This document shows positions 1-38,058 of a stretch of 38,058 nucleotides of DNA, one piece after another. Within the stretch, counting starts at the first letter, position 1; every line of letters starts with the position of its first letter. This DNA is from Thermoflexia bacterium (GTDB taxonomy: Bacteria; Chloroflexota; Anaerolineae; B4-G1): contig DUEK01000013.1 in the NCBI GenBank assembly GCA_011192155.1, positions 1 through 38,058 of the forward strand, in the 5' to 3' direction. Below the pieces are notes generated by a model that saw only the letters and a list, made by a program, of their open reading frames with translations, ran no database searches and was not told where the DNA came from. The position numbers and the translations under genes are program-made.

Positions 1-219
1 GGGTTGCCCCAGGCCGGGCGTCATCCCACCGACCACTGGCTGCCCGGCGAGGTGGTGGCGGACCCGTACCGACTGGAACTACCCGCCGATGCACCCGCCG
101 GTGAGTACCGCGTGCTGGCGGGGTTGTATGACCTGGTCACGCTAGAGCGACTGCCCGTGACTGACGCCAACGGCAGCCCTGTGCCGGATGATGCGATCTT
201 GATTGGAACATTCAGGTAG
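1..219 (+). CDS. C-terminal end of a membrane glycosyltransferase-like protein (5' end outside window)
   Basis: The frame is open from the first base of the window and stops with TAG at 217-219, so this is the 3' end of a gene. The 72 visible residues have the pattern W-LPGEVV-D-Y-LELP-DAPAGEYR-LAGLYD followed by an ILIG strand. The same pattern occurs in the two C-terminal repeats of the next gene (around LYWEAL, LEPGYR and IEVGLYDV). I infer that it is the last beta-sandwich repeat of a paralogous PMT/ArnT-like glycosyltransferase, which would make a tandem duplicate with the next gene. The catalytic membrane part is not in the window, so function is only by association. Confidence 0.7.
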   Translation, partial: GLPQAGRHPTDHWLPGEVVADPYRLELPADAPAGEYRVLAGLYDLVTLERLPVTDANGSPVPDDAILIGTFR

Positions 220-240
220 GGGCGACCCGCTGGGTCGCCC
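220..240. repeat. Perfect 9-bp hairpin between tandem glycosyltransferase genes
   Basis: GGGCGACCC (220-228) and GGGTCGCCC (232-240) are perfect inverted repeats around a 3-base loop. They begin 1 base after the stop of the upstream gene and end 22 bases before the next start. There is no T-run, so a classical terminator is unlikely; a REP-like palindrome is more likely. Confidence 0.6.
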
Positions 241-262
241 AAAGCACGAAAAGCGAGCTAGA

Positions 263-2488
263 GTGAAGACCAAGAACATACTGATCATAATCCTGCTGCT
301 CTTTGTCGTCCTCGGCGCGATCTACAGCGTCATCGTCCCGCCCTTTGAGGCGTCCGACGAAAAGTGGCACTACCCGATGGTCAAATACATCGCCGATAAC
401 GGCGCGCTGCCGGTGCAGGAGCCGGGCGTCGAGACCCCCTGGCGGCAGGAAGGCAGCCAGCCGCCACTCTACTACGCGCTGGCGGCGGCCGCCACCTTTT
501 GGATTGACACGTCCGATATGGACGCGGTGCGCCGCATCAACCCCTACGTAGACGCCGGCGACACCCCCGATGGCAACGTCAACCTAGTCGTCCACAACCC
601 GGCGCTGGAAACCTTCCCTTGGCGCGGGACAGTACTGGCAATCCACCTGATACGCTTCCTCTCTGTGCTGATGGGCGCGGCGGCGGTCTATTTGACCTAT
701 CTCATCGCGCGCGAGGTCTTGCCCGACCGGCCTGCGCTGGCGCTGGGCGCGGCGGCGATCCACGCCTTTACGCCAATGTATATTTTCATCTCCGCCTCAG
801 TCAACAACGACGCCCTGACAGTGCCGTTGTGCAGCCTGGCGCTGCTGATGTTGCTCCGATTGCTGCGCCAGCCAGACCCTTTGGGTTTTCCGAAACCCAA
901 AGGGTCTCTCCACTTGCTGCTGGGAATCGCGCTGGGTCTGGCCGCGCTGACCAAGACCAGCGCGCTGCCACTGACCGTGCTCACGGCGTTGGTCGTCATA
1001 ATACGGGCGGCGCGAAATCGCTCCTGGCGTGAGTTCTTTGTCGGCGGGCTGGCGACGCTGCTGCCATTCCTGGCTATCTCTGGCTGGTGGTTCTGGCGCA
1101 ACCTGCAACTCTACGGCGACATCTTTGGCCTCGATGTCTTTATCGAAATCCTGGGCCAGCGAGACGTGCCCGCCGACCTGGCCCAACTGTGGCGCGAGCG
1201 ACACAGCTTCCTGGCCGGATACTGGGGTAACTTTGGCGGCCTCAACGTGCCTATGCCGGCCTGGACCTACACCGCCCTCAACATCGTCGCAGTAATGGCC
1301 GCGCTGAGCCTGATCACGCATTACGTTTCACGTTTCGAGCCATTCGCAATTCGCCATTCGCAATTCGCAATTTGCCTCCTCTGGGGTCTCAGCATCCTCA
1401 TCTCCTGGTCGCAATGGGCTTCCGTCACCTGGTCCTCGCAGGGACGATTGGTGTTCTCCGCCATCCAGACTTGGTCGCTGCTACTGGCGCTGGGAATCGC
1501 GGTTTGGTTTCCGCGCCGCTGGGGACGCTGGGCGGTGGCAGCCTTTGCTGCGTTCTTGTTGGCCCTGACAGTGTTGGCTCCCTGGCTCTGGATCCGACCC
1601 GCCTACGCGCTGTCCAAACCGCTGACCGACGCCCAGGTCGCCGCCATCCCGCGCCCGATGGGGACCGATTTCGGCGGTACAATGAAGCTGCTGGGATACG
1701 ATCTAGAGACGGAAGCGGTCAAGCCGGGCGGGCAAGCGGCAGTGACCCTGTACTGGGAGGCGCTGGCCCCCACCGGCCAAGACTATGCCGTGTTCGTGCA
1801 TCTGCTGGGCGAGCACGAGTTGCTGGCAGCGCAGCGGGACACCTTGCCGGGGCTGGGCCTGCTCTCGACGACGTGGCTGGAACCAGGTTACCGCTGGGCC
1901 GACCGGTACGTCATACAAGTTCCCGAAACCGCCTACGCGCCGGACGCGATCCAGATCGAGGTGGGGCTGTACGACGTGACTACCGGCGCGCGCCTGCACG
2001 CCAGCAGCGGCGGCGATAACGCGCGCTTTGGAGAGATTGAGCTATGCGCTCGCGCGGGCGAGGTTCCCAATCCCATTTCCATCAACTTTGGAGACCGCAT
2101 GGAGTTGGCGGGCTACAAGCTAGACCGGCGCGCGGCCCAGCCGGGCGAGCCGGTCACACTGACGCTCTACTGGCGCGGCCTGCGAGAGATGGAGGCCAAC
2201 TATACCATCTCGACGCAGTTGATTGACCCGGCGCAGCGCAAGGCGGCCCAGCACGACGGCTGGCCGTTGGACGGAGTTGCGCCGACGACGATCTGGAAGC
2301 CGGGCGAGTTGGTCGTTGATACGCGCGCGTTGACCATTTTCCCAGACACTCCACCGGGCGCTTATGACCTGCGGGTGTCCGTGTACTTGTTGGAAGAAGA
2401 TGGAATTGTTCACTTGCCCGTGATCTCGATCAAGGGAGAGATGCTTTTTGATTATCAACTCCTGACAAAAGTGCGCGTGATGCCATAG
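263..2488 (+). CDS. PMT/ArnT-like (GT39-type) membrane glycosyltransferase with two C-terminal beta-sandwich repeats
   Basis: About 741 residues. The GTG at 263 is chosen because the residues before it are charged and translate the palindrome at 220-240, whereas KTKN followed by a strong hydrophobic helix (ILIIILLLFVVLGAIYSVIV) is a natural N-terminus. The first extracytoplasmic loop carries PPFEASDEKWHY, the acidic-loop pattern of polyprenyl-phosphate-sugar-dependent (PMT-superfamily) glycosyltransferases. About ten further hydrophobic helices follow up to ~residue 460. The C-terminal third has two copies of a ~120-residue domain (LGYDLE..LYWEAL..FVHLL..VGLYDV, then AGYKLD..LYWRGL..LRVSVYLL). 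The family transfers sugars from lipid carriers outside the membrane; the acceptor here is unknown. Oddities are two in-frame repeat insertions (874-907 and 1342-1373), which add DPLGFPKPKGSL and FAIRHSQFAI. The last codon lies 1 base before uvrC. Confidence 0.75.
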   Translation: MKTKNILIIILLLFVVLGAIYSVIVPPFEASDEKWHYPMVKYIADNGALPVQEPGVETPWRQEGSQPPLYYALAAAATFWIDTSDMDAVRRINPYVDAGDTPDGNVNLVVHNPALETFPWRGTVLAIHLIRFLSVLMGAAAVYLTYLIAREVLPDRPALALGAAAIHAFTPMYIFISASVNNDALTVPLCSLALLMLLRLLRQPDPLGFPKPKGSLHLLLGIALGLAALTKTSALPLTVLTALVVIIRAARNRSWREFFVGGLATLLPFLAISGWWFWRNLQLYGDIFGLDVFIEILGQRDVPADLAQLWRERHSFLAGYWGNFGGLNVPMPAWTYTALNIVAVMAALSLITHYVSRFEPFAIRHSQFAICLLWGLSILISWSQWASVTWSSQGRLVFSAIQTWSLLLALGIAVWFPRRWGRWAVAAFAAFLLALTVLAPWLWIRPAYALSKPLTDAQVAAIPRPMGTDFGGTMKLLGYDLETEAVKPGGQAAVTLYWEALAPTGQDYAVFVHLLGEHELLAAQRDTLPGLGLLSTTWLEPGYRWADRYVIQVPETAYAPDAIQIEVGLYDVTTGARLHASSGGDNARFGEIELCARAGEVPNPISINFGDRMELAGYKLDRRAAQPGEPVTLTLYWRGLREMEANYTISTQLIDPAQRKAAQHDGWPLDGVAPTTIWKPGELVVDTRALTIFPDTPPGAYDLRVSVYLLEEDGIVHLPVISIKGEMLFDYQLLTKVRVMP
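874..907. repeat. Intragenic perfect 15-bp palindrome, translated in frame
   Basis: AGACCCTTTGGGTTT (874-888) and AAACCCAAAGGGTCT (893-907) are perfect inverted repeats with a 4-base loop TCCG. They sit inside the glycosyltransferase frame between two transmembrane helices and are read as DPLGFPKPKGSL. This looks like a REP/MITE-like insertion tolerated in a cytoplasmic loop. Confidence 0.75.
1342..1373. repeat. Intragenic ATTCGCA/ATTCGCC short direct-repeat cluster
   Basis: Four to five consecutive 7-8-base units of the form ATTCGC(A/C) lie inside the glycosyltransferase frame and are read as FAIRHSQFAI. The 14-mer ATTCGCAATTCGCC also occurs in the unrelated histidine-kinase gene at 31947-31960, so this is a mobile repeat family rather than protein-driven repetition. 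Confidence 0.65.
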
Positions 2489-2489
2489 T

Positions 2490-4361
2490 ATGATGGACAT
2501 TTCAGACCACGTTCAAAGCCAAATTGAGACCGTGCCCCGCAAACCGGGCGTCTACTTGATGCGCGACGCGAACGAGGACGTCATCTATGTGGGCAAGGCG
2601 ATTGACCTGCGCAGTCGCGTGCGTTCCTACTTTCAGCCCTCGTCGTGGGAGTACGACAAGGTGCGCGCCATCGTCTCCGAGATTGCCGATCTAGAGTTTA
2701 TCATCACCGACTCTGAACTGGAGGCGTTGATTCTAGAGGCCAACCTGATCAAGCAGCACCGTCCCCGCTACAACGTGCGTCTCAAAGACGACAAGCGCTA
2801 CCCCTACATCAAAATCGCGTGGGCCGATCCGTTCCCCAGGGTGTTTATCACGCGCCGCATGGAGCAGGACGGCGGCCGCTACTTTGGTCCCTACACCTCC
2901 TCCTCGGCCGTCCATCAGACGCTCGACATGCTGCGCAGATCATTTCCCTACCTGACCTGCAATCGCACGATCACGGGCGAGGACGAGCGGGCCTGCCTGT
3001 ATCACGACATCAAGCTCTGCCTGGGGCCTTGTACCGGCGCGGCGACACGGGAAGAGTATCGGGCGATGATCCGGGGATTGTCCCGTTTCCTCGAAGGTCG
3101 CAGCGAGGAGGTGATCGCCGATCTGGAGCGGCGAATGAAAACTGCGGCGGATAAATTGGACTTTGAGCGGGCGGCCGCCTTGCGCGATCAACTCCAGGCC
3201 GCGCAGCACATTATCGAGCGGCAAAAGATCGTTTCGTCGGCCGGCGCCGACCAGGACGTGATCGCTTTTGCCCGCGAGGAAAACGATGCCTGTGTACAGG
3301 TCTTTTTCATCCGCGGCGGCAAACTCCTGGGCCGGGAGTACTTTGTGCTGGAGGGGGCGCAGGATGAGAATGAGCGTGAGGTGATGGCCGCCTTCCTCAA
3401 GCAGTTCTACGAGGAGGCCGCCTACGTCCCGCCAGAGGTGCTGCTGCCGGAGCGGATCGAAGAAGCAATGGTTATCGAGCAGTGGTTGAAAGGGAAACGC
3501 GGGGCCAAAGTGACGCTGCGCGTGCCCCAGCGGGGACAGAAGCGGGAGTTGGTGGCAATGGCGTCCGAGAACGCCGCCGAGACGCTGGCCGCCTTGCGCA
3601 CTCAATGGCAGGCCGACGCCCACAAGCACGAGCAGGCGCTGGCTGAACTCGAAGAGGTGTTGGGACTAGACAAGTCCCCGGTGCGCATCGAGTGTTACGA
3701 CATCTCTACGACGCAGGGGACGCAGACCGTCGGCAGCATGGTCGTCTTTGTACACGCCGTGCCGCGCAAATCCGACTACCGGCGCTTTAACGTGCGTGGT
3801 GTGGATGTGGATAAACAGCATCTGCAAGACGATTACGCCAGCATGCGCGAGGTGTTGCAGCGCCGTTTCCGTCGTTGGCAGATCGCCACGTCGGACGGGG
3901 TGCTGGGCAAACGCGATATCAAGGGCTGGGCCAAGTTACCCGACTTGCTCATCGTGGACGGCGGCAAGGGTCAGTTGAGTGTGGCGGTCGAGGTGCTGAA
4001 AGAGTTCGATCTGTTCGGTCAGGTGCCGGTGGCCGGGTTAGCCAAACGGCGCGAGGAGATATTCCTGCCAGGGCGGCCCAAGCCTGTCCTGCTGCCCCGA
4101 CGCTCACAGGGGCTTTTTCTCGTACAGCGCGTGCGAGATGAGGCGCACCGCTTTGCCATCACGCACCATCGCCAGCGGCGCCGCCGGGCGGGCGTCGCCT
4201 CTCAGTTGGACAGCATCCCCGGCATAGGGCCGGCGCGGCGCAAGGCGTTACTCAAAGCGCTCGGCTCGCTCGACGGTATCCGCGCCGCCAGCGTCGAGCA
4301 ACTAGCCGCCGTTCCCGGTATCTCTAGTGTCGTCGCTCTGGCGATCAAGGAACACCTGTAG
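2490..4361 (+). CDS. uvrC: UvrABC excinuclease subunit C
   Basis: UvrC makes both incisions around DNA lesions in nucleotide excision repair, acting with UvrA and UvrB. The 623 residues match the usual family length. In order they show an N-terminal GIY-YIG nuclease (KPGVYLMRD..VIYVGKAIDLRSRV, then the Glu in ELEALILEANLIK), a UVR/UvrB-interaction motif (DFERAAALRDQLQA, around residue 230), the UvrC RNase-H-like 5' nuclease (IECYDIS..GSMVVF, SDYRRFNV..QDDYASM, PDLLIVDGGKGQL), and C-terminal helix-hairpin-helix repeats (SIPGIGPARRKALLKALGSL and AVPGISSVVALAI). Start is ATG at 2490 or 2493, directly after the TAG of the glycosyltransferase, with no strong ribosome site, so translational coupling is likely. 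The link with the glycosyltransferase looks positional rather than functional. Confidence 0.97.
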   Translation: MMDISDHVQSQIETVPRKPGVYLMRDANEDVIYVGKAIDLRSRVRSYFQPSSWEYDKVRAIVSEIADLEFIITDSELEALILEANLIKQHRPRYNVRLKDDKRYPYIKIAWADPFPRVFITRRMEQDGGRYFGPYTSSSAVHQTLDMLRRSFPYLTCNRTITGEDERACLYHDIKLCLGPCTGAATREEYRAMIRGLSRFLEGRSEEVIADLERRMKTAADKLDFERAAALRDQLQAAQHIIERQKIVSSAGADQDVIAFAREENDACVQVFFIRGGKLLGREYFVLEGAQDENEREVMAAFLKQFYEEAAYVPPEVLLPERIEEAMVIEQWLKGKRGAKVTLRVPQRGQKRELVAMASENAAETLAALRTQWQADAHKHEQALAELEEVLGLDKSPVRIECYDISTTQGTQTVGSMVVFVHAVPRKSDYRRFNVRGVDVDKQHLQDDYASMREVLQRRFRRWQIATSDGVLGKRDIKGWAKLPDLLIVDGGKGQLSVAVEVLKEFDLFGQVPVAGLAKRREEIFLPGRPKPVLLPRRSQGLFLVQRVRDEAHRFAITHHRQRRRRAGVASQLDSIPGIGPARRKALLKALGSLDGIRAASVEQLAAVPGISSVVALAIKEHL

Positions 4362-4384
4362 CAATCCGTTTTATTCTCATTCCG

Positions 4385-4413
4385 TTGTGAAAATCGGGGT
4401 ATTGTGGTATAGT
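4385..4413 (+). promoter_or_regulatory. Sigma70-type promoter for the Pro/Thr-linker protein
   Basis: TTGTGA (4385-4390), a 17-base spacer and TATAGT (4408-4413) lie in the 88-bp gap after uvrC, about 37 bases before the next start. A G-rich ribosome site (GAGGGGGG) follows at about 4438-4445. Confidence 0.55.
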
Positions 4414-4449
4414 TCCGCCAGGGGGGCAAGTTAGCGAGAGGGGGGTAGT

Positions 4450-5235
4450 TTGACGGTGGTGGATGTGGTACGCTGGGTTGCCTATGCGCTATTGATCGCT
4501 TTGGTGATCCCGGTGTACCTTGCTTTTGTACAATTCAGCAAGACGCGCCGCGCTCAATATTATTTTCAGCGCCGAGACGCTTTCAAACTGCTCAGGCGCT
4601 GGATGGGACTGGCGTTGGTGATGTTGATAGCGGCCATCATTCTGTTGACCATAGTCCCGCCCCTGCTGGCCTCTATCGCCCCTGCGCCCACTCCTACTCT
4701 GACTGCGCCCCCGACGCGCGCGCCTACGCTTACGCTCACTCCACTCCCCACCCGACCGCCGACCGCTACCCCCACCCGCCGCCCCACGGCGACCCCGCCC
4801 ACGATCCCAACGCCCACATCGTCCGTGCCGCTGCCCGATCCGGCGTTCAGCCCTCTCCCCTCGGCCGTGCCGGCCGGTGAGGGCGCGCACATTACCCTGG
4901 TCGCTTTGGCGCTCGAGAGGGACGGAAACGGCCAGCCCGTGAATCCGGGCAACAAGTTTCCCCCCGGCGACCAGCGAGTGTATCTGTTCTTTGCCTGGGA
5001 CAGTATGCAGAATGGGAATATGACGACCTTTGCCTGGTACAAGGACGGGGAATTTCTCGATTTCTGCTCGGATACGTGGCTTTGGGGAATGGTTGAGGGG
5101 CGAGACTGGGGCGAGCGTGGGCATACCTCGTACTATTGCAAGCTGCCCGCAGGCTGGGAGCCGGGCAGTTACGAGATTCACGTTTTCATTGAGACGCGGC
5201 TGCAGGGGGTGGCTCAGTTTGTGATTAAGGAGTGA
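4450..5235 (+). CDS. Membrane-anchored protein with Pro/Thr-rich linker and small extracytoplasmic domain
   Basis: 261 residues. Two hydrophobic helices (VAYALLIALVIPVYLAFV and LALVMLIAAIILLTIV) flank a basic cytoplasmic loop and anchor the protein. A low-complexity linker of ~60 residues rich in PT repeats (PTPTLTAPPTRAPT...) follows. The C-terminal ~120 residues form a compact domain with FFAWDSM, FAWYKDGE and WEPGSYEIHVFIE strands, which looks like a beta-sandwich of the kind found on exported Chloroflexota proteins. I recognise no enzymatic motif. The start is a TTG immediately behind a G-rich ribosome site; GTG codons at 4456 and 4459 are alternatives. It has its own promoter and converges on the next gene. 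Role unknown; it may be a wall- or surface-facing sensor or adhesin. Confidence 0.7.
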   Translation: MTVVDVVRWVAYALLIALVIPVYLAFVQFSKTRRAQYYFQRRDAFKLLRRWMGLALVMLIAAIILLTIVPPLLASIAPAPTPTLTAPPTRAPTLTLTPLPTRPPTATPTRRPTATPPTIPTPTSSVPLPDPAFSPLPSAVPAGEGAHITLVALALERDGNGQPVNPGNKFPPGDQRVYLFFAWDSMQNGNMTTFAWYKDGEFLDFCSDTWLWGMVEGRDWGERGHTSYYCKLPAGWEPGSYEIHVFIETRLQGVAQFVIKE

Positions 5236-5364
5236 GATGCTTACGCAGAGGCACATTGAGGAGACACGGAGGCGCACAGAGAAGAATCTTAACCTCTTCG
5301 TGTATCTCTGCGAGTTCTTTGTGCAGCCCTGTGTAAAAGCGTAAAGTGTGCGAGTGGTTGAGCT
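5236..5364. repeat. Imperfect inverted repeat between convergent genes
   Basis: The 129-bp gap between two convergent genes holds an imperfect palindrome. The left half (ACGCAGAGGCAC..ACACGGAGGCGCACAGAG) resembles the reverse complement of the right half (CTCTGCGAG..TTTGTGCAGCCCTGTGT), with TTACGC/GCGTAA at the ends. It may act as a bidirectional terminator or be a decayed repeat element; no gene is seen. Confidence 0.4.
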
Positions 5365-6024
5365 TTAGGGCAGCAGCAACACCAGAATCAGCGCCGAGAC
5401 CGCCGGGACGGTCAGGTTATCAATCCCCCATGGTGAAACCGCCTCGACTGCTGTTGCACCGAGCGCGGTTGCGGCAGCGACCCACACGGCGGTGAGCGGG
5501 TCGGCGGCCCCCAGCAGTAACAACGCCGCCAGCGTCGCTGCCCAACCGGCGAGGAACATCACGCCCGATCCCTCCAGCGAGCGGGTGCTTCCCAGGACGG
5601 TGTAAGTGCGCCGCCCGAAGCGGCGTCCCAGCACGGCGGCCAGCGCGTCCCCCCACGTCATCGGCATCAGGCCCGCCACAAGCAGGTGCGGGCGATCCCA
5701 CAGCAGCCAGATCAGGGCCGCGAACGAGATGGGAAAGTAGATGGTGCCCAGGTTCTCTTTATCGCCGGTCTCCATGGCCTTGAACGTCCCCTGCCGGTAG
5801 GAAAAGGCGTTGATGAGCACGAACGTCAGCGGCGGGATGATGGCTAGCGCACGGCTCTCGAACAAGAGCACCGTCCCATAGACCCACATACCGACGGCGA
5901 TGTGGATGAACTTGCGGGTGAACTCGGCCGGATAGCCGCGCCACTTGCGCAAGCCCTCGGCCGCGCCGATGGCGGCGACTACGTAGATGAAGGCGGTGAG
6001 AAGGGTGATCCAGTTTGGGTTCAT
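5365..6024 (-). CDS. Phytol/dolichol-kinase-like polytopic membrane protein
   Basis: 219 residues with six or seven hydrophobic helices. It shows the signature motifs of the phytol kinase/dolichol kinase/CDP-archaeol-like family: EFTRKFIHIAVG near residue 35, GDALAAVLGRRFGRR near residue 125 followed by GSTRSLEGS, and EAVSPWGIDNLTVP near the C-terminus. Family members phosphorylate long isoprenoid alcohols using CTP or ATP in the membrane. The substrate here cannot be read from the sequence. It lies 47 bp downstream of the EAD-protease gene on the same strand, so it may be the last gene of that operon or have an independent promoter. It could instead be a housekeeping lipid enzyme. Confidence 0.75.
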   Translation of the reverse strand: MNPNWITLLTAFIYVVAAIGAAEGLRKWRGYPAEFTRKFIHIAVGMWVYGTVLLFESRALAIIPPLTFVLINAFSYRQGTFKAMETGDKENLGTIYFPISFAALIWLLWDRPHLLVAGLMPMTWGDALAAVLGRRFGRRTYTVLGSTRSLEGSGVMFLAGWAATLAALLLLGAADPLTAVWVAAATALGATAVEAVSPWGIDNLTVPAVSALILVLLLP

Positions 6025-6071
6025 TCAGGACATCCTCAGACTAACGAATCCGCCGATGCAGATCAGATAGG

Positions 6072-7079
6072 CTATTGTGGCCAGAATCTACATCCATCCG
6101 CCTTGATCGCGGACATCAAAATACCTTCGTTAATAAACCGCTTGTCGCCTTTGGTATTTGTCTGAAGTTCACCGCCAGCATGATGGATAGCTATTACCTG
6201 CCACAAGTCGTTGAAAACAGGGGAGCCACTGGAGCCGGGCATTGTGTCCGTGGTGTAGTGCAGCCGATGCTTCCACAGGCCCACCACCTGGTTTGCGGTG
6301 AGAACGATTTGTTTGGGACCACCGTTAGGATGTTGGATGATGATTACGTGCTCTCCGTGTACAGGATCAGCATGCGGATTAAGCAGGACACGTCCCCAAT
6401 CATCCAACTCTCGGTCATCGGGTTTAGTCAGCACACCAACAATGGTGTAATCCAGTGCTGTGTTGGTGTGAAATCGCTCAGGATCCAGATGGTAGCGGAA
6501 GGTCGTTAGCGGGTTCCCCCTAGTATCCAACTGATAGTTGAACTCGGCCTTCGATTTGGCCGCAATGGCCGAGTCAGGGAGGACGTGGTGGTTCGTCATC
6601 AATAAATTCGAGCCGATCAAGAAGCCTGTCCCTAGACCATTGGGAGTGAGAATACGACAGATACTTTTGGCTACCTGTATCCCTTGTTCAATCCAAGAGA
6701 TCTGCTTGAGGTTGTTGACTCCAAAGATTTTCTCTAGTTTGACTTGGTCCGGGATGAGGGTCTCTCTGTCTATCATCACTGGCGGTGAGAAGGGTAACCT
6801 GTCTCTACTTATCTTCTTTGGGATTTCTTTGATGAGGGCCAATACGTTGTCTTCTAGTTTGGCTTGTTCTACCCGAGCTTCCTCTCGGGTGAGAGTACCC
6901 TTTCGCTCCTCGCGCTGGATGCGGTTGTAGCGCGCCATATCCAGAATGGCTTCGTTATAGAGGTCACCATCACTGGCGGCCAAGTAGTTCTTCAATTGGT
7001 CAAGGGCCAATTGTAGTTCACCCTGAGCGATTTGCTCCCGAATGTTTTGAAGGAGCTTTGGTAGAGATGCTGTAGTCAT
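6072..7079 (-). CDS. EAD-coupled trypsin-like serine protease (putative conflict effector)
   Basis: 335 residues. Residues ~10-85 are helical (IREQIAQGELQLALDQLK..YNRIQREERKGTLT..LALIKEI), the pattern of the EAD11-type effector-associated domain that recruits effectors in NTP-dependent conflict systems. Residues ~135-325 form a trypsin/V8-like protease: CRILTPNGLGTGFLIG, TNHHVL with catalytic His165, ALDYTIV with Asp210, and PGSSGSPV with Ser284, so the triad is complete. There is no signal peptide and no membrane segment, so it should act in the cytoplasm. An AGGA site precedes the ATG, and the upstream receiver-EAD gene ends 4 bp before. The C-terminal segment of that neighbour aligns with this EAD, which suggests direct homotypic binding. 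I infer a protease effector activated by the upstream signalling relay; the target is unknown. Confidence 0.85.
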   Translation of the reverse strand: MTTASLPKLLQNIREQIAQGELQLALDQLKNYLAASDGDLYNEAILDMARYNRIQREERKGTLTREEARVEQAKLEDNVLALIKEIPKKISRDRLPFSPPVMIDRETLIPDQVKLEKIFGVNNLKQISWIEQGIQVAKSICRILTPNGLGTGFLIGSNLLMTNHHVLPDSAIAAKSKAEFNYQLDTRGNPLTTFRYHLDPERFHTNTALDYTIVGVLTKPDDRELDDWGRVLLNPHADPVHGEHVIIIQHPNGGPKQIVLTANQVVGLWKHRLHYTTDTMPGSSGSPVFNDLWQVIAIHHAGGELQTNTKGDKRFINEGILMSAIKADGCRFWPQ

Positions 7080-7083
7080 TGCT

Positions 7084-8019
7084 CTATCCTAAATGGTGAA
7101 TGAGTTCAAGAATATTGGTCGAGATCTGACCAAGTCCGGCATTGTAGACATCGAGTGTAATTATGCCCCGTCGCTTTCGTTCTTCCAGGTCTGTGAGTTG
7201 CCGGAGCAGTGGAACAGCATAGAATTGATAGCCGTTTATGCCATGTAGCATTTCTAGCGCTGCTCTCAGGTCGTTCCCTATAATGAATTCCTCGATCTCG
7301 TCCACGGTTTTTGTGTCAAGCTTCACGCGCGAGGAACGGCTGCTAACCGGGCAGATCTGGTCGAGTTCTTGTCCCAGTTTCAGATCAGTTGGCCGAAGCC
7401 CCCTTACAGTGTCGCAGAAGGTGCAAATGGCATCGGACCCAAAGTTACTGACGAGCACAGCGATCATATAGCCCAATGTTTGTCTCTTTGTGTTGTTCGT
7501 AAAACCTGTTAGCGGCTGAAAACCTTGGAAGCCTGGATAGCTGTAAAAGTTAGTTAGCTCTTGTCTCACGCTTGTACATTCGTCCTCTGACAGGTAGCTA
7601 TCGAGTATATCAAGTAGTTTACAGACTATTGCTCTGTCTTCGATAGCGCATTCAATGGCATCGAAAAGGTCGTTTAGGTCAAATTTGTTTGGGTCAATTC
7701 CTTTGGAGAACAAATCATAGATTTGATACTGATACCGCCCAAACCTGTTCAAGAGCCGGTTGGGGTAGCCGCTGACGACGATGGAGGGTGTCAGAGGGCT
7801 ATAGCGGACGACGGCGGCTAGGACTCTTTCTCCTAGGAAGTCACTCTCAGTCACGAGGTGAAGATTGAGGAGGACTGCGTCAAACTCTGTTCTTTCCAAC
7901 AACCCTTCAGCCTGTTTTACTTGGTCCACTACTTGGACTTGGTACCCCATCGATCCAAGACCTTGCGAAAAGATTCTGCTCCACTTTTTTCTGTTTTCCA
8001 CAACTAATACCGAGTGCAT
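7084..8019 (-). CDS. Degenerate receiver-domain protein with C-terminal EAD-like adaptor
   Basis: 311 residues. Residues 1-~125 have a CheY-like fold (HSVLVVENRKKW..FDAVLLNLHL..PSIVVSGYP..LFSKGID). The phospho-acceptor Asp is replaced by Asn52 (VLLNLHL) and the acidic pair is only Glu8-Asn9, so normal phosphorylation is unlikely. The middle (~130-215) is an unrecognised helical segment. Residues ~238-308 (IEEFIIGNDLRAALEML..LTDLEERKRRGIIT..ILELIHHL) align by eye with the EAD of the next protein (matching I-E-I-G-L-AL, then ERK-G-T, then L-LI). I infer an adaptor that couples the two-component proteins to the EAD-protease. An AGGAG site lies 9 bases before the ATG. The gene looks AT-richer than uvrC, which is compatible with transfer. 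Confidence 0.75.
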   Translation of the reverse strand: MHSVLVVENRKKWSRIFSQGLGSMGYQVQVVDQVKQAEGLLERTEFDAVLLNLHLVTESDFLGERVLAAVVRYSPLTPSIVVSGYPNRLLNRFGRYQYQIYDLFSKGIDPNKFDLNDLFDAIECAIEDRAIVCKLLDILDSYLSEDECTSVRQELTNFYSYPGFQGFQPLTGFTNNTKRQTLGYMIAVLVSNFGSDAICTFCDTVRGLRPTDLKLGQELDQICPVSSRSSRVKLDTKTVDEIEEFIIGNDLRAALEMLHGINGYQFYAVPLLRQLTDLEERKRRGIITLDVYNAGLGQISTNILELIHHLG

Positions 8020-8054
8020 TGTTCTATCTCCTACTCACAGGAAGTATAACAGCA

Positions 8055-8483
8055 TCAGAGATGCACCATTTGAGCTTGTTGCACCAACTCTCGAATGGTA
8101 TCCCGAAATTGAACGATGTCGAGCCCTTGGGGAGGATTTTTGAAGGTAAACACCTCGGCTCCAATCTGTTGGACGTGCGTCTCGGTACCTGGCGGAGCAT
8201 AGCCCGTCATCACAAGAACACACGTCCTGAGACCCGCTGTCTTGATCTCTTGGAGGAGTTCTAGTCCCTGAATATCATAGCGACGCTCGTCAAGTAGCCG
8301 GATGTCCAGAATAGCAACGTCGAAATCTTTCGTCAATAGGAGCGCACGGGCTTCGTCCAGGCTACTCGATGTCTGCACCTGGTGACCATCCGCTTGCAGC
8401 AACTCGTCCAGGGTCTCGCGCCAGTTTTTCTGATCGTCAACGATCAGGATTAGCCCCTGTGAAGATGGTGTAGCCAGATTCAT
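8055..8483 (-). CDS. Single-domain CheY-like response regulator
   Basis: 142 residues, consisting of a receiver domain only. It has the complete phosphorylation site: Asp16-Asp17 in LIVDDQKNW, acceptor Asp60 in VAILDIRL, Thr93 in VMTGY and Lys115 in TFKNPP. No DNA-binding or other output domain follows. AGGAG lies 6 bases before the ATG and overlaps the end of the kinase gene (3-bp gap), so the pair is almost certainly co-translated and the kinase is the likely phosphodonor. Output must go through protein contact, most plausibly with the degenerate-receiver EAD protein encoded 35 bp downstream. Confidence 0.9.
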   Translation of the reverse strand: MNLATPSSQGLILIVDDQKNWRETLDELLQADGHQVQTSSSLDEARALLLTKDFDVAILDIRLLDERRYDIQGLELLQEIKTAGLRTCVLVMTGYAPPGTETHVQQIGAEVFTFKNPPQGLDIVQFRDTIRELVQQAQMVHL

Positions 8484-8486
8484 GTC

Positions 8487-10298
8487 TTACTCCTTCAATC
8501 GTTTGGCAGCAGGCAACCGGATATGCACCGTGGTCCCTTTGCCTACCTCGCTGTCTACAGTAATCTCCCCACCCAGCGACTCGACCGTGTTCTTGGTCCG
8601 CCATAGTCCGTAGCCCAAGCTCGATCCTTTTGTAGTATAAAAGAGGTCAAAGATGTTATGTAGCACATCCTCTGGGATCCCATATCCTTCGTCTTTTACT
8701 TCGATCTCGACCCATCCTTCACCGATTTTGTCCTGCTTATATGCTGTAGAGATATCAAATCGGCCTCCCGTATTGACCATAGCTTCGATTGCATTCGTGG
8801 TCACGTCACGAATTGCTTCTTCTAGTTCGGCCTCGATGCCCAACACCGGTGGCAACTCGGTCTCCAGGTGTTCATCATAAACTTTTACAAAGTCCGGGGT
8901 TTGAAGGCGAATTTCTCTAACGATGGTTGCGACCAAATCGTGCACATCGATGAGTTGAGGTTGCGGTATCTCTTGGGTAGATTCCTGTAGGCGTTGGCTT
9001 GCCATGAGGAGTTCGTTGGTGTCGTCCATAATTCCCTTCAGGTGGCGGCGCAATGATCGCCGTGCCTCGGGATATTTATCGCTCAGTATCTCGCGAATGC
9101 GTTGTACTCGGATCGGAATTGTCCCGGCCATATTGTTGATTCTATGCACAAAGTCTGCTGCCATATTGGACATAGTGCGGACTCGCTCCAGTTGGCGGAT
9201 CTTGTCCTGTGCCTCTTCTAGAATGCGGATCGTTTTGCGTTGGTCGGCATACAGCCTGGCGTTCTCAATCGCCACTGCTGCCTGACCAGCAATCGTCTGC
9301 AGCACCTCCTCATCATCCTTGTCGTAGACGTTCTCGTACTCGTCATTGCGCAAGACCACCACGCCCAGCACCTTGTTCCCCACCATCATCGGCACGCCCA
9401 TCCACGATCTGGGGGTCTTACCGATGTATTCTGTGGCGATAGTTTTGTATGCCTTTTCGACGTCAGACGGACGGTACGGCAGTTTAGTGCGAATGACGTA
9501 TTCGGTCAGCCCGTGTCCAGCCTTGCGCGGCTCCCATCCCTTTTCGTGCTCCGTGTCCACCTGCCGTTTGTTATCCATCGCCAGCCCAAAGCGCACCGTC
9601 CCATGGATGACGCTTTCCTCCGGCTTCTCTGAATTGTATTCATCTGGTTGCTCTGAATCCGGCTCGTACAGAGCAATGTACATGTCGCTGGTGTCCATCA
9701 GCAGGCTGGCTTGCTCGTAGATTAATTCCAGAATCTCCTGTTCACTCAGCCGGATGCCCAATGTCAATCGTCGCCCTACTTCGTTCACGGCGCGCAGATT
9801 GGCGATCTTACGCTCCAGCCGCTCGTGCAGCCGCACGTTCTCGATTGTCAGGGCCGTCTGGCGCGCTATGGTGGAAAGCACACGAACCCCACTATTGCCA
9901 AAGGCTCGGGCCTTGTACCTGTTTTCGACCACAAGGGTACCAATCACCCGGCCCTCGACGGTCATAGGAACGCCCAGCCAGGACAATGGGAGCTTACCAC
10001 CATCCGGCCAGTATCTTATTCCTTCACCTTCGAGCCTTTTCCTCAGGTCGCGTTCAAAGAGCAGTGGCGCTTTCTGTTCAATGGCACGGTCAGGTAACCA
10101 AGCATGTCCTTGATATGGTCGGGGTATCCAGGAAGCCTGATCCGTCTCTGCCATGTTGCCACTGTCCACGACCAACGGGAATTCGAGTTCCGCTTTCACC
10201 GGGTCATACAGTGCAACGTAAAACCGATCCACTTCCAACAGCCGCTGCACTCCTTTGTTGACCGACATCAGGATGTTTATGATTCTCTCAGTAGCCAT
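8487..10298 (-). CDS. Cytoplasmic GAF-GAF sensor histidine kinase
   Basis: 603 residues without membrane segments. GAF1 covers ~1-155 (ends RQTALTIENVRLHERL), GAF2 ~165-350 (ends QAAVAIENARLY), the dimerisation/phosphotransfer helix ~372-460 with phospho-acceptor His385 in FVHRINNMAGTIP, and the HATPase domain ~475-600 (DVTTNAIEAM N-box, DEGYGIPEDV, then SLGYGLWRTKNTVESLGG). The H-box is atypical, HRINN rather than HExxTP. GAF2 is about 80 percent identical by eye to the seventh GAF of the 1255-residue protein upstream, so the two share a recently copied sensor module. A G-rich site precedes the ATG. The probable partner is the response regulator 3 bp downstream. The ligand is unknown. Confidence 0.92.
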   Translation of the reverse strand: MATERIINILMSVNKGVQRLLEVDRFYVALYDPVKAELEFPLVVDSGNMAETDQASWIPRPYQGHAWLPDRAIEQKAPLLFERDLRKRLEGEGIRYWPDGGKLPLSWLGVPMTVEGRVIGTLVVENRYKARAFGNSGVRVLSTIARQTALTIENVRLHERLERKIANLRAVNEVGRRLTLGIRLSEQEILELIYEQASLLMDTSDMYIALYEPDSEQPDEYNSEKPEESVIHGTVRFGLAMDNKRQVDTEHEKGWEPRKAGHGLTEYVIRTKLPYRPSDVEKAYKTIATEYIGKTPRSWMGVPMMVGNKVLGVVVLRNDEYENVYDKDDEEVLQTIAGQAAVAIENARLYADQRKTIRILEEAQDKIRQLERVRTMSNMAADFVHRINNMAGTIPIRVQRIREILSDKYPEARRSLRRHLKGIMDDTNELLMASQRLQESTQEIPQPQLIDVHDLVATIVREIRLQTPDFVKVYDEHLETELPPVLGIEAELEEAIRDVTTNAIEAMVNTGGRFDISTAYKQDKIGEGWVEIEVKDEGYGIPEDVLHNIFDLFYTTKGSSLGYGLWRTKNTVESLGGEITVDSEVGKGTTVHIRLPAAKRLKE

Positions 10299-10337
10299 AG
10301 ATGCCCCCTTCTTGCGTGGGATGGGCTAACTCAACAA

Positions 10338-11714
10338 CTAATTTGCTCCCACTACTGCCCGTCGCCATCGCGCGTGCGCCGCCCGATACGCTTGCTGGCT
10401 AAACCGGACCTGCCTTTGTGTCAATATGACTTCCAGCAATGGCTCCGGAACGCCATGCCGTTTCTCAAGGTCCAGCATGTCCTCGCCGCTGATGTGCCTC
10501 TTGCCTTGCCTCGTCAACAAACGATCAAGTTGACGGCGACCCGCTTGCAACGTGCGCTCAAATCGTCCTCTCTCGTCAGTTACATATTCCAATAATTTGT
10601 TTTGAGCGGACGAAAGCCGAGGATGTTGGTCTGTGTAGAGGTCCAGCGTAGACTCAACCAGAGACCGGATAAAGGCCGGATCCGGGATATCCAAAAGCTT
10701 CTGGCTGGTCAGCATCTCTCTCACCAATTTGCGCATCAGGCGGGCACGCCCCCCCTTGCCCGGCGGCGGAGCGCCATCGGCCACCAGAAACAGGAGGGCG
10801 CGGATGTGATCCACCAGAATGCGCTCGTGCCTGATACGGTCGGCTACCGGCAAGGCCTGCGCTTGGGTAAAGTCGCGCACGTGCTCGATCAGGGGCTGGA
10901 CGCTGTCAATCTCGAAAACCGAGGACGCTCCCTGCAATAGCATCGCTACCCGTTCCGTGCCCACCACCGTCTCGGTGAACGGCTCCTCCAACGGCTTTAC
11001 GATGGCGGTATCGTCGTCTATGTGCAGCGTGATAAAGAGCGTATTCAGGAACTCGACGAACCGCCCACAACCACAGCCAGGGCAGCACGTGGCCCCGCAA
11101 CTCAGATGCGCGCCCCGGTCAAAGAACACTTCTGTATTCGGGCCACACTTGGGCACGTGCTCCGCACCCACCACGCTGGCGCCTTGCTTCCAGAAATTGT
11201 GCTCAGCACCCAATCCTACGATGCGATCAGGAGGCACGCCCGCTCTGCGCCAGGCCTGGTACGTCTCTAGGTCCGGTCCAAAGGTGTGTCCCGCCACCTC
11301 GTCACCGGCAAAATAGGTCACCCATAGCGAATCGGGATGGAAGCCATACGCCTTCGTCAAGAGTCCCCATATCCGGGCGATGGTGTCCCGCTTGCTCACT
11401 GGCCCAAAGGTGAACGCCCCAGGCATCTGGAACAAACTGAGGTGAATGTCGCTCTCCCCCACGTTGACCAGATCAAAGTAACGGAAACAGTTCTGCAACA
11501 GGGCGTAGCGATCCCCAACTCTGCCTCCCCTGAGCATCGCTGACGTCTCAACCTGAGCCAATCCCGCGCTCATCACAAACGACATCGGCACGGACGGATC
11601 CAGCAGCGAACTGCCCGGTATGACCTCGTACCCATCAGCCTGATAGTATTCCAGAAAACGTTGTCCTACTTTAGCCGAGTCAAGTGCCTGCCTGGTTGGT
11701 TTCACGGTGAGCAT
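10338..11714 (-). CDS. Orphan alanyl-tRNA-synthetase-like protein lacking editing and C-Ala domains
   Basis: 458 residues. It has the class II AlaRS catalytic core: FVMSAGLAQVETSAMLRG, motif 2 QNCFRYFDLVNVG with Arg78, HLSLFQMPGAFTFG, GLGAEHNFWKQG, CGPNTEVFFD, RFVEFLNTLF, and motif-3-like ETVVGTERVAMLLQG with Arg255. The AlaRS tRNA-binding helical region follows (LVDHIRALLFLVADGAPP). It ends where full-length AlaRS would begin the editing domain. The length matches the E. coli N-terminal 461-residue fragment, known to be active as a monomer. A Cys-rich insert (CGATCCPGCGCG, 206-217) after the catalytic strand could bind metal; it is not usual for AlaRS. It sits between sensor genes in the operon, so a housekeeping role is unlikely; alanyl transfer to another acceptor, or stress sensing, are possibilities. 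Activity is unproven. Confidence 0.85.
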   Translation of the reverse strand: MLTVKPTRQALDSAKVGQRFLEYYQADGYEVIPGSSLLDPSVPMSFVMSAGLAQVETSAMLRGGRVGDRYALLQNCFRYFDLVNVGESDIHLSLFQMPGAFTFGPVSKRDTIARIWGLLTKAYGFHPDSLWVTYFAGDEVAGHTFGPDLETYQAWRRAGVPPDRIVGLGAEHNFWKQGASVVGAEHVPKCGPNTEVFFDRGAHLSCGATCCPGCGCGRFVEFLNTLFITLHIDDDTAIVKPLEEPFTETVVGTERVAMLLQGASSVFEIDSVQPLIEHVRDFTQAQALPVADRIRHERILVDHIRALLFLVADGAPPPGKGGRARLMRKLVREMLTSQKLLDIPDPAFIRSLVESTLDLYTDQHPRLSSAQNKLLEYVTDERGRFERTLQAGRRQLDRLLTRQGKRHISGEDMLDLEKRHGVPEPLLEVILTQRQVRFSQQAYRAAHARWRRAVVGAN

Positions 11715-11750
11715 ACCTGGGATCCCCCTGTTGGATTCGCGAACTTTTCG

Positions 11751-14700
11751 CTACGCCACATCGAGCAATGTGCTTTCGCTGAGTTCCTCTGCCAGTTCCC
11801 GGAGAGTATCCAATTCCTGGACCCGTTGTTCCAGTTGCTGGACGAGCCGGGCGTTTTGGAGGGCTATAGCCGATTGGCTGGCGATTGTCTGGAGCACATC
11901 CTCGTCATCCTTGTCATAGACGTTCTCGTACTCGTCATTGCGCAAGACCACCACGCCCAGCACCTTGTTCCCCGCCATCATCGGCACGCCCATCCAAGAT
12001 TTGGGAATCTTGCCTATGTAATCTTGAGCAATGGTTTTGTACGCCAGCTTGACGTCGGATGGACGTAATGATTGTCTGGTGCGAATGACGTATTCCGTCA
12101 GCCCGCGCCCTGCCTTGCGTGGCCCCCATCCCTCTTCGTGCTCTACGTCCACCCGCCGCTTGTTGTCTCTTGCCAACCCAAAGCGCACAGTCCCATGGAT
12201 GATGCTCTGTTCAGGCTTCTCTCGATTGTATTCATCTGGCTGCTCGGGGTCTGGCTCATATAACGCGATGTACATGTCGCTGGTGTCCATCAACTGGGTC
12301 GCTTGTTCGTGGATCAACTCTAGGATTTGCTCCTCGCTCAGGCCAATGCTGGAAGTCAATATTTGGCCTACTTCGTTCACAGCACGCAAGTCCTTGACCT
12401 TCCGATTTGCTAACCAGTCCAACTGCTCGTACAATCTGGCATTTTCGATGGCAATCGCGGCGTGGCTCGCCAATATGGATAACAACTCCTTCTCGTACTC
12501 GCTAAACTCGTGCGGCTCGGAGTCATTTAAGAAGAGGACCCCAATGGTCTCCTCCTCGACTTTCAAGGGCGTACCGATGATAGCCCTGGCTCCCTTCTGT
12601 GCCATAGCTGGATTGACACGTTCGTCCTTTCCGATATCCGACACGGCTATTGTTTTGCCAGTGCTGACGGTTGTCCAAGTCATACCCTTCTTCTGAGACA
12701 ACCGAGGGGGGAGGTGCCCAAACCCCCCGGGAATTTCGTATGAACGGGTGATAGTTTGCTTGGTCTCGTCAACCAGATGGATGACACCAGAATCCGTCCC
12801 GGTCAGTTGCATAGCACCTCTTATGATCAGGCCCAAAGTCTCTTCTACATTGAGCGTCGCACTGATCTTCGCGCTGACTTGCTGGAGAAGGTTCATCGCA
12901 TCTGCCCGATCTCGCTCCTTCTCAAAGAGGCCAGCGTTCTCAATGGCGATTGCTGCTTGTTCCGCCAGCATGGTCAATATGGCTTTTTCGTCGGCCGTGA
13001 ACTTGTGTTGCTCAAAGGTGTTGACGAAAAGCACGCCGAGGGCGTGATCCCTCAGTTTCAATGGAACACCAATAACTGACTTTACCTTACTGCGGGCTAG
13101 TGCCTGGGAAACGCGCTTGCTCTGGGGAACATTGAGAATCTCAACGATTTGACCTGTGCTGAATGCTTTCCAAGTCAGTCCTGTCTTCTCAGAGAACCTT
13201 GAGAAAATCAGCCCAAACTTTTCTGGAAACTCGTACGACTGGATGATCTCTCGCCCGGCTTGGTCAAAGAGGTGAATGACACTGGTAGCATCCGTCCTCG
13301 TCAATTGCACGGCACCTTCCGCAATGAGAGGCAGGGATTCCTCTATGGACGTTACTGCACTGATCGTTGCACTAACTCTCTGGAGCAGATCAAGGGTATC
13401 GGCTCGTTGTTGCTCCTGCTTTAGGAGATCAGCATTGTAGATGGCAATTCCCGCCTGCACAGACAGCGTATTCAGCAACCGTTGGTCGTTTCCATCGAAG
13501 GCGGCCACCCGATCCTGATCCGCAGAGATCACCCCAATAACCTTCCCTTCCACTCGTAAAGGAGCCAATACCATAGATCGAGGAGCGCCCGGTTTGGCCG
13601 TCATACCCGGTGAGAAACGTGGGTCTTTGCTGGCATCAGTCACCAGAGCCGAAGTGCCCTTCTGTGCTACCCACCCAGCGAGTCCCTCTCCCAAATGGAA
13701 ACGGCGCCCCTCTATTAACTCAAAAGGCACACCATCTGTGGCCTGGGGCGCCAATACTTGATTGTCGTCTAACACAAACAAAGTACAGTGAGTAGTTCCC
13801 AGTGTCGTGCGGGTTGCTTCTACGATGGCCTGGAATATCTCTTGACGATCCAGCAATGTGCTGATCTGGCCTACAACCCGGTTCAGCATCTCTAATCCCT
13901 CTGCCCATCTCCGCAAGTCTTTATGGAGACGTGCATTCTGAATAGCAATGGCAGCCAAACCGGCAAAGCGTTCAAGTAGCTCAACGTCGGTGTCATTGAA
14001 AGGTCTCTGACCACTGGCATCTGAGACAGCCAGGACGGCTACAACCTTGCCTGCTTCCTGAACAGGGACATCAATGACGTTCTCGACCAGGCCTGCTAGG
14101 TTTTCCTCGTCGAAAATTGCTGCATGCTGAGCCCATTCAGGATAGTTGTTGACGTATTTGGCCCTGCCTGTTTTTATGACCTCGCCGACTAGGCCTTCGT
14201 TGAAATCTAGTTCTACTCCTACTAGATCTGGATTGGGGCTGTATTCGATGGTAGCTTTCTGTGTTTCATAGTCGCACCACCAATATGCAGCTCCGATGCC
14301 TTCGTGACCTTCACCGGCCATCAGCATGGCGGCTCGTCTGATGATCGCGGGCATAAGTTTTTCCAGGTCTAGTCGCTGGACGATGTTGAGGGACGTTTCG
14401 TGCAGAACATCCAGTAACTTGAGTCTGCCTTTGTTTTCTTCATAGAGTCGGGCGTTCTGAATGGCAGTTGCTGCCTGATTTGCCAATGTCGTCAGTAACT
14501 CTTTCTCGTAATCAGTGAATTCGTGCAACTCGGAATCATTCAAGAAAAGGACGCCGATGGTCTGATTCTCGACTTTCAAAGGCATACCGATGATGGCCAT
14601 GGCTCCCTTCTCTGCCATAGCTGGGTTGACACGCTCGTCCTCTGTAACATCCGATACGGTTATTGTTTTCCCCGTGCTGACAACTGCCCAAGTCATACCT

Positions 14701-15518
14701 TTCTTCTGAGACAGTCGCGGGGGAAGATGTCCAAAACCTTCGGGGACTTCGTATGAACGGGTGACGGTTTGCTTGGTCTCGTCAACCAGATGGATGACAC
14801 CAGAGTCCGTCCGGGTCAGTCGCATAGCATTTCTTATGATCAGGCCCAAAGTCTCTTCTACATTGAGAGTCATACTGATCTTTGCGCTGACTTGTTGGAG
14901 AAGGTCCATCGCGTCTGTTCGTTGTTGCATTTGTGCAAAGAGACTGGCGTTGTGAATGGCAATGGCCGCTTGGGTGGCTATGAGTTCAATAATCTTCCGT
15001 TCCTTGCTCTGAAAAGCGTGGCGAGTCCGATAGTTGACAAAGAGTACTCCAACTCTCTCCTTGCCCGCCCTCAGAGGCACCGCTACCGACGAGACGATGC
15101 CCTCGCGAAGAAGGAAATCCCCCAGCTTTCCTTCTTTTCGAGGCCATTCTCCCATCAACCGGGACCAGTCCCTTCTGGCGTCGGGTGCATAGAAGGGTCT
15201 CTTTCTTCTTTTGCTGAGCATCTTGAACACGGCAGATTCTTTGTGCGGCCGTATGCGACCTCTTTCCCTCAGAACGTCGGGATGTCGAATGTCTCCCCAG
15301 ACAACGGGTGGCACGTTGACATCCTTCGTTTCCTCGTGATACTCGTACAAGACAATGATATCTGCCCCTGTAACGGTCCCCGCGATTTCGGCAATCTGCT
15401 TTAGAAAGCCTTCGAGGTCCCGAACTAGAATCAGTGACTGACCAACCTCAAGAAGCTTCTCCAAGGTCGCGAAACTGACGAAATCCTGCTTCTGCTGTCT
15501 GCCATCTCTCGCTGACAT
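11751..15518 (-). CDS. Giant sensor protein made of seven tandem GAF domains, no output domain
   Basis: 1255 residues. Start is the ATG at 15518 because AGGAGGAGG lies 3 bases upstream; an in-frame ATG at 15560 has no such site and lies inside the structured leader. Seven GAF domains of ~170 residues each end in the recurring QAAIAIxNARL helix (around residues 190, 370, 550, 720, 900, 1075, 1240), joined by short coiled-coil linkers (e.g. RTDAMDLLQQVSAKI). There is no kinase, cyclase, receiver, DNA-binding or membrane part. GAF2 and GAF6 are near-duplicates, and GAF7 closely matches GAF2 of the downstream kinase. It is the first gene of the operon, 36 bp before the AlaRS-like gene. I infer a multivalent cytoplasmic small-molecule or redox sensor that works through heteromers with the kinase. 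The ligands are unknown. Confidence 0.9.
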   Translation of the reverse strand: MSARDGRQQKQDFVSFATLEKLLEVGQSLILVRDLEGFLKQIAEIAGTVTGADIIVLYEYHEETKDVNVPPVVWGDIRHPDVLRERGRIRPHKESAVFKMLSKRRKRPFYAPDARRDWSRLMGEWPRKEGKLGDFLLREGIVSSVAVPLRAGKERVGVLFVNYRTRHAFQSKERKIIELIATQAAIAIHNASLFAQMQQRTDAMDLLQQVSAKISMTLNVEETLGLIIRNAMRLTRTDSGVIHLVDETKQTVTRSYEVPEGFGHLPPRLSQKKGMTWAVVSTGKTITVSDVTEDERVNPAMAEKGAMAIIGMPLKVENQTIGVLFLNDSELHEFTDYEKELLTTLANQAATAIQNARLYEENKGRLKLLDVLHETSLNIVQRLDLEKLMPAIIRRAAMLMAGEGHEGIGAAYWWCDYETQKATIEYSPNPDLVGVELDFNEGLVGEVIKTGRAKYVNNYPEWAQHAAIFDEENLAGLVENVIDVPVQEAGKVVAVLAVSDASGQRPFNDTDVELLERFAGLAAIAIQNARLHKDLRRWAEGLEMLNRVVGQISTLLDRQEIFQAIVEATRTTLGTTHCTLFVLDDNQVLAPQATDGVPFELIEGRRFHLGEGLAGWVAQKGTSALVTDASKDPRFSPGMTAKPGAPRSMVLAPLRVEGKVIGVISADQDRVAAFDGNDQRLLNTLSVQAGIAIYNADLLKQEQQRADTLDLLQRVSATISAVTSIEESLPLIAEGAVQLTRTDATSVIHLFDQAGREIIQSYEFPEKFGLIFSRFSEKTGLTWKAFSTGQIVEILNVPQSKRVSQALARSKVKSVIGVPLKLRDHALGVLFVNTFEQHKFTADEKAILTMLAEQAAIAIENAGLFEKERDRADAMNLLQQVSAKISATLNVEETLGLIIRGAMQLTGTDSGVIHLVDETKQTITRSYEIPGGFGHLPPRLSQKKGMTWTTVSTGKTIAVSDIGKDERVNPAMAQKGARAIIGTPLKVEEETIGVLFLNDSEPHEFSEYEKELLSILASHAAIAIENARLYEQLDWLANRKVKDLRAVNEVGQILTSSIGLSEEQILELIHEQATQLMDTSDMYIALYEPDPEQPDEYNREKPEQSIIHGTVRFGLARDNKRRVDVEHEEGWGPRKAGRGLTEYVIRTRQSLRPSDVKLAYKTIAQDYIGKIPKSWMGVPMMAGNKVLGVVVLRNDEYENVYDKDDEDVLQTIASQSAIALQNARLVQQLEQRVQELDTLRELAEELSESTLLDVA

Positions 15519-15533
15519 TTGCCTCCTCCTGCT

Positions 15534-15618
15534 AAGAAACAGCTTTTTTGAAAAATCCAAAACCCCGTCCCCGCTGTTTCTTGTAGCGTGAAGGACGCCG
15601 CAGGGGTTTTGGACGCTA
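15534..15618 (-). promoter_or_regulatory. Interlocking inverted-repeat leader (attenuator- or pseudoknot-like) before the 7xGAF gene
   Basis: Read on the - strand, arm A (TCCAAAACCCC, 15613-15603) pairs perfectly with A' (15566-15556), which is followed by TTTTTC. Arm B (AAGAAACAGC, 15582-15573) pairs perfectly with B' (15543-15534), just before the ribosome site at 15530-15522. The order A-B-A'-B' means the two stems interlock. A third short pair, TAGCGT/ACGCTA (15618-15613 and 15589-15584), lies between. A-A' plus the T-run resembles a terminator and B-B' an alternative or pseudoknot stem. Confidence 0.6.
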
Positions 15619-15673
15619 ACAAGAACGAAACGAAAATCAGTTCGTAGCGACCTATCTATTTCAGGGAAACTGG

Positions 15674-15915
15674 TTACCTTTCCACCGGCAACATATCAAA
15701 CGGCACATTTCCCCTACTCTCGATTACTTTGGAGAAGGGGATTGTAGACACTTCGAAGCCAAGTTGGAGCAACCGTTCGTTCATAGAAGGTTCTCCACGA
15801 CAGAGATCACAAAGATAGAGATTGAGGGGTGAAGCATAGGGGCGCGAGGGAGCGGACAGAAGCCAAGCTCTTTGTAGTAATCCACAAAGCGCCGCCGAAT
15901 CTCGCTAGAGTTCAT
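15674..15915 (-). pseudogene. Decayed start of a second AlaRS-like gene plus unrelated short frame
   Basis: ATG at 15915 follows an AGGA site by 8 bases and encodes 44 residues (stop TGA at 15781). The first ~33 (SSEIRRRFVDYYKELGF..PLPRAPMLHPS) align with residues ~12-41 of the operon's AlaRS-like protein (SAKVGQRFLEYYQADGYEV..SSLLDPS), that is, the conserved AlaRS N-terminus. The similarity then stops. The overlapping frame from ATG 15784 encodes 36 residues (ERLLQLGFEVSTIPFSKVIE..) up to TAA at 15674; it resembles a C-terminal fragment of something else that I cannot name. I infer a deletion remnant. A functional leader peptide is the alternative. Confidence 0.5.
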
Positions 15916-16083
15916 ACTGGGGATCCTTTACAACTGCCTACACAACGGAGACGTTCATAGAATAGCACATTTCTCTGAAGCGTGCAAGTCGTTTTGGCCT
16001 CAACCTCCGTTGTCATTCTAGTGTATCTGTGTAGATTCAGGCCAGCCGACGATAGACGATGAAAGATGCTGCGAAAACCAGCC
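15916..16083. other. Spacer between the TPR gene and the AlaRS-like remnant
   Basis: No coding frame or strong hairpin is seen. The stretch presumably holds the promoter of the GAF operon or of the remnant, but no convincing -35/-10 pair was recognised. Confidence 0.4.
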
Positions 16084-17058
16084 CTACGCGGGTCTCAACA
16101 GCGCGGTGACATAGCCGACCTCGCCCATATCCTCACCACCGATCACTGTAGCATCGGTGCGGATAAAGTTGATTTTGCCACCAGCGCCGCGCTCAAATTC
16201 GCCAAACTCTGGCCCGGCGAGCGTTTTTAGCACGCCGGGGCCTTCCCTATCGGCTTTTTCCTTCCAAACCACCAGCGCGTAATCCCCGCCGCCGCCGTTC
16301 AAGATTTCGCGCGCCCCATCAGGGATTTCCAGGGCGTCATACCTGGCACCAAGCACCAGGGAGATGGGTAGAGAGCCTTTCAACTGTTGCAAGCGAAACG
16401 ATTTGCCATTGACTTGCAGCTCGTTCCCGATGGCGTATTGCTCGATTTCTAGTTCCGCTATGGCAAACTCGTCCCCGTCGGCGTCCGAGGGGATGATGGG
16501 CAGCCAGATGCGCGTGGCGAGGTTGGCGTCTGCGCGGGCCCGAACTGCGGTCAGGTACACGCCCAGGGTCTCTGTCCAGCGTTGGAGGCGGGTGCAGATA
16601 TCTGTCTGGCCCTGGGCATTGACCGCGGCCCAGTCCTTTTTGACTTGCTCGAACAGTTGACCCGCTTTCTGATACCACTTTAGTGCATCCATCTCGTTAC
16701 CGAGCAATTGGTGCGTCAACCCAAGAGCGTAGGCAGTCACGGCCTCGTTGTGGCGCTGGCAGGGGGAGCGCTGACGTTGAAAAATGGGATACGCCTGCTG
16801 GCAAACGGTCAGTGTTGGGCCCAGTCTGCCCATCTCGCGGTGTGCGTCTGCCAGGTGGATCAGGGCCGCCGCTTGGCTGACGTTGGCGATTGGCTCCCGG
16901 CTGGCCTCTATGCTGTCCAGTGCGCGGCGCATAGCGGCTGACAGCTGGCCTTTCTTGCGCTGCGAGCGGGAGTTGCGCAATAGTTCAGCGACGAATGAGG
17001 GCAGCTCCTCGCAACAGAGCAATTCGGACGGAGTCAGTTGGGGCGGCAAGTTGATCAT
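16084..17058 (-). CDS. TPR-repeat protein with S24-like C-terminal beta domain
   Basis: 324 residues. Residues ~20-185 are helical repeats of TPR type (AAALIHLADAHREMGRLGPTL, AVTAYALGLTHQLLGNEMDAL). Residues ~190-320 are beta-rich: DALEIPDGAREIL, GGGDYALVVWKEKA, KINFIRTDATVIGGEDMGEVGYVTALLR. That order resembles the LexA/S24 peptidase beta fold (substrate-loop, DYVLV, GxVxGV strands), but I see no Ser/Lys dyad, so catalysis is unlikely. GAGAGGG precedes the ATG. It is the last gene of the SPFH operon, 37 bp after the second SPFH gene. A scaffold role is the best guess; the S24 resemblance is tentative. Confidence 0.6.
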   Translation of the reverse strand: MINLPPQLTPSELLCCEELPSFVAELLRNSRSQRKKGQLSAAMRRALDSIEASREPIANVSQAAALIHLADAHREMGRLGPTLTVCQQAYPIFQRQRSPCQRHNEAVTAYALGLTHQLLGNEMDALKWYQKAGQLFEQVKKDWAAVNAQGQTDICTRLQRWTETLGVYLTAVRARADANLATRIWLPIIPSDADGDEFAIAELEIEQYAIGNELQVNGKSFRLQQLKGSLPISLVLGARYDALEIPDGAREILNGGGGDYALVVWKEKADREGPGVLKTLAGPEFGEFERGAGGKINFIRTDATVIGGEDMGEVGYVTALLRPA

Positions 17059-17095
17059 ACATCCCTCTCTTTTCTTTTCATATCAGCGCCCTGTC

Positions 17096-18541
17096 CTAGT
17101 TCTGAGGGCTTGCATTTGAAGCTGTGTCGGTGCCATCGCCCAACAGTTTCTTCAATTCATCCAGTGTTCGCAATGTGCCGGGCGGCAAAAAGGCCCGTGT
17201 TCCCGGTGAGTAGGACAGCCACCACAGCGTCTCGACAAAGCGCGTGGCGAGTTTGTAGGATGAGAGCGCCTCTTCGCTGGTGACGAGCGGCCGGATCGCC
17301 TCGGTCAGCGCCAGGACCATCTCCGCCTGAGCCTGCACCTGGGCGGCCTGTAGGCGGGCCAGTTCCGCCTCCCCCTCCGCCATGCCCTCCACCGCTCTTT
17401 GCTCCCAGATAGAATACCAGGCATCGGTCCACTGGGTGGAGATTCTCTTGTCTTTGACGTCAATTTTGCCCAGGTTCACGTCGAGGATGCGAGCGCCGAC
17501 CTTGTTCCCTGGCGAGAATGAATCCTGTAGTTTCTGCTCCAACTGTTTCCGTATCTCCTCCCGCGGCGACTCTTCTTGCCCCGGCTGGGGGGGTTGCAGG
17601 AGCCAATCCAGCCGGTAGCGAGCCAGCATAGAGCGCAATGTACCTTCCACTCCACTGATTATCACCCGTCCGGTCCATTTTCTCAGTTGTTCCTTGTGCT
17701 CCGGCTGGCGGATGCGTACCCAGAGGCTCGTGGCCGCGTTGAACACCGCCTCGTCGGTGTAGGGCAGGGGAGTTCCTATCCCTTTTTCTCCCAATGCTTT
17801 GACGATCTCCTCGTCAGTGGGCCGTAGGCTCTCTGTCTCGACCGGTTGTTTCGTCTGCACTTGGCCCCATTGGTCGGTGAACCGGTCGTCAATCTTGAAG
17901 GTGATGTCGGCCTCACAAGAGATGGGGATGCCGTCCTTGGTCATCGCGTTGTCGGTGAGAATCCAGCGCTGGGGGCGCAGGTCGACGACTTCCCAGATAC
18001 GCTCAAAGCTATCGAGAAAGCCGAGGCAGGGGCCCATAACGCGGGTCAGGCGGCCTCCCTTTTCTAGCACCAGCGCGTTATTGTTGTGGACGACGACGAA
18101 CCCTCGCCCCCCGACGCGGTCGAACAGGCCGCCCACGCCAATATCAATGTCCCCATCTTTTATGATCATGATCGGGTCGGGGGCCGTCATGCCGAACACT
18201 CTGCGGTGCAAGAAATCGTGGGCCTCTTTGACATCCTTTGTGTCGTAGAGCGTGTGCATGAAACGGGAGGCCGCCCACGGGATAGCGGCCAGCGCCGCGA
18301 GCGCGGGAAGAAAGTTAAGCGCGACGCCGGGAACCAGATTGACTATCAAGGCGATGATAGTGGGCGCAGCTTTCAGGGTGACGGATGTTTCGTCGCTCAG
18401 TATCGGCTCTATTTCGGCCATCAAGTCTGCCCGGCGATGGTAGGACTCTGTTATAGCGCCGAGGAAAAACAGGAGTGCGATCACCAGCACAAGCAGCATG
18501 AAACGATTTGTATATTCGGCAAAGAGTGTTCTGCGGATCAT
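17096..18541 (-). CDS. SPFH/band-7-like membrane protein, second copy
   Basis: 481 residues. Two hydrophobic segments lie near the N-terminus (FMLLVLVIALLFFLGAI, and APTIIALIVNLVPGVALNFLPALAALAAI). A band-7-like domain follows from ~residue 135 (GGRGFVVVHNNNALVLEKGG, VVDLRPQRWIL, MTKDGIPISCEADITFKI), then a long helical region rich in Ala/Gln/Glu (EGEAELARLQAAQVQAQAEM), as in flotillin/stomatin-type proteins. The family forms oligomeric membrane scaffolds and often regulates proteases or channels. GGAGGAG overlaps the stop of the upstream paralogue (4-bp gap), so the two are co-translated and probably form a hetero-oligomer, as HflK/HflC do. No partner protease lies in this operon. Confidence 0.75.
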   Translation of the reverse strand: MIRRTLFAEYTNRFMLLVLVIALLFFLGAITESYHRRADLMAEIEPILSDETSVTLKAAPTIIALIVNLVPGVALNFLPALAALAAIPWAASRFMHTLYDTKDVKEAHDFLHRRVFGMTAPDPIMIIKDGDIDIGVGGLFDRVGGRGFVVVHNNNALVLEKGGRLTRVMGPCLGFLDSFERIWEVVDLRPQRWILTDNAMTKDGIPISCEADITFKIDDRFTDQWGQVQTKQPVETESLRPTDEEIVKALGEKGIGTPLPYTDEAVFNAATSLWVRIRQPEHKEQLRKWTGRVIISGVEGTLRSMLARYRLDWLLQPPQPGQEESPREEIRKQLEQKLQDSFSPGNKVGARILDVNLGKIDVKDKRISTQWTDAWYSIWEQRAVEGMAEGEAELARLQAAQVQAQAEMVLALTEAIRPLVTSEEALSSYKLATRFVETLWWLSYSPGTRAFLPPGTLRTLDELKKLLGDGTDTASNASPQN

Positions 18542-18545
18542 TGGT

Positions 18546-20213
18546 TTACTCCTCCGTATGGCTGGTCGAATCTGTCCCCATCTGCTTGCGCGCGCTTTGT
18601 ATGACGTTGCCCGTGCCCTGGGGGAGGAAACGGCTCAACGTTGCTTTTTCGGCCAAATCTTGCAGAATCTCGATAAAATGGCCTGCAATTGCGTCCACCC
18701 CAGCTCCACGTAGCTGTTCCATACGTTCGCTGATAGCCAGTATGATGTCAATCTGGGCCTGCGCGCGGGCCTGTTCCACCAGATGCAGCCGGCGCGATTG
18801 CCCGGCGGCCCGCCGAAGCGTGATCTGGCGTGCCCAGTCGGCCTGCCAAGCCTCGATGCGCTGATCGATCAGCCGCTCGTCGGCCGGCATCAGGTTGCTG
18901 ATCCCACTGCCGATGCGCTGCAAGCCCCATTCTGGCAATACCCGCTCTAATCCTTCTTGCAACTCTTTGCCAATCTTGGAACGGGGGTCCTGGCCGGGGT
19001 CTGCGTGCAACTCGAGCGGCGCGTAGAGATCGTCGAATGTGTAACGGGAGATGATCTCGCGCATGATGCGCTGGCCGGCCACCCGGGGTAGATCGTACCA
19101 GGCGTGCTTTTGCAGATCCTCCGGCATCTGGGACGGGTCCATGTGTACTATTTGTTGCGCATGCATGGCCTTAAAGACGTCGCTGGCGCGGTAGGGAAAG
19201 CCTTTCCCCAGCGTAGGAACCTCTTTGCCCGTGCCGATCTGGAACGGGGTAAAGGTGAAAACGTTGATGTCAATGCCGTCCTTGGTCCTGGCCTCCACCG
19301 GAAAGGCGCGCAGTTGCACCCGCAGGTCAACGACCTGCATAGGAGTCTCGGACATGCCGGTAAAGATGACACCGGGGCCTCTGACGCCCTTGAAGCTGAT
19401 GCCGGTCGAGATGGCGACGGCGTGGTCGCAACCGGTGAGAATGATGCCCGGCCCGGCCATAAATTCGCGGAAAGGGTCTCCGTCGCGCCGCTTGATCAGT
19501 CTCTCCTCGTCCGTCAGCCAGGTGCGGTCGCCCTCGGTGCGCCGCATGATCTTTTCATCTACGACGACGTAATAGGCATAGTTGGTGCCCAGTGTGTACG
19601 ATATCAGACTGCGGAGCGCTTTCCGCTGTTGCTCAAACCATTGTTTGCGGGCCTCTTTATTCTCCGGGTAGCGCATGAGAGCCCAAAAGTCGTACCATTC
19701 GTACTTGAACTTGGGGATCACTATGCCCTCTGTCGGGGGCGTGGGGAGGCCGCGCCGCTCAATTTCTGGCTTGGGAAAGGGGAGGAGAAACCCGGCCACG
19801 ACAAACAGACCTAGCCCAAAGACGAGCACCGTTGGCAGCGTGACGAACAGCACCCCCAGCCACCCAGCCCGCCAGCCGATGAGGGCCGCGGTCCAGAAAT
19901 AGACCCACACGACGTAGGGTATCCAGCGGCGAAAATCCTCCCAGCGGGGACCCAGACGCAGAAACAACAGCGCTCCCACGATCAGGATGAGCAGAAAGAC
20001 GACGGCCGGGCTGCCGAGCGAGAACCGCCACGACAGCAGGAAATAGATGAGAACACAGAACATCCCCCCCCGGAACCACGCTTTCCTAAAAGCTGCCTTG
20101 TCGCGCTTTGAAAAATCGGCCAGTTTGAGGAGGGCGACGATAGCGGCTGTGCCCATGACCACGAGTGTTATAAAAATTGCCGTATCGTTCAAGAGTTGTG
20201 GCGTGATTTTCAT
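18546..20213 (-). CDS. Polytopic SPFH/band-7-like membrane protein, first copy
   Basis: 555 residues. The N-terminal ~150 residues hold about six hydrophobic segments (FITLVVMGTAAIVALL, FCVLIYFLLSW, AVVFLLILIVGALLFL, VLFVTLPTVLVFGLGLFVV), many more than a typical SPFH protein. From ~residue 245 a band-7-like domain follows (GPGIILTGCDHAVAISTG, VVDLRVQLRAFPVEARTKDG, IDINVFTFTPFQI), then a helical region with QARAQAQIDIILAISERMEQL. AAGAGGT precedes the ATG. It is a paralogue of the next gene, and the order suggests an HflK/HflC-like pair. Function is unknown beyond a likely membrane-microdomain scaffold. Confidence 0.7.
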   Translation of the reverse strand: MKITPQLLNDTAIFITLVVMGTAAIVALLKLADFSKRDKAAFRKAWFRGGMFCVLIYFLLSWRFSLGSPAVVFLLILIVGALLFLRLGPRWEDFRRWIPYVVWVYFWTAALIGWRAGWLGVLFVTLPTVLVFGLGLFVVAGFLLPFPKPEIERRGLPTPPTEGIVIPKFKYEWYDFWALMRYPENKEARKQWFEQQRKALRSLISYTLGTNYAYYVVVDEKIMRRTEGDRTWLTDEERLIKRRDGDPFREFMAGPGIILTGCDHAVAISTGISFKGVRGPGVIFTGMSETPMQVVDLRVQLRAFPVEARTKDGIDINVFTFTPFQIGTGKEVPTLGKGFPYRASDVFKAMHAQQIVHMDPSQMPEDLQKHAWYDLPRVAGQRIMREIISRYTFDDLYAPLELHADPGQDPRSKIGKELQEGLERVLPEWGLQRIGSGISNLMPADERLIDQRIEAWQADWARQITLRRAAGQSRRLHLVEQARAQAQIDIILAISERMEQLRGAGVDAIAGHFIEILQDLAEKATLSRFLPQGTGNVIQSARKQMGTDSTSHTEE

Positions 20214-20264
20214 AAGTGTGTACCTCTTGTTTGAGAGTGTCGTGTCTCGTTATCAGGTGTGCAT

Positions 20265-20504
20265 CTAGGTGATCTTCTGTTTTTCGTCCTTCTTCTTTTT
20301 CTTCTTTGGCAATCCAGTGTTTGCATCGATTATTGTCTCACTGTCCGTGTCAGGCTCGTCTCCTGGTCCATTATCTTCGTCTGTCCAATACATTCTTGGT
20401 TCTGCGGGAAACTTGGCCTTGAGTGGCAGTCTAACGTTGATGCGGTAGACGTAGCACCGGTATCCCTCTGGGCACTTTGGGCTATCTGTATTTGGTGAGT
20501 GCAT
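20265..20504 (-). CDS. Small hypothetical protein with poly-Lys C-terminus
   Basis: 79 residues. The ATG at 20504 is chosen because GGGGAGGTGGAT lies directly upstream; an in-frame ATG at 20567 lies upstream of the -10 box. The protein has a short Cys-containing N-terminus (KCPEGYRCYVYRINVRLPL), an acidic middle (DEDNGPGDEPDTDSE) and a basic tail with six consecutive Lys. No family is recognised. It is first in the SPFH operon, 51 bp before the next gene. It may be an adaptor or nucleic-acid-binding peptide, but nothing in the sequence decides this. Confidence 0.55.
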   Translation of the reverse strand: MHSPNTDSPKCPEGYRCYVYRINVRLPLKAKFPAEPRMYWTDEDNGPGDEPDTDSETIIDANTGLPKKKKKKDEKQKIT

Positions 20505-20531
20505 ATCCACCTCCCCTGCACGGGCAAACTT

Positions 20532-20567
20532 GATGATATTATACATCATCGTGCATAGAATTTGCAA
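20532..20567 (-). promoter_or_regulatory. Promoter with overlapping GATGAT/ATCATC palindrome for the SPFH operon
   Basis: On the - strand, TTGCAA (20567-20562), an 18-base spacer and TATAAT (20543-20538) form a sigma70-type promoter about 35 bases before the 79-residue gene. GATGAT (20532-20537) and ATCATC (20545-20550) flank the -10 box symmetrically and could be a repressor site. Confidence 0.6.
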
Positions 20568-20631
20568 GTCTCAGTTCCGAGTTGGATTGGCGGCAATGTG
20601 CTGAATGGTGCGCCAGGGAGGTAGGGTGAAC

Positions 20632-20660
20632 TTGAAAAAGGATGAGGAAAACTGTATAAT
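20632..20660 (+). promoter_or_regulatory. Near-consensus sigma70 promoter for the STAND ATPase operon
   Basis: TTGAAA (20632-20637), exactly 17 bases, then TATAAT (20655-20660). The start codon is 134 bases downstream, leaving a long untranslated leader. It is divergent from the SPFH-operon promoter, 65 bp away. Confidence 0.7.
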
Positions 20661-20763
20661 TTGTGTGGGAGACGGTCTAGGTCTAATCAGGTGACGGGCA
20701 CTGCGGTAAGTAGCCAAGAACGCTCAACAGGGTTACGCACTGTACAAGCTGGTTTAACTGGGA

Positions 20764-20777
20764 CACTCGATCGAGTG
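20764..20777. promoter_or_regulatory. Perfect 14-bp palindrome before the STAND ribosome site
   Basis: CACTCGATCGAGTG is a perfect palindrome that ends where the ribosome site (GTGGGGAG) begins, 16 bases before the ATG. It could be a repressor operator or an RNA hairpin limiting translation. Confidence 0.5.
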
Positions 20778-20793
20778 GGGAGAAATCAAGCGT

Positions 20794-23703
20794 ATGAATC
20801 CCAAGGAACGAGCAAGAGATTCTAAACGAGTGAAGAAAACCGACAAGGAACTGAAAGCTTCAAGACAGGCGGCGCCTGGGCAAGTAGACATAGACCATTC
20901 CAAATTGCTCGACCTCTTCGATAGAGTTGATAAAGAAGAGTTGCGCACAATCTGTTTCCTCTTAAGGATAGATTATGATAATCTCAGAGGTGAGGGTAAG
21001 AAAAGCAAAGCCAGAGAGTTAATCATCCGTCTTGAAAACCAAGGCCGTCTCAGGGAACTCGTAGAGGTTGGCAAGAGAGAACATCCTAATATCCAGTGGG
21101 ACGATGTGTTGCAGACAACCAAGAAAGTCTCACCTGAACGGCCACGAAAAGATTACCCCTCCCCCCCCGCGCCACCACATAACTTTACCGGCCGCGACGC
21201 CGAACTTTCTGCACTGCGGGAGGTTCTCACCTCCAGTGATACACCCCAGGCCATCGTCGGCATGAGAGGCGTCGGTAAAACTGCTCTGGCAAGACAACTG
21301 GCGGACCAGATCAAGGATGATTTTCCTGGTGGTGTCTTTTGGGCTGATCTCCCTGCCAATGGTGGCGACCCGCTGGCAATACTCGCTGATTGGGCCGGTC
21401 TGTGCGGTCGCGGTGACTATGTGCGTGATTTTCGCACTACCAAAGCCCGTGCCCAGGCTATGCGAGGTGTCTTGGATAGGTGGGGCCGAGAGTGGGGGCG
21501 TTTGCTGGTGGTGCTTGATGACGTGCAGCCCGACTGGCTCAAAGGTGCACAGAGTCTCCAAGACGCCTGCCCCTCCGGCACCGCGCTGCTGCTCACTACT
21601 TGCGACGAAGAGTTGGCATTGGTGTTGAACGCCGTCCCGTACCCCTTGGGTGTGTTGCCGCTATACCAGGCACTAGAGTTGCTTGCTACAGATATATTGG
21701 CCGGCCGGGGGGTGGTGGAGCAGGAACCAGAGGTGGCTCGCCAGTTGGCGGAAGAAGTGGGGCGTCTGCCGCTCGCTCTGGAACTGGTCGGGAAACAGGC
21801 CCACAAGAGGGCCCGCAAACAAGGTTGGCGGTTGGCGGAGCTACTTAAACAGGTACAAGATCGTCTCATTGAGGTAAAGGATGGGGTTATCAAAGATGCG
21901 CTTCAAATCAAGGGACAACTCGGCCTCACGGCAACCTTTTCCCTGAGCTATGATGCGCTGGATTCCGACCAGCAGCGGCGGCTGTTCCGTACCCTGGGCA
22001 TCTTTGCTCACGCACCTTTTGCCGTCGAGCATGTGGCTGCCGTTTTGGGATGGGAGAAGCAGAAGACTGAAGACGAACTAGACGAGCTGGTAACACTGTC
22101 ATTGGTGCAATGGGAGCAGGACGAGAAAGTTGCAGAGAAGGGGAGAGACGGGGAAGAGGAAAGTACGCGCTATACCCTGCATTCTTTACTGCGTGACTAT
22201 GCTGCCGCGCAACTGAAAGTCTCTGGCGAATACTCGGCCACTCGTTCCGCTTATACCGACCACTACTTGACTTGTGCCAGGAAGCACAAAGACAAGTATA
22301 CCGTTTTGGAGACCGAGCATCAGAATCTTGTGCATACACTTAAACAATTCTGGGAACGAGTAGAGGAAGAACAGGCCACCGGGCAATACATTGAGATGCT
22401 CAATCATTTACGTGGTTATCTTCTTGACAAAGGCTGGTGGTTGGATTATCGTCGCCACGCTGAACAAGCCTACACCGTTGCTTGCGATTTGGGTGCATGG
22501 CGACTGGCTGCCCAGCAGTCTTCTGAGGTAGTCGATGCATACTCTCCTGAAGGGTGGTGGGATCGCGGAGATCTTGAGGTAGCAGATAGTTGGGTCGTAA
22601 AGGCGGAAGAAGCCATTGACTGCTTCGAAAGGCGACAGAACCGAGTATCTGAGGCAGCAGGGGATTGGGTCACAAGTCAGGAGAAGCGACTTGACAATCG
22701 GGATGCGAATTGGTGGCGTGCATACGTGTGCCGATTGCGTGGCAAGCTCGCGATGCGCCGCTACGAGTACAAGGAGAGCCGCCTCCATTTTGAGGATGGC
22801 CTGCAACTTCTTGATGAGTCAGCTTCAGGGAGTACAGCTATTACAAAGCTGCTGAGGGAGCATCTGTATATTTTCCTGGCCAAGCTGGAAATGAGATATA
22901 ACAATCAAGATAGCGTTGACGATGTACGTCGCTATGATACCGTTCTGGAGCATTTGCGTAGGGCACTCAAAAACGCTGAAGAGCGGGGGGACGAGGAAAA
23001 TCAGGCAGTCATCAAGATCACTATGGCCGAATTGATGATTTGGTGGGATGAATGGGATGGCGCTGCCCAGGTTCTTGACGAGATCTCCACGTCTAAGTTC
23101 ACAGGCCGCTATGAACTTTCAGCCGAACACCTAGCTTTGCAGGCCTTCGTTCATCAGCACAAGAGCAAAGGGGCTAGTAACTATGCCAAGAAGCTTGAAT
23201 TGCTAAACACCGCTATTGAGAACGCCGAGGAGTCTTTGAGGAGATTAAAACGTACTCCAACCAGCGAGTATTTTATCCATTTTTGTGACACGTACTTGCT
23301 GCTGGCCGGCCTACACCGTTGCAGACGCAACGTTGTTGGGTGTGGCAACGAGGACAACAGAAAGTTCAACGACTATCTGAGCGGGGCATGGCGTCTGATT
23401 GATGTGCGCAAGACTTCCCGTGGCGATGACGTGGGAGAGTTCAGTCTTGATAACCCTGATGCCTGCTACGAAAGAGCCTGCTACGAAGTAATGGCGGTGG
23501 AAGATCTGAGCGCAAGCAAGGTGGATATATGTAGGTTGCTATCCGATGCTGTGTTGCCTCAACCTGGATGGTACAACCGCGCGAAAACCGACTTCCGCCT
23601 GGAGACATTCCAACAAGATAAACGGCAATGGAAGATTTTTGACGAAATGGTAAAGGAAGGAATCAAGCTATCACCAGACATCATCGGCGGCAGGGAGGAC
23701 TGA
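20794..23703 (+). CDS. STAND NTPase (NB-ARC) with N-terminal death-like effector-associated domain
   Basis: 969 residues. Residues ~33-105 form a helical death-like/EAD adaptor (LLDLFDRVDKEELRTICF, LRIDYDNLRGEGKKSKAREL, NQGRLRELVEVGKR). NB-ARC follows: FTGRDAEL at 131, P-loop GMRGVGKT 156-163, Walker B LLVVLDDV 237-244, GRLPLALEL 323-331, then a winged-helix region (~380-470). From ~480 to the end there are helical TPR-like repeats without clear motifs, the probable ligand-sensing part. The sensor-1 motif normally reads TTR; here it is TTC (268-270). The family acts as an ATP-gated switch, oligomerising on an invader or stress signal and recruiting an effector through the EAD. No effector is fused, so a partner is needed; the M50-like protease 2 bp downstream is the obvious candidate. 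The 3' half looks AT-richer than its neighbours. Confidence 0.9.
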   Translation: MNPKERARDSKRVKKTDKELKASRQAAPGQVDIDHSKLLDLFDRVDKEELRTICFLLRIDYDNLRGEGKKSKARELIIRLENQGRLRELVEVGKREHPNIQWDDVLQTTKKVSPERPRKDYPSPPAPPHNFTGRDAELSALREVLTSSDTPQAIVGMRGVGKTALARQLADQIKDDFPGGVFWADLPANGGDPLAILADWAGLCGRGDYVRDFRTTKARAQAMRGVLDRWGREWGRLLVVLDDVQPDWLKGAQSLQDACPSGTALLLTTCDEELALVLNAVPYPLGVLPLYQALELLATDILAGRGVVEQEPEVARQLAEEVGRLPLALELVGKQAHKRARKQGWRLAELLKQVQDRLIEVKDGVIKDALQIKGQLGLTATFSLSYDALDSDQQRRLFRTLGIFAHAPFAVEHVAAVLGWEKQKTEDELDELVTLSLVQWEQDEKVAEKGRDGEEESTRYTLHSLLRDYAAAQLKVSGEYSATRSAYTDHYLTCARKHKDKYTVLETEHQNLVHTLKQFWERVEEEQATGQYIEMLNHLRGYLLDKGWWLDYRRHAEQAYTVACDLGAWRLAAQQSSEVVDAYSPEGWWDRGDLEVADSWVVKAEEAIDCFERRQNRVSEAAGDWVTSQEKRLDNRDANWWRAYVCRLRGKLAMRRYEYKESRLHFEDGLQLLDESASGSTAITKLLREHLYIFLAKLEMRYNNQDSVDDVRRYDTVLEHLRRALKNAEERGDEENQAVIKITMAELMIWWDEWDGAAQVLDEISTSKFTGRYELSAEHLALQAFVHQHKSKGASNYAKKLELLNTAIENAEESLRRLKRTPTSEYFIHFCDTYLLLAGLHRCRRNVVGCGNEDNRKFNDYLSGAWRLIDVRKTSRGDDVGEFSLDNPDACYERACYEVMAVEDLSASKVDICRLLSDAVLPQPGWYNRAKTDFRLETFQQDKRQWKIFDEMVKEGIKLSPDIIGGRED

Positions 23704-23705
23704 CA

Positions 23706-24461
23706 ATGAACTGGCTACTACTGATCTGGGTCCTGATCTGCCTGGCGGTCGCACTTCCGCTCCAGGTTTCGATCCGCCGGCAGGTGTTTCTCGTCTCCTA
23801 CCTCTTCACCTCCAATCTGGAGCGCACACTGGGACTGTTTGGCCTGCTCATGCTGCCCGGCACACTGTTGCACGAAGGCGGCCACATCTTGGCCGCTCTG
23901 CTGATGGGATCCCGCCCCTCTGGACTGTCCCTATTGCCCGCGTACGAGGACGTCGGCGACGGCAAGGGAACCATCGAACTGGGATCCGTGCTCGTGAGGG
24001 ACGTGGGCCTGCTCAGGAACTCGATCATCAGCATCGCGCCGACCATCGTGGGGAGCGCGCTCATTCTGTTGGTGGGGTGGCTGGTCTTTGATTTCCCAGA
24101 GGTGGGCGCCGCCATCCAGACCGGCGCGTGGGAGCGGGCGTTGCAATGTTTACTTGGTCCTTTTGAGACCGTATGGGGCTGGGTGGGGGCTTATGCGATC
24201 CTGGCCATCAGTATGAACATGCTCCCCTCATCCGCCGATCTCCAGTTCGGGGTCGGGGTGTTCCTCTTGCTGGTCGTCTTGTTCGTCGCGCTCGCGTTGC
24301 TGTACCTGGCGCAAAGCGCGGCCCTGGCCCCCGTCGTCGAGGGCGTGAACTCGATTCTGTGGTGGCTGGGCCTGGTACTGACCTTTACGATATGTTTGAG
24401 CGCGCCGGTCTATGTCCTTCTCAAGTTGTTTGCGTCTGGCGGGCAGGTTGAGCGCGGATAG
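23706..24461 (+). CDS. Intramembrane M50-like zinc metalloprotease
   Basis: 251 residues with about six hydrophobic helices. The zinc motif HEGGH (56-60, in LLHEGGHILAALLMG) sits in a membrane helix, and N171-M-L-P174-SSA-D178 matches the second S2P/M50 motif NxxPxxxxD. Both metal-binding elements are therefore present, although the HExxH Glu is followed by Gly-Gly. M50 proteases cleave substrates inside the membrane. An AGGGAGGA site overlaps the end of the STAND gene (2-bp gap), which implies co-translation. I infer a STAND-controlled membrane protease that could release a membrane-bound factor or damage the host membrane; no substrate is encoded nearby. A non-proteolytic M50 relative is the alternative. 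Confidence 0.75.
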   Translation: MNWLLLIWVLICLAVALPLQVSIRRQVFLVSYLFTSNLERTLGLFGLLMLPGTLLHEGGHILAALLMGSRPSGLSLLPAYEDVGDGKGTIELGSVLVRDVGLLRNSIISIAPTIVGSALILLVGWLVFDFPEVGAAIQTGAWERALQCLLGPFETVWGWVGAYAILAISMNMLPSSADLQFGVGVFLLLVVLFVALALLYLAQSAALAPVVEGVNSILWWLGLVLTFTICLSAPVYVLLKLFASGGQVERG

Positions 24462-24473
24462 CGCGGCTCAGGC

Positions 24474-24502
24474 ACGGGTTCTGACCCCGTTTGCGGCTTT
24501 TT
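24474..24502 (+). terminator. Weak hairpin with T-run after the STAND-M50 operon
   Basis: ACGGG (24474-24478) and CCCGT (24486-24490) form a short stem, followed by TTGCGGCTTTTT. It lies 12 bases past the stop of the protease gene and before a convergent gene. Confidence 0.4.
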
Positions 24503-24534
24503 GAGAGCGCGCACTTTGACGCAGACACGCGCAC

Positions 24535-24984
24535 CTACAGCCACCGCCTTGTGCTCCGTTTGTACTCTTCCCATTCCGCCCCAAACTCTTCTGCGATCAT
24601 TCGCTCTTCCACTCTGATGTACATCCTATCCATCAAAATCGCAAATGCGAGTACGATCACATACGGCGTCAGCGACTCCATCAGCACGCCTATGCCTATC
24701 AGAATCAACACGAAACCCAGGTACATTGGGTTTCTACTGATCCGAAATACTCCTTCTGTGACCAGAGTGGTTGACTCTTTGAATGGTTTGACCGTCGTAT
24801 TGGCTTTATGAAAGGCTTGATCCGCAATCAGGTTGATGATCACGCCCAATGCTAGTGGGATAATGCCGAGAAGGTTCCACAAGGGGGGAATGATTCTTGC
24901 CACAGGAAACGAAAAATGGAGGGCAACCATAACAACGATGGCGATCAACAAGTATGTTGTAGGCATCACGTTTTTGCACTTCAT
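24535..24984 (-). CDS. Isoprenylcysteine carboxyl methyltransferase-like membrane protein
   Basis: 149 residues with four or five hydrophobic helices. It carries the family's C-terminal signature: GVFRISRNPMYLGFVLILIG (SAM-binding RxPxY-type motif) and RVEERMIAEEFGAEWEEYK. Members of the ICMT/PEMT-like family methylate membrane-associated acceptors with S-adenosylmethionine; in bacteria the substrate is usually unknown. AGGAG lies 5 bases before the ATG. It converges on the M50 gene and has no close co-directional neighbour upstream (89-bp gap to the next - strand gene). Confidence 0.85.
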   Translation of the reverse strand: MKCKNVMPTTYLLIAIVVMVALHFSFPVARIIPPLWNLLGIIPLALGVIINLIADQAFHKANTTVKPFKESTTLVTEGVFRISRNPMYLGFVLILIGIGVLMESLTPYVIVLAFAILMDRMYIRVEERMIAEEFGAEWEEYKRSTRRWL

Positions 24985-25073
24985 TACTACTCCTTTTTGA
25001 CATGGTACATCGAGAGCGGGCGCGCGCGGCTCGTTATCCTGGCAGAGCGACGCCCGCCCTCATTTCTTTTACG

Positions 25074-25535
25074 CTATGCTTCAGCCTCGCCAGAGTCCGT
25101 CTCTGGCTCAACATTCTCCTCGGACGGCTCATCCCAGCACCAGGGCGGCATTGGGCCGTGCATCCAGCGCCGGTGGTCGCGGCGCGCGCCGCGACGCCCG
25201 TAGGTAGGATGCCAGTGCCTGTATCCAGGCCCGCACATCATGGGGCGAAAGGCCCCGCCCCAGATAACAAAGCGGACGAGCCTAAAGATCACGCCAAAGA
25301 ACACCAACCCCAGCACGACCTTGAACAGCAGCCCCGCGCCGAACATAAAGGCCAGCGGTCGCCCGATGCGGCCAGGGCCGGAAGGCGGTACGATCTCTTC
25401 CCCTTCGGCTGCCAGTTGGCTGTCCCCGTATCCTTGCGACCATCCAGCGCGGTAGGTTACTGCACCGCCCGCGATCAACAGGCCGACGAGGATCAGCGTC
25501 GCCAGCACTCGCCACAAAATCCATTTCTCGGTCAT
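25074..25535 (-). CDS. Hypothetical two-helix membrane protein with His/Arg/Trp-rich tail
   Basis: 153 residues. There is an N-terminal helix (LATLILVGLLIAGGAV), a hydrophilic segment, a second Gly/Phe-rich helix (LLFKVVLGLVFFGVIFRLV), then a tail rich in His, Arg, Trp and Pro (GYRHWHPTYGRRGARRDHRRW, MPPWCWDE) ending acidic. GGAGGAGGTG precedes the ATG. No family is recognised. The tail could bind metal or nucleotide, but this is speculation. It may once have been co-transcribed with the 44-residue membrane peptide upstream, from which it is now separated by the 121-bp repeat at 25562-25682. Confidence 0.6.
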   Translation of the reverse strand: MTEKWILWRVLATLILVGLLIAGGAVTYRAGWSQGYGDSQLAAEGEEIVPPSGPGRIGRPLAFMFGAGLLFKVVLGLVFFGVIFRLVRFVIWGGAFRPMMCGPGYRHWHPTYGRRGARRDHRRWMHGPMPPWCWDEPSEENVEPETDSGEAEA

Positions 25536-25552
25536 TTTCTCACCTCCTCCAG

Positions 25553-25691
25553 TTTTGTTTTCAGCAATTCCCGTTTTGTAGCCGCGATTTCCAAATCGCG
25601 TCTGTTTTTCCGCGTAAAGCGCCCTGCGCGATTGCGAAATCGCGGCTACGACCTGACTTTTCCCCCATAACGGGAATTGCTGTTTTGTTTT
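25553..25691. mobile_element. 121-bp MITE copy A with 9-bp target duplication
   Basis: The element spans 25562-25682. Its ends are CAGCAATTCCCGTT and the exact reverse complement AACGGGAATTGCTG. Inside them a second pair, GTAGCCGCGATTT / AAATCGCGGCTAC, forms nested inverted repeats. It is flanked on both sides by TTTTGTTTT (25553-25561 and 25683-25691), a perfect 9-bp direct repeat read as a target-site duplication. No coding frame. It is base-for-base the reverse complement of the copy at 28295-28415. The right duplication overlaps the stop codon of the 44-residue gene. Confidence 0.92.
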
Positions 25692-25824
25692 AAAAGGCAG
25701 GCGACGGCGGAACCCAGAGGCAGACCCAGAGTCCGGTCACCAGGATGAACAAGATGATTACCACAATCAGCCGCACGGCCTTGCTCGGTCTTGCTGTTCC
25801 TGACACCCAGTTTGTTCTCTGCAT
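25690..25824 (-). CDS. Small single-pass membrane protein, 44 residues
   Basis: The ATG at 25824 is chosen because GGAGGTGTGATT precedes it; a longer frame from 25875 lacks a ribosome site. It has a basic N-terminus (RTNWVSGTARPSKAVR), one hydrophobic helix (LIVVIILFILVTGLWVCLWV) and ends PPSPAF. No family is recognised. The stop codon (TTA on the + strand, 25690-25692) overlaps the target duplication of the neighbouring MITE, so the original C-terminus may have been altered by the insertion. It is divergent from the cNMP-binding gene. Confidence 0.5.
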   Translation of the reverse strand: MQRTNWVSGTARPSKAVRLIVVIILFILVTGLWVCLWVPPSPAF

Positions 25825-25953
25825 AATCACACCTCCATACGCCGTTCTGCCTGCTTTGATTGTAGTATGCCACAAACCTGTGTAGGAATTATGAAGAGGT
25901 GTGGGAGATGTGGTGAAATTGAGCGAGCGAATGGTTCAGCTAGCTGCTTTTCT

Positions 25954-25990
25954 TCCCTCTCAGAATATGTTACAATTACAGTGAGAGGGA
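25954..25990 (+). promoter_or_regulatory. Inverted repeat spanning -10-like box and ribosome site
   Basis: TCCCTCTCA (25954-25962) and TGAGAGGGA (25982-25990) are perfect inverted repeats. The intervening 19 bases include the -10-like TACAAT (25971-25976), and the right arm overlaps the start of the ribosome site (GAGGGAGGA) of the next gene. It could serve as an operator. Confidence 0.5.
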
Positions 25991-25998
25991 GGAACGAT

Positions 25999-27696
25999 AT
26001 GCCCAACGTGGTAAATCAACTCAAGCAAGTCCCACTGTTTGCCAATCTCAAAAAGGGTGACCTCAAAGCGGTGGCCCAACTGGTCAAGCGCTCGCAGCAC
26101 CCGGCCGGGAGCGAGATTTGTCGTCAGGGGAGGCTCGGCAGCACGGCCTACATCGTCGAAAGCGGCGAGTTGCGTGTCATCCACGTCGACCCGCAGGGGA
26201 GGCGGCAGGAAGTCAAGCGGCTGGCGGCTGGCGCTTTTTTTGGCGAAACCTCGCTCTTGCTAGGCGAACCGCGCGACGCCACCGTCGAGGTCGTTCAAGA
26301 TGCCACCCTGCTATCGCTGGACAAGGACGATCTGGATCAATTGATGCACGAGCGACCCTCTGTGCTCGAAGCGCTGGACATGAGTCCGGCGGTCGAAGGA
26401 AAGCGGCTCGCTCACCACTTTACGTGGCAAGACCCAGACGAGATCATCATCGTCCATCTGCACAAGCACAAGTGGGTATTGGCCCGCCACATCATCTTTC
26501 CCATCTTTGTGCTTTTGGTAGACCTGGTCGGGTGTGGCTATTATTGGGCGCATAATTTTGACCAGTTCTGGGTCTTGATCGCCGGAGCGCTCCTGGCTCT
26601 GGTTCCCATCGCCTTTATCACATACCTATACCTGGATCACGAGAACGATCACTACGTCGTGACGAACAAGCGGGTTGTACACGAAGAGCACGTTCTCATT
26701 TTCAGAGAGGCCCGCACCGAGGCACCCTTACGCGCCGTGCAAGATATCCAGGAATCACAAGTGGGCTTGCTGGCTCAGATCTGGGACTTTGGCGACCTGA
26801 TCATTGAGACGGCCGGAGAACACGGGCACGTGGTCTTTCGCGAGATTCCCGACCCAGAAGGGACGCGAGAGGCGATCCTTGAGCAAATCAACCGCGTGCA
26901 GGCCGGATCCCGCGCCCAGGAAATGTCCGCTCTCCGCGACGTCGTGCGTCGCCACTTTGGCATTTCTGCCGACCAAGAGGAGGCAATGTCGCCAGCAGAG
27001 CCTCCCTCAAAGAAGCATCGCTTCAAGCTAAAGACGCCCGCCTGGCTGCTCGCGTTCCGGCAAGTTTTCACCTACTTTCTTCCCCCGCTACGTCACGAGC
27101 AGGGAGATACGATCACCTGGCGCAAGCACTGGATCGCTTTGCTCAAGCCCATCGCGATTCCCACACTGCTCATCGTCGCAGCTACTGTCGTTGCAATTAT
27201 CACTACCTGGCGCTCCCCCGCTAATTGGATGCCGGCGCTGATCGGTTACAGCACGGCGCTCGTCTTTTTGTTCCCCTGGTGGCTGTGGAAGTTTGATGAT
27301 TGGCAGAACGACATATACCAGGTGACGACCACGCGCATCATTGACGTCGAACGATTGCCCTTTTACCTGCGCGAGGACCGGCGCGAGGCCAGCCTGGGAA
27401 TGATCCAGAACATCAGCCTGGATATCCCAGACTTTGTGGCCAAGTTGCTGAACTATGGCTCGGTGACTATTGAGACCGCTGGCGCCGGGGCCTTTACCTT
27501 TAGCCTAGTCAAGGACCCGCGCAGTGTGCAAGCCGAGATATTTCGTCGGGTGGATGCCTTCCAGAACCGGCAGCGTCAAGCGGAGCTCGAGCGCCGCCAG
27601 GCCGAGATGCTCGACTGGTTCTCAGTCTACGATCAGGTGCGCCACTCGAAACCTCTCACGCCCCGGCTTGCGCCTTCACCGCTACAGGAGTCTTGA
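25999..27696 (+). CDS. Cyclic-nucleotide-binding, double bacterial-PH membrane protein
   Basis: 565 residues. The ATG at 25999 is chosen for its GGGAGGA site; the longer frame from 25867 would cover the promoter region. Residues 1-~125 are a cNMP-binding domain (VPLFANLKKGDLKAVAQL; phosphate cassette FFGETSLLLGEPRDATVEV with the Glu and Arg intact). Then come two copies of [two helices + YdbT-like bPH domain]: helices ~160-215 with YVVTNKRVV, and helices ~430-475 with YQVTTTRIIDVERLPF and SLGMIQNISLDIP. I infer a membrane protein gated by cyclic nucleotide. It is followed 4 bp later by a peptide deformylase, so they form an operon. The role is unknown. Confidence 0.85.
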   Translation: MPNVVNQLKQVPLFANLKKGDLKAVAQLVKRSQHPAGSEICRQGRLGSTAYIVESGELRVIHVDPQGRRQEVKRLAAGAFFGETSLLLGEPRDATVEVVQDATLLSLDKDDLDQLMHERPSVLEALDMSPAVEGKRLAHHFTWQDPDEIIIVHLHKHKWVLARHIIFPIFVLLVDLVGCGYYWAHNFDQFWVLIAGALLALVPIAFITYLYLDHENDHYVVTNKRVVHEEHVLIFREARTEAPLRAVQDIQESQVGLLAQIWDFGDLIIETAGEHGHVVFREIPDPEGTREAILEQINRVQAGSRAQEMSALRDVVRRHFGISADQEEAMSPAEPPSKKHRFKLKTPAWLLAFRQVFTYFLPPLRHEQGDTITWRKHWIALLKPIAIPTLLIVAATVVAIITTWRSPANWMPALIGYSTALVFLFPWWLWKFDDWQNDIYQVTTTRIIDVERLPFYLREDRREASLGMIQNISLDIPDFVAKLLNYGSVTIETAGAGAFTFSLVKDPRSVQAEIFRRVDAFQNRQRQAELERRQAEMLDWFSVYDQVRHSKPLTPRLAPSPLQES

Positions 27697-27700
27697 ACAG

Positions 27701-28267
27701 ATGACAGTGCGCCCAATTGTAGTTTACGATGATCCACTGTTGCGCGAAAAGTCGCGGCGCGTGCAGCGCGTGCGCCCGGCAGTGCGGCGACTCATTGACG
27801 ATATGGTCGAGACGATGCGGGCAGGCAACGGCATTGGCCTGACCGCCATCCAAGTGGGCGTGCCGGAGCGTGTCATCGTCGTCGAGGCGCCCGAGGAGAA
27901 CGAGAAAGACGCAGAAGAAAGCGAGGGACGCGAGTCCTGGCAACTTTACGCGGTCATCAATCCCAAACTGGCGCGCAAGTCCCGAGAGATGGAAGACGGG
28001 ATTGAGGGCTGCCTCTCCGTCCCCGGCCTGGTGGGGGAGGTTACGCGCCACTATGCCATCACTGTCGAGGGGCTGAATGGTCAGGGGCAGGATGTGCGGA
28101 TCAGGGCAAAAGGGCTCCTGGCTCGTGTCTTTCAGCACGAGATTGACCATTGTGACGGCGTGCTGTTCATAGATCACATTGATGACCCGGAAAAGATTTG
28201 GCCGGTGGCCGAAGGGGAGGAAGAAGCAGCGGAGGCAGCTCAAGAGATACCCAAAAATCCGTCATAG
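27701..28267 (+). CDS. def: Peptide deformylase
   Basis: It removes the formyl group from the N-terminal Met of new proteins, using a metal ion. 188 residues with all three motifs: GIGLTAIQ (44-51, canonical GxGxAAxQ with Ala replaced by Thr), EGCLS (102-106, Cys ligand) and HEIDH (146-150, two His ligands and catalytic Glu). An acidic insertion (APEENEKDAEESEGRE, ~63-78) lies between motifs 1 and 2, and an acidic Ala-rich tail (GEEEAAEAAQE) extends the C-terminus. AGGAG lies 11 bases before the ATG. It is co-transcribed with the cNMP-binding gene. It may be a second deformylase besides a housekeeping copy elsewhere; this cannot be told from the window. Confidence 0.95.
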   Translation: MTVRPIVVYDDPLLREKSRRVQRVRPAVRRLIDDMVETMRAGNGIGLTAIQVGVPERVIVVEAPEENEKDAEESEGRESWQLYAVINPKLARKSREMEDGIEGCLSVPGLVGEVTRHYAITVEGLNGQGQDVRIRAKGLLARVFQHEIDHCDGVLFIDHIDDPEKIWPVAEGEEEAAEAAQEIPKNPS

Positions 28268-28285
28268 CACAAGTGTATCATCTCA

Positions 28286-28424
28286 ATACTCGAACAGCAA
28301 TTCCCGTTATGGGGGAAAAGTCAGGTCGTAGCCGCGATTTCGCAATCGCGCAGGGCGCTTTACGCGGAAAAACAGACGCGATTTGGAAATCGCGGCTACA
28401 AAACGGGAATTGCTGATACTCGAA
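28286..28424. mobile_element. 121-bp MITE copy B with 9-bp target duplication
   Basis: The element spans 28295-28415 and is identical to copy A (25562-25682) in reverse orientation, 121 of 121 bases by eye. It is flanked by its own, different 9-bp direct repeat ATACTCGAA (28286-28294 and 28416-28424). The independent duplications prove two separate insertions rather than one copied block. It lies 27 bp after the deformylase stop. No coding frame. Confidence 0.92.
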
Positions 28425-28672
28425 CAAATTGGCAATTCACCCCACGCACGCCTTTGGGTACTGCGCCTCCTCCTAATTACGTCCACGTTTCGCCTCTGAT
28501 TTTTCTGAGATACACTCTGTTCTCGCTTTATCGCCTACACCGGCTTGCCCTAATTTACGTTGCCATTGGCATTAGAAGAGGAGGACATATCGGAGCGTTA
28601 CAACATTGTCCGCAAACCGGAGCTGGATACGAGTGTTCTTGTGCCGCTTATCAACTCAGAGAGGAGACCAAC
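28425..28672 (+). other. Leader region before the receiver-GAF-kinase genes
   Basis: About 250 bp without a convincing gene. A GAGGAGGA stretch near 28578 is not followed by a usable start codon. The true ribosome site (GAGAGGAG) lies at about 28660-28667 before the ATG at 28673. No clear -35/-10 pair was picked out. Confidence 0.35.
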
Positions 28673-30388
28673 ATGAGTGAAATAGATTCGACAGGTCCGG
28701 CCGGCAAGAGGATTTTGATCATTGACGACGAACCACTCATTCGCCGCGCCCTGTCCGATTACCTGACCGACCGCAGTTACGTCACTACGACGGCGGCCGA
28801 CGGCGCGCAAGGGTTAAGTGAAGCGCGAAAAGGACAATTCCACGCCATCCTGGTGGATCTGCGTATGCCCCGCGTAGATGGACTGGAGGTCATTGCCGCG
28901 CTCAAGGCCGAGCAGCCAGAATTGCCCGTGGTGGTCGTCTCTGGGACTGGTGTGTTGAGCGATGTCATTGAGGCGCAGCGGCAGGGCGCGTGGGATTATA
29001 TCACCAAGCCTATTCGGGATATGGACGAAATCGCCGTCGTCATCGAACGAGTGCTGGAAAGGGCGCGCCTGAGAGCCGAGCGCGATCGCTACCATGGCGA
29101 GATGGAACAACTCAACCGCTTGCTGGAGGCCGAGGTAGACCGCCAAACCCAGGATTTGCTGGCGCAGAACCGCGAACTGATGGCGCTCAATCGCGCCTCT
29201 TATGCCATCAGCACCCCTCTGGATTTGGACACCATGCTCAACCGCGCCATTGACGCGGCCATATCCGCGACCGAGGGCGACGGCGGCATGGTGCGGCTGC
29301 TTAATCCGGCGACTGACCAACTGGTTATTGCTGCCTCGCGCGGATTGCCAGAATCTTACCTCGCTTCGGCCCGGGCTATCCCGCTGGGCGAGGGCGTCAT
29401 CGGCCAAGTGGCCCGAAGCGGTCGCCCCCGAGGGGGAAGAGACTTTGCCAATGATGTCTGGCTAGCGCCGTTGAACGAAGAATTTCACTCGTACCTGTGC
29501 GCCCCGTTGCGCGCGGGGGATGAGATCGTGGGCACGTTGGGAATCGTTATGCGGGCCGAGCGCGGCTTTGACGATCACAAGATCGGACTGCTGGCCAACA
29601 TCGGCAACCAGCTTGGCGTGGCCGTGGCGCGGATCCAGTACGCGGCCGATCTGGAGCGGGCCAACGTTCAACTGGAACAGGCTAACGCCGAACTGCGCCG
29701 GCTCGACACGCTGCGCGAGCAGTTCATCCAGAACGTGGCCCACGAGTTGCGCACTCCCCTGGCGTTGGTTCACGGCTATGTCGAAATGTTGGCGCAGGGC
29801 GGCCTGGACCCAGATGAACGCCAGGTGGCCCTGAACGTGGCCTCCCGGCGCGTGCGGGGGCTGGTAGATTTGGTCGAATCCATCACCACCTTGCAAGACC
29901 TGGACAGGCAGCCCCTACGCATTGAGCAGGTCGCGCCGGCCGAGTTGATTCGGACGGCGATCCAGATGGCTGAACAACAAACTGTGGCTACGGGTATTGA
30001 GCTGCGCAGAGAGTGCCCCCCGGACATTGACTCCTTCCCCGGCGATTTTACCCGGCTGGCGCAGGCTTTGTACCAACTACTGGATAACGCCTGCAAGTTC
30101 TCGCCGGATGGGAGCACGGTCACCATCACCGTGCAGGAGACGCCAGACACGATACTCATCTCGGTCGCCGACAAAGGTATCGGCATCTCGCCCGAGGAGC
30201 AGGCCCATATTTTTGAGCGTTTTTACCAGATAGACGGCAGCGCCAGCCGGCGTTACGGCGGCACCGGACTGGGGCTAGCGATCGCTAAGGAGATCGTCGA
30301 GGCTCACGGTGGGACAATAACCGTACAAAGCAGCCCCGGCGAGGGAAGCACTTTCCAACTCGAACTGCCGGTAGCGCCCATCTCTTAA
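28673..30388 (+). CDS. Receiver-GAF-histidine kinase (first of tandem pair)
   Basis: 571 residues. Start is the ATG at 28673 behind GAGAGGAGACC; a longer in-frame extension would translate the leader. The receiver covers ~12-128 with Asp18-Asp19, acceptor Asp62 (ILVDLRMPRVDG), Ser90 and Lys112. A coiled coil (~128-170) follows, then GAF ~180-322, the HisKA helix with His357 in NVAHELRTPLALVHGYVEML, and the HATPase domain ~450-570 (LLDNACKFSPDG, VADKGIGISPEE, RRYGGTGLGLAIAKEIVEAHGG). No membrane segment. A receiver at the N-terminus of a kinase usually means that it takes input from another kinase. Its neighbour 78 bp downstream has the same architecture, so they may signal to one another. Confidence 0.93.
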   Translation: MSEIDSTGPAGKRILIIDDEPLIRRALSDYLTDRSYVTTTAADGAQGLSEARKGQFHAILVDLRMPRVDGLEVIAALKAEQPELPVVVVSGTGVLSDVIEAQRQGAWDYITKPIRDMDEIAVVIERVLERARLRAERDRYHGEMEQLNRLLEAEVDRQTQDLLAQNRELMALNRASYAISTPLDLDTMLNRAIDAAISATEGDGGMVRLLNPATDQLVIAASRGLPESYLASARAIPLGEGVIGQVARSGRPRGGRDFANDVWLAPLNEEFHSYLCAPLRAGDEIVGTLGIVMRAERGFDDHKIGLLANIGNQLGVAVARIQYAADLERANVQLEQANAELRRLDTLREQFIQNVAHELRTPLALVHGYVEMLAQGGLDPDERQVALNVASRRVRGLVDLVESITTLQDLDRQPLRIEQVAPAELIRTAIQMAEQQTVATGIELRRECPPDIDSFPGDFTRLAQALYQLLDNACKFSPDGSTVTITVQETPDTILISVADKGIGISPEEQAHIFERFYQIDGSASRRYGGTGLGLAIAKEIVEAHGGTITVQSSPGEGSTFQLELPVAPIS

Positions 30389-30466
30389 AGTTTTCTCTGA
30401 CGCTTTGTGTCCGAGCCGCCGATTGCCCAAATCCAGAACACGAATGGGCAAAGAGGAAGAGAAACA

Positions 30467-32209
30467 ATGAAAAACGAGAAAACCAATGCCGCCCACAAGC
30501 GCCGGGAAGGCCGGATACTGATCGTAGATGATGATGTGGACTTTGCGCTCAGCCTGGTGGATATTCTCGAATCTCGCGGCTATCAGGTCGAGATCGCGCA
30601 CAGCGCCCAGGCCGCGCAGGAAAAGGTTCAGGATTTCGATGCCCAGGTGGCCCTGTTGGACGTGCGCCTCAGACGTACGAGTGGGATCGATCTAATTGCC
30701 TCACTAGAGGAGATACGTCCCGGGATCCTCTGCGTGACGATGACGGCCTACGCGGCGATGGATACCGCCATCGAAGCGATCCGCAGGGGCGCTTACGACT
30801 ATTTGCAAAAGCCCCTCAACATACAATACCTGCTGGCGTCGCTGGAGCGATGTTTTGAAAAGCTATGGCTCGAAAGCGAGAAAGATGCCGCAGAGAAAAC
30901 GCTGCGACAGCGCAACCGTGAACTGGGCCTGCTCAATCGAGTGGGGCGGGCGCTTAACTCTACCCTCGAGCTAAGCCAAGTGCTCGTCGCCGTGCTAGAA
31001 GGAGTACGCCGTTTGCTGAATATAGTCGCCTGCTCTATCTGGTTGATCGAGCCAGAGACCAACGAACTGGTCTGTCAGCAGACCATTGGCCCTCACAGCG
31101 AGGTCGTGCGCGGCTGGCGGCTGGCTCCTGGTGAGGGACTTGCCGGCTGGGTGGCCCACAGCGGTGAGAGCCTGATCGTGCCAGATACACAAGCTGACGA
31201 ACGCTACTTTGAGAAAGTAGATCAGCAAACCGGGTTGGCGCTGCGCTCTGTCCTCGGTATCCCATTGCGAGTGAAGGACAATGTGATTGGCGTGCTCCAG
31301 GTGACGGACTCAGAGGTTGATCGCTTCAGGCCGGCGGACCTGGCGTTAGTGGAGGCGCTGGCGGCCTCAGCCGCCAGCGCCATTGACAATGCCTGGTTGG
31401 TCGAGTCGCTGCGGGAGCGCACCACCGAACTGCAAGCGCGCAACAAAGAACTGGACGCCTACGCCCACACCGTGGCTCACGACCTCAAGGGACCGCTAGG
31501 TCCCATCGTCGGCTTTGCCCAGGTGTTGGCGGAAGATTACGCGACAATACCACCCCAAGAGGCGCGTCGCTACCTGTACACGATCGCCCAGAACGGACGC
31601 AAGATAGGCAGCATCATTGACGAACTGCTGCTGATGTCCGGATTGCGTAACATAGAAACGATCGAGATGGAGCCATTGGATATGGCAAGTATCGTAGGTG
31701 AGGCGCAGCAACGCTTGTTCTACGAGATCGAGGAATCGCAAGCTGAGATTCTCCTGCCCGACGCCTGGCCGGCGGCGCTGGGCTATGGCCCGTGGGTGGA
31801 GGAGGTGTGGGTCAACTATCTCAGCAACGGTATCAAGTATGGGGGAAGACCGGAGGAGAACACACGCCCACGTATCAAACTAGGCTTTGACGAATGGGCG
31901 AATGGGCGAACGGCGAATGGCGAACCGGATACAGACGCCATCAGCGATTCGCAATTCGCCCATTCGTCCATTCGCTTCTGGGTACGCGACAATGGCCCTG
32001 GCCTGACGCCGGATGAACGAGCGCGCTTGTTCACGCCCTTCACGCGGCTTGGCCCCAAAGGCGGAGGAGAAGATTATGTCAGAGGATATGGGTTAGGATT
32101 ATCCATCGTGCGGCGCATCGTGGAAAAGCTGGGCGGTCAGGTGGGAGTGGAGAGTAAAGTTGGCGCGGGCAGTATGTTTTGGTTTACTTTGCCGGCGCAA
32201 CGTGGATAG
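30467..32209 (+). CDS. Receiver-GAF-histidine kinase (second of tandem pair), with in-frame repeat insertion
   Basis: 580 residues. The ATG at 30467 is preceded by AAGAGGAAGAG. The receiver covers ~15-130 (Asp21-Asp22, acceptor Asp65 in VALLDVRL, Thr93, Lys115), a coiled coil follows, then GAF ~165-312, HisKA with His338 in VAHDLKGPLGPIVGF, and HATPase ~440-580 (WVNYLSNGIKYGG, RDNGPGLTPDERARLF, GYGLGLSIVRRIVEKLGG). Between the N-box and the G1 box about 28 extra residues (DEWANGRTANGEPDTDAISDSQ..) are encoded by a palindromic DNA repeat (31891-31975). They probably form a surface loop beside the nucleotide lid. Same architecture as the gene 78 bp upstream; probably one transcript. Confidence 0.92.
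   Translation: MKNEKTNAAHKRREGRILIVDDDVDFALSLVDILESRGYQVEIAHSAQAAQEKVQDFDAQVALLDVRLRRTSGIDLIASLEEIRPGILCVTMTAYAAMDTAIEAIRRGAYDYLQKPLNIQYLLASLERCFEKLWLESEKDAAEKTLRQRNRELGLLNRVGRALNSTLELSQVLVAVLEGVRRLLNIVACSIWLIEPETNELVCQQTIGPHSEVVRGWRLAPGEGLAGWVAHSGESLIVPDTQADERYFEKVDQQTGLALRSVLGIPLRVKDNVIGVLQVTDSEVDRFRPADLALVEALAASAASAIDNAWLVESLRERTTELQARNKELDAYAHTVAHDLKGPLGPIVGFAQVLAEDYATIPPQEARRYLYTIAQNGRKIGSIIDELLLMSGLRNIETIEMEPLDMASIVGEAQQRLFYEIEESQAEILLPDAWPAALGYGPWVEEVWVNYLSNGIKYGGRPEENTRPRIKLGFDEWANGRTANGEPDTDAISDSQFAHSSIRFWVRDNGPGLTPDERARLFTPFTRLGPKGGGEDYVRGYGLGLSIVRRIVEKLGGQVGVESKVGAGSMFWFTLPAQRG
31891..31975. repeat. Intragenic palindromic GAATGGGCG repeat translated in the kinase ATPase domain
   Basis: Left arm: tandem GAATGGGCG/GAACGGCG units at 31891-31924. 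Right arm: ATTCGCAATTCGCCCATTCG and on to 31975, their imperfect reverse complement. The frame remains open through both arms. The right arm shares the 14-mer ATTCGCAATTCGCC with the repeat inside the glycosyltransferase gene near 1342. Confidence 0.7.
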
Positions 32210-32242
32210 GGATTGTATCTTGCAACTCGGGAAAATATCGAC

Positions 32243-32367
32243 CTGTGCAATTAGAATAGCCACATCCTATTTTCCATACTGGGACACGGACAAACACGGG
32301 CTGCGCACACGGATTTTTACCGAGACTGTATCCGTATTCGTCCGTGTCCAATGATTTAATTGCACAG
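32243..32367. repeat. 125-bp palindromic element between convergent genes
   Basis: Outer arms CTGTGCAATTA (32243-32253) and TAATTGCACAG (32357-32367) are perfect. An inner pair, GGACACGGAC (32282-32291) and GTCCGTGTCC (32340-32349), is nested inside. No coding frame. The nested design resembles the 121-bp MITE, but the sequence is unrelated. Confidence 0.65.
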
Positions 32368-32368
32368 A

Positions 32369-32520
32369 GTAACTACCCAGCCGCTGCCCCCAGCCCCCGT
32401 CCCGGGGGCGTCCCATGCAGCAAATAGCCGTTCAGAATGAGGCGCTCTCGCTTACACCGCCCTCGGGGACGAGGGCTGAGAGCCTGAAACATCCAACCCT
32501 GCGGTGGGCTGAGTAGTTAC
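32369..32520. repeat. 152-bp palindromic element abutting the OsmC gene
   Basis: Arms GTAACTACCCAGCC (32369-32382) and GGCTGAGTAGTTAC (32507-32520) match at 13 of 14 positions. The interior contains the palindrome-rich CCCCCGTCCCGGGGGCG near 32394-32410. It starts 1 base after the preceding element and ends 2 bases before the OsmC stop codon, so it may also serve as terminator for that gene. Confidence 0.6.
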
Positions 32521-32522
32521 CC

Positions 32523-32939
32523 TCAATCTTCAATTATCGTATAGTCGTAGGTGATCTCGGCCTCGCCGCGCAGCGTCGCGGCGACGGAGCAGTACTTTTG
32601 CTCCGATATTTTGATCGCGCTCTGCACCGCTTTCTCACCCAGTTCCTTGCCCCGCACCTGGTAGTGGAGGTGAATCTGGCGGTAGGTCCAGGGCGGGCTG
32701 GGTTCCTGCTCGCCGGTGACGGTGACCTCCAAGCCGGTCAACTGCTGCCGTTTCTTCTCCAGGATGGCGACCACGTCGTAGGCGGTGCATCCGCCCAGCG
32801 CCACCAGCAACAATTGAGATGGACTCATGCCGGTGCCGTTCTCCTCGTCCTGCGACGACATCACCACCGAGTGCTTGCTGCTATCGGTGCCAATGAACTG
32901 CTTTTTCTCGACCCACTTGACGCGCACTGTTTTTGCCAT
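32523..32939 (-). CDS. OsmC/Ohr-family peroxide-defence protein
   Basis: 138 residues. Both redox-active cysteines of the OsmC fold are present: Cys51 in ALGGCTAYDVVAIL and Cys117 in EQKYCSVAATL. The family reduces organic peroxides as a thiol peroxidase. The ATG at 32939 overlaps the stop of the DUF72 gene by one base (TAATG), so the pair is translationally coupled; a longer in-frame reading would run over the DUF72 gene in another frame and is rejected. The family includes several subgroups and the exact peroxide preference cannot be read here. Confidence 0.93.
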   Translation of the reverse strand: MAKTVRVKWVEKKQFIGTDSSKHSVVMSSQDEENGTGMSPSQLLLVALGGCTAYDVVAILEKKRQQLTGLEVTVTGEQEPSPPWTYRQIHLHYQVRGKELGEKAVQSAIKISEQKYCSVAATLRGEAEITYDYTIIED

Positions 32940-33730
32940 TAACTCGTTTCCTCCATCAACATCTTCAACTGCCTTGCCGCGCCTACGGCCTGCCCCTGCC
33001 AGTGGTTGTTCATATAGACCAGCGTCAGCGGCGCTTCCTCGTCCAACTGGCGAATCTTGGGCAGCCATTCCTCTAGTTCTTTGCCGCTGTAAGTATAGTC
33101 GTACCGTTCCCACGCCTCGTCGTGCTGCCACCACTTGGCCCGGTTGCGGCCGTGGAAACGTACATAGGCCACCGGCCCGGTCGCGACCGCCACCGGCGGC
33201 ACCAGGTTTTTGAAGCGGGGCTGATCCACGCAACAAAAGCCCAGGTCGAGCGCGCGCAACTCGCCGAACGTGCGCTCGTTGATCCACTCGCGGGAGCGAA
33301 ACTCGACCACGGCCGGCAGGTTGCCTAATCCCTCGCGCACGCGCTTGATGTAATCGCGGTTTGTCTGGTTGGCGTGGAAGGAGTAGGGAAACTGGAGCAG
33401 CACGCAGGCGAACTTTTTCGCCTCGATCAGCGGGGCCAGCCCCGTCACCAATTGTTCTATCTGCTCCGCAAGCGTAGCTTGCGCGGTCTCCCGCTCGTGG
33501 GTGATGCCTTTGTAGGCCTTGACTGTGAACAGGAACCCCTCAGGTACCTTGTCCGCCATCCGGCTCAACGTGCGAGCGTTGGGGATGCGATAGTAGCTAA
33601 AGTTCAACTCGCAGGTGGGGAACTCGGCGGCGTAGAAGGGGAGCCACTCCGCTTTGGGCAACCCTTTCGGGTAGACCGGGCCGACCCAATCTTTGTAGCT
33701 GAATCCGCTAGTTCCGATCAAGATTGTCAT
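32939..33730 (-). CDS. DUF72 (YecE-like) TIM-barrel protein
   Basis: 263 residues, the usual family length. It has the N-terminal family signature ILIGTSGFSYKDWVGPVYP, then CELNFSYYRIP and FLFTVKAYKGITH, later VVEFRSREW and AYVRFHGRN, and YMNNHWQGQAVGAARQL at the C-terminus. The fold resembles sugar-phosphate isomerase/endonuclease-IV barrels, but no reaction is established for the family. AGGAGGAACCGA precedes the ATG. It is translationally coupled to the OsmC gene. Confidence 0.93.
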   Translation of the reverse strand: MTILIGTSGFSYKDWVGPVYPKGLPKAEWLPFYAAEFPTCELNFSYYRIPNARTLSRMADKVPEGFLFTVKAYKGITHERETAQATLAEQIEQLVTGLAPLIEAKKFACVLLQFPYSFHANQTNRDYIKRVREGLGNLPAVVEFRSREWINERTFGELRALDLGFCCVDQPRFKNLVPPVAVATGPVAYVRFHGRNRAKWWQHDEAWERYDYTYSGKELEEWLPKIRQLDEEAPLTLVYMNNHWQGQAVGAARQLKMLMEETS

Positions 33731-33880
33731 TCGGTTCCTCCTGGTGCGAAGGCCGTTGCCAGAGATGTTCGGTTCTCGGCTGGCAGGGTGGATTTGGTAA
33801 GCCGCGCCGCGCCCTCATCAAGTTGGGTAGCCCAACACCCTGGCCCTGCGAAATCCCAAATAACCGCCGTGGTTTGTCTC
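33731..33880 (-). other. Gap between polysaccharide and DUF72 genes with a small hairpin
   Basis: The 150-bp spacer contains GTTGGG-TAG-CCCAAC (33822-33836), a short perfect stem with no T-run. It may end transcription of the Wzz-like operon. A strong ribosome site for DUF72 sits at its left edge. No gene is seen. Confidence 0.35.
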
Positions 33881-34546
33881 TCACTGGCGTGGTATCTCGG
33901 CCAAGATGCTCAATCCGAGACTCTCCAGTTCGGCGCTCTCGTGGACGGTGGGATCCACATAGTGCCACAGCAGCGCCAGCGCGACGCCGACGACGAACGC
34001 CAGCCCGATCTTGATCGCCGGGCCCGTCAATTGGGTGCGCAATCCGGGAGCAAGCGGCGTGGGCGCGGGCGCGTCCAGCAGGCGGACGGCGGGTTCGATG
34101 CCCTCCAACTGGGGAAAGTAGGCTGCGCCGCTCTCGGTCAGTTCGGCTCTGATGGCCTCGGCCACGGCGACGATTTGCTCCGCGTCGGGCCAGGAGAGGT
34201 AGACGATGAGGATGGACTGGGCGTTGTCGGTGTTGACGCGGCTCTGGATCTTGACAGCGAGATCGGGTTCGCTCAACCGCGCGGCGATGGCCTGAGCAAA
34301 GACGCCGGTTTCGGCCACGTCCGCCAGCCCGTTGGCGATGTACTCGGAGGTCAACCAGGGGTAATAGCGGTCGTAATCCTGGCTCAATCCCGCTGGCTCA
34401 GTCCCGGCGGCGAAACGCATCACTACCTGGTAGATCGGCGCGGGCGGGGTGTGGGCGAGCGCGGCATAGATGGCGATGACGAGCACCGGCGCGGCGACCA
34501 GCCACCAGCGGCGCAGCAGTATTTTCCAATAGGTTTGCAGTTCCAT
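33881..34546 (-). CDS. Wzz-like polysaccharide chain-length/co-polymerase membrane protein
   Basis: 221 residues. The N-terminus has the Wzz signature: ELQTYWKILLRRWW followed by a membrane helix (LVAAPVLVIAIYAALA). A ~140-residue extracytoplasmic domain follows (YQVVMRFAAGTEPAG, YLTS-like EYIANGLADV, VAEAIRAELTE), then a second helix near the end (AIKIGLAFVVGVALALLWHYV) and a short cytoplasmic tail. No Tyr-kinase domain is attached. The ATG at 34546 overlaps the stop of the glycosyltransferase by one base, implying coupling. The family sets chain length or partners the exporter of surface polysaccharides. Confidence 0.82.
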   Translation of the reverse strand: MELQTYWKILLRRWWLVAAPVLVIAIYAALAHTPPAPIYQVVMRFAAGTEPAGLSQDYDRYYPWLTSEYIANGLADVAETGVFAQAIAARLSEPDLAVKIQSRVNTDNAQSILIVYLSWPDAEQIVAVAEAIRAELTESGAAYFPQLEGIEPAVRLLDAPAPTPLAPGLRTQLTGPAIKIGLAFVVGVALALLWHYVDPTVHESAELESLGLSILAEIPRQ

Positions 34547-35622
34547 TAAACTTTTTCCTCGATAAATTTCATCAATCGCTGTTTGAACACGCTTGCGTCG
34601 AAGCGGGCAGCGTTCTCGACGCAAGCGCGGGGGTCTATTCCCTCGGCATCGAAGGCGCGCACTGCCCCGGTCAGCGACTCTGGCGTCGGCTCGTGGAAGA
34701 ACGCGCCCGTCTCCCCATCAATCACCGTGTCGAGCGCGCCGCCGCCGCCGTAGGCGATGACCGGCCGCCCCGCCGCCTGCGCCTGCACCGGCGCGATGCA
34801 AAAATCCTCCACCCCCGGCAGGATGTAGGCCCGGCAGCGGGCGTATAGCTCTGGCAGATCCTCGTCGGGCGCATAGCCCAGGAAGGTGATATTGGGCCTC
34901 GCCAGCGCCTCCAGCGATTCCCGGTCCCGTCCGTCCCCGGCGATGACCAGCGGCAGTCCAAGCTGGTTGAAAGCGCGCACGGCCAAGTCAATCCGCTTGT
35001 AGGGAACCAGGCGTGAGACAATGAGGTAATAATCGTCGCGGGTTGGCGCGGGCTGGAAACGCCCAGTCTCCACCGGTGGATGGATGATGGCCGAATCGCG
35101 GCGGTAATAGCGGCGGATGCGGGCCTGGATTTCGTGTGAGATGGCGATAAAGTGCGTGACCTGCTGCGCGGCTCGATAATCCCAACGGCGCAGCAGCTCG
35201 ATAATGGGCCGCAGCGCCCCCCTGAGCGTGGGCGGCAGCGACTCACGGGCAGCGTACCCGTCAAAGTCCCACACGTAGCGGGTGGGGGCCAGGCAATAGC
35301 AGATGTGAGCTGCCTCGCCAGTGCGCACCCCGTGGCAAAAGCCGGACTTGTTGCTCAATACCACGTCGTAACCGGAGAGATCGGTGCGGGCAAAAGCCAG
35401 GGGATAGAGGGGCAGGTAGGCCTGGTGGCGACGGTAGACGCCGGGCATCCGATCCACCCAGGTGGTGTGGATGTCCCAAGTGCGGTAGGCCGGGGGCATG
35501 GCATCGCGCCAGTACATCGAGGTGTAGATGGGGGCGCGGGGGAACATTTCGACGAGTGTCTCTAAAACATCTTCCGCGCCGCCGATTTGGTTGAGCCAGT
35601 CGTGAACGAGGGCCAGGTGCAT
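34546..35622 (-). CDS. GT4-family glycosyltransferase (WbaZ-like mannosyltransferase type)
   Basis: 358 residues. It begins LALVHDWLNQIGGAEDVL, the acceptor-domain signature of the GT4 subgroup, with CYCLAPTRYVWDF near residue 110. The donor domain has YLIVSRLVPYKRIDLAVRAF, PLVIAGDGRDRESLE and the C-terminal E-x7-E-type element PGVEDFCIAPVQAQAAGRPVIAYGGGGALD. It transfers a sugar from an NDP donor on the cytoplasmic face, presumably for an exopolysaccharide or glycolipid together with the Wzz-like protein. The ATG has a run of C instead of a ribosome site 5' of it, so it may depend on the toxin gene ending 12 bp upstream. Confidence 0.93.
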   Translation of the reverse strand: MHLALVHDWLNQIGGAEDVLETLVEMFPRAPIYTSMYWRDAMPPAYRTWDIHTTWVDRMPGVYRRHQAYLPLYPLAFARTDLSGYDVVLSNKSGFCHGVRTGEAAHICYCLAPTRYVWDFDGYAARESLPPTLRGALRPIIELLRRWDYRAAQQVTHFIAISHEIQARIRRYYRRDSAIIHPPVETGRFQPAPTRDDYYLIVSRLVPYKRIDLAVRAFNQLGLPLVIAGDGRDRESLEALARPNITFLGYAPDEDLPELYARCRAYILPGVEDFCIAPVQAQAAGRPVIAYGGGGALDTVIDGETGAFFHEPTPESLTGAVRAFDAEGIDPRACVENAARFDASVFKQRLMKFIEEKV

Positions 35623-35634
35623 TTGGGGGGTGTA

Positions 35635-35895
35635 CTATGTTGTGTATACTTTACTTCGGTGGCCGATTGCATGTACGATGAGCAATTCACAGGCCGAGTT
35701 GAGCGTATAGATGACCCGGTAATCGCCTACGTGCAGTTTGTACATGCCCCGCCATTGACCTGCAAGTGTCTCAAGCGATAGGGATTCCAGGTTCTCGGCC
35801 AGCCACTTTATTTTGCGCAAAATCCGCAGGCGAACGGACCTGCCCAGTTGTTTGAGATCGTGTTCCACGCGAGGAACGAAGGTGGCTCGGTACAT
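35635..35895 (-). CDS. RelE/ParE-family toxin
   Basis: 86 residues, typical for the family. Signature elements are FVPRVEHDLKQLGRSVRLRIL, a middle WLAENLESLSLETLAGQWRGMYKLHVG, then DYRVIYTLNSACELLIVHAIGHRSKVY with the conserved YRVIY strand and a terminal GHR-x2-VY. RelE members cleave mRNA on the ribosome, ParE members target gyrase; the sequence does not decide. The ATG lies 3 bp after the antitoxin stop and GGAG overlaps the antitoxin end, the usual order of the RelBE type. Confidence 0.9.
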   Translation of the reverse strand: MYRATFVPRVEHDLKQLGRSVRLRILRKIKWLAENLESLSLETLAGQWRGMYKLHVGDYRVIYTLNSACELLIVHAIGHRSKVYTT

Positions 35896-35898
35896 TGC

Positions 35899-36117
35899 CT
35901 ACTCCATATCCAGGCGGTGGAGCATTTCATCCAGGGGGATCAACTCCCCTCCACCCTCGACATAAGCCCGCGACTCACGCAGACGAGATTCGAACTCTGG
36001 GCGTAGCTCTAGGCCCATGTCTGGGTCGCGCAGAGTTTCTAGCAACGCTTCTTTGACCGTCTTGCTGATCAGCGCCTTTAATTCCTCTATCGTTATCCGT
36101 GTCATCGTAAGAGTCAT
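35899..36117 (-). CDS. Antitoxin of the RelE/ParE-type pair
   Basis: 72 residues. The helical N-terminus (TRITIEELKALISKTVKEALLETL) and the C-terminal RLRESRAYVEGGGELIPLDEMLHRLD, with the common Y-x-G-x(n)-P-x-DE ending of short antitoxins, probably wrap the toxin. AGGAGGTG precedes the ATG at 36117; an in-frame ATG at 36105 is a weaker alternative. The N-terminus is short, so DNA binding would need a dimeric ribbon or helix that I cannot identify. Confidence 0.85.
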   Translation of the reverse strand: MTLTMTRITIEELKALISKTVKEALLETLRDPDMGLELRPEFESRLRESRAYVEGGGELIPLDEMLHRLDME

Positions 36118-36125
36118 GGGCTTTT

Positions 36126-36156
36126 CACCTCCTGACTGGATTATACCATATATTGG
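36126..36156 (-). promoter_or_regulatory. -10 box and CCATATATTGG palindrome before the toxin-antitoxin pair
   Basis: On the - strand TATAAT (36145-36140) overlaps the TAA stop of rnhB and lies 23 bases before the antitoxin ATG, just upstream of its AGGAGGTG site (36133-36126). The near-perfect palindrome CCATATATTGG (36146-36156) abuts it, as expected of an autoregulated operator. No good -35 was found. Confidence 0.5.
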
Positions 36157-36824
36157 CTCTGTTTACCCGGTTGTGGAAGAGTCTTGTCGTCAATATTTTC
36201 TCGCAACACCAGTTCTTGCATTGGTCTCCAACTCATCCGGTGGATGGGCGATGGCCCCAGCCGGGCCAAGGCCTCCCGATGCTGGCGCGTGCCGTATCCC
36301 TTGTGCCGGGCAAAGCCGTAGCCGGGAAAGCCCTCGTCCAGCGCGATCATCAGCCGGTCGCGCGTCACTTTGGCGACGATGCTGGCGGCGGCCACGCTCA
36401 GGCAGTGGATGTCCGCCTTCGCTAACGAGCGTTGGGGCAGGTCGAGTTCCGGCAACCGCACGTAATCTATCAACAGCGCGTTGACCCTGCCGTCCAGACC
36501 GGCCACAGCGCGGGCCATCGCCTGGCGCGTGGCGGGCGCGATTCCTATCTCGTCCACCTCGGCGGGCTCCGCCCAGCCCACGCCAACCGCCTCCGCCACT
36601 TCTCGGATGGCTGGTAGAAGCTCCTCTCTTCGCGTCCGGCTCAGTTGCTTGGAATCACGCACGCTGGCCAGTAGGTCGAGCAGGTCATCTCGGTCAAGGG
36701 GCAGCACCACCGCCGCCGCGTAGACCGGCCCGGCCCACGCGCCCCGTCCGGCCTCGTCAATCCCGGCCACGCGGGTGTGACCGGCAGCCTGTAGAACCAA
36801 TTCCTCAGAGATATCGGGTTTCAT
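36141..36824 (-). CDS. rnhB: Ribonuclease HII
   Basis: It cleaves RNA in RNA-DNA hybrids and single ribonucleotides in DNA. 227 residues with GIDEAGRGAWAGPVYAAAVVL (Asp23, Glu24), RDSKQLSRTRREEL, SLAKADIHCLSVAAASIVAKVTRDRLM, and the C-terminal GYGFARHKGYGTRQHREALARLGPSPIHRMSW. The ATG overlaps the stop of the upstream GT2 gene (ATGA). The 3' end contains the -10 box of the toxin-antitoxin pair. It is a complete, apparently functional housekeeping gene. Confidence 0.97.
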   Translation of the reverse strand: MKPDISEELVLQAAGHTRVAGIDEAGRGAWAGPVYAAAVVLPLDRDDLLDLLASVRDSKQLSRTRREELLPAIREVAEAVGVGWAEPAEVDEIGIAPATRQAMARAVAGLDGRVNALLIDYVRLPELDLPQRSLAKADIHCLSVAAASIVAKVTRDRLMIALDEGFPGYGFARHKGYGTRQHREALARLGPSPIHRMSWRPMQELVLRENIDDKTLPQPGKQSQYMV

Positions 36825-37558
36825 TGCTGACGGTCGTAGAGACCGGCGTGACCGTTGCGCCGGATGCGGAGTACTTCTAGCACCATTTTTACCGAGTCCC
36901 TGATCGGGCTGACGCGGCTGCCCTCGCCATAGTACCAGTTGATGGGCGTCTCGACGAGACGGTAGCAGCGCCGCTGAGCAGCGTGCAATATCTCCACGTC
37001 AAAGGCCCAGCCGTCAATCGTCTGGACGGAGAAAAGATCGCGGGCCGCGTTTCGGCGAAAGCACTTGAAGCCGCATTGGGTATCTTGAATGCCGGGCACG
37101 GCCAGCAGACGGACGATAAGGTTAAAGATCCGGCCCATCAGGTGACGGTGACAGGGTTCGTTGTAGCGCGCCGCGCCGGGGGCCTCGCGGGAGGCGATGG
37201 CGACGTCGTAGTCGGAGAGGGCGGGGGGGAGGAATTTACTCACTTCCTCAATGGGCATCGCTAAATCTGCATCGCAGATGAACAGGTATTCGCCCCGACC
37301 CTCGAATATACCCTTACGCACCGCCGCTCCTTTGCCTGGGATGGGCTGATGGAGCAGAGAGACGGTGGGGTGTTCGGCCGCAATCTCGCGCACGACGTCG
37401 GACGTGCGGTCGGTGCTGGCGTTATCCACTACCAGCACCTCTGTCGAGTAGTCTTGTGCTTCGGCGAAGGCGATCACTTGCGGCAGAGTCGTCGGTAGGC
37501 GGCGTTCCTCGTTGTAGGCAGGAACGATGATCGTCAGGAATGGATTGTTCTGGTCTAT
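36821..37558 (-). CDS. GT2-family dolichyl-phosphate-sugar-synthase-like glycosyltransferase (probable AUA start)
   Basis: About 245 residues. The catalytic core is clear: LTIIVPAYNEERRLPTTLPQ, VLVVDNASTDRTSD, GKGAAVRKGIFEGRGEYLFICDADLAMP (DXD), DTQCGFKCFRRNAARDLF. The conserved N-terminal strand lies upstream of the first GTG (37477), and no ATG, GTG or TTG exists in frame before the stop at 37616-37618. GAGGTG lies exactly 5 bases before an ATA at 37558, which I take as start; CTG at 37537 is the alternative. The family makes polyprenyl-phosphate-sugars, which would feed PMT-type enzymes such as that at 263-2488. There is no C-terminal membrane part. Confidence 0.88.
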   Translation of the reverse strand: MDQNNPFLTIIVPAYNEERRLPTTLPQVIAFAEAQDYSTEVLVVDNASTDRTSDVVREIAAEHPTVSLLHQPIPGKGAAVRKGIFEGRGEYLFICDADLAMPIEEVSKFLPPALSDYDVAIASREAPGAARYNEPCHRHLMGRIFNLIVRLLAVPGIQDTQCGFKCFRRNAARDLFSVQTIDGWAFDVEILHAAQRRCYRLVETPINWYYGEGSRVSPIRDSVKMVLEVLRIRRNGHAGLYDRQQ

Positions 37559-37721
37559 GGCTGCACCTCGATTTGTTGTGGATTTTCTGTATGATACCTG
37601 TTTCGAGGGCTTTCGTCAACTCTGGTCAGGATGCGTTCGAGGTACGATTGGTCAACGGTTCGGCTACGTTGTGCCGTCCGGCACACTTCTTTTGATTATG
37701 TCCGTGAGCCACAGATGGCAA

Positions 37722-37751
37722 GACACCCGGCGTCTGCACACGCCGGGTGTC
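37722..37751. terminator. Strong 12-bp hairpin after the dehydrogenase gene
   Basis: GACACCCGGCGT (37722-37733) and ACGCCGGGTGTC (37740-37751) form a perfect stem with a 6-base loop, 51 bp past the stop of the dehydrogenase gene. There is no T-run on either strand. The remaining ~240-bp spacer shows no gene; a smaller GTGCC/GGCAC stem sits near 37670. Confidence 0.55.
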
Positions 37752-37802
37752 TGCTCTAGAGGAACAAGTAGCGCCAGATGTCAGATGCTCTACCAGATTG
37801 TT

Positions 37803-38058
37803 CTAGGGGAATACCCCGCGAGCACTTACTGCGCCGGCCACCCTGTCCACGGCCAGCATGTAGGCTCCCAATCGTAACGACGCCCCCTGCTTGTTGCTAA
37901 AGTCCCACACCTCCTTAAAACTGCGGACCAGGACGCGTTCCAGGTTGTCGTTGACCTCGGCCTCGTCCCAGAAAAAGCCTAGTTCTGACGGATTCTGTGG
38001 CTCAAGTCTGCGGAGCATCCTGAGTAGGCCGAAGGCCGTATCGAAGCCGAGTCCTGAG
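37803..38058 (-). CDS. C-terminal part of glutamate dehydrogenase (5' end outside window)
   Basis: The frame stays open to the window edge, giving 84 residues before the stop at 37803. GFFWDEAEVNDNLERVLVRS followed by FKEVWDFSNKQG and ASLRLGAYMLAVDRVAGAV matches the C-terminal helices of Glu/Leu/Phe/Val dehydrogenases (W-E-EV-L-I--A, then AAY--A--R). The enzyme converts glutamate to 2-oxoglutarate and ammonia with NAD(P). The catalytic Lys and cofactor domain lie outside. The substrate assignment to glutamate rather than another amino acid is by pattern. Confidence 0.8.
   Translation of the reverse strand, partial: SGLGFDTAFGLLRMLRRLEPQNPSELGFFWDEAEVNDNLERVLVRSFKEVWDFSNKQGASLRLGAYMLAVDRVAGAVSARGVFP

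Follow-up and report, generated by a model that had tools for sequence, protein, structure and literature searches.

Why should a gene that resembles alanyl-tRNA synthetase (AlaRS) sit inside an operon of sensory kinase genes? The question is raised by a protein encoded on contig DUEK01000013.1 of a Thermoflexia bacterium, within the stretch of 38,058 nucleotides that is the whole of the DNA analyzed here and is called the window. The reading that we prefer, and hold tentatively from the sequences compared, is that the protein derives from AlaRS but, instead of charging tRNA, would serve as the regulatory subunit of a conflict-type two-component system. The features of the window and the effectors of the related loci are collected in Table 1.

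Table 1. Coordinates of the features in the window and effector genes of the window and related loci
Feature	Coordinates	Strand	Basis or remark
AlaRS-like protein, 458 aa, ATG start; class II catalytic and helical domains only	10338..11714	(-)	Pfam, PDB matches, model
Motif 2, residues 76-101; Arg78 and Phe95 align with Methylomonas ATP contacts Arg68 and Phe89	11412..11489	(-)	11/11 members
Cys cluster, residues 206-216; C206, C210, C214, C216	11067..11099	(-)	Invariant in family; also in full-length AlaRSs
Motif 3, ETVVGTER, at residues 248-255; Glu for Asp, Val for Gly, Arg255 retained	10950..10973	(-)	11/11 vs 0/19 full-length
Lys320, aligned with Asn303 of E. coli AlaRS	10755..10757	(-)	Lys or Arg in 10/10; column beside a one-residue gap
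Lys418, aligned with Asp400 of E. coli AlaRS	10461..10463	(-)	Lys in 10/10
Seven-GAF protein, 1269 aa, directly upstream of the AlaRS-like gene	11751..15560	(-)	Pfam
GAF-GAF histidine kinase, 603 aa, H-box and HATPase	8487..10298	(-)	Pfam, motif check
Stand-alone receiver with phospho-acceptor Asp	8055..8483	(-)	Pfam, motif check
Receiver-like domain (Asn at phospho-acceptor position) and EAD11	7084..8019	(-)	Pfam, motif check
EAD11 and trypsin-like peptidase, presumed effector	6072..7079	(-)	Pfam
219-aa protein without Pfam match, 71% identical to the L028 protein in the same place	5365..6024	(-)	Operon membership uncertain
TPR-like gene and Band_7/SPFH pair, upstream	16084..20213	(-)	Matched in L028 (same genome family); operon membership uncertain
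Effector, window: trypsin with EAD11			
Effector, L025 and L027: calcineurin-type phosphoesterase with receiver			
Effectors, L028 and L029: receiver-Schlafen, receiver-CHAT			
Effectors, L043: receiver-TCAD9 and receiver-CHAT			
Effector, L044: HD-CE/EAD7/receiver			
Effector, L049: HATPase-TIR			

The window protein has a single domain, PF01411, matched over profile positions 2-423 of 552 with an E-value of 8.8e-70 and a score of 236 bits against a curated cutoff of 30.3. The NCBIfam alaS equivalog, TIGR00344, gave 242 bits, under its curated cutoff of 457, a low score to which the missing C-terminal half would contribute by itself. The PDB relatives are AlaRSs, the best of them catalytic fragments, and the match spans nearly the full length. 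An AlphaFold2 model, built from the 11-row alignment of the family described below, has a mean pLDDT of 87.5, and its residues 8-458 align to AlaRS chains with Z up to 40.3; GlyRS alpha, HisRS, and HisZ come next in the list of structural matches at Z 13-15. The motif arginines, R78 and R255, are both present, as are their counterparts in 11 of the 11 family members. The gene is followed by neither an editing nor a C-Ala domain, and the next gene starts 39 bases on. An earlier note, made from the DNA letters, had described an AlaRS-like catalytic and helical fragment with class II motifs, both arginines, and no editing or C-Ala domain; the Pfam and PDB matches agree with it, as does the structure prediction that it had suggested.

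The ten relatives, at 33-61% identity to the window protein, and the alignment of the model to AlaRS chains establish that this is a real gene, far beyond chance. It is not the housekeeping AlaRS. The window genome, a draft of 3.4 Mb in 178 contigs that is 83% complete, encodes a separate full-length AlaRS, and two further matches in it are short and fall in the C-terminal region of the profile; a separate longer AlaRS was found in all 10 carrier genomes, the copy in G043 being cut by a contig end. The earlier proposal that the sensory operon encodes an AlaRS-like protein additional to the housekeeping one therefore holds. Its author would have given it up had no separate full-length AlaRS existed or had the ATP-binding residues been lost; the former is present in the window genome, and the ATP contacts are kept in every family member. 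As a side observation, the window genome also has GAF genes near its full-length AlaRS gene (G000:C90:15488-20915), at a distance of about 1 kb and on the opposite strand.

The family comprises 11 members in 10 genomes, with L030 partial. Five further short proteins, at 42-61% identity, came from 60 related genomes that were searched; full-length enzymes, by comparison, were at 28-33%. A pattern scan of genome contigs, which used six short exact peptides and can detect only close kin, gave L025 from a Desulfobacteraceae MAG (57% identity) as its sole relative, and the same genome holds a second copy (L048/L049). In a class-wide sample, the family was carried by 8 of 396 genomes, three of these new. 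The spread at the order level is patchy (6 of 48 genomes), and in the taxonomic family of genome G330 the gene was found in 1 of 12. A phylum-wide sample gave 1 positive genome in 400, which is the window's own, and the phylum of the Desulfobacteraceae genome gave 1 in 297; three genomes passed the latter scan, and G832 and G990 were discounted as full-length enzymes with frames of about 900 residues.

A phylogeny was built from ten members (the partial L030 being left out), 19 full-length AlaRSs, and two Streptomyces proteins annotated as alanine--tRNA ligase-related. The ten members are split from all the other sequences by a branch with full support (100/100); long branches, both in the family and among the Streptomyces rows, may distort how sequences join. 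Judged from the tree and the genome samples, the family is one clade that is patchily spread. L025 is placed together with the window protein and L026 at a weakly supported join (86/75), a placement that suggests transfer. An origin of the gene in phage is not supported. All tblastn matches in the phage set were below 60% identity, with the best 15 of 24 records at 28-29%, and the scan of viral contigs gave no confirmed relative. One uncharacterized PHROGs family was matched, with a profile 897 positions long. In the plasmid set, all 69 records were below 60% identity, the 15 listed being at 29-32%.

What the protein might bind can be approached through its active site. The alanine pocket of the E. 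coli enzyme is formed by residues that we take to be Asp235, Gly237, and Val214, and the glycine two residues after the aspartate presumably lines the pocket. The aspartate and its counterpart in Methylomonas, Asp225, hold the amino group of the amino acid, and the Methylomonas enzyme contacts ATP through Arg68, Phe89, and Arg232 and alanine through Val204, as given in the available part of PMC12143591. In our alignment, the Arg, Phe, and Arg contacts to ATP are present in 11 of the 11 family members. Over the same rows, which are related and so do not count as independent events, the pocket Asp is replaced by Glu and the Gly two residues on by Val in all 11 members, Leu takes the place of Val in 10 of 11 (L048 has Arg), and a Pro of the GPCGPC stretch is replaced by Lys in all 11; none of these changes occurs in the 19 full-length enzymes. 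The window protein itself has Glu, Val, and Leu, and the canonical Asp or Gly is found in no member. The changes of Asp to Glu, Gly to Val, and Val to Leu each add bulk. Glu248, Val250, Lys189, and Asn224 form a pocket set that is invariant in all 11 members.

According to the available text of PMC12143591, combining V204L with L219M in the Methylomonas enzyme abolished the activity with Ala, Ser, and Gly, and V204L alone left most of it. Met occupies the position of Leu219 in 4 of the 11 family members, which gives a natural Leu/Met pair at positions 204/219. These data and the changes in the pocket make it likely, rather than demonstrated, that the family does not use alanine. The replacement of Asp by Glu and of Val by Leu need not abolish alanine use, and the activity kept by V204L alone counts to that extent against a regulatory subunit (same source).

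A functionless AlaRS duplicate in decay might also be truncated and divergent, as this protein is, with a catalytic identity to the full-length enzymes of about 33%. The frames are open in all members, however, and one invariant set of residues extends from the window genome to the Desulfobacteraceae MAG. This conservation largely refutes decay, to which we attach almost no probability. A single invariant pocket set looks instead like selection for one ligand. The same strict conservation could mean catalysis on another substrate, which is a point against a purely regulatory protein. An active adenylate-forming enzyme could use a different small acid, make an acyl- or aminoacyl-adenylate from it, and transfer the group to a small molecule or a partner protein, and the product could be detected by the GAF domains or the kinase. 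The ATP contacts in 11 of 11 members and the invariant Glu248, Val250, Lys189, and Asn224 are in favor of such an enzyme. The three side-chain changes shrink the pocket so that only something small would fit, and no gene for an acceptor or carrier protein recurs in the loci scanned; we regard this alternative as possible but doubtful.

The change of Asp to Glu brings to mind AcmF of ascamycin biosynthesis, a truncated AlaRS-like protein with the same substitution that uses Ala-tRNA made by another enzyme (PMC12945691, in the part available). By analogy, the family might transfer an aminoacyl group from the charged tRNA of the full-length AlaRS onto a nucleotide or other acceptor in the ATP pocket and so make a signal molecule. 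As described there, AcmF is without most of the ATP-binding residues and has Asn changed to Gln. The family keeps both the ATP contacts and the Asn, and of the three AcmF changes only that of Asp to Glu is present. From a comparison of these residues with the published description of AcmF, we consider a transferase of this type improbable.

The cluster of cysteines was given weight in the earlier note as an insert unlike ordinary AlaRS, and this part of the note is not confirmed. The four Cys residues are invariant in 11 of the 11 family members. In the alignment with the 19 full-length enzymes, CGATCCPGCGCGRF of the window protein replaces a stretch of similar length in the Klebsiella AlaRS, and four Cys residues are found at the same position in the full-length enzymes L046 (CGPDCKLGCECDRF), L051, L052, and L011. 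The remaining sampled full-length AlaRSs have mostly two or three Cys residues there, and the Klebsiella enzyme has none. The cluster was thus probably inherited from an ordinary AlaRS, and as a sign of a new activity it is ruled out.

Two positions involved in the reading of tRNA have changed as well. Asn303 and Asp400 of the E. coli AlaRS read the G3:U70 pair, according to the available part of PMC10036535. The Asn303 column holds Lys in 8 and Arg in 2 of 10 family members, compared with Asn in 17 of 18 full-length enzymes; in the Asp400 column, where 18 of 18 full-length enzymes have Asp, each of the 10 members has Lys (L015 was left out of these columns and of the domain comparison). The net charge of the helical domain is 0 to +13 in all 10 members and -1 to -9 in all 18 full-length enzymes. 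These basic residues and the charge could reflect nucleic-acid binding without the G3:U70 pair. The ratio of helical to catalytic identity averages 0.74 in the family and 0.85 among full-length enzymes, for pairs of like catalytic identity, and this lower conservation speaks against a strict tRNA-reading role. A mini-AlaRS of Tupanvirus without the Asn/Asp pair nevertheless charges tRNA-Ala specifically, as reported in the available text of PMC10036535, which counts against our preferred reading. Given that enzyme and the lower conservation of the helical domain, no firm conclusion on tRNA reading is drawn.

The Tupanvirus enzyme also offers an alternative, that of a true mini-AlaRS kept as a spare or inhibitor-resistant charging enzyme. 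The window protein has the same domain content, catalytic and helical domains only, and lacks the Asn/Asp pair. The ATP site is kept, and a mini-AlaRS without Asn/Asp can charge tRNA-Ala (PMC10036535, available part). Against this stand the family-wide changes in the alanine pocket that are absent from 19 full-length enzymes, the constant presence of another AlaRS in the genome, and the fixed linkage to kinase operons, and we find a charging enzyme very improbable. The earlier note had taken catalysis to be plausible from the N461 fragment of E. coli AlaRS. That analogy is weak, since the pocket and the positions that read G3:U70 are changed family-wide, a change that speaks against simple activation of alanine. 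The note had also suggested that a protein, peptide, or lipid is alanylated, for which there is no specific support.

The genes around the AlaRS-like gene offer a further line of evidence. On one strand, the order in the window is the seven-GAF protein, the AlaRS-like protein, the GAF-GAF histidine kinase, the receiver, the receiver-like/EAD11 protein, and the EAD11-trypsin protein. The H-box and HATPase domain of the kinase and the Asp of the receiver are those expected of a working two-component pair, as predicted from sequence. EAD11 is found on both the receiver-like protein and the trypsin protein; elsewhere in the family, most effectors are fused to a receiver and not paired by EAD. Neither a MoxR nor a vWA domain, as in vWA-MoxR ternary systems, was found in the operon proteins scanned.

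A GAF gene directly follows the AlaRS-like gene in 9 of the 9 readable loci, the window included, with spacings from gaps of 52 bases to overlaps. This count takes in L026, where the gene is a stub of 104 residues without a Pfam match that was recognized solely by 36% identity to the window kinase, and L045, which is cut after three GAF domains; L030 ends inside the AlaRS-like gene. In L049 the kinase follows the AlaRS-like gene after two small ORFs. About 70 open frames of the 3.4 Mb window genome have GAF_2 matches, a density at which chance would not be expected to produce the linkage. All 8 of the 8 loci readable that far also encode a HATPase-bearing kinase, a receiver, and an effector-like protein. 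The gene upstream of the AlaRS-like gene varies between loci, as does the effector (Table 1). The earlier note had missed this variable effector-like gene at the end of the operon, along with the family-wide changes in the pocket and at the G3:U70 positions.

PADLOC did not match the AlaRS-like protein; its matches to the trypsin, CHAT, and receiver proteins were weak, and its single match to the kinase was meaningless. No tRNA genes or RNA families were found near the loci in the scans, one of which included L044 and another of which left out L044, L026, L030, and L045.

Several further observations were made in these loci. The receiver-like parts of the window EAD11 protein and of L027:4241-5656 have Asn in place of the phospho-acceptor Asp, so they may be switched by contact and not by phosphorylation. 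The two small ORFs at L049:10480-11315 separate the second Desulfobacteraceae AlaRS-like gene from its kinase, and one of them encodes an HNH endonuclease; the HATPase-TIR fusion lies downstream (16304-17581). In the same gene run as the L027 system, L027:15167-17446 encodes a fusion of two S1 RNA-binding domains with a receiver and a HATPase domain. The upstream Band_7/SPFH (membrane-type) pair and TPR-like gene of the window are matched at 53%, 56%, and 28% identity beside the L028 AlaRS-like gene. The window genome has 142 GAF_2 matches in total, some in proteins of over 1400-2300 residues.

The same kinase-receiver layout also occurs without the AlaRS-like gene. It was found in L054 of the window's own genome, with a receiver-protein kinase and a receiver-EAD7 protein, and in L055, where the contig shows only part of the upstream side. 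In a poorly resolved tree of the kinases, the loci with and without the AlaRS-like gene are intermixed, and co-inheritance with one kinase lineage is therefore unsupported. It is thus probable that the AlaRS-like protein is an optional part of a wider class. Such loci, and kinases that are not of one lineage, count against our preferred reading. At 20794-23703 (+), the window also encodes an NB-ARC STAND protein whose EAD7 shares 42% identity, over 50 residues, with that of the receiver-EAD7 protein L054:6266-6937 of another GAF-kinase system, and by this likeness the two may be partners.

On balance we retain the regulatory subunit as our preferred reading. The kept ATP contacts, the filled alanine pocket, the basic residues at the G3:U70 positions, the close linkage to a kinase, and the changing effector all fit a synthetase turned regulatory subunit. 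The rebuilt alanine pocket beside a kept ATP pocket, in a setting next to a histidine kinase and suicide- or defense-type enzymes, suggests the recruitment of an enzyme of translation to act as a sensor or switch. The AlaRS-like protein would bind ATP, and perhaps the acceptor end of a tRNA, without producing Ala-tRNA. Its liganded state could be relayed to the GAF/kinase protein encoded directly downstream, and phosphotransfer onto the stand-alone receiver would then free the effector arm. In the window, the receiver-like/EAD11 protein might recruit the EAD11-trypsin protein through an EAD-EAD contact. That the thing read is a tRNA, and not another adenylate-like ligand, is the least certain step; the monitoring of tRNA, which had been suggested in the earlier note, is possible and close to this explanation. 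From the effector types and the patchy spread, we infer a role in defense or suicide.

The working mode would resemble that of the HisRS-like domain of GCN2 or of HisZ, in which a class II synthetase fold serves in regulation, fused or next to a kinase (GCN2) or an enzyme (HisZ). Those proteins derive from HisRS, whereas the window protein derives from AlaRS, is encoded by a separate gene beside a histidine kinase, and keeps its ATP contacts. A bolder and, as a whole, unlikely version would make the system a bacterial counterpart of GCN2 that arose from AlaRS. A synthetase that no longer charges would read tRNA and ATP status (uncharged or cleaved tRNAs in a phage attack, for example), and would fire interchangeable proteases, phosphoesterases, or a TIR enzyme through the histidine kinase and receivers, and so stop or kill the cell. 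For a sensor of the GCN2 kind, in which the binding of uncharged tRNA activates a kinase, the basic residues, the net positive helical domain, and the neighboring kinase gene are indirect signs only. To our knowledge, synthetase copies turned regulators are few, and we know of none wired to a bacterial two-component system with cell-death-type effectors. No description of a kinase-receiver core with an AlaRS-like member was found in the literature searched, from which subscription journals fell mostly outside.

Among known proteins, the bacterial AlaRS catalytic fragments (PDB 3HXU, 9JC7, and 1RIQ) share with the window protein the fold over nearly the whole length (Z 36-40), the motifs, the ATP contacts, and a Cys cluster that many bacterial AlaRSs have; the family differs in its alanine pocket and G3:U70 positions, in having no editing or C-Ala domain, and in being a separate gene in kinase operons. 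The Streptomyces proteins L033 and L034 are likewise short and AlaRS-like without an editing domain. Unlike the family, they keep the alanine pocket (Asp, Gly, and Val), fall outside it in the tree, and have other gene surroundings; these plasmid copies (L033:8004-9170 and L034:6007-7179) are 388-390 residues long, with Ala or Pro at the Asn303 position. AcmF shares the truncation without an editing domain and the change of Asp to Glu at the same place, and is set apart, by its description in the available part of PMC12945691, in the ATP-binding residues, in the change of Asn to Gln, and in its place in a biosynthesis cluster. The Tupanvirus mini-AlaRS shares the domain content and the missing Asn/Asp readers; it charges tRNA-Ala and replaces the yeast enzyme (PMC10036535, available part), whereas the family is known from its sequences.

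In EAD-coupled conflict systems, EADs are adaptors that couple effectors to the core by homotypic contact (PMC7159879, available text), and the presence of EAD11 on two neighboring proteins of the window fits such coupling. The available parts of PMC7159879 and PMC8195603 describe further features in common with the loci reported here, namely pairs of core and effector joined by EADs, trypsin-like and other peptidases, TIR and calcineurin-type domains, variable effectors, and a patchy spread. The cores described there are MoxR-vWA, GTPase, or STAND, and that of the window is a GAF kinase, a receiver, and an AlaRS-like protein. The AlaRS-like family is small and has clearly changed residues. 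If our reading is confirmed, there would be a direct line from the translation machinery, through the state of a tRNA or an adenylate, to a kinase-controlled effector, and a kinase-receiver core would join the AAA+, GTPase, and STAND cores around which conflict systems have been described.

Follow-up and report, generated by a model that had tools for sequence, protein, structure and literature searches.

The two 121-bp inverted repeats studied here, which lie in a 38,058-nt stretch of Thermoflexia DNA (the window, contig C35), are probably composite elements: non-autonomous MITEs in which a DDE-transposon shell with ISNCY-like IS ends carries a REPIN-like doublet of REP palindromes and is moved in trans. 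What this adds to the known MITE reading is a REPIN-like cargo within a DDE shell, which is our best reading of the elements. RAYTs are the favoured movers of REPs, yet many REP-rich genomes have no fitting RAYT. The REP doublet described here has demonstrably moved inside DDE-type ends with 9-bp duplications, which provides a second route for REP spread. The genome from which the window comes is a 3.41-Mb draft of 178 contigs and is 83% complete.

The first copy lies at 25562-25682 on the forward strand with its TTTTG end first, and is identical to 12 others in the genome. The second, at 28295-28415 on the reverse strand, is its exact reverse complement, with 100% agreement over 121 bp; the inverted-repeat arms were computed as 124 bp, a length that includes chance matches at three flanking bases. 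The terminal inverted repeats, CAGCAATTCCCGTT, are perfect over 14 bp and reach 17 bp if one mismatch is allowed. In copy 1 they occupy 25562-25575 (+, end type ...TTTTG) and 25669-25682 (-, end type ...TTATGGGG). Each copy is flanked by a perfect 9-bp target duplication of its own, TTTTGTTTT at 25553-25561 and 25683-25691 for copy 1 and ATACTCGAA at 28286-28294 and 28416-28424 for copy 2, and the chance probability of one such duplication is about 4e-6 per copy. A sequence-only reading of this DNA had reported the inverted pair, its 14-bp termini and the two different duplications, all of which were reproduced; its view that the insertions were independent and recent is upheld by the different perfect duplications and by the 13 identical copies of the family. 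Since the duplications directly abut the CAGCAATTCCCGTT ends, the moving unit runs from end to end and is the whole element. Besides copies 1 and 2, no further CAGCAATTCCCGTT-type ends were found in the window at 0-1 mismatch, and the profile of the parent-type transposase gave no match there, in line with the earlier statement that the window holds no transposase.

The family comprises about 80 copies in this genome. The further copies that the sequence-only reading had anticipated are abundant: ends matching CAGCAATTCCCGTT with at most one mismatch were found 170 times genome-wide, compared to once for a reversed-pattern control, and 78 left ends have the REP attached. Among the 75 distinct complete copies that were read, 52 are exactly 121 bp long (the range over all complete copies is 77-310 bp), and the 9-bp duplication is perfect in 51 and carries 1-2 mismatches in 9 more. 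No strong consensus was seen among the 9-bp duplications. The 13 copies identical to the window copy and the 55 with at least 90% identity to it point to a recent burst of expansion on top of older copies. In a crude ORF model, 7 of the 30 tested insertion sites fell within ORFs, compared to 76.5% of positions drawn at random from these flanks, indicating a strong preference for intergenic DNA. The elements are short and without coding capacity, and they possess terminal inverted repeats, a target-site duplication and ends shared with an autonomous element, which supports their assignment to a MITE family. One strand of the 121-bp element is predicted to fold into a single long hairpin (z -7.5 to -11.3), and such a hairpin or cruciform may play a role in transposition or in RNA. 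No Rfam family was found for the element, and in the literature its end sequence was found only within primers that are unrelated, as judged from the subjects of the papers.

The subterminal inverted repeats, for which 13 bp had been claimed from the letters alone, are present and extend over 23 bp at 91% identity; what had been missed is that they constitute a REP doublet. The interior of the element consists of two GTAGCCGCGATTTC-NN-AATCGCG units in opposite orientation, with GTAG on the outer side. In copy 1, the arms are GTAGCCGCGATTTCCAAATCGCG at 25578-25600 (+), of which stand-alone copies exist elsewhere, and GTAGCCGCGATTTCGCAATCGCG on the - strand at 25627-25649. In copy 2, they are GTAGCCGCGATTTCGCAATCGCG at 28328-28350 (+) and GTAGCCGCGATTTCCAAATCGCG on the - strand at 28377-28399. 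When up to 2 mismatches are allowed, the genome contains 168 matches to the GTAGCCGCGATTTC-NN-AATCGCG unit, mostly as inverted pairs, versus 0 for the control. At seven loci of the same genome the REP unit occurs without CAGCAATTCCCGTT ends, singly or in other pairs, and a genome of the same family (G003) contains a stand-alone REP doublet (L062/L326). REPs without these ends are also present in many genomes of the order. Numerous genomes of f3, a sister family, have the GCGATTTC REP as single units, as tandem arrays or together with other palindromes in pairs, and not one of these REP-bearing f3 genomes has a CAGCAATTCCCGTT end. Therefore, the REP is not simply a part of the MITE.

We found no literature on REPs of Anaerolineae. 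A short tandem REP array with 31-bp spacing and without MITE ends was observed in genome G047 (C439, L064). A truncated RAYT-like ORF (MPDHFHLLI...) lies at C33:49092-49292 (L265) of the window's own genome, with a stand-alone REP about 11 kb away.

GTAG-tagged REP dimers, or REPINs, consist of two opposed units with GTAG on the outside (PMC3116915, PMC3733652). The doublet described here resembles them in its outer GTAG, 7-bp palindromic stem, small loop, opposed units, intergenic position and high copy number. It differs in that it is enclosed by DDE-type ends with 9-bp duplications, while REPINs are attributed to RAYTs and are without such duplications. The closest precedents are the GTAG-15 dimers in long palindromes of Anabaena variabilis and QMITE2 of Coxiella. 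In the accessible part of the Anabaena variabilis report, the REP dimer likewise sits within a longer inverted repeat and is never seen outside it; the outer palindrome, of another sequence, is however read there as an insertion target, and that part mentions neither duplications nor a parent IS. QMITE2 (PMC10969869) is a MITE containing a GTAG REP, but with other ends and in another host, and interchange of REP types is not reported for it. The BrickBuilt MITE of Porphyromonas gingivalis (PMC4596501) also carries another repeat class inside, its cargo being a minisatellite instead.

Complete ISs related to the MITE by their ends were found in the same class. One of them (L148) is 1818 bp long, has the ends CAGCAATTCCCGGTTTG and CAGCAATTCCCGTTTTG, encodes a 433-aa transposase and is flanked by the perfect 9-bp duplication AATGTTACC; its end CAGCAATTCCCGTTTTG agrees with the TTTTG end of the MITE over 17 bp. 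A second intact IS (L147) has the duplication CTCAATGCA. The ends of the intact ISs match those of the MITE by 12-17 bp, and the length of the duplication is 9 bp in both. More distant relatives with CAGCAATTCT... ends have 9-bp duplications at L158 and L164 (with CTATTTGAC and TTTCATTAG) and at L160 (CAGCAATTCCA), and a duplication of 8 bp at L155. In addition, an internally deleted element of 471 bp in G026, which belongs to the same order, has the ends of the MITE and encodes a transposase fragment, the first 111 aa; homologues of this fragment were detected in 20 of the 396 genomes of the class. The transposases of L147 and L148 match PF01609 above the cut-off, though weakly, and no NCBIfam IS family reached the cut-off for them. 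A homologue with 32% identity, from a plasmid of Gloeothece, carries the annotation 'ISNCY family transposase', and its ends are CAGCAATTCTCATTTTG. On account of this annotation, the PF01609 match and these ends, we call the parent an ISNCY-like DDE transposon, a family placement that is provisional in the formal sense. ISNCY-type insertion sequences, to which the annotated homologue of Gloeothece verrucosa (WP_013335080) points, are similar in their CAGCAATTC(C/T)C... ends, their 9-bp duplications and their DDE transposase of about 440-450 aa. The element described here, on the other hand, has no transposase, and the intact parent of its exact family was not found in its genome.

The prediction, made from the window alone, that an autonomous parent with the same ends should exist is thus borne out in part: the same class contains ISs that match the MITE in their ends and in the 9-bp length of their duplications, but no intact one was found in the window's own genome. 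In this 83% complete assembly a PF01609 search gave no match, and the transposase profile A1 returned relics alone. These degenerate relics of a related transposase, on C135, C137 and C113, are without recognisable ends. The parent may have been lost, or it may lie in DNA that the assembly does not cover. Movement of the MITE by a DDE transposase that prefers such ends and cuts with a 9-bp stagger is strongly supported; because the own genome yielded only such relics, we infer cross-mobilisation by the ISNCY-like transposase from the ends and the duplication length. In the mechanism that we propose, the ends of each copy would be the TIRs of an ISNCY-like IS encoding a DDE transposase of about 434-456 aa, and the interior would be a REPIN-like inverted doublet of GTAG-tagged REP palindromes. 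Supplied in trans, at present or until recently, the transposase would recognise the CAGCAATTCCCGTT ends, excise or copy the element and open a target site, as a rule an intergenic one, with a 9-bp stagger for its insertion. The shell may have received a REP doublet on more than one occasion, by capture, or its doublet may have been replaced.

Unpaired ends on C90, C113 and C6 were considered as candidates for the parent and rejected, as they are halves of the MITE joined to a nested second MITE, without a transposase. Matches to the 14-mer end in G019, G020 and G002 (C3) were likewise not accepted as family members, since they are without a partner end and probably represent chance or relics. 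The second MITE, which has the ends TATACTGA(A/G)CGCAA and contains a palindrome pair of its own, AGGCTTTAGCCGG, is nested in the first MITE at C90:3386 (L100 1387-), C113:78271 (L098), C6:126 (L089) and C136:19869 (L276) of the own genome. On C90 and C113, the left half of the first MITE is followed by the second MITE, both flanks differ and there is no duplication; on C6, the left junction is the same as on these two contigs and the contig ends inside the second MITE.

The same ends were also found around other interiors. Another genome of the same family, the Chloroflexi MAG SpSt-1225 (G005, DSDT), has 55 exact ends, and its elements are mostly 119-122 bp long with 9-bp duplications and a different doublet, GTAGTNGCGACTTTAGTCGC. 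The own genome has a few old SpSt-type copies, at C82, C146 and C135. A scan of named genomes, which left out the window's own genome, revealed the same ends around GTAGTNGCGACTTTAGTCGC-type doublets in the Chloroflexota HGW-Chloroflexi-1 and SuakinDeep MAG45, and in Methanosarcinales/ANME archaea (L190, L201, L227, L234) 180-bp elements with CAGCAATTCCCG ends and unrelated interiors; 9-bp duplications occur in both groups and are perfect in the archaeal elements. The family shows a single set of IS ends reused across Chloroflexota and archaea, with differing interiors. One SpSt-type doublet was furthermore found between other ends, CAGTAGTTTTGCA, in an element of 131 bp that may have a 6-bp duplication (L322 242-372, on C73 of SpSt-1225). 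We tentatively suggest, as a serious possibility, that REP doublets of Chloroflexota are interchangeable cargo of DDE shells (CAGCAATTCCCGTT, CAGTAGTTTTGCA and perhaps TATACTGA) and are spread by DDE transposases beside or instead of RAYTs. Earlier accounts of REP dimers that lie within longer palindromes would, if this is true, have an explanation. As a separate observation, contigs C13, C14, C48, C82, C100 and others of SpSt-1225 begin or end exactly within a MITE copy, so this and similar draft genomes break at the MITE repeats.

It could be argued that the element is an ordinary MITE, the hairpins of which evolved in place, with the free REPs as decayed fragments and the other palindromes as a diverged ancestral interior. 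The element types could not be reliably aligned through their REP arms. The spacers between the palindromes are alike among types in the same orientation, above shuffles (own versus HGW-1, p about 0.001-0.003, a modest value), a likeness that is only suggestive. In SpSt-1225, nearly all SpSt-type REPs lie inside MITEs, so the REP there is not clearly an independent family. Copies of the Coxiella QMITE2 from which the ends have been lost have also been described as resembling REPs (review PMC10969869). Nevertheless, an ordinary MITE would leave the many sister-family genomes with the GCGATTTC REP and no CAGCAATTCCCGTT end, as well as the SpSt-type doublet between the different CAGTAGTTTTGCA ends, difficult to account for, and we consider this explanation unlikely. 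A doublet captured by the shell and free REPs released from decayed MITEs are both compatible with the data, the direction being not proven.

We see hardly any chance that the REP doublet is itself the active unit, moved by a RAYT (a tyrosine transposase), and that the CAGCAATTCCCGTT ends merely represent a target palindrome. A target palindrome was suggested earlier for the GTAG-15 dimers of Anabaena variabilis. The doublets with outer GTAG do fit REPINs (PMC3116915, PMC3733652), and the own genome, an 83% complete assembly, contains truncated RAYT-like ORFs, its Y1_Tnp matches being weak or truncated. However, in 51 of the 75 copies the duplication lies directly outside the CAGCAATTCCCGTT ends, so the whole 121 bp moved together. 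RAYT-type (HUH/Y1) transposition, as in the IS200/IS605 family, makes no duplications and would be expected to leave none, while the ISs sharing these ends have the same 9-bp duplications. For the window copies, each with a perfect and different duplication, movement by a RAYT is largely refuted.

The two copies bracket a gene for a cNMP-binding and bPH_2 protein at 25999-27696 (+; PF00027, PF03703) and a peptide deformylase gene at 27701-28267 (+; PF01327), and the Pfam domains bear out what the sequence-only reading had said of both genes. In 11 of 12 relatives from the order the two genes lie next to each other and point the same way, indicating a conserved pair. The identical inverted 121-bp repeats, 2.6 kb apart, could in principle recombine and flip the segment between them (25682-28295), making it an invertible cassette, as had been proposed. 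We regard such a cassette as very improbable. Recombination would swap the flanks and unmatch both duplications, whereas they are paired within each copy; the assembled arrangement is therefore un-inverted or has flipped an even number of times. In the relatives the gene pair is retained, but its flanks are not syntenic, so the orientation cannot be compared with theirs. With respect to the neighbouring genes, copy 1 is upstream of the leftward gene 25074-25535, at a distance of 26 nt from its start codon, and leaves the ribosome-binding site of this gene intact, and copy 2 starts 28 nt past the stop codon of the deformylase gene. In this downstream copy a REP arm is followed by T-rich sequence, which on one strand looks like a terminator.
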